NCBI GenBank assembly: GCA_947644695.1
Contig: CANSAJ010000008.1
Span: 1-45,635 of the forward strand
Reading direction: 5' to 3'
DNA from: an uncultured Bacillota bacterium
GTDB lineage: Bacteria > Bacillota_I > Bacilli_A > RF39 > UBA660
DNA: 45,635 nucleotides
Positions 1 through 45,635 of this stretch are shown here, one piece after another. Within the stretch, counting starts at the first letter, position 1. Each line of letters begins with the position of its first letter. The position numbers were made by a program, and so were the translations under genes. The notes under the pieces were generated by a model. The model was not told the DNA's origin. It did not search any database and saw only the letters and a program-made list of their open reading frames with translations.

Positions 1-1554
1 GGGAATGCAGAAGGAAGTATAGAAGGAAATAAGATAAAGATAGATAAAGTAGTAAAAGATCAAACATGTAGAATAACAACAGAGAAGATAAACTATAATT
101 TAACTATGAATATAACAGGAGGAACAATCAAACCAAGTAATGTAATGGTAGCCCATGGTGAATCAGGAGAATTCACAATAACAGCTAGTACTGGCTACAC
201 ATTAGATAATCCAACAATCACATGTACAGGAGGAGCAAGTCACACTTTAAATGGAAGTACCCTCACTATAAGTAATGTTAAGTCGAATCAGACATGTAGT
301 GTGGTATTGAAAGAAGAGTTAAAGGTGACATTAGTAGTAAATAACGGTACAGGAGGTACAACAAAAACATTAGATTCTGTAGGAGGAAGTCTGACATTTA
401 CAGGAGTATCGCCAAATAGTGGATATGTATTAGATAATGAGAATATGACATGTACAGGAGGAGCAACAATAGCTTTAAGTAGAACTACAGTAACAGTAAG
501 TAATATAAATAGTATTCAGACATGTACGATACCATCGTTAATTGCAACACTTAAAAATAAAATCTTAGCAGATCATCCAACAAGACCTGGGTCTAGACCA
601 AATTTAGATAGTGGAGTATTTACAGATGAAAATACAGGAACTCTTTATACAGCAAGCGGAAATCAGACTGAAGAAGAAAAAACAGTATATTATTTTGCCG
701 GAAATGCACAAGATAACTGGGTAAAATTTGCAGATATATATTGGCGTGTGATTAGAATAAATGAAGATGGAAGTGTAAGACTACTTTATGTAGGTCCAGA
801 TAAGAACACAGAAAAAGGATATATAGGTAAAAGTGCATATAGCACAACATATAATAATCCAATGTATGTGGGATATATGTATGGAAGTAGTGGGGATTTA
901 GCAAGTAATAGAACTAACACAACAGACTCTACAATCAAGGGAGTAATAGATACATGGTATAATAGAAAGATACAGTCAAGCTATGGCAACTATGTAAGTA
1001 AGACAGCAATCTATTGTAATGACAGGGCAAATTCAGGATATAGTATAACGACAGGCTTCTACTATGCTGCGCATAAGAGAATAGTAAATGCAAAGGCTCC
1101 ATCATATAAATGTGGAAATGACAAAAATGGTAATTTATATACAGGAACAAATGGAGCAAGTAATTTAGATAAATTCACAGTAAGTACAAGTACAGGAAAT
1201 GGAAAACTAACGTATCCAGTAGCCTTGATGACAGCAGATGAGATAGTATTTGCAGGAGGGAAATATAGTACAGATGCGCCAGCATATTATTATCACAACG
1301 CTGTCGGAGGTAGCGTAACCGGGTCCACCTCTTGGTGGACAATGAGTCCGCGTAGTTGTGGCGGTAGTAGCTCGGCCGTGTTCCCTGTGGTCAGTTCTGG
1401 CAACTTGGGTAACGCCTACGTTGGCGGTGAGCTCGGAGTACGTCCAGTCCTATCTCTAAAGTCATGCGTAAAATGGAAAAGCGGAAATGGAACGAGCGAT
1501 AATCCATACACAGTAGATACATTAGACTCAGTTTGTTCATCAGCAGAAAATTAG
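1..1554 (+). CDS. Repeat-rich surface protein with hypervariable C-terminal domain (5' end outside window)
   Basis: The frame is open from base 1, so this is the 3' part of a longer gene; the ATG at 106 lies inside a repeat and is not a convincing start. The N-terminal part shows about three copies of a roughly 70-residue beta-rich repeat, each ending in a pattern like VSNVKSNQTC or VSNINSIQTC, similar to bacterial surface repeats. From about base 560 a globular domain begins (WVKFADIYWRVIRINEDG, later LTYPVALMTADEI). It ends in the module YYY-x-GGSVTG-x-WWTMSP, a variable core, then VRPVLSLKSCVKWKSG and NPYTVD. This layout resembles C-type-lectin-like or formylglycine-enzyme-like ligand-binding domains used as variable proteins. 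The core (1351-1443) differs sharply in base composition from the rest, and the module recurs at 9927 and 10285. Extracellular location and ligand binding are inferred; no anchor or signal peptide is visible in this part. Confidence 0.75.
   Translation, partial: GNAEGSIEGNKIKIDKVVKDQTCRITTEKINYNLTMNITGGTIKPSNVMVAHGESGEFTITASTGYTLDNPTITCTGGASHTLNGSTLTISNVKSNQTCSVVLKEELKVTLVVNNGTGGTTKTLDSVGGSLTFTGVSPNSGYVLDNENMTCTGGATIALSRTTVTVSNINSIQTCTIPSLIATLKNKILADHPTRPGSRPNLDSGVFTDENTGTLYTASGNQTEEEKTVYYFAGNAQDNWVKFADIYWRVIRINEDGSVRLLYVGPDKNTEKGYIGKSAYSTTYNNPMYVGYMYGSSGDLASNRTNTTDSTIKGVIDTWYNRKIQSSYGNYVSKTAIYCNDRANSGYSITTGFYYAAHKRIVNAKAPSYKCGNDKNGNLYTGTNGASNLDKFTVSTSTGNGKLTYPVALMTADEIVFAGGKYSTDAPAYYYHNAVGGSVTGSTSWWTMSPRSCGGSSSAVFPVVSSGNLGNAYVGGELGVRPVLSLKSCVKWKSGNGTSDNPYTVDTLDSVCSSAEN
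1351..1443 (+). other. Variable core of the C-terminal domain (GC-rich, A-poor)
   Basis: This is the stretch between the constant codons for WWTMSP and VRP. By hand count it has 12 A in 93 bases (13%) and 55 G+C (59%), inside a gene and genome that are strongly A-rich on the coding strand. Loss of adenines in a bounded C-terminal segment is what adenine-specific mutagenesis by a diversity-generating retroelement leaves in a variable region. The GC-rich zone appears to extend upstream to about 1297. No template repeat or reverse transcriptase is in the window. Confidence 0.6.
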
Positions 1555-1566
1555 TATAAATAGATT

Positions 1567-1596
1567 AAAACTCCCTAATTAAAGGGAGTTTTATAA
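1567..1596 (+). terminator. Rho-independent terminator
   Basis: AAAACTCCCT (1567-1576), loop AATTAA, AGGGAGTTTT (1583-1592). Perfect 10-bp stem ending in a T run, 13 bases after the stop of the surface-protein gene. Confidence 0.85.
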
Positions 1597-1620
1597 TAAA
1601 AAAGATAAGAATTCACTTAT

Positions 1621-2181
1621 CTATAAAGACTTATTACATTTTAATGCACTTATTACTTCCTCTTTGTCTAAATTGTCTGGAGAACCAAATATATTAAATT
1701 GAATATCTACTTTTTCTCTATTTCCAAAAACTGAACGATTTGTTTCTAAAAGAGCTAAAATAGCATTTCTTTGTTCTTCAGTCAAACTTTCTTTAAAATC
1801 ATCAGGAAAAACCAAAAGACAATACCCAGCTGCAGTACCATTTTGATATATATCCTTTACATCGGCTGGTCTTACACCATAGTAAACAACATGATTAAGA
1901 GCTACTAACATTTTACCAGCTTCAAGAGAAAGTAAAGTGGTAGGAATTATTCCATTGTTGGGAATATCAAAAACTTCACCAATTTTATTTCTATTTTTTT
2001 CTCCTAAATATGCATTAATATAATCTGAAAACACAGCTGAATGATCTTCATCATCTTTTACAGGAATAAAATCTCCTTCTAAATTGATCGCATAACCTAC
2101 TTCTAAAACACTAACTTCACTGGGTTCTGCTACTCTAAACTTAATTAATTCTCCATCATAATTTTTTATTAACTTCTCCAT
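1621..2181 (-). CDS. Hypothetical protein, partner of the XRE regulator
   Basis: A 186-residue soluble, acidic protein that I do not recognise. The longer reading from 2211 is rejected: AAGGGAG lies seven bases before the ATG at 2181, which gives an N-terminus MEKLIKNYDGEL. The protein has no membrane segment, signal peptide or obvious catalytic motif. It begins 10 bases after the stop of the upstream XRE gene, so the two almost certainly form one operon. XRE regulators are often paired with a toxin, protease or prophage protein, but nothing in this sequence picks one of these. Function unknown. Confidence 0.65.
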   Translation of the reverse strand: MEKLIKNYDGELIKFRVAEPSEVSVLEVGYAINLEGDFIPVKDDEDHSAVFSDYINAYLGEKNRNKIGEVFDIPNNGIIPTTLLSLEAGKMLVALNHVVYYGVRPADVKDIYQNGTAAGYCLLVFPDDFKESLTEEQRNAILALLETNRSVFGNREKVDIQFNIFGSPDNLDKEEVISALKCNKSL

Positions 2182-2191
2182 AAAATCTCCC

Positions 2192-2434
2192 TTAAAAATT
2201 ATTTTTTTCATTACTTTTAGGACATGGTCCCATCTCTTCAGTTAACCCAATTATGTAATCAGCACTTATATCTAAAAATTTACATATTTTATACAAGTGT
2301 GTAATAGGCATAATGTTTACTCCTTTTTCATATCTAGCATACTGTTGTTGTTTAATATTTAATGCTTTGGCCATCTCCTTTTGGGTGATATTTCTAGCAT
2401 CTCTAACAAATTGTAATCTTTCGTTATAATACAT
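2192..2434 (-). CDS. XRE-family helix-turn-helix regulator
   Basis: An 80-residue DNA-binding protein. Residues 7-62 form an HTH_3 fold: ITQKEMAKALNIKQQQYARYEKG is the helix-turn-helix, followed by LYKICKFLDISADYIIGLTEE, the usual ending of a small Cro/C1-type domain. The start ATG is preceded by AGGTGAAG. It is the first gene of a two-gene minus-strand unit and is transcribed divergently from the nuclease gene at 2588. The intergenic region holds a 40-bp dyad (2464-2503) that is a natural site for autoregulation. There is no sensing domain beyond the short tail, so the signal is unknown. Confidence 0.88.
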   Translation of the reverse strand: MYYNERLQFVRDARNITQKEMAKALNIKQQQYARYEKGVNIMPITHLYKICKFLDISADYIIGLTEEMGPCPKSNEKNNF

Positions 2435-2463
2435 ATCTTCACCTAATACCTTTATAACTTGTT

Positions 2464-2503
2464 TTACAACATAAATGTTAAATTATGAACATATGTGTTG
2501 TAA
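2464..2503. promoter_or_regulatory. 40-bp dyad, likely XRE operator
   Basis: Outer arms TTACAACA (2464-2471) and TGTTGTAA (2496-2503) share one centre (2483.5) with inner arms TGTT (2476-2479) and AACA (2488-2491); 15 of 20 base pairs match. It sits about 30 bases upstream of the XRE start. XRE repressors bind such dyads as dimers. Confidence 0.6.
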
Positions 2504-2550
2504 CTACTTAATAAATCTTTTACATAATAAATCAAATTAAATATTCAAAA

Positions 2551-2569
2551 TTTATCATCTCATGATAAA
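2551..2569. promoter_or_regulatory. Perfect 8-bp inverted repeat before the nuclease gene
   Basis: TTTATCAT, CTC, ATGATAAA: a perfect dyad 18 bases before the ATG at 2588. A TATAAT at 2571-2576 lies too close to the start codon to leave the AAGAGG ribosome site in the transcript, so the working promoter is probably further upstream. The dyad may be a second operator or an mRNA hairpin next to the ribosome binding site. Confidence 0.35.
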
Positions 2570-2587
2570 ATATAATAAGAGGTAAAT

Positions 2588-3436
2588 ATGAAAAAGAAGA
2601 TAGTATTATTTGTAATGTTAATTTGTTCAATTAGTGTAATTAAACTCGATGCTAGCACAGGTCTTTTAAAAAGCGCATCAATAATAGAATGCGATGGAGA
2701 ACTTTATGGATTTCACAGCAGTGATAATCATTATCATCTCGCTGAAAAAACAGAAGATGGAAAATATAAATCAGTAGGAGATTCATTAGGTTCTAACTGG
2801 GTTTGTCCAGGAACAATAAAAAATATAAATGAAGAAAAACAACTTGAAAAAGTAACAGCAGAATTTGAAAAATGTGTAGATGGAGACACAGCTGTATTTA
2901 AAATAAATGGAGAATCAATTAAATTTAGATTTTTAGCAATTGATACACCAGAAACAGTACATCCCACTAAAGAAGTAGAAGCTTATGGAAAAGATGCAAG
3001 TGAATATACTTGTAACAAATTAACTAATGCATCTAAAATTGAAATAGAATATGAAGAAGAAAAAACAGACAAATACAATCGTAGTCTAGGATGGATTTGG
3101 ATAGATGATTCACTATTACAAAAAGAATTAATTTCTTATGGTTATGCAGAAGTAGCATATATATACGGAAATTACAAATACACAACATCACTTTGTGAAA
3201 CACAAAAAGAAGCAATAGAAAAAAATAATGGCATATGGAAAGATAGTAATAGAAAAGAAGGATACTGTAGTACTTTACGAACAGTAGAAAGAACAACTGA
3301 CAATAAAACTATTGCAACAAAAACTGAAGAAGAAAAAACAACAAAGCCCAAAGAAGAAAAAAACTATAAATATGAAGCCATAGGCGCAACTTTAATAGTT
3401 CTAATAGCTTTGATATTAAAAGTATTTAAAAGGTAA
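2588..3436 (+). CDS. Membrane-anchored thermonuclease-like protein (SNase domain)
   Basis: A 282-residue exported protein. Residues 1-22 are a signal peptide or N-terminal anchor. Residues 34-76 are a small Cys/His segment (CDGELYGFHSSDNHYH ... WVCPG) of unknown role. Residues about 90-225 are a staphylococcal-nuclease fold with the active-site set in place: D98-G-D-T, R114 in FRFLAIDTPE, D119 and E122, and R165 in KYNRSLGW. Residues about 261-279 form a C-terminal membrane helix followed by KR. It therefore probably cuts DNA or RNA outside the cell while held at the membrane, for nutrient scavenging or defence against DNA. AGAGG precedes the ATG. A small gene follows after seven bases. Confidence 0.88.
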   Translation: MKKKIVLFVMLICSISVIKLDASTGLLKSASIIECDGELYGFHSSDNHYHLAEKTEDGKYKSVGDSLGSNWVCPGTIKNINEEKQLEKVTAEFEKCVDGDTAVFKINGESIKFRFLAIDTPETVHPTKEVEAYGKDASEYTCNKLTNASKIEIEYEEEKTDKYNRSLGWIWIDDSLLQKELISYGYAEVAYIYGNYKYTTSLCETQKEAIEKNNGIWKDSNRKEGYCSTLRTVERTTDNKTIATKTEEEKTTKPKEEKNYKYEAIGATLIVLIALILKVFKR

Positions 3437-3443
3437 GTTTACA

Positions 3444-3722
3444 ATGAAAATAAATGGAAAAACTATAAACATAGAAAACTTAGTAGAAGAAATAGATATT
3501 GATAAAAATATTCCATTAAAAAGAAATAATGGCTTAATACTAAGAAATAGCCACATAGAAATACTAAAGAGAAACAACATTGATTACACTACACACTCTT
3601 CTTTAGAAAGCCTAATACTTGAAATAGAAGAAATCATAAATGACGGTAATATAGATGAAGAACTAGAATGGCTTAGTGAAGAACTAGCTGAAATAAATTA
3701 TTATAATTATACAAATAAATAA
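3444..3722 (+). CDS. Small hypothetical acidic protein
   Basis: A 92-residue protein not recognised. It is acidic, mainly helical by eye, soluble, and ends in a run of Glu, Leu and Ile (IDEELEWLSEELAEINYY). It starts seven bases after the nuclease stop, with AAAGG upstream, and is followed 11 bases later by the cation pump. It thus lies in a co-transcribed run; a link to either neighbour is only positional. Confidence 0.6.
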   Translation: MKINGKTINIENLVEEIDIDKNIPLKRNNGLILRNSHIEILKRNNIDYTTHSSLESLILEIEEIINDGNIDEELEWLSEELAEINYYNYTNK

Positions 3723-3733
3723 AAGGAGCAAAA

Positions 3734-6424
3734 ATGAAAGAAAAATGGTATCAATTAAAACCTAGTGAAATATATAAAATACTTGATACTAAAGAAAAAG
3801 GATTAACTGAAAGAGAAGCAAAAATAAGATTAGAAAAATATGGTAAAAACATCCTTCCTAAAGGTAAAAAGAAGACATTTTTCCAAGTATTCTTAAATGA
3901 ATTAAAAAGTCCAATAATATATATTTTAATAATTTCTATGATTTTATCTTTTATAGTAGGAGAAAAAATAGATGGAATATTTATACTTATGGTAATATTA
4001 CTAGACGCAACTTTAGGAAGCATACAAGAATGGAAAAGTACAAAAAATGCAGAAGCATTAGAAAAACTAATAAAAATTGAAGGTAATGTTATAAGAAATA
4101 ATGAATATAAAATGGTGTCATCAGAAGACTTAGTAATAGGAGACATTGTCATAATTGAATCTGGAACAAAAGTGCCTGCAGACCTACGTATAATAGAAGC
4201 TCAAAATTTAACAATAGACGAATCTTTATTAACAGGAGAAAGTGTCCCAAGAGAAAAAACAAGTGAATTTATTAAAGAAGATCTTATATTAAATGATAGA
4301 CGTAACATGGCTTATGTAGGTACATCAGTTATGCGAGGCCGCGCGAAAGGAGTGGTTGTAAGTACTGGAAAAAACACAGAAATAGGAAAAATAGCTACAG
4401 AAGTTTTATACAAAGAAGACACTAAAACACCTTTACAAATAAGAATGGAAAAATTTACAAAACAATTAGGAATTCTAATAGCTTTACTAGCTTTAATTAT
4501 TTCTTTTATTCTTTATTATAAAGGATATGAAAGTAAAGAAATCTTTTTCTTAGTAATAGCATTATCAGTATCAGCTATACCAGAAGGTCTTCCTGTAGTT
4601 TTAACAATGTGCTTATCAATCGCATCTAATAAAATGTCGCATAAAAATGTACTTGTAAAAAAACTAAACTCTGTAGAAGCCTTAGGAAGTGCAACAGTAA
4701 TAGCAAGTGATAAAACAGGAACACTAACTTTAAATGAACAAACAGCAAAAAAAATAATTCTACCTAATAATGATACATTTGAAATTAAAGGAAACGGTTA
4801 TAATGGAATTGGGAAAATAATACCTATAGGTAAATCAAAAATTTCCAATATAAAGCTAATAATAGACGAAGCAGTTATAAATAATGAAGCAGAATTAGAA
4901 AAAGTATCTAAGAATTGGATTAGTTATGGAGATTCTATGGATATAGCACTTCTTTCATTAGGATATAAAAATGATGTAGACATAAAAACAATAAGACAAA
5001 CTCTAAAAGGCAGAATACCATATGAATCAGACGCTGGTTTCTCAGCAGCTTTTTATGAACAAGATGACAGAATTAATGTATCAGTAAAAGGAACATTAGA
5101 AAAAATACTAAAATTCTCAAAAACTATGCTTGTAAATAAAGAAGAAAAATCTATAGATATAAAATTAATAAAAAAACAAAATGAAGAACTTGCAAGAGAA
5201 GGATTTAGAGTATTAGCTTTTGCTTCAGGTACAGTTAAAAAATTTAAAGAAAAAGAAAATTACAAAGAATCGGATATCGATGATTTATGCTTTCTAGGAT
5301 TAATAGCATTTATAGATCCTATAAGAAAAGATGCTAAAGAAGCAATAAGTAAATGCACAAGTGCAGGAATTAAAACAGTTATGATAACTGGTGATCATCC
5401 ATTAACTGCATTCACTGTCGCAAAAGAACTAGGTCTAGCTACTCATGAAATTGAAGTCGTAACAGGAATAGAAATCGAACAAGAATTTCTTAAAGGCCAA
5501 AAAGAATTTGACGAATTTATAAAAACAAAAAAAGTCTTCTCAAGAGTAACTCCTATTCAAAAATTAGAAATAGTAGAATCTTACAAAAGACAAGGTGAAT
5601 TTGTAGCTGTAACGGGAGATGGAGTAAATGATGCCCCAGCACTAAAAGCAGCTAACGTTGGAATTGCAATGGGAAGCGGAACTGATGTTGCAAAAGAAAC
5701 AGGAGCAATGATCATTACTGATGATAAATTTTCATCTATTGTAAATGGCGTAGAAGAAGGAAGAAACGCTTACAATAATGTGAGAAAAGTTACATACATG
5801 CTATTATCATGTGCTGTCTGTGAAGTTATATTTTTTATACTATCTATTTGGTTAGGTTATGATCTACCATTAACAGCAATACAACTTCTTTGGCTAAATT
5901 TAGTGACTGATGGAATACAAGATGTAGCACTTTGCTTCGAATCAGGTGAAAAAGATGTGATGAAAAGAAAACCAAGAAATCCCAATGAAAGCCTCTTTGA
6001 TAAACTATTAATGAGAGAAATAATTTTAATAGGCCTCATAATGGGGATAATAGTTTTTGGCTTATGGATTTACTTAATCGATTATAAATCTCTAAATATA
6101 ATACATGCAAGAAGCTATATATTATTACTTATGGTTTTTATACAAAATTTACATTGCTTTAACTGTAGAAGTGAAAAATTATCTATACTAAAAAAACCAC
6201 TTAAAGAAAATAAAATGTTACTATATTCAATAATCACAGTTTTATTAATTCAATTCATAGTAGTAGAAAATAGCTTTTTATCTAATATGTTAGACACTAC
6301 GCCACTACCAATCATGCATGTACTTACACTATTTTTACTAGCGACACCTATAACAATAGCCTCAGAACTATTTAAATATTTTGAAAGAAGAAAAGACCCA
6401 ATATATAGGAGTGAGAAAATATGA
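3734..6424 (+). CDS. P-type (P2) cation-transporting ATPase, probably Ca2+
   Basis: An 896-residue pump with the full P2-type layout. Residues 1-75 are the N-terminal cation ATPase domain; TGES near 167 is the actuator; the phosphorylation site DKTGTLT begins at D326; TGDHP and TGDGVNDAP (near 627) are the HAD loops; about ten membrane helices are present. In helix M4 the motif PEGLP is that of Ca2+-type pumps, and M6 has WLNLVTDG with the Asn and Asp ligands. In M5 the usual Asn of SERCA is Ala (SCAVCEV) while the Glu is kept, so the number of ions moved per cycle may be reduced. AAAGGAG precedes the start. The next gene, a Ca2+/cation exchanger, overlaps by ATGA, supporting a calcium efflux unit. 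Mn2+ or Na+ cannot be excluded. Confidence 0.93.
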   Translation: MKEKWYQLKPSEIYKILDTKEKGLTEREAKIRLEKYGKNILPKGKKKTFFQVFLNELKSPIIYILIISMILSFIVGEKIDGIFILMVILLDATLGSIQEWKSTKNAEALEKLIKIEGNVIRNNEYKMVSSEDLVIGDIVIIESGTKVPADLRIIEAQNLTIDESLLTGESVPREKTSEFIKEDLILNDRRNMAYVGTSVMRGRAKGVVVSTGKNTEIGKIATEVLYKEDTKTPLQIRMEKFTKQLGILIALLALIISFILYYKGYESKEIFFLVIALSVSAIPEGLPVVLTMCLSIASNKMSHKNVLVKKLNSVEALGSATVIASDKTGTLTLNEQTAKKIILPNNDTFEIKGNGYNGIGKIIPIGKSKISNIKLIIDEAVINNEAELEKVSKNWISYGDSMDIALLSLGYKNDVDIKTIRQTLKGRIPYESDAGFSAAFYEQDDRINVSVKGTLEKILKFSKTMLVNKEEKSIDIKLIKKQNEELAREGFRVLAFASGTVKKFKEKENYKESDIDDLCFLGLIAFIDPIRKDAKEAISKCTSAGIKTVMITGDHPLTAFTVAKELGLATHEIEVVTGIEIEQEFLKGQKEFDEFIKTKKVFSRVTPIQKLEIVESYKRQGEFVAVTGDGVNDAPALKAANVGIAMGSGTDVAKETGAMIITDDKFSSIVNGVEEGRNAYNNVRKVTYMLLSCAVCEVIFFILSIWLGYDLPLTAIQLLWLNLVTDGIQDVALCFESGEKDVMKRKPRNPNESLFDKLLMREIILIGLIMGIIVFGLWIYLIDYKSLNIIHARSYILLLMVFIQNLHCFNCRSEKLSILKKPLKENKMLLYSIITVLLIQFIVVENSFLSNMLDTTPLPIMHVLTLFLLATPITIASELFKYFERRKDPIYRSEKI

Positions 6425-7374
6425 TAATAACTTGCTTAATAATTTTACTAATTAGTCTAGTAGTATTGGTTATATACTCTGATATCTTTGTGGATGCAGC
6501 AAGCTCTTTATCTATAAGATTAAAAGTTCCTAAAATACTAATAGCACTCACAATAGCATCATTTGGAACCTGTGCTCCAGAATTAGCAATATCTTTTAAT
6601 AGTATAAGAAGTGGAAACGTAGACATGACCATTGCTAATGTAATTGGAAGCTCTATTGTAAATATCCTATTTATAGTTGGACTTGCTGCAATAGTAAAAC
6701 CAATTAAAATAAAAGATAGAACTACAAAAAAAGAACTACCTTTATTAGTACTAATAACAACAACTTTCTTTTTCTTAATAAGCGATACTATATTCAAAAA
6801 AAATGCTATAAATGGACTAAGTAGACAAGATGCTATAATACTTCTATGTGGCTTCTTTGTATTTATGTTTTATATATTAATAGTAGTTAGAAAAAACAAA
6901 AATGATGAAAAAGAAAAAGCAAAATACTCTCTAAAAAAATCTATAATATTAATTATAATAAGTTTACTGGCAATAATTATTTCAAGTGATATAGTAGTAA
7001 ATAATGCAGTACTTCTAGCTGAAGAAATTGGAATAAGCCAAAAAGTAATTGCAATGACCATAATAGTTATAGGTACTTCTCTTCCTGAATTAATAATGAC
7101 AGTTGAATCAGCAAGAAAAGGTGAGTTTGACATGGCTGTTGGAAACATAATAGGAACTAATATATTTAATATATGTATAGTACTAGGACTACCTATTGCT
7201 ATTTATGGAAGTGTATTCTCTAATTCATTTAATTTAATAGATACTACCATTGTACTTTTATCCGCGCTTATATTTTACTTATTTGGAAAAAGTGGAAAAG
7301 AACTTTCCAGAAAAGAAGGCATATTAATGGTAATAGTATTTATATTGTATTATATATATGTTATTTTTAGCTAA
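6421..7374 (+). CDS. Ca2+/cation antiporter (CaCA superfamily, YrbG-like)
   Basis: A 317-residue membrane protein with about ten helices and the two inverted alpha repeats of the family: SFGTCAPELAISFNS with a following NVIGSSIVNILF, and GTSLPELIMTVESA followed by NIIGTNIFNICIVLG. The acidic residues in the two PEL motifs are the ion ligands in this family. It uses the Na+ or H+ gradient to move Ca2+ across the cytoplasmic membrane. Its ATG overlaps the stop of the P-type ATPase in ATGA, so translation is coupled and the two act together in calcium efflux. A terminator follows. Confidence 0.92.
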   Translation: MIITCLIILLISLVVLVIYSDIFVDAASSLSIRLKVPKILIALTIASFGTCAPELAISFNSIRSGNVDMTIANVIGSSIVNILFIVGLAAIVKPIKIKDRTTKKELPLLVLITTTFFFLISDTIFKKNAINGLSRQDAIILLCGFFVFMFYILIVVRKNKNDEKEKAKYSLKKSIILIIISLLAIIISSDIVVNNAVLLAEEIGISQKVIAMTIIVIGTSLPELIMTVESARKGEFDMAVGNIIGTNIFNICIVLGLPIAIYGSVFSNSFNLIDTTIVLLSALIFYLFGKSGKELSRKEGILMVIVFILYYIYVIFS

Positions 7375-7386
7375 ATCTTATTTTAT

Positions 7387-7415
7387 AAATGTAGCAAAAG
7401 TGTTACATTTTTCTT
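7387..7415 (+). terminator. Terminator of the calcium-transport operon
   Basis: AAATGTA (7387-7393) pairs with TACATTT (7404-7410) and is followed by a T-rich tail. It lies 13 bases after the exchanger stop and directly before the typA promoter. Confidence 0.65.
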
Positions 7416-7443
7416 TACAATAGATTTAAATAAGTGTTATAAT
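7414..7443 (+). promoter_or_regulatory. typA promoter with extended -10
   Basis: TTTACA (7414-7419), 18-base spacer, TATAAT (7438-7443), with TG at 7435-7436 giving TGTTATAAT. The typA start follows 31 bases later. Confidence 0.8.
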
Positions 7444-7474
7444 ACTCTAGGTTTTAAAAGAGGTGGAATATAAA

Positions 7475-9283
7475 ATGAAAATAAGAAACGTTGCAATAAT
7501 TGCCCATGTAGATCATGGTAAAACAACATTAGTAGATGAATTATTAAAACAAAGTGGAACATTTAGAGAAAATGAATCTCATGATGACAGAGTAATGGAT
7601 TCCAATGATATAGAAAAAGAAAGAGGAATAACTATTCTTGCAAAAACAACAGGCGTAAAATATAAAGATTATAAGATTAATATAGTTGATACTCCTGGAC
7701 ATGCAGACTTTGGTGGAGAAGTAGAAAGAATAATGCACATGGTTGATGGTGTAATACTTCTAGTTGATGCAAGAGAAGGAACAATGCCACAAACAAGATT
7801 TGTTTTAAAAAAAGCTTTAGAAGCAAAACTAAAACCAATAGTAGTCATCAATAAAGTAGATAGAGAAAATGTAAGAATAAGTGAAGTAATTGATGATGTA
7901 TTAGAATTATTCATTGATTTAGGTGCCACAGATGAACAAATTGATTTCCCTATAATCTATGCAAGTGGTTTAAACGGAACCTCAAGTTATGAAGAAGATC
8001 TAAGTACACAAAAACATACAATGGAACCAATCTTTGAAACAATAATAAATACTATACCAGAACCAAAAGGAAATGAAAATGAACCTTTACAATTTCAACC
8101 TGCATTATTAGATTATAATGATTACGTAGGTAGAATAGGTATAGGTACAATAACAAGAGGAAAAATTAAAGTTGGACAAAATGTAAGCTGTGTAAGACTA
8201 GATGGAAGTATAAAACAATTTAGAGTACAAAAACTATTTGGTTTCATGGGCATAAAAAGATTAGAAATAGAAGAAGCAAGCTGTGGAGAAATAATTGGAA
8301 TTTCTGGTTTACCAGACATATCTGTTGGAGAAACTATTTGTGAAGCAGGAAAAGAAGAAGCATTACCTATTTTAAAAATAGAAGAACCAACTCTACAAAT
8401 GACATTTGGTGTTAACACTTCTCCATTTGCAGGAAAAGAAGGAGATTTATTAACAGCAAGAAAAATAGAAGAAAGACTTATGAAAGAACTTGAAAGTGAT
8501 GTTTCACTTAAAGTTGAACAAAATGATGCTGAGTCATGGATAGTAAGTGGCCGTGGAGAACTTCATCTATCTATATTGATTGAAAATATGAGAAGAGAAG
8601 GCTTTGAATTACAAGTTTCAAAACCAGAAGTCATCATTAAAGAAATAGATGGAATAAAATGTGAACCATACGAAGAAGTAATGATAGAAGCTCCAACTGA
8701 TACTATTGGTTCAGTCATAGAAAGTCTAGCATCTAGAAATGGTCAAATGGTTAATATGAAAGCCTTTGAAAATAACACTAAACTAGAATACATTGTACCT
8801 TCTCGTGGATTAATAGGCTTTGTAAATGAATTCTTAATTTTAACAAAAGGTTATGGAATAATAAATCATACTTTTAAAGAATATGGTCCTTTAACAGCTG
8901 GAAACATAGGAGAAAGAAAACTAGGCGTTTTAGTCTCTATGGAAAATGGTAAATCTACTGCATATGGGTTAGGTGCTTTAGAAGACCGTGGAATTATGTT
9001 CATTGAACCAGGTGTAGAAGTCTATGAAGGAATGATAGTAGGCGAAAATAACAGAGATAATGACTTAGCTGTTAACGTAACAAAATCAAAAAATCTTACA
9101 AACACAAGAAGTGCAAGCAAAGATCACACAGTAGTTTTAAAAAGACCAAGACAACTTACACTTGAAAGTGCTTTAGATTACATAAACACTGATGAATTAG
9201 TAGAAGTAACTCCAAAAGGATTTAGATTAAGAAAGAAAACTCTTAATACTGAAAAAAGAAAAAAAGAGGATTCAAGAAAATAA
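7475..9283 (+). CDS. typA: GTPase TypA/BipA
   Basis: A 602-residue ribosome-associated translational GTPase of the EF-G/LepA class, needed for 50S assembly and growth at low temperature or under stress in other bacteria. The G domain shows AHVDHGKTTL, RGITI, DTPGHADFGGEVER and NKVDR. EF-G-like domains II, III and V follow, and the C-terminal domain includes the segment GLIGFVNEFL. The length matches the family. A GTG at 7463 is in frame, but AGGTGG at 7461-7466 is the ribosome site for the ATG at 7475, so the shorter start is chosen. queH follows after five bases and is probably co-transcribed. Confidence 0.97.
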   Translation: MKIRNVAIIAHVDHGKTTLVDELLKQSGTFRENESHDDRVMDSNDIEKERGITILAKTTGVKYKDYKINIVDTPGHADFGGEVERIMHMVDGVILLVDAREGTMPQTRFVLKKALEAKLKPIVVINKVDRENVRISEVIDDVLELFIDLGATDEQIDFPIIYASGLNGTSSYEEDLSTQKHTMEPIFETIINTIPEPKGNENEPLQFQPALLDYNDYVGRIGIGTITRGKIKVGQNVSCVRLDGSIKQFRVQKLFGFMGIKRLEIEEASCGEIIGISGLPDISVGETICEAGKEEALPILKIEEPTLQMTFGVNTSPFAGKEGDLLTARKIEERLMKELESDVSLKVEQNDAESWIVSGRGELHLSILIENMRREGFELQVSKPEVIIKEIDGIKCEPYEEVMIEAPTDTIGSVIESLASRNGQMVNMKAFENNTKLEYIVPSRGLIGFVNEFLILTKGYGIINHTFKEYGPLTAGNIGERKLGVLVSMENGKSTAYGLGALEDRGIMFIEPGVEVYEGMIVGENNRDNDLAVNVTKSKNLTNTRSASKDHTVVLKRPRQLTLESALDYINTDELVEVTPKGFRLRKKTLNTEKRKKEDSRK

Positions 9284-9288
9284 ATGTA

Positions 9289-9894
9289 ATGAAAATAAAT
9301 TATGATAAATATTTAGAAGAAATAATAAAAGAAAATGAACAAAAAGGAATAAAACCTAAATTACTTTTACATACTTGCTGTGCACCATGTTCCTCAAGTG
9401 TAATTGAAAGATTAGGTAAAAACTTTAACATAACAGTATTTTATTACAATCCTAATATTGAACCAAAAGAAGAATATGAACACAGAAAAGAAGAACAAAA
9501 AAGATTCTTAAAAGAAATTAATATTGGAATTAAATTTGAAGATTGTGACTATGATAATGAAGAGTTTAAAAATATATCAAAAGGATTAGAAAGTCTTCCT
9601 GAAGGTGGATTCAGATGCCATGAATGCTATAAATTAAGACTTATAAAAACAGCTCAAAAAGCTATAGAATTAAACTATGATTACTTTGGAACAACATTAA
9701 CAGTTAGTCCTTATAAAAATAGTCAAGTTCTAAATCAAATAGGAAAAGAAATAGAAGAGAAATATAACATAAAATATCTATTTTCTGATTTTAAGAAAAA
9801 AGAAGGATACAAAAAATCAATCGAATTATCAAAAGAATACAATTTATATAGACAAAACTATTGTGGCTGTTTATATTCAAAAAATACAGAGTAA
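9289..9894 (+). CDS. queH: Epoxyqueuosine reductase QueH
   Basis: A 201-residue enzyme catalysing the last step of queuosine biosynthesis, reduction of epoxyqueuosine in tRNA wobble position 34. QueH signatures are present: HTCCAPC (Cys30, 31 and 34), RCHECY, and the C-terminal YCGC. These Cys residues bind an iron-sulfur cluster and a second metal site in the family. The length is typical. It starts five bases after the typA stop with no strong ribosome site nearby, so translation probably depends on readthrough of ribosomes from typA. The stop codon lies inside the following terminator stem. No other queuosine genes are in the window; lone QueH can serve salvage. Confidence 0.94.
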   Translation: MKINYDKYLEEIIKENEQKGIKPKLLLHTCCAPCSSSVIERLGKNFNITVFYYNPNIEPKEEYEHRKEEQKRFLKEINIGIKFEDCDYDNEEFKNISKGLESLPEGGFRCHECYKLRLIKTAQKAIELNYDYFGTTLTVSPYKNSQVLNQIGKEIEEKYNIKYLFSDFKKKEGYKKSIELSKEYNLYRQNYCGCLYSKNTE

Positions 9895-9915
9895 AAATTT
9901 ACTCTGTGTTTTCAT
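9886..9915 (+). terminator. Terminator overlapping the queH stop
   Basis: ACAGAGTAAA (9886-9895) pairs perfectly with TTTACTCTGT (9898-9907), followed by a T-rich run. The TAA stop at 9892-9894 is part of the left arm. Confidence 0.8.
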
Positions 9916-9926
9916 TTTCTTCTAAA

Positions 9927-10223
9927 GAGGCGACGCCATATTATTATAATGATTCAGGAGGTAGTGTTACTGGAAATAGTTATTGGTGGACAATGAGTCC
10001 GTTTACTTTTTATGGAGATGCTGGTTCTGCATATGTGTTTAATATAGGCGGTTCAAGTGCTTCTGGTTATTTAGGTCATCCGAATGGCGTTGCTGGTAAT
10101 GCAGTAATCCGCCCAGTTTTATCTCTAAAGTCATGTGTCAAATGGAAAAGTGGAGATGGAACAAGTGATAATCCATACACAGTAGATACATTGAGTGCAG
10201 CTTGTAGTACTGCAGAAAATTAA
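9927..10223 (+). pseudogene. Promoterless cassette B: copy of the variable C-terminal module
   Basis: In the frame ending at 10223 the sequence reads a module like the end of the first gene: YYYNDSGGSVTG, YWWTMSP, a different core (10002-10109), then RPVLSLKSCVKWKSG, NPYTVD and a final STAEN. There is no start codon, ribosome site or N-terminal scaffold; the only ATG in frame, at 9861, is inside queH. The cassette follows a terminator, so it is unlikely to be expressed. The constant flanks are nearly the same as in the first gene, while the core differs in length and sequence. It is either a decayed gene end or a silent donor cassette. Confidence 0.7.
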
Positions 10224-10284
10224 TTTATTATTAATTATCAACTATAATATAATAAATAAGGATAATATTGGTAAATAAGTATGA

Positions 10285-10515
10285 ATGAGTCCGTGTGACT
10301 GGGATGGCGCTGCTTCGCTTGTGTTCTACGTATATGGTTCTAGTGGTCCTGGCTTCTTAAATGACAATAATGTTAGTCATTCTTTGTATGGAGTACGTCC
10401 AGAAATTTCTCTTAATATACAGAAAGTTCATAGTAATACTATAGTAGAACTAACTAAAGAGAAACAAATATTATTCAGTGCTTTAAATAAGCAAAAAATA
10501 GAAACATTAAAATAA
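10285..10515 (+). pseudogene. Cassette C: isolated variable core joined to unrelated tail
   Basis: Homology starts exactly at ATGAGTCCG (10285), the first constant codons before the core, and ends just after GGAGTACGTCCA (10390-10401), the constant codons after it. The core (10294-10389) is a third version, beginning CDWDGAAS. The frame then runs through about 40 unrelated residues to a stop at 10515. An ATG is present, but there is no usable ribosome site. Hand count gives 43% G+C and 18% A for 10294-10398, again unlike the surroundings. It lies 62 bases after cassette B in the same orientation. Confidence 0.6.
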
Positions 10516-10678
10516 TAAGGATTAGTATATTTAGAAAATTCTTACTTAATTAATGTTTTTTTAAAAGTAAAAATTAATAGTTTTATTTTACATAAAAGTA
10601 CATATAATAAATACATATAATAATAATTTAATAAATGTAAAAAAGTATACAAAATATAATTAGTACCTATAAAATGCC

Positions 10679-10707
10679 TTGTATAAAATTAAAAAGTTTA
10701 TTATAAT
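10679..10707 (+). promoter_or_regulatory. Promoter of the sipW gene
   Basis: TTGTAT (10679-10684), 17-base spacer, TATAAT (10702-10707). The 160 bases before it are AT-rich and hold no gene I can support. Confidence 0.75.
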
Positions 10708-10728
10708 ATTCTATAGTAGGTGAAAAGA

Positions 10729-11487
10729 ATGAAGAATTCAAAAGGGTATAAGTTGTTCAATTTCATAATGAAACTAATTTCTTGGTGTGCAATGGCTATT
10801 CTTTGCGTAATTGGGATATTCTTAGTTGTATATATAGCAGTAAATAAAATCGCGCAATCTCAAGGAAAAAGTGCACCTTTAGGATTATACACAATTATAA
10901 GTCCTAGTATGACACCAGATATAGACGTCTATGATGTTGTAGTAGTTGTGAAAAAAGATCCTACAAAAATAGAAGTAGGAGATATAGTTTCATATTATAG
11001 TACAAATAGTTACTTTGGGGATACACCTATCACTCACAGAGTAGTAGAAAAATTTGATACTAATAATGGTATATCGTTTAGAACAAGAGGAGATGCTAAT
11101 CCAGTAGTAGACAATGAAATAGTAATGAGTAAAAATGTTATTGGAACTGTTAGATTGGTAATACCACAATTAGGTAGAATTCAATTCTTTCTAGCCAGTA
11201 AAGGAGGCTGGTTTATAGCAATACTTTTACCAGCAGCTGGAATCATAATTTATGACTTAATTAAATTAGGAAAACTTATGTCTGTTAAGAAAAAGATGAA
11301 ACATGCAAAAATAGAAGAGGATACAAGAAGGCGAAATAAAAGACAAGATAATTTTAAAAGAAACTTAAATAAACAAAGCAGAAATACAGTGTATGAAAAA
11401 GAAATTTCAACACGAGAACAAAGATATAAACAAATAAATTACAAAAATAAAAACTCAAATAAATCAAAAAAAACTTCTAAATATTAA
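10729..11487 (+). CDS. sipW: Signal peptidase I, SipW/ER type
   Basis: A 252-residue membrane protease that cleaves signal peptides of selected exported proteins. A helix at residues 16-38 precedes the catalytic box SPSMTP with Ser60. His103 (THRVV) replaces the Lys of ordinary bacterial enzymes, and RGDAN (Asp122) completes the Ser-His-Asp set of the archaeal/ER class. A second helix (about 160-180) and a basic cytoplasmic tail rich in Lys and Asn follow. The GTG at 10720 is in frame, but AGGTG (10718-10722) is the ribosome site for the ATG at 10729. The next two genes encode proteins with one N-terminal helix and beta-rich bodies, as expected for substrates, by analogy with SipW-TasA of Bacillus. 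Confidence 0.9.
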   Translation: MKNSKGYKLFNFIMKLISWCAMAILCVIGIFLVVYIAVNKIAQSQGKSAPLGLYTIISPSMTPDIDVYDVVVVVKKDPTKIEVGDIVSYYSTNSYFGDTPITHRVVEKFDTNNGISFRTRGDANPVVDNEIVMSKNVIGTVRLVIPQLGRIQFFLASKGGWFIAILLPAAGIIIYDLIKLGKLMSVKKKMKHAKIEEDTRRRNKRQDNFKRNLNKQSRNTVYEKEISTREQRYKQINYKNKNSNKSKKTSKY

Positions 11488-11500
11488 AAGAAGTTTTTTC
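11468..11500 (+). terminator. Terminator after sipW
   Basis: AAAAAACTTCT (11468-11478) pairs with AGAAGTTTTTT (11489-11499). The sipW stop codon lies in the loop. Confidence 0.85.
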
Positions 11501-11554
11501 TTGTTTTCACAAAAATAAAGTGCTATACTAACTTTCAAAACCTGAGGTGAGCAC

Positions 11555-12082
11555 ATGAACATAAATAAAATAATATTTTATACTTCCTTTGAAGTTATAG
11601 TTTTAACAACTATATTGTTACTTACATATTTTGTATGGAATACATTTGAAATAGATAAAAATGCACAAATTGCATATTACTATACTAACCCTAGTAAATA
11701 TTTATCTTTAAAAGTAGAAAGTAATTTAAAACTATTATCTCCACAAAAAAATGACGAAGCAATAAATGATAACAACAAAATAGAACTAAAAATTAACAAT
11801 ATAAGTTTAATTCCAAAAAAATATTATACATTTATGACTATTCAAAATACACATGATTTAGATATTAATTACTTAAATTTAAATATTAATAATCAAACTT
11901 ATAAAATAAGTGACTTAAAGCAATTTATAAAAGAAGAAAATACATATTATCTATTAATAGAAGAAATAATAAAACCAGAAAATACTGATACACATAATTT
12001 ATATTTCTGGTTATCAGAAGAAACCTCTAATGAGGAGAAAAACAAAGAACTAAGGTTTGAATTTAACATTAAAGAAGTATAG
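11555..12082 (+). CDS. Membrane-anchored hypothetical protein, possible SipW substrate
   Basis: A 175-residue protein with one strong hydrophobic helix at residues 8-30 and an Asn/Lys-rich, beta-looking body. It is not clearly a known family. Near the C-terminus it has HNLYFWLSEE, matching in position and kind the FNLYAWLISN segment of the next gene product, so the two may share a TasA/camelysin-like beta domain. AGGTGAG precedes the ATG. It sits between the SipW-type peptidase and the next SipW-like substrate. Surface location is inferred from the helix and context. Confidence 0.6.
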   Translation: MNINKIIFYTSFEVIVLTTILLLTYFVWNTFEIDKNAQIAYYYTNPSKYLSLKVESNLKLLSPQKNDEAINDNNKIELKINNISLIPKKYYTFMTIQNTHDLDINYLNLNINNQTYKISDLKQFIKEENTYYLLIEEIIKPENTDTHNLYFWLSEETSNEEKNKELRFEFNIKEV

Positions 12083-12106
12083 TTTATACTATTTTCTTCT
12101 AAACTC

Positions 12107-12135
12107 TTGATAAAAACATAAAAATATTATAAAAT
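12107..12135 (+). promoter_or_regulatory. Promoter
   Basis: TTGATA (12107-12112), 17-base spacer, TAAAAT (12130-12135), 36 bases before the ATG at 12171. Confidence 0.6.
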
Positions 12136-12170
12136 TATACTTAAGAATAGAAAGAATTCTGGTGAAGATT

Positions 12171-12836
12171 ATGGGATTAGATAAATTAATTAAAAGAGAA
12201 ATTGGAATTACCATAGCGACAGTATTACTTGTAACAACAGTATTCATAATGTTTTCTTATGCAATATTTAAAGTAGAAGTTTCTGGAGAAACTAATGTAA
12301 TAACATTTGGAGACGTAGCTATGTCATTTTGTGCAGATAGCACTTGTAATACAACTATTCCAAATATAGGAAATGTAATAGGTACAAAAACAGAAAATGG
12401 AGTTACTAAATATGTTCCAATATATCCACAAAAAGATCCATCAACAACTGCTGAGTGGGATGCTTTGACACCGTATACTTTTACACTTACTAATAGTGGT
12501 TCATTAGATTTATATATATCTTTATATTTAACTAAAGATCCATCAACAGATTTAAAATATTCTTATGAAAATGTTGAATATTCTGAACCAGTTAATGATG
12601 ATCAAATAAAAATAGCTATAGGTGAACAAAATTCAACACCGACAATTAAATTATATTCAGATACAAAAAATGCTGCTGGAGACTATATAATTGCTTCGAA
12701 TATATTATTAACACCAGGAGAGACTAAAATATTTAACTTATATGCATGGCTTATATCTAATGCAGAAAATGCTAGCCAAGGAAAATATTTTGTAACACAA
12801 ATAAGCGCAAGAGGTGAATACCTTCCTGCTGAATAG
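12171..12836 (+). CDS. TasA/camelysin-like secreted protein with SipW-type signal
   Basis: A 221-residue protein. The GTG at 12162 is rejected because GGTGAAG is the ribosome site for the ATG at 12171. Residues 7-33 are a signal helix that ends FMFSYAIFKVEVSG-like, resembling the SipW cleavage region in which a small residue and A-x-F follow the helix. The body is beta-rich: LTPYTFTLTNSGSLDLYISLYL, then LLTPGETKIFNLYAWL and a final ISARGEYLPAE. It contains a close Cys pair (CADSTC). TasA proteins form surface fibres in Bacillus biofilms; the same role here is inference from the signal, the fold pattern and the nearby peptidase. Confidence 0.72.
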   Translation: MGLDKLIKREIGITIATVLLVTTVFIMFSYAIFKVEVSGETNVITFGDVAMSFCADSTCNTTIPNIGNVIGTKTENGVTKYVPIYPQKDPSTTAEWDALTPYTFTLTNSGSLDLYISLYLTKDPSTDLKYSYENVEYSEPVNDDQIKIAIGEQNSTPTIKLYSDTKNAAGDYIIASNILLTPGETKIFNLYAWLISNAENASQGKYFVTQISARGEYLPAE

Positions 12837-12859
12837 CACTTAGTTTTAAGTGTTTTTTT
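12837..12859 (+). terminator. Terminator
   Basis: CACTTA (12837-12842) pairs with TAAGTG (12847-12852), followed by seven T. It starts directly after the stop at 12836. Confidence 0.7.
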
Positions 12860-12870
12860 AAAGGATTATT

Positions 12871-13701
12871 ATGATTATAAAAGAAATATCAATTAAAGAA
12901 TATCTAACTAAATCTAATTTACCAGCAAGTGATTATGTAATTAATCCTTATGTTGGATGTCCCCATGGTTGTAAATATTGTTACGCATCATTTATGAAAA
13001 GGTTTACGGGACATAAAGAAGAATGGGGAACATTTATAGATATTAAAAGAAGTGAAAATAAAATTAATTTAAATAAAATAAGTAAAAAATCTGTATTTTT
13101 ATCTTCAGTAACAGATTGCTATAATCCTTTAGAAGAGAAATATAAACTAACTAGAAATATATTAGAACAATTAATTAATTCTGATTGTTATTTATCTATA
13201 TCTACAAAGTCTAAGTTAATATTACGAGATATAGATTTATTAAAAAAAATTAAAAACTTATCTGTTAGTATATCAATAAACACACTAGATGAAGATTTTA
13301 GAAAAGATATGGATAATGCAAGCACAATAGAAGAAAGATTAAATACCTTAAAAGAATTACATAATAATGGCATTCATACAGTTTTATTTATGTCTCCAAT
13401 ATTTCCTTTTATTACTGAATGGAAGGAAATAATAGAAAAATCTAAAGATTATATAGATGAATATTGGTTTGAAAATCTAAATTTAAGAGGTCAATATAAA
13501 ACATACATAATGAATTATATTGATAAAAAATATCCCCAATATTATGAAAATTATATTGATATTTATATAAAAAATAATAAAAAGTACTGGAGTGATTTAG
13601 CAACAGAAATAAATAAATATTGTAAAGATAATAATATAAACTTTATAAACTATTTTTATCATGAAGAATTAGTAAAAAATAAAAAAGAAAAAAACATTTA
13701 G
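12871..13701 (+). CDS. Radical SAM protein of the SPL (spore photoproduct lyase-like) group
   Basis: A 276-residue enzyme. Cys30, Cys34 and Cys37 in NPYVGCPHGCKYCYA form the CX3CX2C cluster site of radical SAM enzymes. The surrounding words (NPY-GC-HGC-YCYA, then SSVTDCYNPLE and LSISTKS) are those of the Rv2578c/SplB-like family, distinct from true spore photoproduct lyase. Members bind a [4Fe-4S] cluster and S-adenosylmethionine; the substrate of this subgroup is not established. AAGG precedes the ATG. The gene converges on the broken permease gene, sharing a two-way terminator. No sporulation genes lie beside it, so a repair role is not supported. Confidence 0.85.
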   Translation: MIIKEISIKEYLTKSNLPASDYVINPYVGCPHGCKYCYASFMKRFTGHKEEWGTFIDIKRSENKINLNKISKKSVFLSSVTDCYNPLEEKYKLTRNILEQLINSDCYLSISTKSKLILRDIDLLKKIKNLSVSISINTLDEDFRKDMDNASTIEERLNTLKELHNNGIHTVLFMSPIFPFITEWKEIIEKSKDYIDEYWFENLNLRGQYKTYIMNYIDKKYPQYYENYIDIYIKNNKKYWSDLATEINKYCKDNNINFINYFYHEELVKNKKEKNI

Positions 13702-13723
13702 ACCTAAAAATCTAAATGTTTTT
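13690..13723. terminator. Bidirectional terminator between convergent genes
   Basis: AAAAACATTTAGA (13690-13702) pairs perfectly with TCTAAATGTTTTT (13711-13723). T runs on both strands serve the radical SAM gene on plus and the transporter operon on minus. Both stop codons are inside it. Confidence 0.9.
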
Positions 13724-13877
13724 CTATTAAAGAAATAATTGTATAAAGAATAATTGAAAGAATTAATAATACTACTATACCACTCATAACTAAAGTTAAA
13801 TTAAATACTTGACTACCATATAAAATTAAATATCCAACGCCTGCCTTACTAGTAAGAAATTCTCCCATTATTACGCC
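13704..13877 (-). pseudogene. ABC transporter permease, 3' fragment split off by element 1
   Basis: On the minus strand this reads GVIMGEFLTSKAGVGYLILY, then GSQVFNLTLVMSGIVVLL, a final hydrophobic helix, and KHLDF-stop. That is the C-terminal end of an SsuC/TauC-type permease. The matching 5' part lies at 17668-18284. Joining at the shared GG (13876-13877 with 17668-17669) gives CLIG-VIMGEF in frame, 263 codons in all including the stop. The gene is interrupted, not decayed: no stops or frameshifts appear in either part. Confidence 0.9.
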
Positions 13878-13888
13878 GACTAATTCTG

Positions 13889-13904
13889 TATGGAGAGAAA
13901 AATC
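13889..13904 (+). repeat. Left terminal inverted repeat / att half-site of element 1
   Basis: TATGGAGAGAAAAATC read inward. It matches the right end (17655-17640, minus) at 15 of 16 positions. It begins 11 bases inside the core CC at 13876-13877. Confidence 0.75.
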
Positions 13905-13939
13905 TAACTATTAAAAGAATTTATTCATTACCATTAATT

Positions 13940-13948
13940 TGGTATAAT
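13940..13948 (+). promoter_or_regulatory. Extended -10 promoter of the RhuM-like gene
   Basis: TGGTATAAT with TATAAT at 13943-13948. It lies inside element 1, so the cargo does not depend on a host promoter. Confidence 0.6.
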
Positions 13949-13995
13949 ATAATTACTATTTTTATTTGATATTAAAAAGAAAGGAGATGTTTATT

Positions 13996-15021
13996 TTGAA
14001 TAATTTAGAAGTCGTAAGTAGTATAGAAGAGTTTTTAGTTTTTAAAACACAAGAACAAGAAAAAGGCATTGCTGTTAGATATGAAAATGAAAATCTATGG
14101 ATGACACAAAAAGCAATGGCTGAGTTATTTGACGTTAATGTTCCAGCGATTAATAAACACTTAAATAATATCTATGATGAGGAAGAACTCAATAGAGAGT
14201 CAACTATTTCCAAAATGGAAACAGTTCAACAAGAAGGAAATCGTAATGTAAAAAGAAATGTTGAGTTTTATAGTCTAGATGCAATTATTTCAGTGGGATA
14301 TAGAGTTAATTCAAGGCGTGCTACACAATTTAGAAGATGGGCTACACAAGTATTAAAGAAGTATACTATTGAAGGCTATGCATTAGATAAAAAAAGAATG
14401 GAAAATGGAACTTTCCTAAATAAAGATTACTTTGAAAAGCTTTTAGAAGAAATCAGAGAAATTCGGTTAAGCGAAAGAAGGTTTTATCAAAAAATCACAG
14501 ATATTTATGCTACAAGTGTTGACTATGATGCTAAAGCACCAACTACTATTGAGTTTTTTAAGAAAGTTCAAAATAAAATGCACTATGCTATAACTCATCA
14601 AACTGCCGCTGAGATTATCTATAATAGAGCAGACCATACAAAAGAGAATATGAATTTAACTTCTTGGAAGAATTCTCCAAATGGAAAAATTATGGAATCT
14701 GATGTAGTAATAGCTAAAAATTATTTAACTAAAGAAGAAATTAAAGATTTAGAAAGAATCGTAAATGCATTTTTAGAACTTGCTGAGCGAAGAGCTGAGA
14801 GGCATATTCCAATGACAATGGAAGATTGGAGTACAAGAATAGATAAATATTTACTCGCAGATGATTTAGATGTTTTAAAAAATTCGGGTAAAATATCGCA
14901 TGAGATTGCTGTTGATAAAGCTCTCAGTGAATTTGAAAAATATAGAGTAACCCAAGATAAATTATTTGAATCTGATTTTGATAAATTTATAATTGATATT
15001 GAAAATAAAGATATAAATTAA
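13996..15021 (+). CDS. RhuM-family protein
   Basis: A 341-residue cytoplasmic protein of the virulence RhuM family, common on islands, prophages and integrative elements; the biochemical role is not established. The N-terminal part (residues 25-120) is the family's DNA-binding-like region: ENLWMTQKAMAELFDVNVPAINKHL, then SVGYRVNSRRATQFRRWAT. The C-terminal part includes FFKKVQNKMHYA and RHIPMTMEDW. The in-frame ATG at 13987 lies on the ribosome site AAGGAG (13981-13986); the TTG at 13996 has nine-base spacing and is the better start. A decayed relative is in element 2 (26526-27298), so both elements carried this gene type. Confidence 0.85.
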   Translation: MNNLEVVSSIEEFLVFKTQEQEKGIAVRYENENLWMTQKAMAELFDVNVPAINKHLNNIYDEEELNRESTISKMETVQQEGNRNVKRNVEFYSLDAIISVGYRVNSRRATQFRRWATQVLKKYTIEGYALDKKRMENGTFLNKDYFEKLLEEIREIRLSERRFYQKITDIYATSVDYDAKAPTTIEFFKKVQNKMHYAITHQTAAEIIYNRADHTKENMNLTSWKNSPNGKIMESDVVIAKNYLTKEEIKDLERIVNAFLELAERRAERHIPMTMEDWSTRIDKYLLADDLDVLKNSGKISHEIAVDKALSEFEKYRVTQDKLFESDFDKFIIDIENKDIN

Positions 15022-15042
15022 TAATTATTATAAGGTGAAAAT

Positions 15043-15327
15043 ATGGCAAAATGGAAATTATATTGGGTTGCTTCTGATGGATGCGAGGATTGTTTTGTCG
15101 TAGCAAAAAATTCGAGAAGTGCCAGAAGAATTGAAAAAGATATGAATGGTTTTGAAGATGATGATCTAAAAGTTACTAAAGTAATTGATATACCTGATAA
15201 ATACGAAAAAATAGCAAATGAAAAAATTCGCAAATGGTCTATAAAAAATCAGTGCAATCAGCATTTGGACATAGATAGTTTAAATCCATGGCCTTATATA
15301 AACCTTTCATTACTTTTAAACCTATAG
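15043..15327 (+). pseudogene. Small hypothetical gene with replaced 3' end
   Basis: Residues 1-68 (MAKWKLYWVASDGCEDCFVV ... KIRKWSIKN) look like a real small acidic protein of unknown function, with AAGGTG before the ATG. The last 25 residues (QCNQHLDIDSLNPW onward) are read from the antisense strand of a reversed coding fragment (15239-15475) and change character. The gene therefore seems cut by a rearrangement and given an accidental tail. It starts 21 bases after the RhuM stop. Confidence 0.5.
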
Positions 15328-15475
15328 GATATATTTTATTCGGAACATACACTATGTCCTCTATAAGTGTTTGTTTTTCTCCATCGATAAACCTAAATTC
15401 TGCTCCTAGCTTTTTTAATAACCACTCTTCTGCATAATTAACAGGAGAGAAAGCATTAAATATTTCTAATGTAAC
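15239..15475 (-). pseudogene. Reversed fragment of an unidentified coding sequence
   Basis: The minus strand has a stop-free frame of 78 codons, bounded by stops, with protein-like composition: NYAEEWLLKKLGAEFRFIDG, then IEDIVYVPNKIYPIGLKV. It has no start codon or ribosome site. It occupies the gap between the small gene and the HEPN-like gene, both of which are damaged at their facing ends. It is best read as a fragment brought in by inversion or insertion. The protein family is not recognised. Confidence 0.35.
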
Positions 15476-15506
15476 CTATGAAGGAATTGAAAAAGTAATC
15501 GAGAAT

Positions 15507-16016
15507 ATGCTAGGTTGTTGTCTTAATCTAATTCACGATATTGAAAATGATATAACTAATTCATTTATTTTTGCAATAGAAAACGAAAAATATAAAGATT
15601 ATTGTATTGAAGAAGTAACGAAATATTGGAAAAATAAATTAACTTTTGGAAGATTAATAGAATTGATGGAAAATAGATTTGATATAGATTCATGTGTTAG
15701 AATGTCATTAGAGTTATTTTTAGTACAAAGAAATAAAATTGCGCATGGATTAACTAAAGATGAAAGATATGATATTGAAACCTTTTGGGGCAAAAAAGAA
15801 TTAGTAGGCTATTTATGTACTTTCATCAATAATGCAAAATTATTAAAAGAGGTGTCCGAATCAGCTTATATAGCATCAATGAGTCTAGGATACCATTTAA
15901 TCCAAAAAGAAAATAAAAATAACAAAAAGTTTTTGAAAGACTTGAATGATTTTCATTCTGATCCATATATTAAAGAAAGATTATCTTTATTTTTTGATAC
16001 TTTTAAATTAAAATAA
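15507..16016 (+). CDS. HEPN-like protein, possibly 5' truncated
   Basis: A 169-residue all-helical protein. RNKIAHG near residue 73 matches the RX4H motif of HEPN ribonuclease domains, and the preceding helix (SLELFLVQ) fits the fold. The open frame extends upstream of the ATG at 15507 to about 15441 without a start codon, with a good AGGAGA at 15443 but only rare codons after it; the original N-terminus may have been lost in the rearrangement noted just upstream. The ATG has no clear ribosome site. HEPN proteins often act in toxin-antitoxin or anti-phage systems; no nucleotidyltransferase partner is visible. Function is inferred from the motif alone. Confidence 0.5.
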   Translation: MLGCCLNLIHDIENDITNSFIFAIENEKYKDYCIEEVTKYWKNKLTFGRLIELMENRFDIDSCVRMSLELFLVQRNKIAHGLTKDERYDIETFWGKKELVGYLCTFINNAKLLKEVSESAYIASMSLGYHLIQKENKNNKKFLKDLNDFHSDPYIKERLSLFFDTFKLK

Positions 16017-16058
16017 TTTTTAATTATTAATCGAATATACTTTATTAGGAGTATAATT

Positions 16059-16184
16059 ATGATTATTAAAAATTACAATTTATGTGAAAATAAAATTAAT
16101 CCAAGAGAGTTTAAGATAAACATTCCTATAATATATGAAATAATAAAAAAATATGTAGCAGACATTAAACTAGAGAATATGTAA
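16059..16184 (+). CDS. Small protein preceding the recombinase (41 codons)
   Basis: Reads MIIKNYNLCENKINPREFK and continues for 41 residues to a TAA at 16182. TAGGAGT (16045-16051) lies seven bases before the ATG. It is basic, with no known domain. A 45-codon gene occupies the same place before the recombinase of element 2, so a small protein ahead of the recombinase may be a shared design. Confidence 0.5.
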   Translation: MIIKNYNLCENKINPREFKINIPIIYEIIKKYVADIKLENM

Positions 16185-16279
16185 AGATATTCTCTTTTAA
16201 TATTTTAAATTCATGATAATATATAAAAGTAAGATTTTTTTACTAGAAATGCTTTTATATAAGAAAAGGAGGAATTAAA

Positions 16280-17626
16280 ATAAAAGCAGGACTTTATGCG
16301 AGAGTATCTACAGATATGCAAGTTGAAGGCTATTCAATAGATGCTCAAAAAGAATTATTAGTAAATTTTGCTAAAAGTAAGGAGTTTGATTCTTATGAAT
16401 TCTATATTGATGGAGGATTTAGTGGTAAAGATTTAAACAGACCAGCAATACAAAATTTAATTGATGATGTCAAGAACAAAAAAGTCGATTGTGTTATAGT
16501 TTATAAACTAGATCGTATATCAAGAAGTCAAAGAGATACCTTATTTTTAATAGAAGAGGTATTTAATAAATATAATGTTGGCTTTATTTCAATAAGAGAA
16601 AACTTTGATACTACTTCACCATTTGGTAAGGCTATGATTGGAATATTATCTGTTTTTGCTCAGCTTGAGCGAGAAACTATTTTAGAAAGAACGAGGTTGG
16701 GCTTAAGAAAAAGGGCAGAATCTGGTTTATGGAGAGGTGGAGGAAAAATTCCTTTTCCTTATGATTATGACAAAGAAAAAGGAATTCTTGTTCCTAATCC
16801 AGAAAAAGTTGCGATTTTAAATAAAATGATTTCACTTTATTTAGGTGGGAAAAGTTTTAATAAAATAGCAACTATTGTAGGAATGGATGAGAGTTTAGTT
16901 GAAAAAAGAATACTTAGTATTACTAATACTGGAAAAGTTCCTTATAAGGGAGAAATATTTGAAGGGGAACATGAACCTGTAGTATCAGAGAGTACTTATC
17001 AAGAAATTATTCGAATGAATAAAATGCGAAGTAAAACGCGAACAGCAAGACATTATCTTTTATCTGGTAAAATATATTGTGCTCATTGTGGAGCAAAGTA
17101 TCGTTACCAAAAATGGGGAAGTAGAACAATATGTTATTGTTATTCCCAACAAAAGAGTAAACCTAAATTTATTAAAGATCCAAATTGTAAAAATAAAAGA
17201 GTTGATTCATTTGAAATTGAAGATGCCGTTTTAGAACAAATATTTTTAATGTCTTTGGATGAAAAAAAATTAGATAACACTTTTTCTTTAGCTAATGTGA
17301 GTGAAATAGATGAGTTACAAAATAGATTGACTGGCATTGTTAAACAAATAGGAAATCTTTTAAATTTCATAGCAGAAGGTATTGACATAATCGAGATAAG
17401 AGATAAATTAAAATCCTTGCAAGAAGAGAGAGAAAAGATTGAGAAAGAGCTTTCTGAAGCAAAAACAAATAATGAAAAAATAGAATCTACAAAGAATATG
17501 GTATTAAGTTTAAGAACATTTTGGAATATGATGACATTTGAAGAGCAAAGATTAGTTATCGAGTGTATAATTGATAAAATTGTAATCGATAACAATAAAT
17601 TAAAAATCTATTACAAAATACAATAG
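16280..17626 (+). CDS. Large serine recombinase of element 1, apparent AUA start
   Basis: A 448-residue site-specific recombinase. The resolvase domain begins KAGLYARVSTD with catalytic Ser10; KLDRISRSQRDT and QLERETILERTRLGL are the other conserved pieces. A recombinase domain, a zinc-ribbon region (YCAHCGAKYRYQ ... CKNKRV) and a long coiled coil (about 325-400) follow. The ATG at 16316 is rejected because it would delete the catalytic Ser. The frame is open upstream to ATA at 16280, seven bases after AGGAGG (16267-16272), and this places the start exactly where the family begins. No ATG, GTG or TTG is available there. An AUA start would keep expression low, or it is a damaged ATG. It catalyses integration and excision of the element. 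Confidence 0.9.
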   Translation: MKAGLYARVSTDMQVEGYSIDAQKELLVNFAKSKEFDSYEFYIDGGFSGKDLNRPAIQNLIDDVKNKKVDCVIVYKLDRISRSQRDTLFLIEEVFNKYNVGFISIRENFDTTSPFGKAMIGILSVFAQLERETILERTRLGLRKRAESGLWRGGGKIPFPYDYDKEKGILVPNPEKVAILNKMISLYLGGKSFNKIATIVGMDESLVEKRILSITNTGKVPYKGEIFEGEHEPVVSESTYQEIIRMNKMRSKTRTARHYLLSGKIYCAHCGAKYRYQKWGSRTICYCYSQQKSKPKFIKDPNCKNKRVDSFEIEDAVLEQIFLMSLDEKKLDNTFSLANVSEIDELQNRLTGIVKQIGNLLNFIAEGIDIIEIRDKLKSLQEEREKIEKELSEAKTNNEKIESTKNMVLSLRTFWNMMTFEEQRLVIECIIDKIVIDNNKLKIYYKIQ

Positions 17627-17639
17627 ATTAAATTTTATA

Positions 17640-17655
17640 GATTATTCTCTCCATA
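17640..17655 (-). repeat. Right terminal inverted repeat / att half-site of element 1
   Basis: Read on minus from 17655: TATGGAGAGAATAATC, 15 of 16 identical to the left end. The core on this side is the CC at 17668-17669 if the permease frame is to be restored. Confidence 0.75.
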
Positions 17656-17667
17656 TATGTGGTTATC

Positions 17668-18284
17668 CCAATTAAACACATACCAATATTAATCTTACAA
17701 GCATTAATTATAGTTCCATAATTACTTGGAATTACAGCATATTTTAAAATTTCAGAATTACTTGCTCCAAAAGTTTTAAGAAGTTTTATACGATTTTTAT
17801 TAGTATTTTTAAATCCAACAGAAATGGACTGAATACTTACTATAATAGAAATAAGAATCGCCATTAAAACTATACTTCCCTTATTAGCGCCCACCCAAAT
17901 AATAATGACAGGCCCTAAAGCAACCTTAGGCAAACTATTAAAAACTGTTAAATATGGATCAATAATTTTAGATAAAGTATCACTCCTATAAATCAAAATA
18001 GATACAAATATACTTATAATTCCAGTTATAAAGAAAGCTACTAAAGTTTCATTCAAAGTTACTATAATATGATGAAGCAACTCTCCTTCTTTGAATAGAT
18101 TATAAATAGTGATAAATATTTTACTAGGATAACTCGTAATAAAAGAATTAATTATCTCACTTCTAGCCAAAATTTCCCAAGATAATAATAATATAAATAA
18201 AATTAATAATTGTATACTCTTTATTAAAACTTTTTTTCTCTTATACTTTCTTATAAATAACTCTTGTTTACTAAATGTTTTCAT
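17668..18284 (-). pseudogene. ABC transporter permease (SsuC/TauC type), 5' part interrupted by element 1
   Basis: This encodes the first 205 residues of a binding-protein-dependent permease, with five or so membrane helices and the EAA-like loop near KLLKTFGASNSEILKYAVIP that contacts the ATPase. It starts at ATG 18284 with GGAGGG upstream, overlapping the ATPase stop by 14 bases. After KINIGMCLIG the frame runs into element 1 and stops at 17628. The missing C-terminus is at 13704-13875. A transporter lacking the last helices should not work, so the system is off unless the element leaves. Confidence 0.9.
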
Positions 18285-19017
18285 CAATATCCCTCCATAA
18301 TTTATCATAATATATAGAAAATTCAGGAGCTTTTCTATTATTAATTGGAGAAGATTTATCAGTAAGTTCTATTTCATAAATATTCTTTAAAGTAGCAGGT
18401 CTTTTAGAAAGAACCACTATTCTATCTGACATACTAATAGCTTCTGCAATATCGTGAGTAACCATAATAACAGTTATTTTTTCTTCCTTTATAATATTAT
18501 AAATATCGTCACTTACTTTAAGCCTTGTCTGATAATCTAAAGCAGAAAAAGGTTCATCTAAAAATATCAAGTCAGGCTTTATAGCAATTGTTCGAATTAA
18601 AGCTACCCGTTGCCTCATACCACCAGATAGACTACTAATTTTTTTATCTATAAAATCATTTAAACCATACTTTGATAACAAATATTTAACATATTCTTTG
18701 TTTTCTTTAGTTAATTTTTTCTGCAATTTTAATCCTAAAACAGCATTTTCATATACAGTTAACCAAGGAAACAAAGCGTCTTCCTGAAGCATATAACTAA
18801 ATTTAATATTATCTTTAAATTGAATTTCTCCATCATAGTCTCTATCAAGACCAGCTAAAATATTTAGAATTGTGCTTTTGCCACATCCACTTGAACCTAT
18901 GATAGATAAAAATTCACCATCTTTAACATTGAGAGATAAGTTATGAACAGCTTGAACTTCTCCGTTCAAACTGTTATAACTTTTATTTAAATTTTTAATT
19001 ACCAAAATATTATTCAT
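18271..19017 (-). CDS. ABC transporter ATP-binding protein (SsuB/TauB/ThiZ type)
   Basis: A 248-residue intact ATPase. Walker A GSSGCGKST, Q-loop MLQEDALFPW, signature LSGGMRQRVA, Walker B LIFLDEPFSALD and the switch His in VTHDIAEA are all present. The Q-loop/FPW wording is typical of nitrate, sulfonate, taurine or thiamine-precursor importers. The ATG at 19017 overlaps the end of the binding-protein gene by eight bases, so translation is coupled. It is the only undamaged gene of the operon. The substrate cannot be assigned. Confidence 0.93.
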   Translation of the reverse strand: MNNILVIKNLNKSYNSLNGEVQAVHNLSLNVKDGEFLSIIGSSGCGKSTILNILAGLDRDYDGEIQFKDNIKFSYMLQEDALFPWLTVYENAVLGLKLQKKLTKENKEYVKYLLSKYGLNDFIDKKISSLSGGMRQRVALIRTIAIKPDLIFLDEPFSALDYQTRLKVSDDIYNIIKEEKITVIMVTHDIAEAISMSDRIVVLSKRPATLKNIYEIELTDKSSPINNRKAPEFSIYYDKLWRDIDENI

Positions 19018-19420
19018 TAAAAGAATTATCAACCATTACATCAAAATTAATTCTCTCATTTAAAGCATCATTATATTCCATTAAATCTAGTAAATTATTA
19101 TACGCTTCTTCACTTATATAAGTATTATCCCACCAACTATCAGCATCTTTATAACGCTCTACAACTTTAATCAAGTCATTCATATCTGTATCAGGAAATT
19201 CACTCTTAATAACTTTAGCAACTTCTTCAGCATTATTCTCTTTAACAAACTTTAAGCCTTCATTAATCGCGTCTGTAAATCTTTCTAAAACATCACTATT
19301 CTTTTCTAAGTAACTTTTCTTTGTATGAAATACAGTATATGGAACTTCACCACTCATTAGCCCTAAAGAAGCTAGAACACAACCATAGCCTTCCTTCTCT
19401 AAAGCTAAAGCAGTAGGTTC
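19010..19420 (-). pseudogene. ABC substrate-binding protein, 3' part split off by element 2
   Basis: From the junction it reads EPTALALEKEGYGCVLASLG, then SGEVPYTVFHTKKSYLEKN and ends VMVDNSFNE. This is the C-terminal lobe of an NMT1/SsuA-like periplasmic-type binding protein. The upstream codons (to 19477) belong to element 2. The N-terminal part is at 27362-27948. Joining both at the shared GA gives FVNLFE-PTALALEK in frame with 332 codons including the stop. Confidence 0.9.
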
Positions 19421-19424
19421 TCTA

Positions 19425-19446
19425 AGTGCATTGATACGAACTTTCC
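19425..19446 (+). repeat. Left terminal inverted repeat / att half-site of element 2
   Basis: AGTGC-A-TTGATA-CGA-ACTTT-C-C, matching the right end at 17 of 22 positions. Confidence 0.7.
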
Positions 19447-19557
19447 TAATACAATGATGTAAAATATATAGTAACAATATTGTCTTAAATTGAATATTAT
19501 GATAGTATGAAAATATAAAATATAAATTAAATTTTTCTAAGAAGTATGAGGTATTTT

Positions 19558-22500
19558 ATGAAAAAAGAATTAAATTTAAAAGAATTAATTTTAAAATTTT
19601 TTTGCATATTTACTATAGGCTTTATTTTAATTATAAGCGAAATTATATATGAACCCAAAAATGAAAAAGAAATAAAAATACAAAATCAAAATGTTTTTTC
19701 TAATAATAGTGATGAAGTTTTATACTTATCAGATATTCCTTATAAAAAAGCCCAGGTGGGATGGGGAACTTTAGGTTTAGATAAAACTAATTCTAATACA
19801 TCTTTAATAATGAATATTAACGGTTCTTCAGTTGTTGTTAAAAAAGGTATATTTGCACATGCCACTTCAACTGTAGAATATGACATAAGTAGCTATGACT
19901 ATGATTATTTTACTGTATATTATGGATTAAATACAACATCTGGTAATAATGGCAACGGAGTTAAATTTTATATTTATACTTCAGAAGATGGAACTAACTG
20001 GACTTTGCGTACTGAAGAAAATCCTAGTCCTTTAAAATGGGTAAATCCTGCAGTACATGTTAAAATAGATATTAGAGATGCTAATTACATTAGACTTTAT
20101 GCACACGATAACGGCGCTAATGGTAGTGACCATGCTGTTTGGGGCGATGCTAAATTAGTAAAAGAAGGATACTCTGATGATGTTATGAAAACTGTAGAAG
20201 AGTATGATGAAATTATTAAAACAACTTATCAAGCAGGTCCTATTAGTGAAGATTTATCTCTTACATTACTACAACGAAACTTTATTAAAAATGTTGGACA
20301 ATATCAACTTCGCTCATTTCTAGAAAGCGATCCTAAAAATCAAGAAACTTTTGACTGGTTTATAAATAACGAAGAAGCGCTTCGTTTATGGACTGTGGGA
20401 GGAAGACCTCATGGAAGTTACGAAAGGTCATTACAAGTATTAAGTAAGCTATATCATACTTACAAAGAAGACTTATCAAATGAAAATGTAACTGCACTAG
20501 GAACAAAGTATAAAGATTTATATTTAAAAATGATGTTATCATTATCATTAACTCATTCAACTAGTGTTGGATTATGGATTGGTGGAAATCAACTTTCTGA
20601 TGCTGTTATAAGATATGACCTTTTTAAACAACTGCATTTAAATAATGAATTAGCTTCTCCTTCTATGTTTGAAAATTATACAATAGATGAAATGCGTGGA
20701 GTAATGTTTACTAATATTGATGACGAAGAGATAATGTGGTTACATGACTTTTCTAAAAAGAAATCCTCTACAGATCGTTTTAATCCATTTAAATATATAA
20801 CATATACTCTAAACTATAGCTATTATAGACCTCAATATTATAGTCAAGAAAACTATGAAAAATGGAATCAAAAATATGAATTATCAAAATATAATATTAC
20901 CTATCAATCAGGTAAACCAAAATTATGGATTGTTTTTGAAGAAGGGTCTGTATGTGGAGGACTATCAAAGACAGCTGCAAATTTATATGGAGTCTGGGGA
21001 ACTCCTTCATATGTAGTTGGTCAACCGCAACATGCCGCTTATATATATTTATATAATGCAGGAGGAGGAAAGTATGCTTGGCAGCTAGCTTACAGTGTGG
21101 CTGCAACCGGATGGGCAGATACTGATGGAACAGCAATTAACGGCTGGGGAACTAGATATAGAAGCAATGTTGTAAAATCAGGCTCTTATAGACTATTAGC
21201 ACAAGACGCACAAAATGAATATGATAAGTATGAAAAAGCACAATTAATTTTATTATTAGAAGATGTGTATAAAAATGATAGAAATAAACTAGAACAAGTA
21301 TATCTTGATGCACTAAAAGAAGAAAGAATAAATTTAGATGCTTGGATTGGATTAGTAACATTATATATTACTGATGACACAAAAACAGAAAGTGACTTGA
21401 TAGATTTAGCTACAGAAATAGCTGAAGTGTATACATATCATCCACTACCTATGTATGATATGTTAAGAAGAATAGGAACAAAAATAACTTCACCAGAATA
21501 TCGTAGTCAATTAATGATGCTACAAGATAGAACTTTACGAAAGGCAACAAAAGCTACCTCTGCAAACACAATTTACAGTAATGAAGTTCCTATAATTGCA
21601 AATGCAATATTAGGCGTAGTAGATTCTAAAGTTGCTACTTTCTCTTTCAGCGGAGCTAATGCAGGAAAAATAATATTATCTAAACAATTACAAAGTGCTC
21701 AAGTTACATGGAGTTATAGTTTAGACAACGGAACTACTTGGACAGAAGTTTATGAACACTTTATAGAACTTACAAAAGAAGAACTTGATAGTATTAATGT
21801 TAATGATGATATTAAAATACGTATATCAGGGTTACCTCTTACAGCAGAAAATATTTTTACAATAGATATTACAAAAAGAACTTTTCCAGGTGGAATTACA
21901 ATTAATGACCAAGAAGATCGTATTTATGGAACAACTAGTGAAATGGAATGGACATTTGATCCAAAAGATGGCTGGAACTCTTTCGCAAATACTAATCCAG
22001 TACTTAGTGGAAATAAAAAACTTTATATAAGAGTAATAGCTAAAGGAACAGAAATAGCAAGTGATCCAGTATACTATACATTTACTGAAAATAATTCAGA
22101 CGACACAAAATGGTATATCCAATCTAAAAATTTAGAAGTAATAGAAGTAAATGCAACTGGTGCAGGAGACTATAAGAATAATATTTTAGATGGAAACGTT
22201 AACACTTATTGGCGCTCAAAAAATGGGTTAATGCCAGCCTATGTAACAATTAAGTTAGACCAGCCAAGATATATATCTGGAATAGATTATGTGCCAGATA
22301 AAAGTGCTAAATATTTAACTTTTGTTCCATATGGAAGAGGAAAAAATTTAAATATATATGTAAGCATGGATGGTAATAATTGGGAACTAGTAGCATCTAA
22401 AAATAATTTAGGAGACAATGATAATTTAAAACATATTGCAGTTTCTAATCCTAAAAAAGCATTATATGTTAAAGTTGAATGTACATCAGTTTATGATGGA

Positions 22501-24450
22501 GAATATACATTATTTGCTGTTTCAGTAATTAAATTGTATGAAAATATATTAGTAAATGAGACTCCAAGAGCAGACGTTAACTACAACATTACTCGAGCAA
22601 CTAATCAGAATGTAACTGCAGAGCTAGTTAATATGACAAGACCTATTACTGTTCTAAACAATGATCATAAAACAACTTATACATTCACTGAAAATGGAAA
22701 ATTCACATTTGAATATGAAGATGAAAATGGAAATAAAGGTTCTACCACAGCAGAAGTAAATTGGATTGATAAAACACCACCTACACTTGATTTAGAATTC
22801 AACACTAAGGAATTAACTAATCAGGACGTAGTTGTGACACTTTCTTTTGATAAAGAAGTAACGATTACATCAAAAGATGTACAAGTAGCAGAAAATCCAG
22901 AAGACAAAAGTAAGACCATTACATTTACAGAGAATGATTCCATAGAATTAGAATTTCAAGATACATTAGGAAACAAAGGAAGAAAAACTATTACAGTTGA
23001 CTGGATCGATAAAGAAGAGCCAACTGCTGAATTTGAATTTAATACAACAAATTTAACAGATGGAGAAGTTATTGCAACTTTAAACCCAAGTGAAGAAGTA
23101 ATAGTTACAAACAATGATGGAAAAGATTATTATGTATTTAAAAATAATGGTTCATTTACGTTTGAATTTATAGACATGGCAGGTAATCATGGAACAGCCA
23201 CAGTAGTGGTAAATTGGATATCAACATTACCAGAATATAAAATCAAATATTCTACAACAAAACCAACAAATCAAAGTGTGGAAGTTGAACTAGAACTTGA
23301 AGCGGGATACAAAATAGTTAATAATAATGCAAGTAATATTTATATTTTCACAAATAGTAGTACTTTTGAATTTCAGTATATGGATAAAGATGGACATATT
23401 GGAATGATTCCAATAACTGTAGATTGGATTGATAAAGAAAATCCAACAGCAGAAGCTATTTATAGCCCTAATACTTGGACTAATAAAAATGTAGAAGTAA
23501 CACTAAAACCAAATGAAAAGATAAAAATAACAAACAATGAAGGAAAAGATAATTATGTATTTAAAGATAATGGTACATTTACATTTGAATTTGAAGACAT
23601 GGCTGGCAATCCTGGTACAAAAACAGTTGTAGTTGACTGGATTGATAGAGAAGCTCCAACAGCAACAATTGAATACAATATAACAACTAGAACTGATGGT
23701 CCTGTCATAGCAACTTTAAACCCAAGTGAAGAAGTAACAATACTAGGTAATGGACAAAATACACACACATTTTACGAAAATGCTGAATTTACATTTGAAT
23801 TTATAGATAAAGCAGGAAATAAAGGTTACGCTACAGCAGTAGTAAATTGGATTTATTATAAAGAAAACCCTACACAAAATCCTGAAAATCCAACAACTCC
23901 AGAAAATAATAATAATGAAGACAAAAAAAATAAATATCAAAATTTAACTAATGGTAATGTAATAGTCAAAATTCCTGAATCTATCATAAAAAATAATGTA
24001 GATGCAAAACTAGAATATAATGAATTACCTTTAAGTGATGCATATAAAAATCGTTATGGTAAAGATAGCATAATCTATGAATTAGCTTTAAAATCACAAA
24101 ATAAAACTATTGATATATCTAATGAAATTATTGTACAAACTTTAAAATTAAATTCTAATAAAAAGTTTGAAGCCATTTATGCTATCAGAGATGATGGCAG
24201 TGTAGTAAAATTAAACTATACTATAAATGAAAATAATGAAATAGAGTTTAAAGATAATGGATTAGGCAAATACATTATTTCATACAAAACAGAAACAACT
24301 GATAACACTAATAATAATGATAAAAATGATAATAATATGGAAGAAGAACCAACACAAAAGACAAATTATATTCTATACATAGCAATTGGTGCATCTTCAG
24401 TAATATTATTTGGAATTGGATATTCTATAAACAAATCAAAGAAAAAATAA
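19558..24450 (+). CDS. Large membrane-anchored surface protein: NPCBM, transglutaminase-like, F5/8C and Ig-like repeats
   Basis: 1630 residues. The ATG at 19558 is chosen because GAGGT lies five bases upstream; the ATG at 19546 lacks a ribosome site. Order of parts: N-terminal membrane helix or signal (about 12-30); NPCBM-type carbohydrate-binding module (about 66-200, VGWGTLGLDK, FAHATSTVEYD); helical region; papain/transglutaminase-like core with SVCGGLSKTAANL (Cys near 467) and GQPQHAAY (His near 491); F5/8 type C module (about 860-997, ILDGNVNTYWRS); six Ig-like repeats (about 1000-1434), each ending in a form of VDWIDKE-PT; Asn/Pro linker; C-terminal helix near 1600-1620 followed by KSKKK. 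There is no LPXTG. It probably binds glycans or mucin and may crosslink or cleave proteins at the cell surface. It is cargo of element 2. Confidence 0.88.
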   Translation: MKKELNLKELILKFFCIFTIGFILIISEIIYEPKNEKEIKIQNQNVFSNNSDEVLYLSDIPYKKAQVGWGTLGLDKTNSNTSLIMNINGSSVVVKKGIFAHATSTVEYDISSYDYDYFTVYYGLNTTSGNNGNGVKFYIYTSEDGTNWTLRTEENPSPLKWVNPAVHVKIDIRDANYIRLYAHDNGANGSDHAVWGDAKLVKEGYSDDVMKTVEEYDEIIKTTYQAGPISEDLSLTLLQRNFIKNVGQYQLRSFLESDPKNQETFDWFINNEEALRLWTVGGRPHGSYERSLQVLSKLYHTYKEDLSNENVTALGTKYKDLYLKMMLSLSLTHSTSVGLWIGGNQLSDAVIRYDLFKQLHLNNELASPSMFENYTIDEMRGVMFTNIDDEEIMWLHDFSKKKSSTDRFNPFKYITYTLNYSYYRPQYYSQENYEKWNQKYELSKYNITYQSGKPKLWIVFEEGSVCGGLSKTAANLYGVWGTPSYVVGQPQHAAYIYLYNAGGGKYAWQLAYSVAATGWADTDGTAINGWGTRYRSNVVKSGSYRLLAQDAQNEYDKYEKAQLILLLEDVYKNDRNKLEQVYLDALKEERINLDAWIGLVTLYITDDTKTESDLIDLATEIAEVYTYHPLPMYDMLRRIGTKITSPEYRSQLMMLQDRTLRKATKATSANTIYSNEVPIIANAILGVVDSKVATFSFSGANAGKIILSKQLQSAQVTWSYSLDNGTTWTEVYEHFIELTKEELDSINVNDDIKIRISGLPLTAENIFTIDITKRTFPGGITINDQEDRIYGTTSEMEWTFDPKDGWNSFANTNPVLSGNKKLYIRVIAKGTEIASDPVYYTFTENNSDDTKWYIQSKNLEVIEVNATGAGDYKNNILDGNVNTYWRSKNGLMPAYVTIKLDQPRYISGIDYVPDKSAKYLTFVPYGRGKNLNIYVSMDGNNWELVASKNNLGDNDNLKHIAVSNPKKALYVKVECTSVYDGEYTLFAVSVIKLYENILVNETPRADVNYNITRATNQNVTAELVNMTRPITVLNNDHKTTYTFTENGKFTFEYEDENGNKGSTTAEVNWIDKTPPTLDLEFNTKELTNQDVVVTLSFDKEVTITSKDVQVAENPEDKSKTITFTENDSIELEFQDTLGNKGRKTITVDWIDKEEPTAEFEFNTTNLTDGEVIATLNPSEEVIVTNNDGKDYYVFKNNGSFTFEFIDMAGNHGTATVVVNWISTLPEYKIKYSTTKPTNQSVEVELELEAGYKIVNNNASNIYIFTNSSTFEFQYMDKDGHIGMIPITVDWIDKENPTAEAIYSPNTWTNKNVEVTLKPNEKIKITNNEGKDNYVFKDNGTFTFEFEDMAGNPGTKTVVVDWIDREAPTATIEYNITTRTDGPVIATLNPSEEVTILGNGQNTHTFYENAEFTFEFIDKAGNKGYATAVVNWIYYKENPTQNPENPTTPENNNNEDKKNKYQNLTNGNVIVKIPESIIKNNVDAKLEYNELPLSDAYKNRYGKDSIIYELALKSQNKTIDISNEIIVQTLKLNSNKKFEAIYAIRDDGSVVKLNYTINENNEIEFKDNGLGKYIISYKTETTDNTNNNDKNDNNMEEEPTQKTNYILYIAIGASSVILFGIGYSINKSKKK

Positions 24451-24458
24451 ATTATAAG

Positions 24459-24490
24459 AAAATACTGTTTCTATGAGACAGTATTTTTAT
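24459..24490 (+). terminator. Terminator after the surface-protein gene
   Basis: AAAATACTGT (24459-24468) pairs with ACAGTATTTT (24478-24487), followed by T. Confidence 0.85.
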
Positions 24491-24563
24491 TATCTTAAAA
24501 ACTATAAAACGAAAATATATCTAATGACTTGCATAATCTTTATTAGGAGATGAATACATTAAA

Positions 24564-24701
24564 ATGAAAATAAATAGCTACAAAGAAATATATTTGGAAA
24601 TAGCTTTATCTATCAACAAAGAAATGTATGAGTCAAATTATATACCTTATCATATTTATAAATCCACAGAAGAAGAATTAATAAAAAAATTAAATCTTTA
24701 A
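24564..24701 (+). CDS. Small SHOCT-like protein preceding the recombinase (45 codons)
   Basis: Reads MKINSYKEIYLEIALSINKE and ends STEEELIKKLNL. The pattern of a helix, a short turn with YIPYHIY, then EEELIKKL resembles the small SHOCT-like helical proteins found beside serine recombinases in Firmicutes elements. The TAGGAG at 24544-24549 is rather far (14 bases) from the ATG. It sits 27 bases before the recombinase. Confidence 0.45.
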   Translation: MKINSYKEIYLEIALSINKEMYESNYIPYHIYKSTEEELIKKLNL

Positions 24702-24728
24702 AACATTTATTTACAGGAGGATAAACAA

Positions 24729-26462
24729 ATGGACTTATATGATGTTAGAAATAAACTTAATATGGGAATACCACTTACTAATATTGAACTTCGTGTAACT
24801 GATTATTCAAGAGTATCAACAGATCATTTACTTCAACAAAAATCTTTAAAAAATCAAATAGAACACTTCGATGAAATGATAAAAAATAATCCTAAATGGA
24901 TTTATGTAGAAGGTTACGTAGATGATGGTATAAGTGGAACAACAGATTTTAAAAGAAATAATTTTATGAAAATGATAGACGATGCAAGAAATGGTAAATT
25001 CGATTTAATTATTACAAAAGAAATATCAAGATTCTCAAGAAATACTTTAGATAGTATTAAATACACAAGAAAGCTACTTTCATATGGAGTAGCAGTTTTA
25101 TTTGTTAATGATAATATCAATACTGCTTTACCTGATTCAGAACTAAGACTTACTATAATGGCATCTATGGCACAAGACGAAATAAGAAGACTTTCAGAAA
25201 GAGTAAAATTCGGTATGAATAGATCAATAAAAAATGGCACTATCTTAGGAAATGACATGCAATATGGATATAAAAAAGATAAAACCACAGGAAATTTAGT
25301 AATAATACAAAAAGAAGCAGAACTAGTAAAAAGATTATATAATATGTATGCTATAGATAAACTATCTTTGACTAAAATAGCTAAAATATTTAACAATAAA
25401 TCTATTAAAACTCGTCAAAATAAAAAATGGTGCACTTCTACACTCTCTAGAATGATAAAAAATCCTAAATATAAAGGTTATTATTGTGGTAAAAAAAGTG
25501 AAGTTATAGACTACATGACAAAGAAAGTAATTATGTTTCCTAAAAAAGAATGGATTATGTATGAAGATAAAATAAAAGTACCACCAATAATAGATGAATA
25601 CTTATGGGAAAAAGCAAACTCTCGTCTTCAAGAAAGAAATAAAATCTTTGGAAAAAATTATAAAGAAGATAAAACAATGTATCAAAATAGATATCCATTA
25701 TCAGCTAAAATATTTTGTAAAGCTCACAATGAAGTATTTCATAGAAGAAAAAGATGTAAATCAAACAACGATATAACTTGGACTTGTGCCAAATACTTAA
25801 AAGAAGGCAAAAAATCTTGTGATTCACCTAATTTAAGAGAATCAGAAATCTATTCTATATTAGATGACATCATGAAAGAACTAAAAATAGAATTATCTAA
25901 TGTATCAAATATATTATTAGACTTATACCAAAATAACAGAAAAAATATTGATGATTACAATAAAAAGACAGAATTAAAAAAAGCAAAAGACAAAATTCTT
26001 TTAAAAAAAGATAAACTATTAGAACTTAACATTGAAGGTAACTTATCTAATATAGAATTTAATGAAAGAAACGTCACATATAATGATGAATTAAAAAAAA
26101 TAGAAAAAGAAATATCTTCACTAGAAAATAGTGAAACATTTTTTGATAATATTAAACACAATGAAGAATTAGCAAAATTATTAGAAGAAAAAATGAAAAA
26201 CCAAAGTGTAAAAGAAAAACTCATTGCTTTGTTATTAGATAAAATTATAGTTTCTAAAATAAACAATGATAAAGAAAATATAGAACTAAATATATTTTTA
26301 AATTTTACAAAGAACTCTATTGAAAAAGAATTACAAGAAGTAGTAAATCCTAATATAGAAAATATTTTAATTAAAAAAGACTATGAATTCAAAAGAGGAT
26401 ACAACACAACTGGAACAAGACGCTACATAGTGAAATACAAAGTAAGTTCACACATTTTATAA
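24729..26462 (+). CDS. Large serine recombinase of element 2
   Basis: A 577-residue recombinase. The resolvase domain starts after a short extension: DYSRVSTDHLLQQKSLKNQ with catalytic Ser30, then VDDGISGT, KEISRFSRNT and AQDEIRRLSERVKFG. The recombinase domain (ISLTKIAKIFNNKSI-like) and a zinc-ribbon region (FCKAHNEVFHRRKRC ... TCAKYL ... KSCDSP) follow, then a coiled coil of about 100 residues and a C-terminal tail. AGGAGG precedes the ATG. It differs clearly from the element 1 enzyme, so the two insertions came from different lineages. It should integrate and excise element 2. Confidence 0.93.
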   Translation: MDLYDVRNKLNMGIPLTNIELRVTDYSRVSTDHLLQQKSLKNQIEHFDEMIKNNPKWIYVEGYVDDGISGTTDFKRNNFMKMIDDARNGKFDLIITKEISRFSRNTLDSIKYTRKLLSYGVAVLFVNDNINTALPDSELRLTIMASMAQDEIRRLSERVKFGMNRSIKNGTILGNDMQYGYKKDKTTGNLVIIQKEAELVKRLYNMYAIDKLSLTKIAKIFNNKSIKTRQNKKWCTSTLSRMIKNPKYKGYYCGKKSEVIDYMTKKVIMFPKKEWIMYEDKIKVPPIIDEYLWEKANSRLQERNKIFGKNYKEDKTMYQNRYPLSAKIFCKAHNEVFHRRKRCKSNNDITWTCAKYLKEGKKSCDSPNLRESEIYSILDDIMKELKIELSNVSNILLDLYQNNRKNIDDYNKKTELKKAKDKILLKKDKLLELNIEGNLSNIEFNERNVTYNDELKKIEKEISSLENSETFFDNIKHNEELAKLLEEKMKNQSVKEKLIALLLDKIIVSKINNDKENIELNIFLNFTKNSIEKELQEVVNPNIENILIKKDYEFKRGYNTTGTRRYIVKYKVSSHIL

Positions 26463-26490
26463 TAATAAATTCACATATAAAAATATTTTT

Positions 26491-26499
26491 TGGTATAAT
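26491..26499 (+). promoter_or_regulatory. Extended -10 promoter of the RhuM pseudogene
   Basis: TGGTATAAT, 27 bases before the remnant TTG start at 26526, with AGAGGAG between them. Confidence 0.5.
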
Positions 26500-26525
26500 T
26501 AAATTAAAAAAGAGGAGTATTAGCC

Positions 26526-27298
26526 TTGAAAAATAATATGATCATATATGTATTAAAAGGAATGTTAAAGTTTATATTATGACACTACTAAACAAAATAT
26601 AAGCTATCATTTAAATAATATATTTAAAGAAAAAGCGCTGAATAAGAACTCAGTTGTCAAGGATTTCTTGGCAACTGCTAATGATTGCAAAAATTATAAT
26701 GTTATGCACTATAATTTAGACACTATTATTTCTGTTGGATATAGAACTAATTCTAAAAAAGCAACTGAATTTAGAATATGGGCAACCAAAGTATTAAAAG
26801 AATATATGACTAAAGGATTTGCTTTAAATGATGAAAGATAAAAAATAATGGTGAAAGTCCTTATTTTGAAGAATTACTTGCTAGAATTCGTGATATTAGA
26901 TCTTCAGAAAGAATATTTAGGAGAAAAGTATTAGATATTTATTCTACAAGCATAGATTACAATCCTAAGGATAAATTATCCATAAGTTTTTTCAAAACTG
27001 TGCAAAACAGAATGCACTATGCTACGCATGGTAACAAAGCTGCTGAGATAATTTTTACTAGACTGAAATCGCTAAAAACTATTTAACAGAAGAAGAACTT
27101 AATACCTTAAATAGAATGGTATCTGCATATTTAGACATTGCAGAAATTAATGCCTTAGATAGACATCCAATAACTATGCAAGATTGGATCAATGAGTTAG
27201 ATGCATTTTTAAAGATGACAAGAAAAGATATTTTAAAAGATAATGGGAAAGTATCACATGAGGAAGCTTTAAATAAAGAAATAGATGACTTAAATTAA
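26526..27298 (+). pseudogene. RhuM-family gene, inactivated by several lesions
   Basis: Pieces of one RhuM protein occur in order in different frames: SYHLNNIFKEKALNK, then ISVGYRTNSKKATEFRIWATK, then YFEELLARIRDIRSSERIF, FFKTVQNRMHYATHG and finally HPITMQDWINELDAFLKM. Frameshifts lie near 26580, 26840 and 27060, and the N-terminal DNA-binding part is mostly deleted. The start would be a TTG at 26526. It matches the intact gene of element 1 in gene order, not in detailed sequence. The decay shows element 2 has been resident for some time, or that this cargo is dispensable. Confidence 0.85.
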
Positions 27299-27335
27299 TA
27301 ATTTTAGTTCAACTGCGTTAGAATCTGTTATTACT

Positions 27336-27357
27336 GCAAAGTGATTATCAAAGCACT
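27336..27357 (-). repeat. Right terminal inverted repeat / att half-site of element 2
   Basis: Read on minus from 27357: AGTGC-T-TTGATA-ATC-ACTTT-G-C. Only two bases separate it from the GTTC (27360-27363) shared with the left junction. Confidence 0.7.
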
Positions 27358-27361
27358 ATGT

Positions 27362-27948
27362 TCAAATAGATTGACAAAGTCTCCATTCCCACCAATATAA
27401 GCACCACTTAAAGATGCAAAATCAACTGAATTATCTACATTAACTTCTTTTCTATTTATACCATTTTTATAAAGTGCATATTCAAATACCATTGATGGCA
27501 TTCCACCAGTACGTCCAGCAAGAACACTTTTTCCTTTTAACATAGAAGCATCAAAATTATCTTTTAAGCTGCAATCTCCTACTAAAAATTGTCCATCACG
27601 TTTTGTTAAGCTAGAAAAACTAACTAAATAGTCATTTGCCCCATTCTCATAAACATATAAAGTAGCTTCAAGTCCACTAAGTCCCACATTTGCATCTCCA
27701 GATAAAACAGCACTAGCCACCTTATCAGCTCCACTTGTAAGAATAACATCTACATCTAAATTATTATCTTGAAAATATCCATTATGCAAACTAACATAGA
27801 AAGGAGCATAAAACACACTATGAGTTACCTCAGCTACCACAAGCTTATCATTTCCATTGTCATCTTTATCTTTGAAACCAAAATATACTGCAATAAAACT
27901 AACTAAACATAAAGTAATAACTCCTACGATATAATATATCTTTTTCAC
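27362..27948 (-). pseudogene. ABC substrate-binding protein (NMT1/SsuA-like), 5' part interrupted by element 2
   Basis: This encodes the first 195 residues of a solute-binding protein. The start is the GTG at 27948 with GAGGT upstream, giving MKKIYYIVGVITL; a longer ATG reading from 27999 lacks a ribosome site. Residues 1-25 are an N-terminal helix without a lipobox. The lobe reads VVAEVTHSVFYAPFYVSLHN, GANVGLSG-like and GKSVLAGRTGGMPSMVFEYA, typical of the family binding sulfonates, taurine or pyrimidine precursors. After FVNLFE the frame runs into element 2 and stops at 27331. The rest is at 19010-19420. Confidence 0.9.
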
Positions 27949-28010
27949 AAAATACCTCACTTTCATTAGTAGTATATGTCCATATAGGAAAAATGTCATA
28001 AAAAGTTGAA

Positions 28011-28037
28011 ATAAAAAAGTAATCTTTTAAAGATTAC
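28011..28037 (-). terminator. Terminator of the SleB-like gene
   Basis: GTAATCTT and AAGATTAC (28019-28026 and 28030-28037) form a perfect stem with T run on minus. The stop codon of the gene lies in the loop. Confidence 0.75.
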
Positions 28038-28896
28038 CACGTAAATCTATAGTAGGAAGATATCTTCGAACATTATTATTCTCTTCTGTTTTTAAATAAT
28101 AATATCTTTCTTCTAAAGGTATCGTATCTTCTAAAGATAAAATTTCATAATACCTATTACCATTACTTACAAATTGAACACTGTTAGCCCTACGTCTAAA
28201 ACTACCAACAAAATTCAAATATGGGTGCATACTAGGAACATAATCTAAAGTATAAAGAAAATCTATAACAGCTTGATATACTTCACCAGAATTTTCTCCT
28301 AAAACATCTAAATACAAACCATTTTCATAAGTTTCAAACTGATATGGACAAACAACATGATCATATAAAGTAATACTTCCTTCTTTATCTATAAAATATC
28401 TAACAGAATTGCATCTACTATTACTTATAGTTCTATTACCAATTACTGTCATACATCCAAAAGCATCAATATAATTTTCATATCTCGCTTCAGATTTAAT
28501 CACAGCTATTAACTCATCTAACTGAGAACTATCGCTAAAATAACGACTTACAGCATACTGATACTTAACAAAGTTAGGAACATGATTAACAGCCATTCTA
28601 ATAGAATCAACGATATCAATAGCTGTTTCAACTGATCCATCAGGCATAGGAATATTACTAAAATCTATCTGATTAGGATAAATTAATACACTATTTTTAA
28701 AATTTTTTAAAACGATTGACTTATATATTTGTAACTGTTCTAAATTCTTAGCATTTAATTCTTCATAAACACTATTTTCAACATTTTTATCGGATCCATT
28801 TACCATCACTGGTCCATTTCCAAAAATAGCTATAAAAGATAAAGTACATGCTAGATAACTTTTATAATCAGGCTTTCTTCTATTTAAATATTGCAT
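28027..28896 (-). CDS. SleB/CwlJ-like cell-wall hydrolase (probable)
   Basis: A 289-residue exported protein. The start at 28896 follows AAGGAAGTG; the longer frame to 28920 is not used. A hydrophobic segment at about residues 14-33 is a signal or anchor. The region near residues 130-230 fits the Hydrolase_2 (SleB/CwlJ) pattern: IKSEARYEN with the Glu, then GCMTVIGNRTIS, PYQFETYENGLY and a helix with QAVIDFLY. Such domains cut peptidoglycan glycan strands. The match is by pattern only and is weaker than for the other genes, and no spore genes accompany it, so general wall turnover is more likely than germination. It has its own promoter and terminator. Confidence 0.6.
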   Translation of the reverse strand: MQYLNRRKPDYKSYLACTLSFIAIFGNGPVMVNGSDKNVENSVYEELNAKNLEQLQIYKSIVLKNFKNSVLIYPNQIDFSNIPMPDGSVETAIDIVDSIRMAVNHVPNFVKYQYAVSRYFSDSSQLDELIAVIKSEARYENYIDAFGCMTVIGNRTISNSRCNSVRYFIDKEGSITLYDHVVCPYQFETYENGLYLDVLGENSGEVYQAVIDFLYTLDYVPSMHPYLNFVGSFRRRANSVQFVSNGNRYYEILSLEDTIPLEERYYYLKTEENNNVRRYLPTIDLRGNL

Positions 28897-28928
28897 AATA
28901 ATCACTTCCTTTTTAAACACATTTGATC

Positions 28929-28957
28929 ACTATACGATATTTAATACTTAAAGTCAA
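28929..28957 (-). promoter_or_regulatory. Promoter of the SleB-like gene
   Basis: On minus: TTGACT, 17-base spacer, TATAGT. The transcript would start about 25 bases before the ATG at 28896. Confidence 0.7.
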
Positions 28958-29013
28958 TAAAAAACTATCTAAATATTTAAATATAAGATATAATCAATAA
29001 TAGAAGGTGAAAA

Positions 29014-29589
29014 ATGAAAAAATATCTACTATATAGAATAGCAAGACCAATAATAAAACTATTTATGAAAATAGTTTATAGAATAGAAATAATTAACAAT
29101 GACATAATTCCTCAAAAAGGAAGATGCATTCTAGCAGGAAATCACACTAATAATTTAGATGCTTTATTACTAATATCTACTACTAAAAGAACTATAAGAT
29201 TCATGGCAAAAAAAGAAATACATAAAGGCATATTAAAACCTCTTTTTATAAGTGCAGGAACAATCTCAGTAGATAGAAGCATAAAAGATGAAGACGCTAA
29301 AAAGAAAGCAATTGAAGCATTAAAGAATGATGAACTTATTTTAATATTCCCAGAAGGAACAATTAATAGAACTAATGATACAATAATGCCATTTAAATAT
29401 GGAACAGTGTCATTTTCAAACAAAACATCTTCACCTATAATACCTTTTGTAATAAGGGGTAAATACAAACCATTTAAAAAAAGTATAAAAATCGAGTTTC
29501 TAAAACCAATAAATATAACTGATGATTTAGAAAAAGAAAATAAAATTTTAATGAATATAATTAAAACAAAATTGGAGGAAGAAAAATGA
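29014..29589 (+). CDS. plsC: 1-acylglycerol-3-phosphate acyltransferase (PlsC type), first copy
   Basis: A 191-residue membrane-associated enzyme that adds the second acyl chain to lysophosphatidate in phospholipid synthesis. The catalytic HX4D motif is GNHTNNLDAL; the substrate motif is FPEGTINRT. A hydrophobic N-terminal stretch (about 8-20) allows membrane contact. AGGTG precedes the ATG. The next gene is a second PlsC-like enzyme whose ATG overlaps this stop in ATGA. Having two may reflect different acyl specificity or division of labour; which one is the main PlsC cannot be told. Confidence 0.9.
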   Translation: MKKYLLYRIARPIIKLFMKIVYRIEIINNDIIPQKGRCILAGNHTNNLDALLLISTTKRTIRFMAKKEIHKGILKPLFISAGTISVDRSIKDEDAKKKAIEALKNDELILIFPEGTINRTNDTIMPFKYGTVSFSNKTSSPIIPFVIRGKYKPFKKSIKIEFLKPINITDDLEKENKILMNIIKTKLEEEK

Positions 29590-30167
29590 ATAATTTCTGG
29601 TATAAATTTTTAAAAATATTTCTAAAACCTATCTACAAGATTTATTACAATCCCAAAATCTATAATAAAGAAAATCTAAAAATAGAAGGACCGTTAATAA
29701 TCGCAGGAAATCATATACATTTAATGGATCAATGTAATGTAATAATTTCTACTAAAAGAGTAATAACTTACATGGCAAAAAAAGAGTACTTTGACTTACC
29801 AAAAACAAAATGGTTTTTTAAAATGGTTGGATGTATACCAGTAGATCGTGGATCAAAAGAAGATACATCAAAAGAAAAAGCAATAAAAGTATTAGAAAAT
29901 AAAGGTGCTATAGGAATATTCCCAGAAGGAACAAGAAATAAAACCAAAGAAAAATTGCTACCCTTTAAATTCGGGGCAGTAAGCATGGCACAAAAAACAA
30001 ATGCAACCATCATTCCATATGCAATAACTGGAAAATATAAATTTAGAAGTAAGAATTTAAAAGTTAAATTTGGAACTCCATTTAAAGTGGAAAACATGAC
30101 ATTAGAAGAAGCAAATAATCATTTATATGAAGAAATAAGCAACTTAATTGACGAATTAAAAAAATAA
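29586..30167 (+). CDS. plsC: 1-acylglycerol-3-phosphate acyltransferase (PlsC type), second copy
   Basis: A 193-residue paralogue of the preceding enzyme, with HX4D as GNHIHLMDQCN and the second motif FPEGTRNKT. VDRGSKEDT corresponds to VDRSIKDED in the first copy, so the pair probably arose by duplication and then diverged. Translation is coupled through the ATGA overlap, with GGAGG just upstream inside the first gene. A terminator closes the two-gene operon. Confidence 0.9.
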   Translation: MNNFWYKFLKIFLKPIYKIYYNPKIYNKENLKIEGPLIIAGNHIHLMDQCNVIISTKRVITYMAKKEYFDLPKTKWFFKMVGCIPVDRGSKEDTSKEKAIKVLENKGAIGIFPEGTRNKTKEKLLPFKFGAVSMAQKTNATIIPYAITGKYKFRSKNLKVKFGTPFKVENMTLEEANNHLYEEISNLIDELKK

Positions 30168-30169
30168 TA

Positions 30170-30200
30170 AACTACCAAATTAAAGGTAGTTATTTAATTT
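30170..30200 (+). terminator. Terminator of the plsC pair
   Basis: AACTACC (30170-30176) pairs with GGTAGTT (30185-30191), followed by a T-rich tail. Confidence 0.75.
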
Positions 30201-30299
30201 TATGAACTAAACTAAACATATAATTGCCAAAATATGGAATAATAATTTATAGTTTTAATGTAAAATGATTTAATAAATAAGGAAATACCTAAAAAATTT

Positions 30300-30308
30300 T
30301 GATATAAT
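30300..30308 (+). promoter_or_regulatory. Extended -10 promoter of the glucosaminidase gene
   Basis: TGATATAAT with no good -35. It lies 32 bases before the ATG at 30341. Confidence 0.6.
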
Positions 30309-30340
30309 ATAAAATGACAAAAAGTAAAGGAGGACAATCT

Positions 30341-32566
30341 ATGAAAAAAGCTTTAGTAGTAATGATTATAATATTGGCAAGCTTAATATTTACTAACAAA
30401 TTAGACGCATTAACTGGATACACAACAGAATCTAATGTAATAGTTAGACGTGGCCCAGGCGTTGAAAATGAAAGAATAACAATGCTTACAGAATCAAATG
30501 TAGTCTTAGATGTAGTAGAATCAAAATTATATAACCCAAACAGCAGTGAATGTCCTCTTGGATGGTATAAATTAAATTTTAATGGTAGCGAAGCATATAT
30601 ATGTGGAGAATACGTAACTTTAGGTAATCCTGGAGATAATAATCCAGAATATAATACCTCTACATATGAAGCTAGAATTCATGGAATAAACATAATAGTA
30701 AGAGGAAGTGCCAATTCAAACTCTACATTTATAACAACTCTTTTACCAGGTACTAATATTGTAATACTAGGTGATAAAGTTGCTGGTAATGGATGTGATG
30801 AAGGCTGGTATAAAATACAATATCATAAAGATCAAATAGGGTATGTTTGTTCAAAATATGTTAACAAAAAAAGCGATATAATAGCAAGTGATGCAGAATA
30901 TGAAAAAGTATTAAAGCAAAAAGGATTTCCAGATACATACATACCTTATCTAGTTTATCTTCATAAAAAATTTCCAACATGGGAATTCAATGCAATAAAA
31001 ACTAATTTAGATTGGAATCAAGTAATAAGTGGAGAAGAAGGAACAAAAAACCTAATAAACTCAACGCTAGATATTTACAGAGTTAATGATATTGAAGTTG
31101 AAAAAGGTTGGTATCAAACAACAAATGCAGTAAATGCATTCTACCTAGATCCAAGAAACTTCTTAACTGAGAAATTTATATTTATGTTTGAAAACTTAAA
31201 TTATGATTACGGAAACGATAACCGTGTAACACTAGATTTAAACAGTGCATCAGCTAAAATGTACTATAACACTGTAAAAAACATATTTGGAAACTCTTAT
31301 CTAAGCAGAGATGAATACGTTAATATGTACATAGGTGCAGGATTCCAATATAATGTCAGTCCTTCACATTTAGCCAGTAGAACACGTCAAGAAGGCGGAA
31401 CAGATGAAAACTATGCAGCAGTATCAGGAAACTATGGAGAACTATATGATGGAATATACTCAGTAAAAGGATACTATAATTACTATAACATAGGTGCTTA
31501 TGGCGTTAATCCAGTTTTAAGAGGTCTTGCCTATGCATGTGGAGAAGCATGTGATTTCTATAATACTTATAATAGACCTTGGAACACAAGAGAAAAAGCA
31601 ATCTATGGAGGAGCATACTACATCGCTGATGGTTACATAAATGATGGTCAAAATACTCTATACTTCCAGAAATTTAACACAAGTCCAACAAGTTCAGCAC
31701 CAAATTACACACACCAATATCAAGCCAATGTACTAGCCCCATCTAGTGAATCAGCAACAACTTATACATCATATCAAGAAATGGGACTATTAAATCTTTC
31801 ATATAGATTTGATATACCTGTATACAATAACATGCCAGAAATAGTCAGTTTACCAACATTAGCAAGTGGCATTAATACATTAAAAGAAATAAAAGTTAAT
31901 AACAAATTAATCTCTGGATATGATGAAGACATCGTAGATTATACAGTATATGTAGACAAATCTTTATCATCAGTTAAGATAGATGCTACACCAAAAGATA
32001 ACACTAGCAAAATAAATGGAACAGGAATAATAAATTTAACAGGAGATACTACAGAACATAAAATAATTGTCACTGCAGAAAATGGAAATGTAAAAACTTA
32101 TACACTATCAATAAAAAAAGTAACAGATTCAACAACAGTAGATGACATACTAAGTGGATTATCTGTAAGAGTTACAGGTTCAATAATGAACCACATAAGT
32201 CCTAACACACAAATAAACACATTAAAACAAAGTATACTTAAGAAAAGCCCAAGTGCAACAGTTACATTCTATAGTAGTACTGGTAATACTTTAAACGATT
32301 ACACAAACTTAGCTACAGGCCAGAAAATAAAAATAACAGCTCCAAGTGGAGAAACAAAAGTATTTGATATAGTTGTAACAGGCGACACAAATGGAGATGG
32401 ACAAGTAACAATCCTAGACTTATTAAGAGTACAAAAACATTTATTAAACTCTACTAGACTAACTGATTTAAACCTTAAAGCTGCAGACACAAACAGCGAC
32501 AACAATATAACAATCTTAGATTTGTTAAGAATACAAAAATATATTAAAAAAGAAATATCATTATAA
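30341..32566 (+). CDS. Secreted glucosaminidase with SH3b, cadherin-like and dockerin domains
   Basis: 741 residues. AAAGGAGG lies directly before the ATG at 30341; the ATG at 30314 is not used. A signal peptide (1-25) is followed by two bacterial SH3 domains (about 24-90 and 107-180, each with VRRG or VRGS and ending YVC/YICG), an N-acetylglucosaminidase domain (about 200-500; HLASRTRQEGG carries the likely catalytic Glu), a cadherin-like beta domain (about 515-605) and a C-terminal dockerin. The dockerin has two Ca2+ loops: GDTNGDGQVTILDLLRVQK and ADTNSDNNITILDLLRIQK. It cuts peptidoglycan between sugars. The next gene encodes a cohesin-like membrane protein, so the autolysin is probably docked at the membrane, not free. 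Confidence 0.93.
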   Translation: MKKALVVMIIILASLIFTNKLDALTGYTTESNVIVRRGPGVENERITMLTESNVVLDVVESKLYNPNSSECPLGWYKLNFNGSEAYICGEYVTLGNPGDNNPEYNTSTYEARIHGINIIVRGSANSNSTFITTLLPGTNIVILGDKVAGNGCDEGWYKIQYHKDQIGYVCSKYVNKKSDIIASDAEYEKVLKQKGFPDTYIPYLVYLHKKFPTWEFNAIKTNLDWNQVISGEEGTKNLINSTLDIYRVNDIEVEKGWYQTTNAVNAFYLDPRNFLTEKFIFMFENLNYDYGNDNRVTLDLNSASAKMYYNTVKNIFGNSYLSRDEYVNMYIGAGFQYNVSPSHLASRTRQEGGTDENYAAVSGNYGELYDGIYSVKGYYNYYNIGAYGVNPVLRGLAYACGEACDFYNTYNRPWNTREKAIYGGAYYIADGYINDGQNTLYFQKFNTSPTSSAPNYTHQYQANVLAPSSESATTYTSYQEMGLLNLSYRFDIPVYNNMPEIVSLPTLASGINTLKEIKVNNKLISGYDEDIVDYTVYVDKSLSSVKIDATPKDNTSKINGTGIINLTGDTTEHKIIVTAENGNVKTYTLSIKKVTDSTTVDDILSGLSVRVTGSIMNHISPNTQINTLKQSILKKSPSATVTFYSSTGNTLNDYTNLATGQKIKITAPSGETKVFDIVVTGDTNGDGQVTILDLLRVQKHLLNSTRLTDLNLKAADTNSDNNITILDLLRIQKYIKKEISL

Positions 32567-32580
32567 TTAAGGAGTAAAGA

Positions 32581-34074
32581 ATGAAAAAGGGAATATTAAC
32601 ATTATTAGGAATCTTACTTTTAAGCTTTTCGCTATTAGTAAAATCACCAAAGTTAAATGCTGCTTCTGGTTCAATCTCAGTAAGAGCTAACACATCTTCT
32701 GTAGTAGTTGGCGGTTCCGTAACAGTTTCAGTAACAGTATCATCTGGAGATCCACTAGGAAGCTGGGAATTTTCAATAAACTATGACAGTAGTAAATTAA
32801 AATTAACATCAGGTCCAACAAGTGTAGTTGAATATGGAGATGGAAGTCAAAGAAGCGCAACTTATACATACACATTTAAGTCAATTGCCAAAGGAACAAG
32901 TAACGTCTCTGTAAAAGCATATAATGGTTATGCGTGGGATGAGTCTCCAATAAGCTTCAGCGTAGGAAGTGCAAGAATAAGTGCAATCACACAAGCTGAT
33001 CTAGAAGCTAGCTATTCTAAAAATAATAACTTATCAAAACTTGAAGTTAATGGTTACACTTTATCACCTGAATTTAATAAAGATACACTAGAATACACAG
33101 TAAGCGTACCTAGTGATATTGAGAAAATAACAATATCAGGAGAAGTAGAAGATAAAACAGCACAGACAAATGGTTTCGGAGAATTCGAAGTAAGCGAAGG
33201 TGAAAATAAATTTGAAATAACAGTAACAGCTCAAAATGGAAGTGCAAAAAAATATGTTATAAAAGTAAATGTAGAAGACAAAAATCCTATAGAAGTAACT
33301 GTAGATGGAAAAAAATATACAGTAATAAAACGTGCCAAAGCATTAACAGCTCCAAAAACCTTTGAAGCAACAACTGTCCAAATAGATGGGATAGAAGTAC
33401 CAGCTTTTAAAAGCAACATAACTAATTACATATTAGTAGGTCTAAAAAGTGATGATGGAACTGGGGGATTATATATTTATGACTCTACTTATAATACTTA
33501 TACTCTTTATAATGAATTAAAAACAGAAGGACTACTTATATATCCTAAAAAAGCAAAAGTAACACCAGATTATTATAAAGTAACAAAAATCACAATAAAT
33601 GAATTGGAAGTAGAAGCGTACCAATATGACGGAATAAACGATTACTACCTTTTATACGGAGTGAATATAGAAACTGGAGAAGAAGGTTTCTACCAATATG
33701 ACATGATAAATAATACTATAACTAGATATAATGATAAAATAATTAACGAACTAGCAAAGAAAAACGAAAACTATTTAATGATAATAATAGTACTAGGTGT
33801 AGAAACGATACTTTTATTATTGCTACTACTAATATCATTTACTAGAAGAAATAAAACTAAGAAAACTAAAGTAGATAGATTTGAAGAAATAAAACAAAGT
33901 AAACTAAATGAGATAAAACAAGAAGCAAAGAAAAAAGAAATACACGAGGCTGAAACAGCAACTATGGAAGAAAAAAACAGACAAGAAGAAATATCAGAAA
34001 AACCTAATAAACCTGAACAAATAGAAATAAAAGAGATAAAAAGTAATAAAAAAGGAAAGAAAAGTAAAAAATAA
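32581..34074 (+). CDS. Membrane-anchored cohesin-like protein
   Basis: 497 residues. AAGGAG precedes the ATG, 15 bases after the dockerin gene. A signal peptide (1-28) is followed by a cohesin-like beta domain (about 30-135): VVVGGSVTVSVTVSS, GSWEFSINYDSSKLKL and AKGTSNVSVKA are its usual strands. A cadherin-like domain (about 152-238) follows, similar to that in the partner enzyme. Middle repeats with YKVTKITIN/Y-YDGIND are unassigned. A helix at about 400-420 is followed by a cytoplasmic Lys/Glu coiled tail. The likely job is to hold the dockerin enzyme at the cell surface and perhaps link it to cytoplasmic partners. The cohesin call is by pattern. Confidence 0.8.
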   Translation: MKKGILTLLGILLLSFSLLVKSPKLNAASGSISVRANTSSVVVGGSVTVSVTVSSGDPLGSWEFSINYDSSKLKLTSGPTSVVEYGDGSQRSATYTYTFKSIAKGTSNVSVKAYNGYAWDESPISFSVGSARISAITQADLEASYSKNNNLSKLEVNGYTLSPEFNKDTLEYTVSVPSDIEKITISGEVEDKTAQTNGFGEFEVSEGENKFEITVTAQNGSAKKYVIKVNVEDKNPIEVTVDGKKYTVIKRAKALTAPKTFEATTVQIDGIEVPAFKSNITNYILVGLKSDDGTGGLYIYDSTYNTYTLYNELKTEGLLIYPKKAKVTPDYYKVTKITINELEVEAYQYDGINDYYLLYGVNIETGEEGFYQYDMINNTITRYNDKIINELAKKNENYLMIIIVLGVETILLLLLLLISFTRRNKTKKTKVDRFEEIKQSKLNEIKQEAKKKEIHEAETATMEEKNRQEEISEKPNKPEQIEIKEIKSNKKGKKSKK

Positions 34075-34081
34075 AAACAAC

Positions 34082-34110
34082 TTTATATATGAAACTTAAA
34101 GTGGTATAAT
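34082..34110 (+). promoter_or_regulatory. Promoter of the LCP gene
   Basis: TTTATA (34082-34087), 17-base spacer, TATAAT (34105-34110) with TGG before it (extended -10). Confidence 0.75.
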
Positions 34111-34131
34111 TTATTTCCGAAGGAGAATACA

Positions 34132-36084
34132 ATGGGTAAATTAAAATTATATAAAATTATAACAGGAATACTATCAGTACTTTCTATACTTGCTTTAGGA
34201 AGTGCCATATATTCAATATACTTGTTAACAGGAGTAGAAACTTTTTATAGAATAATGATTTCATTACTATTAATACTTTTACTAATTACATCAGTATATT
34301 CAATGTTAGATAGTGTTAAATTCTTTAAAAAGAAAAAATTTATAATATCATCTATATGTACAGGTATACTAATTTTAATTGGATTTATAATTGCCATTGT
34401 AATTTTCTATGCATACTTAAAACTAAGTGACATGAGTACAGGAGATATAATCTACAAAACTTCATTAATCTCATTAGAAGAACAGAATAAAATATCTGAT
34501 TTAAAAGGTATAAAAATAGGAATGATCGACCATGAGGAAGATCCAGAAGGCTATATTTTACCAACTGAAGTCATTGAAAAATATAAACTAAAAGATAAAA
34601 ATGAAATTATAAAATACAGTGACACTATAACCTTAATGAGTGCTCTTATAAACAAAGAAGTAGATGCTATATTTGTAAGCTCTAAATATGAATCAATGTT
34701 TAAAAATATAGAAGGATTAAAAGAAGATCAAGAAATTTATGAAATAGCTTCATATGAAAAAAAATATAAAAAACCTGCCAGTGAAAAAACAGAAGAAGGC
34801 TCAAAAGTAAAATTAACAGAACCATTCACAGTATTATTATTAGGTGTTGATGAAGAAGGAGAAACATTTAATGGAGATACTATAATGTTAATATCATTTG
34901 ATCCTGAAACCCTACATGCTACAATGTTTAGTATACCGAGAGATACATATACAACAATATGCTCTGGTGGATTAACTAAAATAACACACTCTGGATGGGG
35001 TGGAACTAAATGTGTAGTACAAACAGTTGAAGATTTTACAGGCCTTGATGTTGACTATTATGTTAGAATTAACTTCAAAGGCGTAATAGACTTAGTAAAT
35101 GCTTTAGATGGTATAACTGTAGATGTTCCAATGGACTTTTGTGAATCAAACTCAGACAGACTAATTGGACCTGATTATGAAATATGCTTAAATAAAGGTG
35201 TACAAAAATTAAATGGTGAACAAGCTCTAGCATTAGCAAGACATAGAAAAACTCTTCCTTTAGGTGATTTCCAAAGAGGACAGAATCAACAACTAGTTGT
35301 TGAAGGTATGCTAAATCAAATAAAAACATTAAGAAGTCCAAACGACTTTTATAACGTGCTAAATATAGTGAGTAAAAACATAGATACAAGTATGTCAACA
35401 GATGAAATGCTATCATTTTATAACATAGGTAAATCTATAATAACTAAAGACTCTGATGCAAGTATAAATATAACTAAAACATTCTTGACTGGATATGACT
35501 TATATGTATATGAGGGATACTCTTATGCTTATACATTTCAATATTATAAACAAAGTCTAGATGCAATAATAAAAGCAATGAAAATAAACCTAAAACAATT
35601 AGAACAAGAAGAAATAAAAACAATTTCATTTAGCATAAATAAACCATATGAGAAAACAATTATTGGATATGAATACTATTCTGAACCAAGAAGAAGCTTA
35701 ATACCAGATTTCACTCAGTACTCTCTTGGAGGGGCTGAAACATGGGCATCAAGTAATGGATTCACAATCACAACAGAAACTGTAGAAAGTAATGATCCTT
35801 CTCATTATAATGGACAAATAATAGCCCAAAGTGTACATGATGGAGTACTTTTAGAAAAAGCACCAAAAAATATCGTGCTAAGTATAGTAAAAAAAGTTGA
35901 AGGAGAACCTTCAAAGCCTACCACACCAGAGAAACCAGATGATGAAGAACCAACAGTACCAGGATTACCTACTGACCCAGATATACCTGAAAATCCAGAT
36001 ACAACAAATCCTGGTGAAAACCCAGAAGAACCAGATAACTCAGGCGAAGATACAGATGAGGATAATGAAGATAATGAAAGTTAA
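34132..36084 (+). CDS. LytR-CpsA-Psr family glycopolymer ligase with extra extracellular domains
   Basis: 650 residues. Three N-terminal helices (about 6-30, 37-57, 66-92) are followed by a segment (about 105-215) that looks like part of a solute-binding fold: LKGIKIGMIDHEE, then TLMSALINKEVDAIFVSSKYE. The LCP domain (about 230-433) has LLLGVDEEG, FSIPRDTY, GITVDVPMDF and ARHRKT with the Arg and Asp residues that bind the lipid pyrophosphate. A PASTA-like domain (about 519-585) and an acidic Pro-rich tail follow. LCP enzymes move glycopolymers from undecaprenyl pyrophosphate to peptidoglycan; the TagO-like and exporter genes downstream fit this. The solute-binding-like insert between membrane and LCP is unusual. 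Confidence 0.9.
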   Translation: MGKLKLYKIITGILSVLSILALGSAIYSIYLLTGVETFYRIMISLLLILLLITSVYSMLDSVKFFKKKKFIISSICTGILILIGFIIAIVIFYAYLKLSDMSTGDIIYKTSLISLEEQNKISDLKGIKIGMIDHEEDPEGYILPTEVIEKYKLKDKNEIIKYSDTITLMSALINKEVDAIFVSSKYESMFKNIEGLKEDQEIYEIASYEKKYKKPASEKTEEGSKVKLTEPFTVLLLGVDEEGETFNGDTIMLISFDPETLHATMFSIPRDTYTTICSGGLTKITHSGWGGTKCVVQTVEDFTGLDVDYYVRINFKGVIDLVNALDGITVDVPMDFCESNSDRLIGPDYEICLNKGVQKLNGEQALALARHRKTLPLGDFQRGQNQQLVVEGMLNQIKTLRSPNDFYNVLNIVSKNIDTSMSTDEMLSFYNIGKSIITKDSDASINITKTFLTGYDLYVYEGYSYAYTFQYYKQSLDAIIKAMKINLKQLEQEEIKTISFSINKPYEKTIIGYEYYSEPRRSLIPDFTQYSLGGAETWASSNGFTITTETVESNDPSHYNGQIIAQSVHDGVLLEKAPKNIVLSIVKKVEGEPSKPTTPEKPDDEEPTVPGLPTDPDIPENPDTTNPGENPEEPDNSGEDTDEDNEDNES

Positions 36085-36085
36085 T

Positions 36086-36110
36086 AAGGACTACATTAGT
36101 AGTTCTTTTT
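36086..36110 (+). terminator. Terminator after the LCP gene
   Basis: AAGGACTAC (36086-36094) pairs with GTAGTTCTT (36099-36107), one G-U pair, followed by T run. Confidence 0.75.
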
Positions 36111-36111
36111 C

Positions 36112-36140
36112 TTCACATATTAAAATATACATGCTATAAT
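36112..36140 (+). promoter_or_regulatory. Promoter of the ligase/polymerase gene
   Basis: TTCACA (36112-36117), 17-base spacer, TATAAT (36135-36140) preceded by TGC. Confidence 0.7.
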
Positions 36141-36158
36141 TGGACATAAGGTGATAAC

Positions 36159-37550
36159 ATGAAAATAACAAAAAGAAGTGAATATTTAATAATTATATCG
36201 TTATACACAATTACTTTATTTTTAGGAGTAAGTACATTCTTTAACATAAATATTATTGATAAAATAAGATATGCACTAATTGTAATATTACCAGGACTAA
36301 TATCATTATCTATACTTATAGATAACATTAGAAATCTAAAAGTATTACTTAAACACAAATTTCCATTAATTATATATTTTTTAACACTTATTTGGTTTTT
36401 CCTAACTTTCTTATTTGGTATTAAAACTGGAATAGACTCTTTAAAAGGTTTTATTCACTATGGAGTATTACTAACTCTTATATTAGTCCTATTTAATTGC
36501 GATATTGACGAACCGCTTAGAAAAAAACTAAAAAAACATTTATTTTTATCGTTTGCAATATGTATGATATTAGGAATACTACAATACATAACTAGATATA
36601 ATTTAAACACGCTAAATAACGAAAAATATCCTGGAATCCTAGGTAGAATAAACTCTACATTTTATATTGCAACTACACTAGACAAATACATAGTAATAAT
36701 ATTCCCATTAATAACTTATGAATTATTAAATGACAAAGATAACAAATACTATAAACTCCTTTTAATATTATCTATGCTAGGAATAACATTTACTTTTTCA
36801 AGAAGTGGAGGACTAATATATTTAGTATTATGCTTCATATTCTTTATAGTAACATTATTTAAAAAACAATTTAAAAATAGCATCTTAATCGTCTTAATAG
36901 TTACTTGCATGATATTAATACCAGGCGCAAAATACTCAGTACAATCAGCTTTAGATTATGCATATGAAACAGTACATTTACCTAAAGTTTTACGAGTTAA
37001 CTTCCTAAAAATATTAGGTTCTGATATAGAACAAGTAGAACCAGGAAAATGTGCAGACGATGACTGTGTAGGAGATATTGAAGGCTCTAACTTCTTTAGA
37101 AAATATTATGAAAGTGTAGGAATAGCATTTATAAAAGAATATCCAATATTTGGTGTAGGAATTGGAAATGCAACATATTTATATGAAAATCAAAACGCTA
37201 AAGACTATTTAAAAAATGATAAAATAATAAGCGATAAATATCCTTATATGTATCCACATAACTGTTATATACAATTAACTGAAGAAACTGGAATAGTAGG
37301 AATAACTTTATTATTCACATTTATCTTATCACTAGCATTTATTAAACTAAAAAGAAGAAACATAAGAACAGACTTGTATGTAATACCTTTAATATTATTT
37401 GCACTTGCAATAGGTTGTATTACAGAAGGTTTATTCTATGCAAAGCAAGTTATATACTTATTTGGAATAAGTTATGCGCTGTATTGTAATTCTTATAACC
37501 TAAAAGAACTTAGCTCAATTGCAAAAGTAAATTCCAGTTTGAAAAAGTAA
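36159..37550 (+). CDS. O-antigen ligase/polymerase-like membrane protein (Wzy_C)
   Basis: A 463-residue protein with about 11 membrane helices. The Wzy_C/WaaL region is seen as TFSRSGGLIYL, a large external loop (about 270-365) with KEYPIFGVGIGN, then YMYPHNCYIQLTEETGIVG; the His in PHN is typical of these enzymes. They join or polymerise lipid-linked glycans on the outer face of the membrane. AGGTG precedes the ATG. The last nine or so residues (AKVNSSLKK) overlap a short tandem repeat that resembles an IS end, so the original C-terminus may have been replaced. Confidence 0.87.
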   Translation: MKITKRSEYLIIISLYTITLFLGVSTFFNINIIDKIRYALIVILPGLISLSILIDNIRNLKVLLKHKFPLIIYFLTLIWFFLTFLFGIKTGIDSLKGFIHYGVLLTLILVLFNCDIDEPLRKKLKKHLFLSFAICMILGILQYITRYNLNTLNNEKYPGILGRINSTFYIATTLDKYIVIIFPLITYELLNDKDNKYYKLLLILSMLGITFTFSRSGGLIYLVLCFIFFIVTLFKKQFKNSILIVLIVTCMILIPGAKYSVQSALDYAYETVHLPKVLRVNFLKILGSDIEQVEPGKCADDDCVGDIEGSNFFRKYYESVGIAFIKEYPIFGVGIGNATYLYENQNAKDYLKNDKIISDKYPYMYPHNCYIQLTEETGIVGITLLFTFILSLAFIKLKRRNIRTDLYVIPLILFALAIGCITEGLFYAKQVIYLFGISYALYCNSYNLKELSSIAKVNSSLKK

Positions 37551-37588
37551 TTTCCATAGTAATGATTTGTAAAAGTAGATTCTAGTTT
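37521..37588. repeat. Three ~20-bp repeats, possible IS-end scar
   Basis: GCAAAAGTAAATTCCAGTTT (37521), GAAAAAGTAATTTCCATAGT (37541) and GTAAAAGTAGATTCTAGTTT (37569): two in tandem and one after eight bases. Multiple copies of a 20-bp motif at one end are typical of some IS families, such as IS21. No transposase is nearby. The first copy lies in the end of the upstream coding region. Confidence 0.5.
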
Positions 37589-37641
37589 TTATAATTTGAG
37601 GACGAAATTTATTTTTACAGTTCAGCCCTGAAAAAATTAAG

Positions 37642-37670
37642 AAAGTCCCAAATATTTAGGACTTTTTTTT
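37642..37670 (+). terminator. Terminator
   Basis: AAAGTCC (37642-37648) pairs with GGACTTT (37659-37665), followed by a run of T. Confidence 0.85.
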
Positions 37671-37682
37671 GATATTCATACA

Positions 37683-37691
37683 TGATATAAT
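37683..37691 (+). promoter_or_regulatory. Extended -10 promoter of the acetyltransferase operon
   Basis: TGATATAAT, 17 bases before the ATG at 37709; the leader would be very short but AAAGGTG is included. Confidence 0.55.
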
Positions 37692-37708
37692 TTAATAAAG
37701 GTGAATTA

Positions 37709-38248
37709 ATGAAAAAACATGTTAAAAGACAACTACTAAGAATGAAAGTCTATTTAATATTCGATGCATTTAAAAGAACAAAATATTTAGTTAAAAATAA
37801 AGTTTTCTATAGTGTTGGAAATAACTTCTTTTTTCAACCACGAAAAATTCCAAGTGAACCTAAACTTATAAAATTTGGAAACAATGTAACAGTAGCAAGT
37901 AATGTAACATTTATAACTCATGATATAGTTCATCAAATATTAAATAATTTAGAAATAGGCATCTGGTTTGAATATAATGTAGGACCAATATCAATTGGCA
38001 ATAATGTATTTATTGGAAGTAATACAACCATACTACCTAATGTAAAGGTTGGAAACAATGTTGTGATAGGTGCTGGCAGCCTTATTACTAAAGATATACC
38101 AGATGGTAGTGTAGTCGCAGGAAACCCAGCTAAAATTATAACTACATTTGATAAATACCTAGAAAAAAGAATCGAACAAAACAAAAATATAATAAATAGT
38201 GATAATATAGATGAAATATGGACAAGATTTGAAAACAAAGAGGTGTAG
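37709..38248 (+). CDS. Hexapeptide-repeat acyltransferase (LbetaH, maltose/virginiamycin-type)
   Basis: A 179-residue soluble enzyme, basic at the N-terminus. Hexapeptide repeats build the left-handed beta helix: FGNNVTVASNVTF, ISIGNNVFIGSNTTILPNVKVGNNVVIGAGS, then VVAGNPAKII. THD at about residue 72 supplies the usual catalytic His. These enzymes transfer acetyl from acetyl-CoA to sugars. Four bases before the TagO-like gene and in an envelope cluster, it most likely acetylates a sugar of the surface polymer. Confidence 0.9.
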   Translation: MKKHVKRQLLRMKVYLIFDAFKRTKYLVKNKVFYSVGNNFFFQPRKIPSEPKLIKFGNNVTVASNVTFITHDIVHQILNNLEIGIWFEYNVGPISIGNNVFIGSNTTILPNVKVGNNVVIGAGSLITKDIPDGSVVAGNPAKIITTFDKYLEKRIEQNKNIINSDNIDEIWTRFENKEV

Positions 38249-38251
38249 TAA

Positions 38252-39289
38252 ATGAATATATATGTAAATGGATACAACGTATTTATAATAGTTGCAGTTA
38301 CATTTTTAGCATCAATAATATTTGTATTTATGTCACAAAAAATAGCTGAATATATAGGGGCTTTAGACATACCAAATCAAAGAAGTGCTCATAAAAAACC
38401 AACACCTTTGCTAGGAGGTATTGGAATATTCTTAGCATTTCTATTAGGCTATATGGTCTTTGGAGAAGAAAATACTTTAATGCTTTCTGTCCTAATGGCC
38501 TCATTCTTAATATTGTTGTTAGGAGTATTTGATGATATAAAACCTATTAAAGCTAGATACAAACTTGTAATGCATATCCTAGTTGCAACTATTGTAGTCT
38601 TCTATGGAGGTCTACAACTAACACACTTTGATCTCTTTGGATTCTCTCTTTATTTTGGCAGTTTTAGTCCTTATATAACTATGTTAATAATTGTGGGTAT
38701 AATAAATGCAATTAATTTAATAGATGGTTTAGATGGATTATGTGCAGGAGTTTCTTCTATATATTTTCTAACAATTGGAGTAATAGCTTTAATACTTAAT
38801 AATCATGGAGGTCTAGATATAATATTATCTTTTATAATGCTAGGTTCAACACTTGGATTTCTAATATTTAACTTTCCTCCAGCAAAAATATTTATGGGAG
38901 ACACCGGTAGTACATTCTTAGGATTAATGATAAGCGTAATTATGCTTTTAGGCTTTAAAACTATAACATTAACTTCATTATTAATACCTTCAATACTTTT
39001 AATATTACCGATAACAGATACATTATTTGCAATAATAAGAAGAACAATAAACAAAAAACCTATTGGTGAAGCAGATAAAGAACATATTCATCATCAGCTA
39101 TTGAAAAGATTAAGCACAAGAAAAACAGTTCTAGTTATTTATGGAGTAAACATATTATTTAGTATAATAACAATATTTTATGCACTAGGGAAAAGAGAAG
39201 AAATGGCAATCTTTTATATAATTTTATTATTCATAATACTATTCTTAATATTTAAAACAAATGTAATATTTAAAAAGGAGAAAAAATGA
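38252..39289 (+). CDS. tagO: Undecaprenyl-phosphate GlcNAc-1-phosphate transferase (TagO/WecA-like)
   Basis: A 345-residue polytopic membrane enzyme that starts lipid-linked glycan synthesis by moving a sugar-1-phosphate from a UDP-sugar to undecaprenyl phosphate. Motifs of the family: SAHKKPTPLLGGIGI, GVFDDIKP with the Asp pair, NLIDGLDGLCAG, FMGDTGSTFLG, and the HIHHQLLKR loop specific for WecA/TagO as against MraY. About ten helices. AGGTG precedes the ATG. gpsA follows with an ATGA overlap. The exact sugar is probably GlcNAc by family. Confidence 0.93.
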   Translation: MNIYVNGYNVFIIVAVTFLASIIFVFMSQKIAEYIGALDIPNQRSAHKKPTPLLGGIGIFLAFLLGYMVFGEENTLMLSVLMASFLILLLGVFDDIKPIKARYKLVMHILVATIVVFYGGLQLTHFDLFGFSLYFGSFSPYITMLIIVGIINAINLIDGLDGLCAGVSSIYFLTIGVIALILNNHGGLDIILSFIMLGSTLGFLIFNFPPAKIFMGDTGSTFLGLMISVIMLLGFKTITLTSLLIPSILLILPITDTLFAIIRRTINKKPIGEADKEHIHHQLLKRLSTRKTVLVIYGVNILFSIITIFYALGKREEMAIFYIILLFIILFLIFKTNVIFKKEKK

Positions 39290-40257
39290 AAATATGTATA
39301 CTAGGTGGAGGTGCATACGGACTAGCACTTGCAAGCATATTTAATAAAAATAAACATAATGTAATTGTATGGACTCACAGTAAAGAAGAAGAAAAAGAAT
39401 TAGAAAAAACAAGAACAACTGACAAAATAAAAAATTATACTATCCCAAAATCTATATCAATAACTTCAAGCTTAAAAAGAGCAGTAAAAAATTCTACATT
39501 AGTAGTTATCGCAGTACCCGCACATGCTGTAAACGAAGTTTCAGAGAAACTAAGTGAACATATCACTAAAGATATGCATATATTAATCGCAACAAAAGGT
39601 ATAGAAAATGACACATGTGCATTCTTAACAGATGTAGTAGAAAGATACATTAACACAAATAAAATTGCTGTAATATCAGGTCCATCATTTGCAAGTGACA
39701 TAGTAAAAGAAATACCTATCGGTCTATCTCTTGCTACGACAAACTCTAGAACAAAAAACATGATAAAAGCACTGATAGAAAACGATAACGTTAAAACCCG
39801 TGATACATTAGATATAATAGGTGTTGAAATATGTGGGTCCATAAAAAATGTAATGGCAATTGCCTCTGGTATGTTAGAAGGAATGAAAGTAACAGATTCA
39901 ACTAAAGCATTATTTTTAACAGAAGCATTAAATGATATAAAAGAACTAATAGAAGCACTAGGCGGAAACCGAAAAACTATTCTCTCTTTTGCAGGATTCG
40001 GTGATATATTAATGACTTGTACGAGTACTAATAGCAGAAACTTTACTTATGGTAAACTTATTGGAGAAGGTAAAATAAAAGAAGCAGAAAAATATGCAAA
40101 TAATACAACTGTTGAAGGATTATATACTTTAAAATCTATAAAAGAATTAATAAAAAGAGAAAAAGTAAAAATGCCTATAGTAGATTTAATAAGCGATATT
40201 ATATGTAATAACAAAAATAAAGAAGAAATGTTAAGCTTTTTAATTGAAAAAAAATAA
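39286..40257 (+). CDS. gpsA: Glycerol-3-phosphate dehydrogenase [NAD(P)+]
   Basis: A 323-residue cytoplasmic enzyme that reduces dihydroxyacetone phosphate to sn-glycerol 3-phosphate, the backbone of phospholipids and glycerol-phosphate polymers. The Rossmann motif is GGGAYGLALA (residues 6-15); AVPAHAV, ATKGIEN, SGPSFASDI, GSIKNVMAIASGM (catalytic Lys) and SFAGFGDILMTC are family words. It starts within the stop of the TagO-like gene (ATGA). GGAG lies just upstream. It supplies precursor to the PlsC pair, PssA and the MdoB-like enzyme. Confidence 0.96.
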   Translation: MKICILGGGAYGLALASIFNKNKHNVIVWTHSKEEEKELEKTRTTDKIKNYTIPKSISITSSLKRAVKNSTLVVIAVPAHAVNEVSEKLSEHITKDMHILIATKGIENDTCAFLTDVVERYINTNKIAVISGPSFASDIVKEIPIGLSLATTNSRTKNMIKALIENDNVKTRDTLDIIGVEICGSIKNVMAIASGMLEGMKVTDSTKALFLTEALNDIKELIEALGGNRKTILSFAGFGDILMTCTSTNSRNFTYGKLIGEGKIKEAEKYANNTTVEGLYTLKSIKELIKREKVKMPIVDLISDIICNNKNKEEMLSFLIEKK

Positions 40258-40262
40258 CTATC

Positions 40263-40294
40263 AAAGAGACCTCTGTAATCAGTTGTCTTTTTTT
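40263..40294 (+). terminator. Terminator after gpsA
   Basis: AAAGAGAC (40263-40270) pairs with GTCTTTTT (40285-40292), one G-U pair, 14-base loop, T run following. Confidence 0.55.
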
Positions 40295-40310
40295 CTTTTT
40301 ATAGTATAAT
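40283..40310 (+). promoter_or_regulatory. Promoter of the phosphoglycerol transferase gene
   Basis: TTGTCT (40283-40288), 16-base spacer, TATAAT (40305-40310). It overlaps the preceding terminator. Confidence 0.6.
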
Positions 40311-40339
40311 AATCTTAGTTAAACCTTGAGGTAAAAAGA

Positions 40340-41872
40340 ATGAAAGATAAAAATAAAAATTTAAAAAAACTTGAGTTGATTTTATCAATAATAATATTAA
40401 TAATAGCAAATATCATATTCTGTATTAGTTATTATATAATAACTATTTTGAAAGAAGTAAATTTCTATGAACTACTTTACTATTTTTCTAATGATACAAG
40501 TGGAACAGGTCCAAGCATAATAATAGATGGAATAAAATCTTGCTTTTTTGTATTTATACTATTAATGATACTACTTATATTTCCTATATCAAAAATAAAT
40601 AATACTAATATATATGTAAAACTTAAAAATAAAAAGAAAACAATTTACCCAACAATATTTAACAAATACAAATTATTATATTCACTAATTATTTTAGCTT
40701 TAAGTATAATAGTTATTGGTAAAACTATTAACTTTGATGAGTATTATGAAAACAGCAGAAAAAGTACATATATTTATGAAAAATATTATGTAGACACTAA
40801 CAAGACTAAAATAGAATTTCCAAATAAAAAAAGAAACTTAATATTACTTTACTTAGAAAGTATGGAAAGTTCATTAGTATCCAAAGAAAATGGAGGAGCT
40901 TTTGAAAAATCCATAATTCCTGAACTAGAAACACTTGCTCTAGAAAATTTAAATTTCTCTAACACAAATAAAATAGGAGGAGCCTATAATCTTAGTTTAA
41001 CAAGTTGGACTATGGCTTCAACTGTAGCAACTACTACAGGAACTCCAATTTATACAAAAAAGAATAAAGGAAGCAAAAACGAAAATAAATTCATGCCAAA
41101 CATAAATGCTCTAGGAGACGTTCTAAAAGAAAATGGTTATAATCTAGAAATAATACAAGGTTCAGACATTAATTTTTCTGGAGTAGACGAATACTACAAA
41201 ACTCATGGTAATTATAAAATGTTTGACCTTAACACTGCAAAAGAAAAAGGATACATAAGTGAAAACTATTATAAATGGTGGGGATATGAAGACTCTAAAC
41301 TATTCGAATACTCTAAAAAAGAAATAGAAGAACTAGCAAGTAAAGATGAACCATTTGCAATATCAATATTTACTATGGATACACATTTTAAAGATGGCTA
41401 TTTAGATGAATCATGTCCTGTAAAATATGATAATAAACTATCTAATGTTTATGCTTGCTCATCATATATGATTAATGAATTCATGAGTTGGCTCAAGATA
41501 CAAGACTTTTATGAAAATACAACAATAGTAGTAATAGGCGATCACCTAACCATGCAAAATGAATATTATAATGACTATCCAGACTACAATAGAACTATCT
41601 ATAATGCATTTATAAATTCTGTAAATGATACTACAAATAATAAAAATAGAGAATTTTCATCTCTAGACTTATACCCAACAATATTATCAAGCATAGGAGC
41701 AAAAATAGAAGGAAATAAATTAGGCTTTGGAGTTAATCTATTCTCAGATGAAAAGACAATGATTGAAATTTTAGGAAAAGAAATATTTGACACAGAATTA
41801 CTAAAATACTCTAAATATTATAAAGAGCAAATACTAAAAGATGTTTTACTTGACACATTAGGCCATGAATAA
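40340..41872 (+). CDS. Sulfatase-fold phosphoglycerol transferase (MdoB/OpgB, LtaS-like)
   Basis: 510 residues. Three or so N-terminal helices (about 12-38, 58-80, 112-130) precede an extracellular sulfatase-like domain. ILLYLESMESS holds the first metal Glu; LTSWTMASTVATTTGTP carries the nucleophile Thr, in the wording of E. coli MdoB; GSDINFSG, FTMDTHFKDG and VVIGDHLTM complete the metal site (Asp-His near the end). Such enzymes take phosphoglycerol from phosphatidylglycerol and add it to glycans or lipoteichoic acid. It lies after gpsA and before pssA, both glycerolipid genes. Whether the acceptor is a teichoic acid or another glycan is not shown. Confidence 0.88.
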   Translation: MKDKNKNLKKLELILSIIILIIANIIFCISYYIITILKEVNFYELLYYFSNDTSGTGPSIIIDGIKSCFFVFILLMILLIFPISKINNTNIYVKLKNKKKTIYPTIFNKYKLLYSLIILALSIIVIGKTINFDEYYENSRKSTYIYEKYYVDTNKTKIEFPNKKRNLILLYLESMESSLVSKENGGAFEKSIIPELETLALENLNFSNTNKIGGAYNLSLTSWTMASTVATTTGTPIYTKKNKGSKNENKFMPNINALGDVLKENGYNLEIIQGSDINFSGVDEYYKTHGNYKMFDLNTAKEKGYISENYYKWWGYEDSKLFEYSKKEIEELASKDEPFAISIFTMDTHFKDGYLDESCPVKYDNKLSNVYACSSYMINEFMSWLKIQDFYENTTIVVIGDHLTMQNEYYNDYPDYNRTIYNAFINSVNDTTNNKNREFSSLDLYPTILSSIGAKIEGNKLGFGVNLFSDEKTMIEILGKEIFDTELLKYSKYYKEQILKDVLLDTLGHE

Positions 41873-41911
41873 GTAAATGAATATAAAGAAAACCAAATTG
41901 TGAAAAAAATG

Positions 41912-41920
41912 TGATATAAT
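41912..41920 (+). promoter_or_regulatory. Extended -10 promoter of pssA
   Basis: TGATATAAT, 21 bases before the ATG at 41941, with no clear -35 at normal spacing. Confidence 0.55.
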
Positions 41921-41940
41921 AAAAAAGAAAGCGGTGAAGT

Positions 41941-42558
41941 ATGAAAATAATAGGTGTATATAGAAAATGTGATTTTGTAACTATGTTAGGAACTTGCTTT
42001 GCAGTAACAGGAATAATATTTGCATATAATTTAAAAACAACATTTGCAGTATTTTGTTTGATATTCGCAGCTATATGCGATGCATTTGATGGAGTTGTAG
42101 CAAGAAGATTCAGAGGATTAAAAGACCAAGAAATATATGGCATAGAACTAGATTCTTTAAGTGATGCAATTAGCTTTGGAGTTCTTCCTATGATGATAGT
42201 ATTAAACCTAACTATTCATAATATTTATACCTATGCTATTAGTATATTCTTTGTATTATGTGGAGTAATCAGATTAGCTTACTTTAACATGATAACAACA
42301 ACTAAAAAAAGTAATGGTAAAGAATTTATAGGACTACCTATAACTGCAAGTGCTATAATAATACCTACTATATATTTCTTATCATTTCTTATAAAAGCAA
42401 AATACAAAGTAATACTTTTCCCTGTAACTTTATTAATAACAGGAATACTATTTGTATTTCCATTTAAATTAAGAAAACCAACTGGAAGAGAAAAAGCAAT
42501 ATTAAGCGCTTTAGGTTTAATTGGAATTATAATTGCAATAATAAAAATATATTCTTAA
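41941..42558 (+). CDS. pssA: CDP-diacylglycerol--serine O-phosphatidyltransferase
   Basis: A 205-residue membrane enzyme making phosphatidylserine from CDP-diacylglycerol and serine. The CDP-alcohol phosphatidyltransferase signature is complete: Asp47, Asp50-Gly51, Ala54-Arg55, Gly67, Asp71, Asp75, read as CDAFDGVVARR and GIELDSLSDAISFG. The words LDSLSDAISFG are those of the serine-specific group. About six helices. GGTGAAG precedes the ATG. No decarboxylase is in the window, so whether phosphatidylethanolamine is made cannot be told. Confidence 0.92.
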   Translation: MKIIGVYRKCDFVTMLGTCFAVTGIIFAYNLKTTFAVFCLIFAAICDAFDGVVARRFRGLKDQEIYGIELDSLSDAISFGVLPMMIVLNLTIHNIYTYAISIFFVLCGVIRLAYFNMITTTKKSNGKEFIGLPITASAIIIPTIYFLSFLIKAKYKVILFPVTLLITGILFVFPFKLRKPTGREKAILSALGLIGIIIAIIKIYS

Positions 42559-42572
42559 AAGAGTATATTTTT
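42544..42572 (+). terminator. Terminator with pssA stop in the loop
   Basis: AAAATATATTCT (42544-42555) pairs with AGAGTATATTTT (42560-42571), one wobble pair. The TAA stop (42556-42558) is in the four-base loop. Confidence 0.7.
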
Positions 42573-42596
42573 ATATTATAAGAAATAGGTGAATAA

Positions 42597-43535
42597 ATGA
42601 AAACAAGTGATTTAGTAAGTATAATAATACCTGTACATAATAGTGAAAAATATTTAGATAAATGTCTAAACAGTATAATAAACCAAACCTACAAAAATAT
42701 AGAAATAATCACTATAGAAAATGGAAGCACAGATAAAAGTCTAGAAATCTTAAAAAGCTTCGAACCAAAAATAAAAGTAATAACTCTCAATGAATCGGGC
42801 ATAAGCCCAGCTAGAAATAAAGGAATTGAACTCTCTACTGGAAAATACATAGCATTTCTAGATAGTGATGATACTGTTGAAAATACTTTTATAGAAGATC
42901 TTATAAATAACTTAAAAGAAAATCAAAGTGATTTAAGTATATGTAACATAAATGAAATACATGAAGAAACTAACAAAACTATATTAAGAAATGAATACCC
43001 ACAAAATAATATCACCAAAGAAATAGCACTAAATAATTTAGAAAAATTTAACTATGCAGTATGGAATAAATTATACAAAAGAGAATTAATAGTAAATAAT
43101 AATATAAAATTCCCAAACCTAAAATACGAAGATGTACCATTTACACTAGCATACTTATCAATATGTAATAAAATATCAAAAGTAAATAAATACTTATATA
43201 ATTATTTAATACATAAACAAAGTGAACAAACCACAGTAAATAACAAAGTATTTGATATAATAGAAATAATGAATATATGTAAGAATTATGCCACAAAAGA
43301 AAATCTAGAAGATTTATATGTATATTCTTTAACAACATATGCATTAAAAATGAGATATGTAAAAGATAAAAATCTAAGAAAATCTTTTATAGATAAATCA
43401 TATGAAGAATTAAATAAAACGTATAAAAACTGGAGAAATTCTCATTATATTAAAACAAGAAACATAATTAAAAGAATAATACAAAAACATAAAATATTAG
43501 TTAAAATATACACTACACTTTATCCAAAAGACTAA
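42597..43535 (+). CDS. Family 2 glycosyltransferase
   Basis: A 312-residue GT-A fold enzyme acting at the cytoplasmic face of the membrane. VSIIIPVHNSEKYLDKCLNS and IENGSTDKS are the nucleotide-sugar binding part; LNESGISPARNKGI and FLDSDDTVE (DXD metal site, about residue 85) complete the core. The C-terminal 100 residues are helical and basic. AGGTG precedes the ATG. It lies just before the TagGH-type exporter, so it probably adds a sugar to the exported glycan. Donor and acceptor are unknown. Confidence 0.92.
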   Translation: MKTSDLVSIIIPVHNSEKYLDKCLNSIINQTYKNIEIITIENGSTDKSLEILKSFEPKIKVITLNESGISPARNKGIELSTGKYIAFLDSDDTVENTFIEDLINNLKENQSDLSICNINEIHEETNKTILRNEYPQNNITKEIALNNLEKFNYAVWNKLYKRELIVNNNIKFPNLKYEDVPFTLAYLSICNKISKVNKYLYNYLIHKQSEQTTVNNKVFDIIEIMNICKNYATKENLEDLYVYSLTTYALKMRYVKDKNLRKSFIDKSYEELNKTYKNWRNSHYIKTRNIIKRIIQKHKILVKIYTTLYPKD

Positions 43536-43539
43536 TATA

Positions 43540-43548
43540 TGTTATAAT
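43540..43548 (+). promoter_or_regulatory. Extended -10 promoter of the exporter operon
   Basis: TGTTATAAT with TATAAT at 43543-43548, 20 bases before the ATG at 43569. Confidence 0.6.
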
Positions 43549-43568
43549 TAAAACAATGAGGTGTGAAT

Positions 43569-44381
43569 ATGAGATTCATAAAAGATATTTTAAATAACTT
43601 TAAAAGATATTGGTTTTTAATAACACAATTAATCGCAAGAGATTTTAAAGTAAAATATAAAAGATCTGTTTTAGGTATACTTTGGAGTTTACTAAACCCT
43701 ATATTAACAATGACAGTTATGACAATAGTCTTTAGCCAAATGTTTAAATTTAACGTTCCTGGAGTAAATTATATTGTGTATGTAATGACTGGTATAATAA
43801 TGTTTAACTATTTTAGTGGAGCTTCAACAGGCGCTATGTCATCTGTAGTCCAAAACTTTACTTTAATTAATAAAGTATATATACCTAAATACATTTTTCC
43901 AATATCAAAATGCTTATTTATAGGAATAGATTTTACACTAACTCTGATTCCTTGGTTAGCAATAATATTATTATCTTATTTTGGTCTAGGAACTTATACA
44001 TGTAACTTTAATATTTATTATATACTCTTACCATATATATTTCTATGTATGTTCTTATTCACTGTAGGAATGGGCCTATTATTATCTTGTATATCAGTAT
44101 TCTTAAGAGATATATTTCATATTTATGGAATAGTACTAACTCTTTGGAATTACTTAACACCTGTATTCTATAGTACAGAAATATTACCAGGAACACTACA
44201 AAAAATTATGAAATTTAATCCACTTTATAGATTTATAGAAGCAGCTAGAAGTATAGTCTTATATGGACAAGCACCAACAATAAGTTCTCTTGTAATAATT
44301 GGTCTTATGGGCTTAACAATGTTATTACTAGGTGCTGTGGTATTTAAAAAGAAACAAGATAAATTTATATATTATATTTAA
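43569..44381 (+). CDS. ABC-2 type polysaccharide/teichoic acid export permease (TagG-like)
   Basis: A 270-residue inner-membrane protein with six helices. The N-terminal RDFKVKYKRSVLGILWSLLNP is the signature of glycan exporters of the TagG/Wzm/RfbA group. NYLTPVFYSTEILP and FNPLYRFIEAAR are also typical. The GTG at 43563 is part of the ribosome site GAGGTG, so the ATG at 43569 is chosen. The ATPase gene follows after 12 bases. Together they move a lipid-linked glycan across the membrane. Confidence 0.93.
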   Translation: MRFIKDILNNFKRYWFLITQLIARDFKVKYKRSVLGILWSLLNPILTMTVMTIVFSQMFKFNVPGVNYIVYVMTGIIMFNYFSGASTGAMSSVVQNFTLINKVYIPKYIFPISKCLFIGIDFTLTLIPWLAIILLSYFGLGTYTCNFNIYYILLPYIFLCMFLFTVGMGLLLSCISVFLRDIFHIYGIVLTLWNYLTPVFYSTEILPGTLQKIMKFNPLYRFIEAARSIVLYGQAPTISSLVIIGLMGLTMLLLGAVVFKKKQDKFIYYI

Positions 44382-44393
44382 GAGGAGGTAAAA

Positions 44394-45125
44394 ATGATAA
44401 CTGTAGAAAATGTATCAATGAAATTCAACTTAGGAATAGAAAAAGACTTCTCTATGAAACAAGCATTCATAAATATGCTTCTAAGAAAAAAAACAAATAA
44501 AGAATCTTTCTGGGCATTAAAAAATATAAACTTTCACATAGATAAAGGGGAAGTAATTGGACTTATCGGAAGTAACGGAGCAGGAAAATCAACATTATTA
44601 AAAGTAGTAAGCGGAGTAATGAAACCAACATCAGGTAAAGTTACAATAAATGGTGTTATCTCTCCAATGATAGAATTAGGCGCAGGATTTGATCAAGAAC
44701 TTACTGCAAGAGAAAATATATATTTAAATGGTGCTATCTTAGGATACTCTAAATCCTTCTTAGATGAAAAATTTGAAAGTATTGTAGAATTTTCTGAACT
44801 AAGAGATTTTCTAGATGTTCCAGTAAAAAATTTCTCATCTGGTATGACAGCAAAACTAGCATTCTCAATTGCAACTATTGTAAACCCAGAAATACTTATA
44901 GTAGATGAAATTCTATCTGTAGGAGATATTAAATTCCAAGAAAAAAGTAAAAACAAAATGATGGAAATGATAAAAGGTGGAACAACAGTATTATATGTTT
45001 CCCATTCATTAGAATCTATAAAAGAACTTTGTACAAAAGTAATTTGGTTAGAACATGGCCAAATAGTAAAAATAGGTGATGTAAAAAAAATATGTGATGA
45101 ATACTACAAGGAACAAATGAAGTAG
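44394..45125 (+). CDS. ABC polysaccharide/teichoic acid export ATPase (TagH/Wzt-like)
   Basis: A 243-residue ATPase. Walker A is GSNGAGKST, the signature helix NFSSGMTAKLAFS, Walker B ILIVDEILSVGD and the switch His VSHSLESI. The words MIELGAGFDQELTARENIYLNG are specific to glycan exporters. An N-terminal strand (MKFNLGIEKDFSMKQA) matches the TagH/Wzt form. It lacks a C-terminal substrate-binding domain, so it resembles the chain-length-independent type. AGGAGG precedes the ATG. It partners the permease upstream. Confidence 0.94.
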   Translation: MITVENVSMKFNLGIEKDFSMKQAFINMLLRKKTNKESFWALKNINFHIDKGEVIGLIGSNGAGKSTLLKVVSGVMKPTSGKVTINGVISPMIELGAGFDQELTARENIYLNGAILGYSKSFLDEKFESIVEFSELRDFLDVPVKNFSSGMTAKLAFSIATIVNPEILIVDEILSVGDIKFQEKSKNKMMEMIKGGTTVLYVSHSLESIKELCTKVIWLEHGQIVKIGDVKKICDEYYKEQMK

Positions 45126-45132
45126 GAGTAAA

Positions 45133-45570
45133 ATGAAAAAAATACTAAAGTTATATAAAAAATATGAAGAAATAATAAACTATTTAATAGTAGGTGTCTT
45201 AACTACAATAGTAAGCATAGCTACAAAATGGGCTCTATTATTTACTGTACTAGATGCTAAAAGTGCAATAGAATTACAAATAGCTGTAATTATATCTTGG
45301 ATAGTAGCTGTTTCATTTGCATATATTACTAATAGAATATTCGTATTTAAAAGTAAAAGTAAACAAATATTAAAAGAAATAATAAGTTTCTTTGGAGCTA
45401 GAATATTAACACTTCTAATGGAAATGCTTATCATGTGGTTCTTTGTAACACTATTAAAGCTAAACTCAGACACTTGGGTTCTTATATGGACATTTGTAGT
45501 ACAAGTATTAGTAACTATATTTAATTATATATTTAGTAAAATATTTGTATTTAAAAACAAAAACAAATGA
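45133..45570 (+). CDS. GtrA-family membrane protein
   Basis: A 145-residue protein with four helices covering residues about 16-140. The words NYLIVGVLTTIVSI, YITNRIFVFKSKS and FNYIFSKIFVFKNK are typical of GtrA proteins, which are thought to flip undecaprenyl-phosphate sugars. GGAG lies before the ATG, seven bases after the exporter ATPase, so it is the last gene of this operon. Here it probably supplies a lipid-linked sugar for modification of the surface glycan. Confidence 0.92.
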   Translation: MKKILKLYKKYEEIINYLIVGVLTTIVSIATKWALLFTVLDAKSAIELQIAVIISWIVAVSFAYITNRIFVFKSKSKQILKEIISFFGARILTLLMEMLIMWFFVTLLKLNSDTWVLIWTFVVQVLVTIFNYIFSKIFVFKNKNK

Positions 45571-45591
45571 ATAAACTTCCCACAATAACAC

Positions 45592-45620
45592 AAACTATAA
45601 CTATAACAGTTATGGTTTTT
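45592..45620 (+). terminator. Terminator of the exporter operon
   Basis: AAACTATAACT (45592-45602) pairs with AGTTATGGTTT (45608-45618), one G-U pair, followed by T. Confidence 0.75.
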
Positions 45621-45635
45621 AATTGGATGAATAAA

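What the first reader, a model, noticed from the sequence alone, without database searches (positions are those of the whole stretch)
1297..10515. One expressed gene end and two promoterless cassettes with different variable cores
Three copies of a WWTMSP-core-VRP module occur: in the surface gene, at 9927-10223 and at 10285-10515. The edges are nearly constant while the cores differ in sequence and length (31 to 37 codons). Copies B and C lack starts and scaffolds. This looks like a surface-variation system, either silent cassettes feeding gene conversion (as for pilin or vls genes) or variable regions of a diversity-generating retroelement. The two models predict different partners.
Basis: partly seen in the sequence, partly recalled or inferred. 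Interest (0 to 1): 0.85.

Follow-up and report, generated by a model that had tools for sequence, protein, structure and literature searches.

The report
Mutagenic retroelement with many template cassettes
A small gut bacterium carries a gene-diversifying retroelement whose short template, usually a single copy beside its enzyme, appears here as arrays of about thirty copies that probably reseed more than thirty surface-protein genes, one of which ends in this window.

Summary
The 1.25-Mb genome has 37 protein matches to the module and five reverse-transcriptase matches. One is a DGR-type RT (GLPIGNMTSQ, YMDD) with an Avd-like gene upstream and a MutS_I gene downstream. I found no template beside it. 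Template-type cassettes form arrays instead: 31 units in five places, 29 with a scored RNA hairpin; a congener has 70 hairpins. Copy A is the variable end of a target gene, copy B a truncated target end, copy C an adenine-poor template-type unit.

Adenine-directed mutation: 18 of 18 and 16 of 16 mismatches at template A in relatives' best pairs, 12 of 14 here. Another genus has the canonical layout: one template with the same hairpin beside avd-RT. Against: 29 of 35 cores here have no matching cassette in the broken assembly, and the other pairs are mixed.

The parts
1..1554 (+). Copy A: 3' part of a surface-type target gene (the contig starts inside it)
   Evidence: Open frame, DUF6273 match over cut-off; best of 37 module matches is itself
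1333..1350 (+). Left constant edge TGGTGGACAATGAGTCCG of copy A
1351..1440 (+). Variable core of copy A (90 nt, 59% GC in a 27.5% GC contig, 77% NNY codons); no 90-nt cassette found in the assembly
9927..10223 (+). Copy B: 5'-truncated end of a target gene, without start or scaffold
10002..10109 (+). Core of copy B (108 nt)
10243..10248 (+). TATAAT box in the leader of copy C
   Evidence: Sequence shows it directly; function inferred
10285..10402 (+). Copy C: template-type unit, ATGAGTCCG (10285-10293), core 10294-10395 (102 nt, 3 AAY codons: adenine-poor), CGTCCAG 10396-10402
10390..10563 (+). Spacer shared with the other cassettes
   Evidence: 78% identity to the consensus spacer, E 8.5e-28
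10396..10474 (+). RNA hairpin element of copy C
   Evidence: Model R1, 84.8 bits (this sequence is among the 70 the model was built from)

Best explanation
The three copies belong to a DGR whose template repeat is found not beside the RT but multiplied into arrays elsewhere. A cassette is a leader (with a TATAAT box in 16 of 31), a template core of 99-133 nt and a spacer that forms a conserved RNA hairpin. Inferred working: the unit is transcribed; RT and Avd bind the hairpin and copy the core into cDNA, misincorporating opposite adenines; the cDNA replaces the variable core of one of about 35 surface genes, guided by the shared edges (ATGAGTCCG ... GGAGTACGTCCAG). Templates of several lengths let one RT write different cores into different genes. 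Shown here: RT, Avd-like, MutS_I, cassettes and targets; adenine-directed differences in the clean pairs; hairpin covariation; the canonical single-template layout in another genus. Not shown: transcription, retrohoming, function of the proteins. Copy A is a target, B a remnant of a target end, and C an adenine-poor template unit behind it, the gene-then-cassettes order also seen at C6 and in the congener G002.
For: DGR-type RT and Avd-like gene. Best TR/VR pairs: G068 18 of 18, G002 16 of 16 and 19 of 20, this genome 12 of 14 mismatches at template A. In 11 best gene-cassette pairs of four relatives 163 of 283 mismatches are A in the cassette and 36 A in the gene (one self-match dropped). 31 cassettes; hairpin covariation. 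In G068 the same hairpin lies directly after the template, beside avd and RT. All 8 A-rich cassettes carry the TATAAT box, against 8 of 23 A-poor ones.
Against: Only 6 of 35 gene cores have a same-length cassette at 65% identity or more, and four of these have mixed mismatches (11 of 18, 13 of 30, 19 of 31, 11 of 24 at A). In G002 only 5 of 21 comparable cores reach 75% at A. Copy A itself has no matching cassette. Avd matches are below curated cut-offs. Three genus genomes with module genes, two of them with clear cassettes, gave no RT match (G001, G005, G007, 74-82% complete). The promoter scan was near chance.
Confidence: 0.9

Rival explanations
1. Silent-cassette gene conversion only (vls or pilin type): cassettes recombine by homology into expressed genes and the RT is a bystander.
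For: Arrays of silent units; gene C6:55102 is a 119-of-120 copy of cassette C49:918; a G006 cassette looks like a join of two others.
Against: Adenine-directed differences in the clean pairs; a covarying RNA hairpin in the units that is also found beside an RT-avd locus with a single template.
Confidence: 0.05
2. The adenine-poor cassettes (23 of 31 here) are simply old templates that have decayed or been overwritten once and no longer act; only the 8 A-rich ones matter.
For: All 8 A-rich cassettes have the TATAAT box against 8 of 23 A-poor; junctions other than CGTCCAGTAATTT go with A-poor cores in this genome (A-rich: 7 of 10 intact, 1 of 21 altered); two A-poor G006 cassettes that are 83% alike differ without adenine bias.
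Against: An A-poor cassette (C49:918) matches a gene core at 119 of 120 sites; the hairpin is kept in most A-poor units. The junction association was not significant in G005, and the pooled test mixes genomes.
Confidence: 0.55
3. An ordinary multigene family with diverged copies, pseudogene ends and repeats; no active variation system.
For: Most cores are too diverged to show a donor; copy B is a truncated end.
Against: Adenine bias in the clean pairs, RT-Avd locus, templates and hairpin.
Confidence: 0.02

Closest known systems
Bordetella phage BPP-1 DGR (bRT, Avd, TR, structured spacer, VR in mtd); PMC12875486 and PMC3240598, passages seen
   Same: DGR-type RT with Avd-like neighbour, templates changed at A, structured RNA spacer directly after the template, target variable at its C-terminal end
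   Different: BPP-1 has one TR between avd and brt; here about 31 cassettes unlinked to the RT and about 35 targets; a MutS_I gene follows the RT
DGRs with several VRs or TRs (Yan 2019, PMC6642488, passages seen; DiGReF 2012, PMC3521204, passages seen)
   Same: Multiple targets per RT are known (271 of 948 DGRs have several VRs); a few have more than one TR (examples with 2 and 6)
   Different: In that survey 216 of the 271 have a single TR; I saw no description of arrays of tens of TR units each with its own hairpin
Borrelia vls silent-cassette system (PMC11499132, abstract in a listing only)
   Same: Contiguous arrays of silent cassettes homologous to the variable part of a surface gene
   Different: One expression site there; here many targets, adenine bias, an RNA hairpin in each unit and an RT-Avd locus

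Membership tests
Diversity-generating retroelement (DGR) | RT of DGR type (SQ in motif 4, YMDD) | tested here: met
   GLPIGNMTSQ and YMDD at C12:6345-7466; best solved-structure match 8ub7, E 1.5e-26, which I recall, from no call, as the BPP-1 DGR RT. No RT tree was built.
Diversity-generating retroelement (DGR) | Accessory protein such as Avd | tested here: met
   C12:6017-6361 matches NF033474 DivGenRetAVD (6e-8) and PF22296 bAvd (2.4e-6) over nearly their whole length, both below curated cut-offs
Diversity-generating retroelement (DGR) | TR/VR pair whose mismatches lie at TR adenines | tested here: met
   18 of 18 in G068, 16 of 16 and 19 of 20 in G002, 12 of 14 here; many other pairs mixed
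Diversity-generating retroelement (DGR) | TR near the RT (usual, not essential) | tested here: not met
   No hairpin match in the RT-bearing stretches L008, L216, L228, L229, L306, L308; met in G068 of another genus
Diversity-generating retroelement (DGR) | Structured RNA spacer 3' of the TR | tested here: met
   91.4% of cells paired, 110 both-side changes against 5-35 when slid; structure drawn by eye from these sequences
Diversity-generating retroelement (DGR) | IMH/IMH* pair and target hairpin | tested here: inconclusive
   Junctions differ between A-rich and A-poor cassettes; hairpins with an ACCY loop follow three targets
Diversity-generating retroelement (DGR) | Target of C-type-lectin fold | tested here: inconclusive
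   Only a DUF6273 match; predicted model useless, mean pLDDT 31.5
Diversity-generating retroelement (DGR) | Mutagenic retrohoming in cells | not testable with these tools
   No experiment or reads at hand
vls/pilin-type gene conversion | Single expression locus fed by silent copies | tested here: not met
   35 gene cores on many contigs
vls/pilin-type gene conversion | Unmutated segmental transfer from silent cassette to gene | tested here: inconclusive
   One 119-of-120 gene/cassette pair and one mosaic among G006 cassettes

The most novel reading that the evidence does not exclude
A two-tier variation system: the DGR writes adenine-mutated cores into silent template cassettes as well as into genes, so that cassettes lose adenines and become a stored library of fixed variants; ordinary recombination then loads these stored cores into any of about 35 surface genes and shuffles them. 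Mutagenic retrohoming and vls-like conversion would share the same units. Hints: cassettes C6:54162 and C6:53827 differ at 11 sites, 10 of them A in the second; gene C6:55102 is an almost unmutated copy of an A-poor cassette, and a G006 cassette is a mosaic.
Probability: 0.25. Interest if true: 0.88.

Novelty: new variant of a known kind. Interest (0 to 1): 0.74.

Why it matters
In the DGR papers whose passages I saw, one template usually serves one or a few targets. Here one RT appears to serve tens of hairpin-bearing templates and tens of surface genes in a 1.25-Mb genome, and clear cassettes occur in seven of nine genomes of the genus (the other two were not read closely). The units are natural replicates for asking which parts of the template RNA matter, how a template is kept from being overwritten by its own mutagen, and whether a bacterium can store variants. 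A member of another genus keeps the simpler single-template layout for comparison.

Tried and rejected
Other RT matches rejected as the DGR enzyme: C3 is a group II intron RT (TIGR04416 over cut-off); C4 a retron RT-protease; C45 UG31-like; C33 a partial retron-like RT.

A template beside an RT: adenine-tolerant alignment of 6 modules with five RT-bearing stretches found only the C33 target gene itself.

Phage origin: no relative of the RT among viral contigs and no match to two DNA patterns. Rfam: nothing at the gathering score, two loci searched. Promoter scan near chance. Structure prediction with three sequences: mean pLDDT 31.5, dropped; no fold search was made.

Hairpin controls that did not favour it: 154 of 500 shuffles reached the number of pairs with a change on both sides and 20 of 500 the number of pair types; two inner pairs are unpaired in 39 and 44 of the 69 distinct rows.

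Script errors: (regex found nothing; redone). (cores cut at the wrong CGTC; redone, where one G008 'gene' was a cassette matched to itself and is dropped, leaving 11 pairs, and where the stricter regex caught 11 G002 cores against 26). (wrong string for the intact junction, tests empty; its printed lists were retyped; G006, whose junctions differ, was left out there). One of 71 spacers was left out of alignment A2. One search looked at cores from 20 fetched regions and five other loci, not at all 34 G002 matches.
Full report
What the window shows. The 45,635-base window is one whole contig (C8) of a 1,254,696-bp, 56-contig genome, 94% complete; its GC is 27.5%. It opens inside a surface-type gene that ends at 1554 with the module WWTMSP-core-VRPVLSLKSCVKWKSG. 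A second copy of such a gene end, without start or scaffold, lies at 9927-10223, after another gene. A third, shorter copy begins with ATGAGTCCG at 10285 and has a different right-hand side. The core of copy A is 59% GC with 77% NNY codons.

The module across the genome. The 84-aa module gave 37 matches: 32 strong ones and five weak ones on C12, C3, C6, C35 and C3. Many lie about 1 kb inside a contig end, so the assembly breaks in these repeated genes. The constant 18-mer had 29 matches at up to 3 mismatches and none for the reversed control.

The retroelement. Of five RVT_1 matches, four over the cut-off, the one at C12:6345-7466 has GLPIGNMTSQ and YMDD. Its best solved-structure match is 8ub7 (E 1.5e-26), which I recall as the BPP-1 DGR RT. 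The gene upstream (C12:6017-6361) matches DivGenRetAVD and bAvd along nearly their whole length, below the curated cut-offs. The gene downstream has a MutS_I domain over the cut-off, and so has its G002 counterpart. The other RTs are a group II intron RT, a retron RT-protease, a UG31-like RT and a partial retron-like RT.

The cassettes. No template was found beside the RT (no hairpin there either). Pattern and DNA searches found arrays: C6:51102-54922 (11 units), C6:175-1778 (6), C12:30007-31391 (5), C49:302-3851 (8) and C8:10286-10394 (copy C), 31 in all. Labels can be off by one base. Units mostly lie 302-338 bp apart (one 204; two wider gaps inside arrays). A TATAAT within 60 nt upstream is present in all 8 cassettes with 6 or more AAY codons and in 8 of the 23 others, which have 0-4.

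Adenine bias. In this genome gene C3:41018 differs from cassette C12:30958 at 14 of 101 sites: 12 are A in the cassette, none is A in the gene. Only 6 of 35 gene cores have a cassette of the same length (or one base longer) at 65% identity or more. The other pairs are mixed: C38:1405 11 of 18, C52:2840 19 of 31, C53:1020 13 of 30, C3:38723 11 of 24 at cassette A; C6:55102 has one mismatch, at A. The congener G002 has six templates in a row behind a gene end. The core of the target beside its RT differs from one of them at 16 sites, all A; another core at 20 sites, 19 A. Of 26 G002 cores, 21 had a same-length template and 5 of these reached 75% at A. The pairs are the best of several, so p values (about 1e-5 to 2e-11) are only a guide.

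The hairpin and the link to the RT. Seventy spacers (69 distinct) from seven genus genomes fit one hairpin that I drew by eye from them: 91.4% of cells paired (47-63% with partners slid by 1-3 columns) and 110 cells with changes on both sides (5-35 slid). No shuffle of 500 reached the paired percentage, the both-side cells or the covariation score; 154 reached the number of pairs with both-side changes and 20 the number of pair types; two inner pairs mostly fail. The covariance model built from them gave 29 elements in G000 and a match in 3 of 108 family genomes: G000, G006 and G068 of another genus. In fetched stretches it found 130 elements, 29 in G000, 70 in G006, 31 elsewhere; its 70 training sequences are among them. 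The G068 match is not a training sequence. It lies directly after the template found there, followed by a bAvd-like gene (below cut-off) and one open frame holding both RVT_1 and MutS_I. The adjacent target differs from that template at 18 sites, all A. This ties the cassette spacer to a DGR independently of the arrays.

Genus and hosts. Nine of nine genus genomes have a match to the spacer query at E 0.01 or better, but those of G001 and G004 are weak and were not read closely; I read cassettes in seven. The module has 6 to 37 matches per genome in nine of nine. The RT is found in six of the nine and in 28 of 117 genomes searched. The four named records with the closest RTs (76-79% identity) are uncultured Bacilli or Firmicutes MAGs.

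Signs of a second route. Gene C6:55102 and cassette C49:918-1044 agree at 119 of 120 sites, with an 88-nt identical run. That cassette holds 28 adenines and one is changed. In the clean pairs 12 of 30 to 19 of 32 template adenines are changed, so a plain recombination is the easier reading, from a single case. G006 cassette C12:20724 shares a 36-nt start with one cassette and a 56-nt stretch with another. Cassettes C6:53827 and C6:54162 differ at 11 sites, 10 of them A in the first, so cassettes too seem to receive mutated cores. In this genome 7 of 10 cassettes with the junction CGTCCAGTAATTT are A-rich against 1 of 21 others; in G005 the difference is not significant, and the pooled test mixes genomes.

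Literature. I saw passages, not whole papers: PMC8144416, PMC4891356, PMC10907252, PMC3521204, PMC6642488, PMC12875486, PMC4372165, PMC3240598; PMC11499132 only as an abstract in a listing. Yan 2019 reports 271 of 948 DGRs with several VRs, 216 of them with one TR, and examples with 2 and 6 TRs. None of my searches listed a paper that I could recognise as describing arrays of tens of templates. The library lacks most subscription journals and preprints.

Verdict. Copies A, B and C are a DGR target end, a remnant of a target end and an adenine-poor template-type unit. The system is a DGR by its RT, Avd-like gene and adenine bias in clean pairs, and a new variant in its amplified template arrays away from the RT.

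Noticed in passing
L008:7479-7892 (C12), L229:2951-3361 (G002), L313:2196-3728 (G068): A MutS_I-domain gene follows the DGR RT; in G068 it is in one open frame with the RT.
   Followed up: partly
L119 about 5041-5066 (C6), L222 about 5410-5390, L313 about 1523-1552: Three targets that stand next to templates are followed by a hairpin whose loop reads ACCT or ACCC while the stems differ; most other target ends in the scan showed no such hairpin.
   Followed up: partly
L210 (G006:C46) cassettes at 9075, 9748, 10084: Three cassettes with identical cores in one array, suggesting recent duplication of units or an assembly repeat.
   Followed up: no
L009:1476-1721 (C33): A small helix-turn-helix gene directly follows a target gene (HTH_3); a similar one seems to follow the target beside the RT in G002 (by eye).
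   Followed up: no
L009:1961-2998 (C33): A retron-like RT whose match covers only residues 15-148 of 345, near a target gene: probably a truncated or fused RT.
   Followed up: no
L002:1363-3024 (C4), L010:2099-3685 (C45): A retron type XI RT-protease and a UG31-like RT, candidate defence genes, in the same small genome.
   Followed up: no
L122 (C3:38723, C3:45400): Targets of a different-looking gene (YWTMTSN) whose 3' core part matches a cassette while the 5' part is gene-specific, as a partial replacement from the 3' side would give.
   Followed up: no

What the first reader, a model, noticed from the sequence alone, without database searches (positions are those of the whole stretch)
1297..1443. 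Adenine-depleted, GC-rich island inside an A-rich gene
The core has 13% A and 59% G+C by hand count, while the surrounding coding strand is A-rich with low G+C. Cassettes B and C are also A-poor (about 20% and 18%) and have 41-43% G+C. Repeated A-to-N mutagenesis from an adenine-rich template explains both the low A and the confinement to one segment. Codon bias or foreign origin would not respect the sharp edges at WWTMSP and VRP.
Basis: partly seen in the sequence, partly recalled or inferred. Interest (0 to 1): 0.7.

Follow-up and report, generated by a model that had tools for sequence, protein, structure and literature searches.

The report
Variable region with banked RNA templates
The odd adenine-poor stretch is the hypervariable patch of a lectin-like protein that gut bacteria of one genus appear to rewrite by error-prone copying from tandem banks of RNA templates, a known mutation mechanism in an unusual multi-template form.

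Summary
Window 1297-1443 is 15.6% A and 59.2% G+C (rest of gene 40.6% A), the most GC-rich 147 nt of the window. The genome carries an Avd-RT-MutS_I operon with the IGxxxSQ motif. In relatives, template cassettes match VR genes with 23 of 23, 16 of 16 and 15 of 15 mismatches at template adenines. What is new is the template side: no template was found beside the RT; templates are ~320-bp cassettes in tandem arrays away from it: 31 in this genome (one in the window, 10248-10476), 134 RNA-model hits in 9 of 9 genus genomes, 0 of 28 others. Many share one layout: TATAAT, 5' arm, template, covarying hairpin, 3' arm. In two genomes one cassette core differs from a sister almost only at adenines while the flanks differ at all bases, so templates themselves seem to be overwritten. 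The exact donor of the window VR was not found, and its homing site has decayed.

The parts
1..1554 (+). Target gene, 5' cut by the contig end (open frame from base 1; first ATG 106): repeat region, then a DUF6273/C-type-lectin-like domain with the VR near the C terminus
   Evidence: PF19789 DUF6273 23.8 bits vs cutoff 23.5; model pLDDT 80, C-type lectin-like neighbours
1342..1447 (+). Variable repeat (VR): part homologous to the template cassettes, ATGAGTCC to GTACGTCCAG; 14.2% A; 23 of 28 inner codons end in C or T (168 of 397 upstream)
1297..1341 (+). GC-rich lead-in outside template homology; a similar stretch precedes the VR in several paralogues
1451..1466 (+). Decayed homing site: TATCTCTAAAGTCATG where genes closest to templates read TTTCTCTGAAATCTTG
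9923..10223 (+). 'Cassette B': 3' fragment of a VR gene without its 5' part; VR-like core 9993-10116
10248..10253 (+). TATAAT, six bases before the 5' arm, as in 29 of 91 cassettes
10260..10269 (+). 5' arm GGATAATATT of the template cassette, complementary to the 3' arm
10285..10402 (+). 'Cassette C': core of a complete template cassette, already A-poor (18.6%)
   Evidence: RNA-model hit 10390-10475, E 3.5e-17 (the model was built with this cassette among its 28)
10406..10464 (+). Structured hairpin after the core: TTTCTCTT (10406-10413) with AAGAGAAA (10457-10464), inner stem-loop; pairs covary across the genus
10467..10476 (+). 3' arm AATATTATTC

Best explanation
The island is the variable repeat of a diversity-generating retroelement. 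An Avd-assisted reverse transcriptase (contig C12 of the same genome) copies a short template RNA, misreads its adenines, and the cDNA replaces the matching 3' segment of one of dozens of dispersed lectin-like genes, anchored by a homing site at the 3' end of the VR. Since A becomes any base and nothing in the process restores A, rewritten segments lose A and, in this AT-rich genome, become GC-rich. Unlike textbook DGRs, the templates form a bank: tandem ~320-bp units, each apparently its own transcription unit (TATAAT, 5' arm, template core, structured hairpin, 3' arm), away from the RT and working in trans. Different templates serve different genes, and template cores are at times overwritten by mutated copies, so the bank drifts and spends its adenines. 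Shown by sequence: A-specific TR/VR mismatches, several templates in one genome, arrays, RNA covariation, A-specific template-template differences. Inferred: that this RT does it, transcription, retrohoming, surface exposure. The window VR is most likely an older rewrite whose donor is gone or unassembled and whose homing site has decayed.
For: TR to VR, mismatches at template A: G004 23/23 and 21/22; G002 16/16 (gene beside the RT), 19/20, 15/15, 16/19; G000 14/16. In these seven pairs, picked as the closest, 124 of 131 changes are at A (A>G 59, A>T 47, A>C 18) though A is 260 of 826 compared bases. In G002 several templates of one array are each the best match of different genes. 3'-anchored partial rewrite: gene L061_-2842 matches template L060:16062 over its last 80 nt or so with 8 A and 0 other mismatches and is unrelated upstream. 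RT with LPIGNMTSQ, Avd (NF033474 E 6e-8, below cutoff) and MutS_I (PF01624, above cutoff) in one operon; best PDB match 8ub7 reverse transcriptase, E 1.5e-26. Cassette RNA: 134 hits, 9/9 genus genomes, 0/28 others; sequence-only alignment of 129 distinct rows shows AU 64/GC 57 and UA 95/CG 22 at helix pairs. Homing site TTTCTCTGAAATCT in 21 of 66 genes, with higher template identity (0.729 vs 0.617, P = 2.5e-4), and in only 1 of 125 cassette-model hits, which is itself a gene. Template overwriting: non-A divergence core vs flanks 1/93 vs 14/104 (P 8e-4) and 0/82 vs 14/106 (P 3e-4).
Against: No cassette found matches the window VR closely (best 0.65 of the longer length) and its homing site is decayed. 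In G000 the mean A content of cassettes (21.7%, n=32 model hits, one of them a gene) is not above that of gene VRs (23.3%, n=32), unlike normal templates. Over all 32 G000 VRs, C positions of one template differ nearly as often as A (0.426 vs 0.452). No cassette lies in the stretches fetched around the RT, so RT and templates are linked by logic and co-occurrence only; 3 of 9 genus genomes with cassettes lack a detected RT (all 74-82% complete). Single-sequence folds of two cassette stretches are no more stable than shuffles (z 0.33, -0.29), and the end-to-end helix is barely better in own than in swapped partners (19.3 vs 18.2).
Confidence: 0.88

Rival explanations
1. Silent-cassette gene conversion (pilS/vls-like): the cassettes are unexpressed donor segments moved into expressed genes by homologous recombination, and the A bias is old history.
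For: Tandem noncoding cassettes plus many expressed relatives look like a donor locus; one gene VR (L058_-9309) is identical but for one base to a cassette on another contig.
Against: Plain conversion would not put 23/23, 16/16 and 15/15 mismatches at donor A. The shared 5' anchor with genes is only about 9 nt, and cassettes carry a covarying hairpin that the gene VRs lack (stem motif in 25 of 31 cassettes, 0 of 32 genes).
Confidence: 0.06
2. The arrays hold retrohoming products: extra VR copies parked outside genes (targets rather than templates), while one undetected master template is the source.
For: Many cassettes in G000 and G006 are A-poor (means 21.7% and 20.3%); two cassette pairs show A-only one-way core differences.
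Against: In G002, G004 and G001 the cassettes are AAC-rich, and in G002 and G004 they match VRs as templates; different genes track different cassettes; the shared promoter-like box and covarying hairpin point to template RNAs; the gene homing site is absent from the cassettes proper.
Confidence: 0.12
3. The window island is GC-rich through codon bias or recent foreign DNA.
For: It is the GC maximum of the window.
Against: The same bounded segment varies in 32 VRs of this genome between conserved WWTMSP and VRP; 23 of 28 codons end in C or T, as expected from AAC/AAT templates.
Confidence: 0.02

Closest known systems
Diversity-generating retroelement of Bordetella phage BPP-1 (TR, VR, Avd, bRT)
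   Same: A-specific TR to VR mismatches, Avd + RT operon, IGxxxSQ-type motif, 3'-anchored replacement, 3' site differing between TR and VR, lectin-like target; a few targets here also have a short stem with a GAAA loop 28-30 nt after the VR (L066, L072, L058), like the GRNA-loop target hairpins in PMC3240598 (passages read)
   Different: Many templates in tandem arrays in trans; many have their own promoter-like box and a covarying hairpin in the template RNA; templates appear to be overwritten
Multi-target and multi-TR DGRs (Yan 2019 PMC6642488; Treponema denticola PMC4891356)
   Same: Several VRs per genome, remote targets; more than one TR reported
   Different: Yan 2019: 216 of 271 multi-VR DGRs have one TR, and the largest number named in the passages read is 6 unique TRs. 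Here 31 cassettes in G000 and 67 model hits in G006, as arrays
pilE/pilS and vlsE silent-cassette antigenic variation (recalled)
   Same: Logic of a donor array feeding expressed surface genes
   Different: Donors here act as mutagenised RNA templates, with A-specific changes
DGRs with the MSL accessory (MutS domain I, PF01624; PMC10053308 passage)
   Same: MutS_I-like ORF follows the RT here (PF01624 hit); an ORF similar by eye follows it in relatives L092 and L095
   Different: No TR found beside the RT

Membership tests
Diversity-generating retroelement | TR/VR pair whose mismatches sit at template adenines | tested here: met
   23/23, 16/16, 15/15, 21/22, 19/20 in relatives; 14/16 in the window's genome. 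For the window VR itself only indirectly: 15/18, P 7e-5
Diversity-generating retroelement | RT with (I/V/L)GxxxSQ in region 4 (PMC3521204 passage) | tested here: met
   LPIGNMTSQ in L003, the same in L092 and L095
Diversity-generating retroelement | Accessory protein Avd (or HRDC/MSL) | tested here: met
   bAvd E 2.4e-6 and DivGenRetAVD E 6e-8, both below curated cutoffs; MutS_I E 8e-7, above cutoff
Diversity-generating retroelement | TR close to the RT | tested here: not met
   No cassette-model hit in RT stretches L211-L216 or in C12:1-15000; nearest in G000 about 23 kb away on the same contig. Usual in surveys, not essential: diversification in trans has been considered for remote targets (PMC10907252 passage)
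Diversity-generating retroelement | Homing site (IMH) at the 3' end of the VR, different in the TR | tested here: met
   TTTCTCTGAAATCT in 21 of 66 genes and in none of the cassettes proper; not met by the window gene (decayed). Function of the site is inferred
Diversity-generating retroelement | VR in a C-type-lectin-like target | tested here: inconclusive
   Model pLDDT 80; VIA Z 4.5 to T. denticola variable protein 1 (2y3c), about 3 to Mtd (1yu*), up to 4.7 to C-type lectins; best 9qa6 Z 12.8
Diversity-generating retroelement | RT-dependent mutagenic retrohoming in the cell | not testable with these tools
   organisms known here from assemblies only
Silent-cassette gene conversion (pilS/vls) | Exact transfer of donor sequence with homologous flanks on both sides (recalled) | tested here: not met
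   In the cleanest pairs mismatches fall at donor A only; 5' shared anchor about 9 nt

The most novel reading that the evidence does not exclude
Probability: 0.55. Interest if true: 0.82.

Novelty: new variant of a known kind. Interest (0 to 1): 0.7.

Why it matters
DGRs are usually described as one template feeding one or a few targets, and a published scanner looks for the template close to the RT (DiGReF: 5 kb each side by default, PMC3521204 passage). A bank of up to 67 template units acting in trans joins DGR mutagenesis with the donor-array logic of antigenic variation. It also makes a question testable: what keeps a DGR template from being mutated by its own machinery. Here it seems not to be kept, giving a written-back, drifting template pool.

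Tried and rejected
Other RTs of the genome are not the DGR RT: L001 looks like a group II intron RT (my reading; not run against a family library), L002 matches retron RT-Protease XI, L005 UG31, L004 is a partial retron-like RT. Ranking pairs by fewest non-A mismatches favours the conclusion; replaced by base-blind selection. Covariation within G000 alone was weak (1 pair with a double change on A2; 6 on A1 with another middle stem); it became clear only with the genus; one search is fitted to the structure, one search is not. Single-sequence folding energies gave nothing. The closing helix between the cassette ends is conserved but weakly supported. The promoter scan tool gave no excess in the window (8 vs 5.8); the promoter argument rests on position across cassettes (34 of 91 perfect TATAAT vs 5.1 in shuffles; 29 of 91 best matches exactly six bases before the 5' arm). 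Foldseek gave one match at E <= 0.001 (9qa6). The DUF6273 profile did not reach its cutoff in four further target domains (two below cutoff, two no hit). In G005 and G006 no cassette-gene pair reached the 80% level.

Rows dropped: 11 of 136 model hits lacked clear core ends; 36 of 136 were left out of the arm test; 33 of 125 lacked a recognisable 5' arm and one more lacked full upstream sequence. One search used the 132 of 136 hits longer than 75 nt. Three of 31 G000 cassettes with odd hairpins were left out of the alignment behind the RNA model (A2). VRs were extracted for 17 of 30 exact-motif sites in G002 and 17 of 21 in G004 (sites counted by hand). The homing-site test used the 66 genes of G000, G002 and G004; 5 from G005 and G006 were left out. 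The 32 G000 VRs come from fetched stretches, not from the whole genome.

Literature: searches listed no paper on template-repeat arrays as far as titles, abstract starts and the passages read show, in the held open-access library. Passages only were read of PMC6642488, PMC4891356, PMC8144416, PMC10907252, PMC10053308, PMC12875486, PMC3240598 and PMC3521204. Most subscription papers and all preprints are outside that library.

Full report
What was claimed and what is there. The island is 15.6% A and 59.2% G+C against 40.6% A in the rest of the gene, and it is the GC maximum of the 45.6-kb window. It lies near the end of a gene that is cut at its 5' side by the contig edge. The gene product scores just above the cutoff for DUF6273.

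The island is one of many. The same WWTMSP...VRPVLSL frame occurs all over the genome (G000, 1.25 Mb, 56 contigs): the motif TGGTGGACNATGAGTCC matches 31 sites with up to two mismatches, and the reversed control none. I extracted 32 gene VRs and 31 noncoding cassettes from the fetched stretches.

The machinery. Contig C12 carries an operon of an Avd-like protein, an RT with LPIGNMTSQ, and a MutS domain I protein. The SQ motif is typical of DGR RTs (PMC3521204 passage), and MSL with Pfam PF01624 is a known DGR accessory (PMC10053308 passage). The best PDB sequence match is 8ub7, a reverse transcriptase (that this is the BPP-1 enzyme is recalled). A close relative of the RT (76-79% identity) is found in 5 of the 8 other genus genomes; the 3 without are 74-82% complete. 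Named relatives are uncultured Bacilli/Firmicutes assemblies, several with 'Lapin' in the isolate name.

Adenine specificity. Selecting all cassette-gene pairs of one genome with at least 80% identity and at most one gap, blind to base, gave 27 rows; one is a gene found twice. In the other 26, A is the commonest template base at mismatches; the pairs are not independent. The best: G004 23/23 and 21/22; G002 16/16, 15/15, 19/20 and 16/19; G000 14/16. In G002 the gene beside the RT matches template L152:2479, two other genes match L152:2830 and one L152:977 best, so several templates of one array are in use. In the seven closest pairs 124 of 131 changes are at A, with 59 to G, 47 to T and 18 to C. 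One gene has only its last 80 nt or so templated, with 8 A and 0 other mismatches, the rest unrelated: replacement anchored at the 3' end.

The window VR. Its exact template was not found. Against seven A-rich cassettes, 88 of 106 bases match at least one; of the 18 that do not, 15 fall in columns with an A (P 7e-5). Of 28 inner codons 23 end in C or T, as from AAC/AAT. The site after it (TATCTCTAAAGTCATG) departs from TTTCTCTGAAATCT(TG), which follows 21 of 66 VRs and goes with higher template identity (0.729 vs 0.617, P 2.5e-4; by genome P 0.006, 0.02 and 0.09). So this VR looks like an older product, probably no longer a good target.

Template units. After the core each typical cassette has a hairpin, TTTCTCTT paired with AAGAGAAA and an inner stem-loop. 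Within G000 covariation is weak. Across the genus it is clear in an alignment made without structure: AU 64/GC 57 at one inner pair, UA 95/CG 22 at another, four main pair types at a third (129 distinct rows). Many G-U pairs argue for RNA rather than a DNA cruciform (inference). The outer stem motif is absent from the 32 gene VRs. A 5' arm GGATAATATT and a 3' arm AATATTATCC could close the RNA (weak), and TATAAT stands exactly six bases before the 5' arm in 29 of 91 cassettes. The RNA model finds 134 sites in 9 of 9 genus genomes (67 in G006) and none in 28 others. No cassette lies in the stretches fetched around the RT.

Templates rewritten. In G000 cassette L058:8083 differs from L058:7748 at 10 A and 1 other base of the core, one-way, while the flanks differ at 14 of 104 non-A positions (core 1 of 93; P 8e-4). 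In G002, L152:3370 differs from L152:2479 at 7 A and no other base (plus one 6-nt gap), flanks 14 of 106 against core 0 of 82 (P 3e-4). The simplest reading is that a mutated copy of one template replaced the core of another; these are two pairs, picked. It would explain why many G000 and G006 cassettes are as A-poor as VRs.

What speaks against. G000 cassettes are on average no richer in A than VRs; over all G000 VRs, C positions of one template are almost as variable as A, so most copies are old or have other donors; RT and arrays are not adjacent; single-sequence folds are not unusually stable. None of this, in my judgement, fits another explanation better.

Comparison. It is a DGR by A-specific TR/VR pairs, RT motif and accessory proteins. 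It differs in the number, arrangement and apparent autonomy of its templates. Surveys read here in passages mention few templates per element (Yan 2019: 216 of 271 multi-VR elements with one TR, up to 6 unique TRs named). Eight searches of the held library listed no report of template arrays. I rate it a new variant of a known kind.

Noticed in passing
L002 (G000:C4:31463-35080): Retron-like RT fused to a protease (PADLOC RT-Protease_XI, E 4e-149), between a restriction-specificity-like ORF and a resolvase-like ORF (the last two judged by eye).
   Followed up: no
L005 (G000:C45:872-4303): RT of class UG31 (PADLOC E 4e-85) next to a NUDIX-like ORF (judged by eye).
   Followed up: no
L004 1345-2382 (G000:C33): Retron-like RT matching only the first part of the RT profile, with an unrelated-looking second half, downstream of a VR gene and a small regulator-like ORF.
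   Followed up: no
window 649-1551: The predicted VR domain resembles the N-terminal part of Thomasclavelia ramosa IgA peptidase (9qa6, Z 12.8 over 205 residues, 17% identity) far better than any known DGR target; shared fold only.
   Followed up: partly
window 1; many G000 VR loci: Contigs often end near VR genes or arrays, probably because repeats break the assembly, so template and target counts are lower bounds.
   Followed up: no
L146 4680-5773 (G006:C46): Three cassettes with identical cores within about 1.1 kb at a contig end: recent duplication of template units.
   Followed up: no
L061 2712-5134 (G000:C3): Genes with another lead-in (WYWTMTS / GYWTMSP) carry tracts of the same templates: the system reaches a second kind of target.
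   Followed up: partly
window 19546-24450: A 1634-aa ORF with internal repeats of 100-180 nt (66-80% alike), a possible large surface protein.
   Followed up: no

Follow-up and report, generated by a model that had tools for sequence, protein, structure and literature searches.

Two adjacent genes in the window, by which we mean the whole contig of 45,635 nucleotides that was analysed, very probably encode a one-to-one cohesin-dockerin tether that holds a wall hydrolase at the membrane. How bacteria keep lethal wall hydrolases correctly placed is a long-standing question, and for uncultured gut Bacilli this pair may provide a simple answer that is shared across the family, namely a private snap of matched specificity whose enzyme and anchor are physically separate parts. 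In the mechanism we propose, the glucosaminidase encoded by gene 1 would leave the cell with no anchor of its own, and a C-terminal, Ca2+-loaded dockerin would snap it onto a cohesin at the tip of the single-pass membrane protein encoded by gene 2. The wall-cutter would thereby be kept from diffusing away and stay on nascent peptidoglycan, at a constant distance outside the membrane, where it could trim or release nascent glycan strands. While we infer the binding of dockerin to cohesin, the docking of the wall hydrolase to a membrane protein, as put forward in a preliminary description of this DNA, is strongly supported at the level of sequence by co-evolution of the two domains, conserved adjacency of the genes, their shared gain and loss, complementary anchoring and one cassette swap. 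The pair and its features are laid out as follows.

30329..30333, + strand: Shine-Dalgarno GGAGG of gene 1 (sequence reading)
30341..32566, + strand: gene 1, secreted glucosaminidase with signal peptide and C-terminal dockerin, without a membrane or wall anchor of its own
31349..31825, + strand: GH73-like (SagB/Atl-like) glucosaminidase domain, gene 1 (sequence homology)
31391-31393, + strand: catalytic Glu codon, gene 1 (E360 counted from 30314)
31883..32116, + strand: cadherin-like beta-sandwich spacer (PF12733), gene 1 (Pfam)
32381..32545, + strand: type I dockerin with two Ca-loops and near-identical recognition helices ILDLLRVQKH / ILDLLRIQKY, gene 1 (Pfam)
32569..32574, + strand: Shine-Dalgarno AAGGAG of gene 2, within the 14-nt gap (sequence reading)
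32581..34074, + strand: gene 2, membrane anchor protein with signal peptide, cohesin, cadherin-like domain, two-repeat beta domain, transmembrane helix and charged tail
32662..32988, + strand: cohesin domain, gene 2 residues 28-136, beta sandwich, pLDDT about 95 (profile search, AlphaFold2)
33031..33270, + strand: cadherin-like domain (PF12733), gene 2 (Pfam)
33292..33726, + strand: juxtamembrane domain, conserved, with two repeats of four strands each, gene 2 (model)
33769..33840, + strand: transmembrane helix, gene 2 (hydrophobicity, model)
33841..34071, + strand: charged, mostly disordered C-terminal tail, gene 2, presumably cytoplasmic

The open reading frame of gene 1 spans 30314-32566, and we favoured a start at 30341 over the upstream ATG at 30314 because GGAGG sits 8 nt upstream of it. 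The hydrolase domain had no Pfam match, and its match to the NCBIfam SagB model was weak (6.9e-10, well under the cut-off of that model). Sequence searches related it to the solved S. aureus Atl, Autolysin E and SagB glucosaminidases, with PDB matches to 6fxo (9e-8) and 6u0o (2.4e-6) that place it as GH73 or SagB-like, and the Glu aligning with the autolysin Glu (E360) was present in all 153 relatives that could be aligned. Pfam further recognized two SH3_3 domains (5.5e-16), a cadherin-like domain at residues 524-601 (34.7 bits, cut-off 24.2) and, at residues 690-744, a type I dockerin (Dockerin_1, PF00404; 5.9e-14, 52.4 bits, cut-off 22.9). Both Ca-loops of the dockerin are canonical, DTNGDGQVTILD and DTNSDNNITILD, and the last Asp of the loops was almost invariant among relatives (D702 in 172 of 172, D736 in 165 of 172). 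Dockerins are Ca2+ loaded, and these intact loops, together with such knowledge of the family, only imply that the docking depends on Ca2+.

Gene 2 begins 14 nt past the stop codon of gene 1. The Pfam call on its first domain was marginal, with a Cohesin match (PF00963, residues 36-110) that scored 23.3 bits in hmmscan, just below the cut-off of 24.1, and 25.5 bits, above the cut-off, in a genome-wide search; we upheld the call because profile search and predicted structure agree. Using the gene 2 protein alone, phmmer found no PDB relative, and it was only a profile of 45 relatives that matched PDB cohesins (best 3l8q, 2.7e-5). AlphaFold2 modelled the cohesin domain of the window protein with a pLDDT of about 95, and Foldseek queries with the models of the window protein and of one relative's domain returned cohesins of C. 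perfringens and of cellulosomes, with 2vo8 and 2jh2 as best matches (TMt 0.64-0.67), consistent with a nine-strand jelly-roll fold like that of solved cohesins. The predicted structure therefore gives a cohesin fold, as the preliminary description had suspected, and not the different fold that it had named as a refutation. The remainder of the protein comprises a cadherin-like domain (37.5 bits, Pfam), a juxtamembrane domain for which no database family was found, and a hydrophobic C-terminal helix at about residues 397-423 followed by the charged tail; the protein contains no LPXTG motif. Pfam, profile searches and structure thus bear out the architecture read earlier from the letters, a glucosaminidase ending in a two-loop dockerin followed by a protein with signal peptide, cohesin-like domain and transmembrane helix, with cadherin-like domains in both. 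Structure prediction of the pair, which had been suggested as a check, succeeded for the folds and not for the contact: in a read-through dockerin-plus-cohesin chain, taken from relatives in which the genes are in phase and with stops read as Gln (table 6), both domains folded (pLDDT 90.6) but their docking was not confident (pTM 0.55).

Searching the 1.25 Mb genome for further dockerins, as had also been proposed, showed that the dockerin of gene 1 is unique, and the one clear cohesin is encoded by the gene adjacent to it. A second cohesin-like match (17.6 bits) was an Ig-repeat protein and not a cohesin. Because there is one partner of each kind, encoded by neighbouring genes, little doubt exists as to who would bind whom. 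The same counts refute, for this genome, a cellulosome-like system for degrading fibre, to which we assign almost no likelihood despite the presence of type I dockerin and cohesin domains. The genome has neither a multi-cohesin scaffoldin nor several dockerin-bearing plant-polysaccharide enzymes, what the dockerin carries is an enzyme that hydrolyses peptidoglycan, and Pfam found no carbohydrate-binding module in either protein of the pair, in line with the original proposal that the interface does not serve fibre breakdown.

The preliminary description had additionally drawn attention to a calcium efflux operon, whose genes are real:

3734-6424: P-type cation ATPase
6421-7374: Na/Ca exchanger

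They lie 23 kb away from the pair, and no link to it was found; since the window is the whole contig, their presence in it says little.

The window belongs to a large family of the class Bacilli with small genomes, possibly of the GTDB order RF39; among its relatives, those with names are MAGs labelled 'uncultured Bacilli bacterium' and Candidatus Caccenecus avistercoris. Across this family about 90 genera have conserved the pair, which is gained or lost together. We found a dockerin in 109 of 145 family genomes (144 genera), while only one of the 36 dockerin-less genomes, G066, kept the anchor protein (Fisher about 4e-19 on 91/18/1/35). The anchor protein occurred in 93 genomes and was encoded directly beside the dockerin gene in all except G066, although in G015 and G142 this dockerin gene encodes an M6 protease and not a glucosaminidase. 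When 20 dockerin-less genomes were searched with gene 1, a real match was obtained in G066 only; since these genomes, G066 excepted, lack the glucosaminidase too, the pair appears to come and go as a unit. G066 has retained the anchor with its cohesin, and its neighbouring glucosaminidase has lost the dockerin. The cohesin has been lost in some relatives of the anchor (L295, L298).

The intergenic gap is mostly 8-15 nt (90 loci), and beyond the pair only an LCP protein and a GT4 transferase recur nearby, in a minority of loci, and we claim no wider operon. Anchoring is complementary in the set of 172 non-redundant adjacent pairs: a C-terminal transmembrane helix was present in 171 of the cohesin proteins and an LPXTG motif in none, while a transmembrane segment was found in just one enzyme partner. 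With a membrane helix in the partner and none of its own, the enzyme would be anchored only if docked.

Pairwise distances of dockerin and cohesin were correlated (0.69 for 56 pairs, 0.71 for 67 pairs). The coding regions are neighbours on the DNA, and block exchange contributes to this correlation. An alternative reading would hold that dockerin and cohesin-like domains are structural spacers whose co-variation stems from shared ancestry or DNA linkage, which would suit both their ability to recombine as one block and the lack of a confident docking by AlphaFold. We consider this very improbable. The partial correlation remained at 0.68 and 0.67 when four other domains (catalytic, both cadherin and juxtamembrane) were controlled for (0 of 2000 and 0 of 1000 permutations), and neither the signal peptide encoded between dockerin and cohesin (0.18 and 0.24) nor the cadherin domain of the same protein followed along (0.14-0.22 with the dockerin, 0.24-0.35 with the cohesin). 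These signal-peptide and cadherin controls rule out DNA linkage as the full cause. Mutual information, moreover, peaked at dockerin positions 17, 10, 18, 11 and 13 in both loops, avoided the Ca2+ ligands, and was three times lower with the adjacent cadherin domain. Both the dockerin recognition positions and the 8-3-6-5 docking face of the cohesin are known from cellulosomes (PMC5429695). Among the top 20 cohesin columns, 13 fell on strands of this face versus 2 (p 0.006), the strands having been assigned by hand from the AlphaFold2 model.

A natural exchange between two genomes of one genus, G110 and G239, supports the same conclusion. In these loci a stretch of about 550 bp, within which identity falls to background, is flanked by 2.5 kb of about 90% identity upstream and 0.9 kb of 86% identity downstream. 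The exchanged stretch runs from the dockerin through the stop codon and the signal peptide to the cohesin and includes no other part, such that the proteins are 95% identical in the enzyme and 93% in the rest of the anchor, compared to 46% in the dockerin and 35% in the cohesin. A matched exchange is possible because gene 1 carries the dockerin at its 3' end and gene 2 the cohesin at its 5' end. Within 13 genera, including some with several specificity classes, dockerin and cohesin identities were correlated at 0.91. We tentatively suggest, as a doubtful but possible extension, that dockerin and cohesin may constitute an exchangeable self-recognition cassette: a matched pair of about 0.55 kb would be block-swapped between near-identical loci and confer strain-private specificities, a cell would dock the wall-cutter that it makes itself but none that neighbouring cells shed, and a comparable tether would carry non-homologous wall hydrolases and proteases across Bacilli.

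The cargo on the tether bears on its purpose. SagB-like enzymes make up 156 of the 172 pairs, and the other pairs examined mostly carry PF01832 or GH25 glycosidases. In two other families of Bacilli, the anchor likewise follows a dockerin protein, but one with an unrelated wall hydrolase, either a PF01832 glucosaminidase or, in G324, a GH25 muramidase. That the catalytic domain was replaced and the snap retained suggests that tethering is what has been conserved. Next to a dockerin-bearing M6 metalloprotease there is a paralogue of the anchor, other cohesin/cadherin proteins adjoin Big_2 adhesin-like or other large dockerin proteins, and dockerin-bearing papain-family (C1) proteases are encoded beside proteins with cadherin-like repeats. 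It is thus a realistic possibility, if one that we hold to be short of probable, that the pair binds but serves the general surface display of secreted enzymes, for cell separation, turnover, defence against competitors or nutrient capture, with the glucosaminidase as one of several cargoes. Against this argue the dominance of the wall hydrolase as cargo throughout the family and the nature of the anchor: a membrane protein that is linked neither to the wall nor to an S-layer, it would place its cargo at the membrane face. By analogy with SagB-SpdC, the tethered glucosaminidase may act in wall growth, trimming or releasing new glycan strands; the cargo of relatives, which includes GH25 enzymes, M6 and C1 proteases and adhesins, shows a wider use of the tether, and the enzyme may instead serve cell separation or turnover.

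That analogy has limits. In S. aureus, SagB is a membrane-held glucosaminidase related in sequence to gene 1 (PDB 6u0o), and the SagB-SpdC complex has been described as releasing nascent peptidoglycan (PMC12272431). SagB, however, is anchored through a membrane helix of its own, and the partner SpdC is multi-pass and CAAX-protease-like (PMC12272431 and background on the system), whereas the window enzyme is soluble, has no transmembrane segment and is predicted to dock through dockerin and cohesin onto a single-pass partner; the window pair has neither an SpdC-type multi-pass partner nor a membrane-anchored enzyme. The closest structural matches to the window cohesin are non-cellulosomal cohesins of C. 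perfringens (X82; NagJ/GH84C, GH33; 2vo8, 2jh2, 2w1n), which belong to secreted glycoside hydrolases and serve to assemble these into complexes of several enzymes (PMC12997984), while the window cohesin is on a membrane anchor and is paired with one wall hydrolase encoded by the next gene. The amylosome of R. bromii and the mucinolysome of Limousia likewise use cohesin-dockerin assembly beyond cellulose (PMC12997984), but are multi-enzyme, nutrient-degrading complexes and not one-to-one tethers of a wall hydrolase. Cohesin-dockerin pairs outside cellulosomes and membrane-held glucosaminidases are each known, and it is their combination that appears to be new; we found no report of such a wall-hydrolase tether in the open-licence literature. 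With this combination, cohesin-dockerin pairing, familiar from feeding machines, would reach the envelope of the cell itself, and the more than 100 matched pairs in several specificity classes, among them QK, KN, RQ and LR at positions 17-18, would provide a ready orthogonal toolkit.

Compared to the type I cellulosomes of C. thermocellum and A. cellulolyticus, the pair shares the cohesin fold (Foldseek), the dockerin family, the recognition positions and the two-fold internal symmetry (PMC5429695), but has a single cohesin, a single cargo that cuts the cell's own wall and a single-pass membrane anchor without a scaffoldin. Dual-mode dockerin binding has been linked to multi-enzyme scaffolds and cellulosomes (PMC5429695). 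The two-fold symmetry is kept in these one-to-one pairs, with loop 1 equal to loop 2 at 87% of dockerin recognition positions, compared to 36% when shuffled, which bears on the idea of a cellulosomal origin of the symmetry (PMC5429695).

The anchor protein that adjoins the dockerin glucosaminidase carries a conserved domain next to its membrane helix:

33292-33726: juxtamembrane domain, two four-strand repeats

This domain, to which no Pfam family could be assigned, is present in all anchor proteins, including those that have lost the cohesin (L295, L298). In genome G066 (locus L300), the 883-aa glucosaminidase has lost its cadherin-like and dockerin domains, and the cohesin anchor is retained beside it.

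A second, distinct cohesin-dockerin pair is found in the relatives at L154 (1-4573), L153, L152 and L156, where, in contrast to the glucosaminidase/anchor pair, a paralogous cohesin anchor gene comes first, immediately 5' of and overlapping the gene for the dockerin-bearing protein, an M6 metalloprotease in L154 and L152. C-terminal dockerins also occur on papain-family (C1) proteases adjoining cadherin-like-repeat proteins (L318, L319). In genome G077 (L159 1566-10001), two cohesin/cadherin proteins adjoin a giant protein that bears a dockerin and 14 or more cadherin-like repeats. Proteins of ~2900 aa from several genera (L310, L311, L312) differ from those with C-terminal dockerins in that their dockerin-like domain, containing the sequence YADASLLELHL, is internal.

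The window further contains:

3734-7374: genes for a P-type cation ATPase and a Na/Ca exchanger
13966-17626 and 24729-26462: gene of the RhuM family, two serine recombinases
19546-24450: 1634-aa protein, NPCBM and two F5/8 type C domains
34132-45125: LCP ligase, Wzy-like protein, GT4 transferase, glycerol-3-phosphate dehydrogenase, sulfatase/phosphoglycerol transferase, GT2

The calcium efflux operon mentioned in the preliminary description corresponds to a real gene pair with a putative role in Ca2+ efflux: the ATPase and exchanger genes, which overlap by 4 nt, are followed by a BipA/TypA gene and lie 23 kb from the dockerin/cohesin gene pair. Downstream of the latter, the genes at 34132-45125 are envelope glycopolymer genes. 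The 1634-aa product is a large surface glycan-binding protein, and the RhuM-family and recombinase genes probably represent mobile elements.
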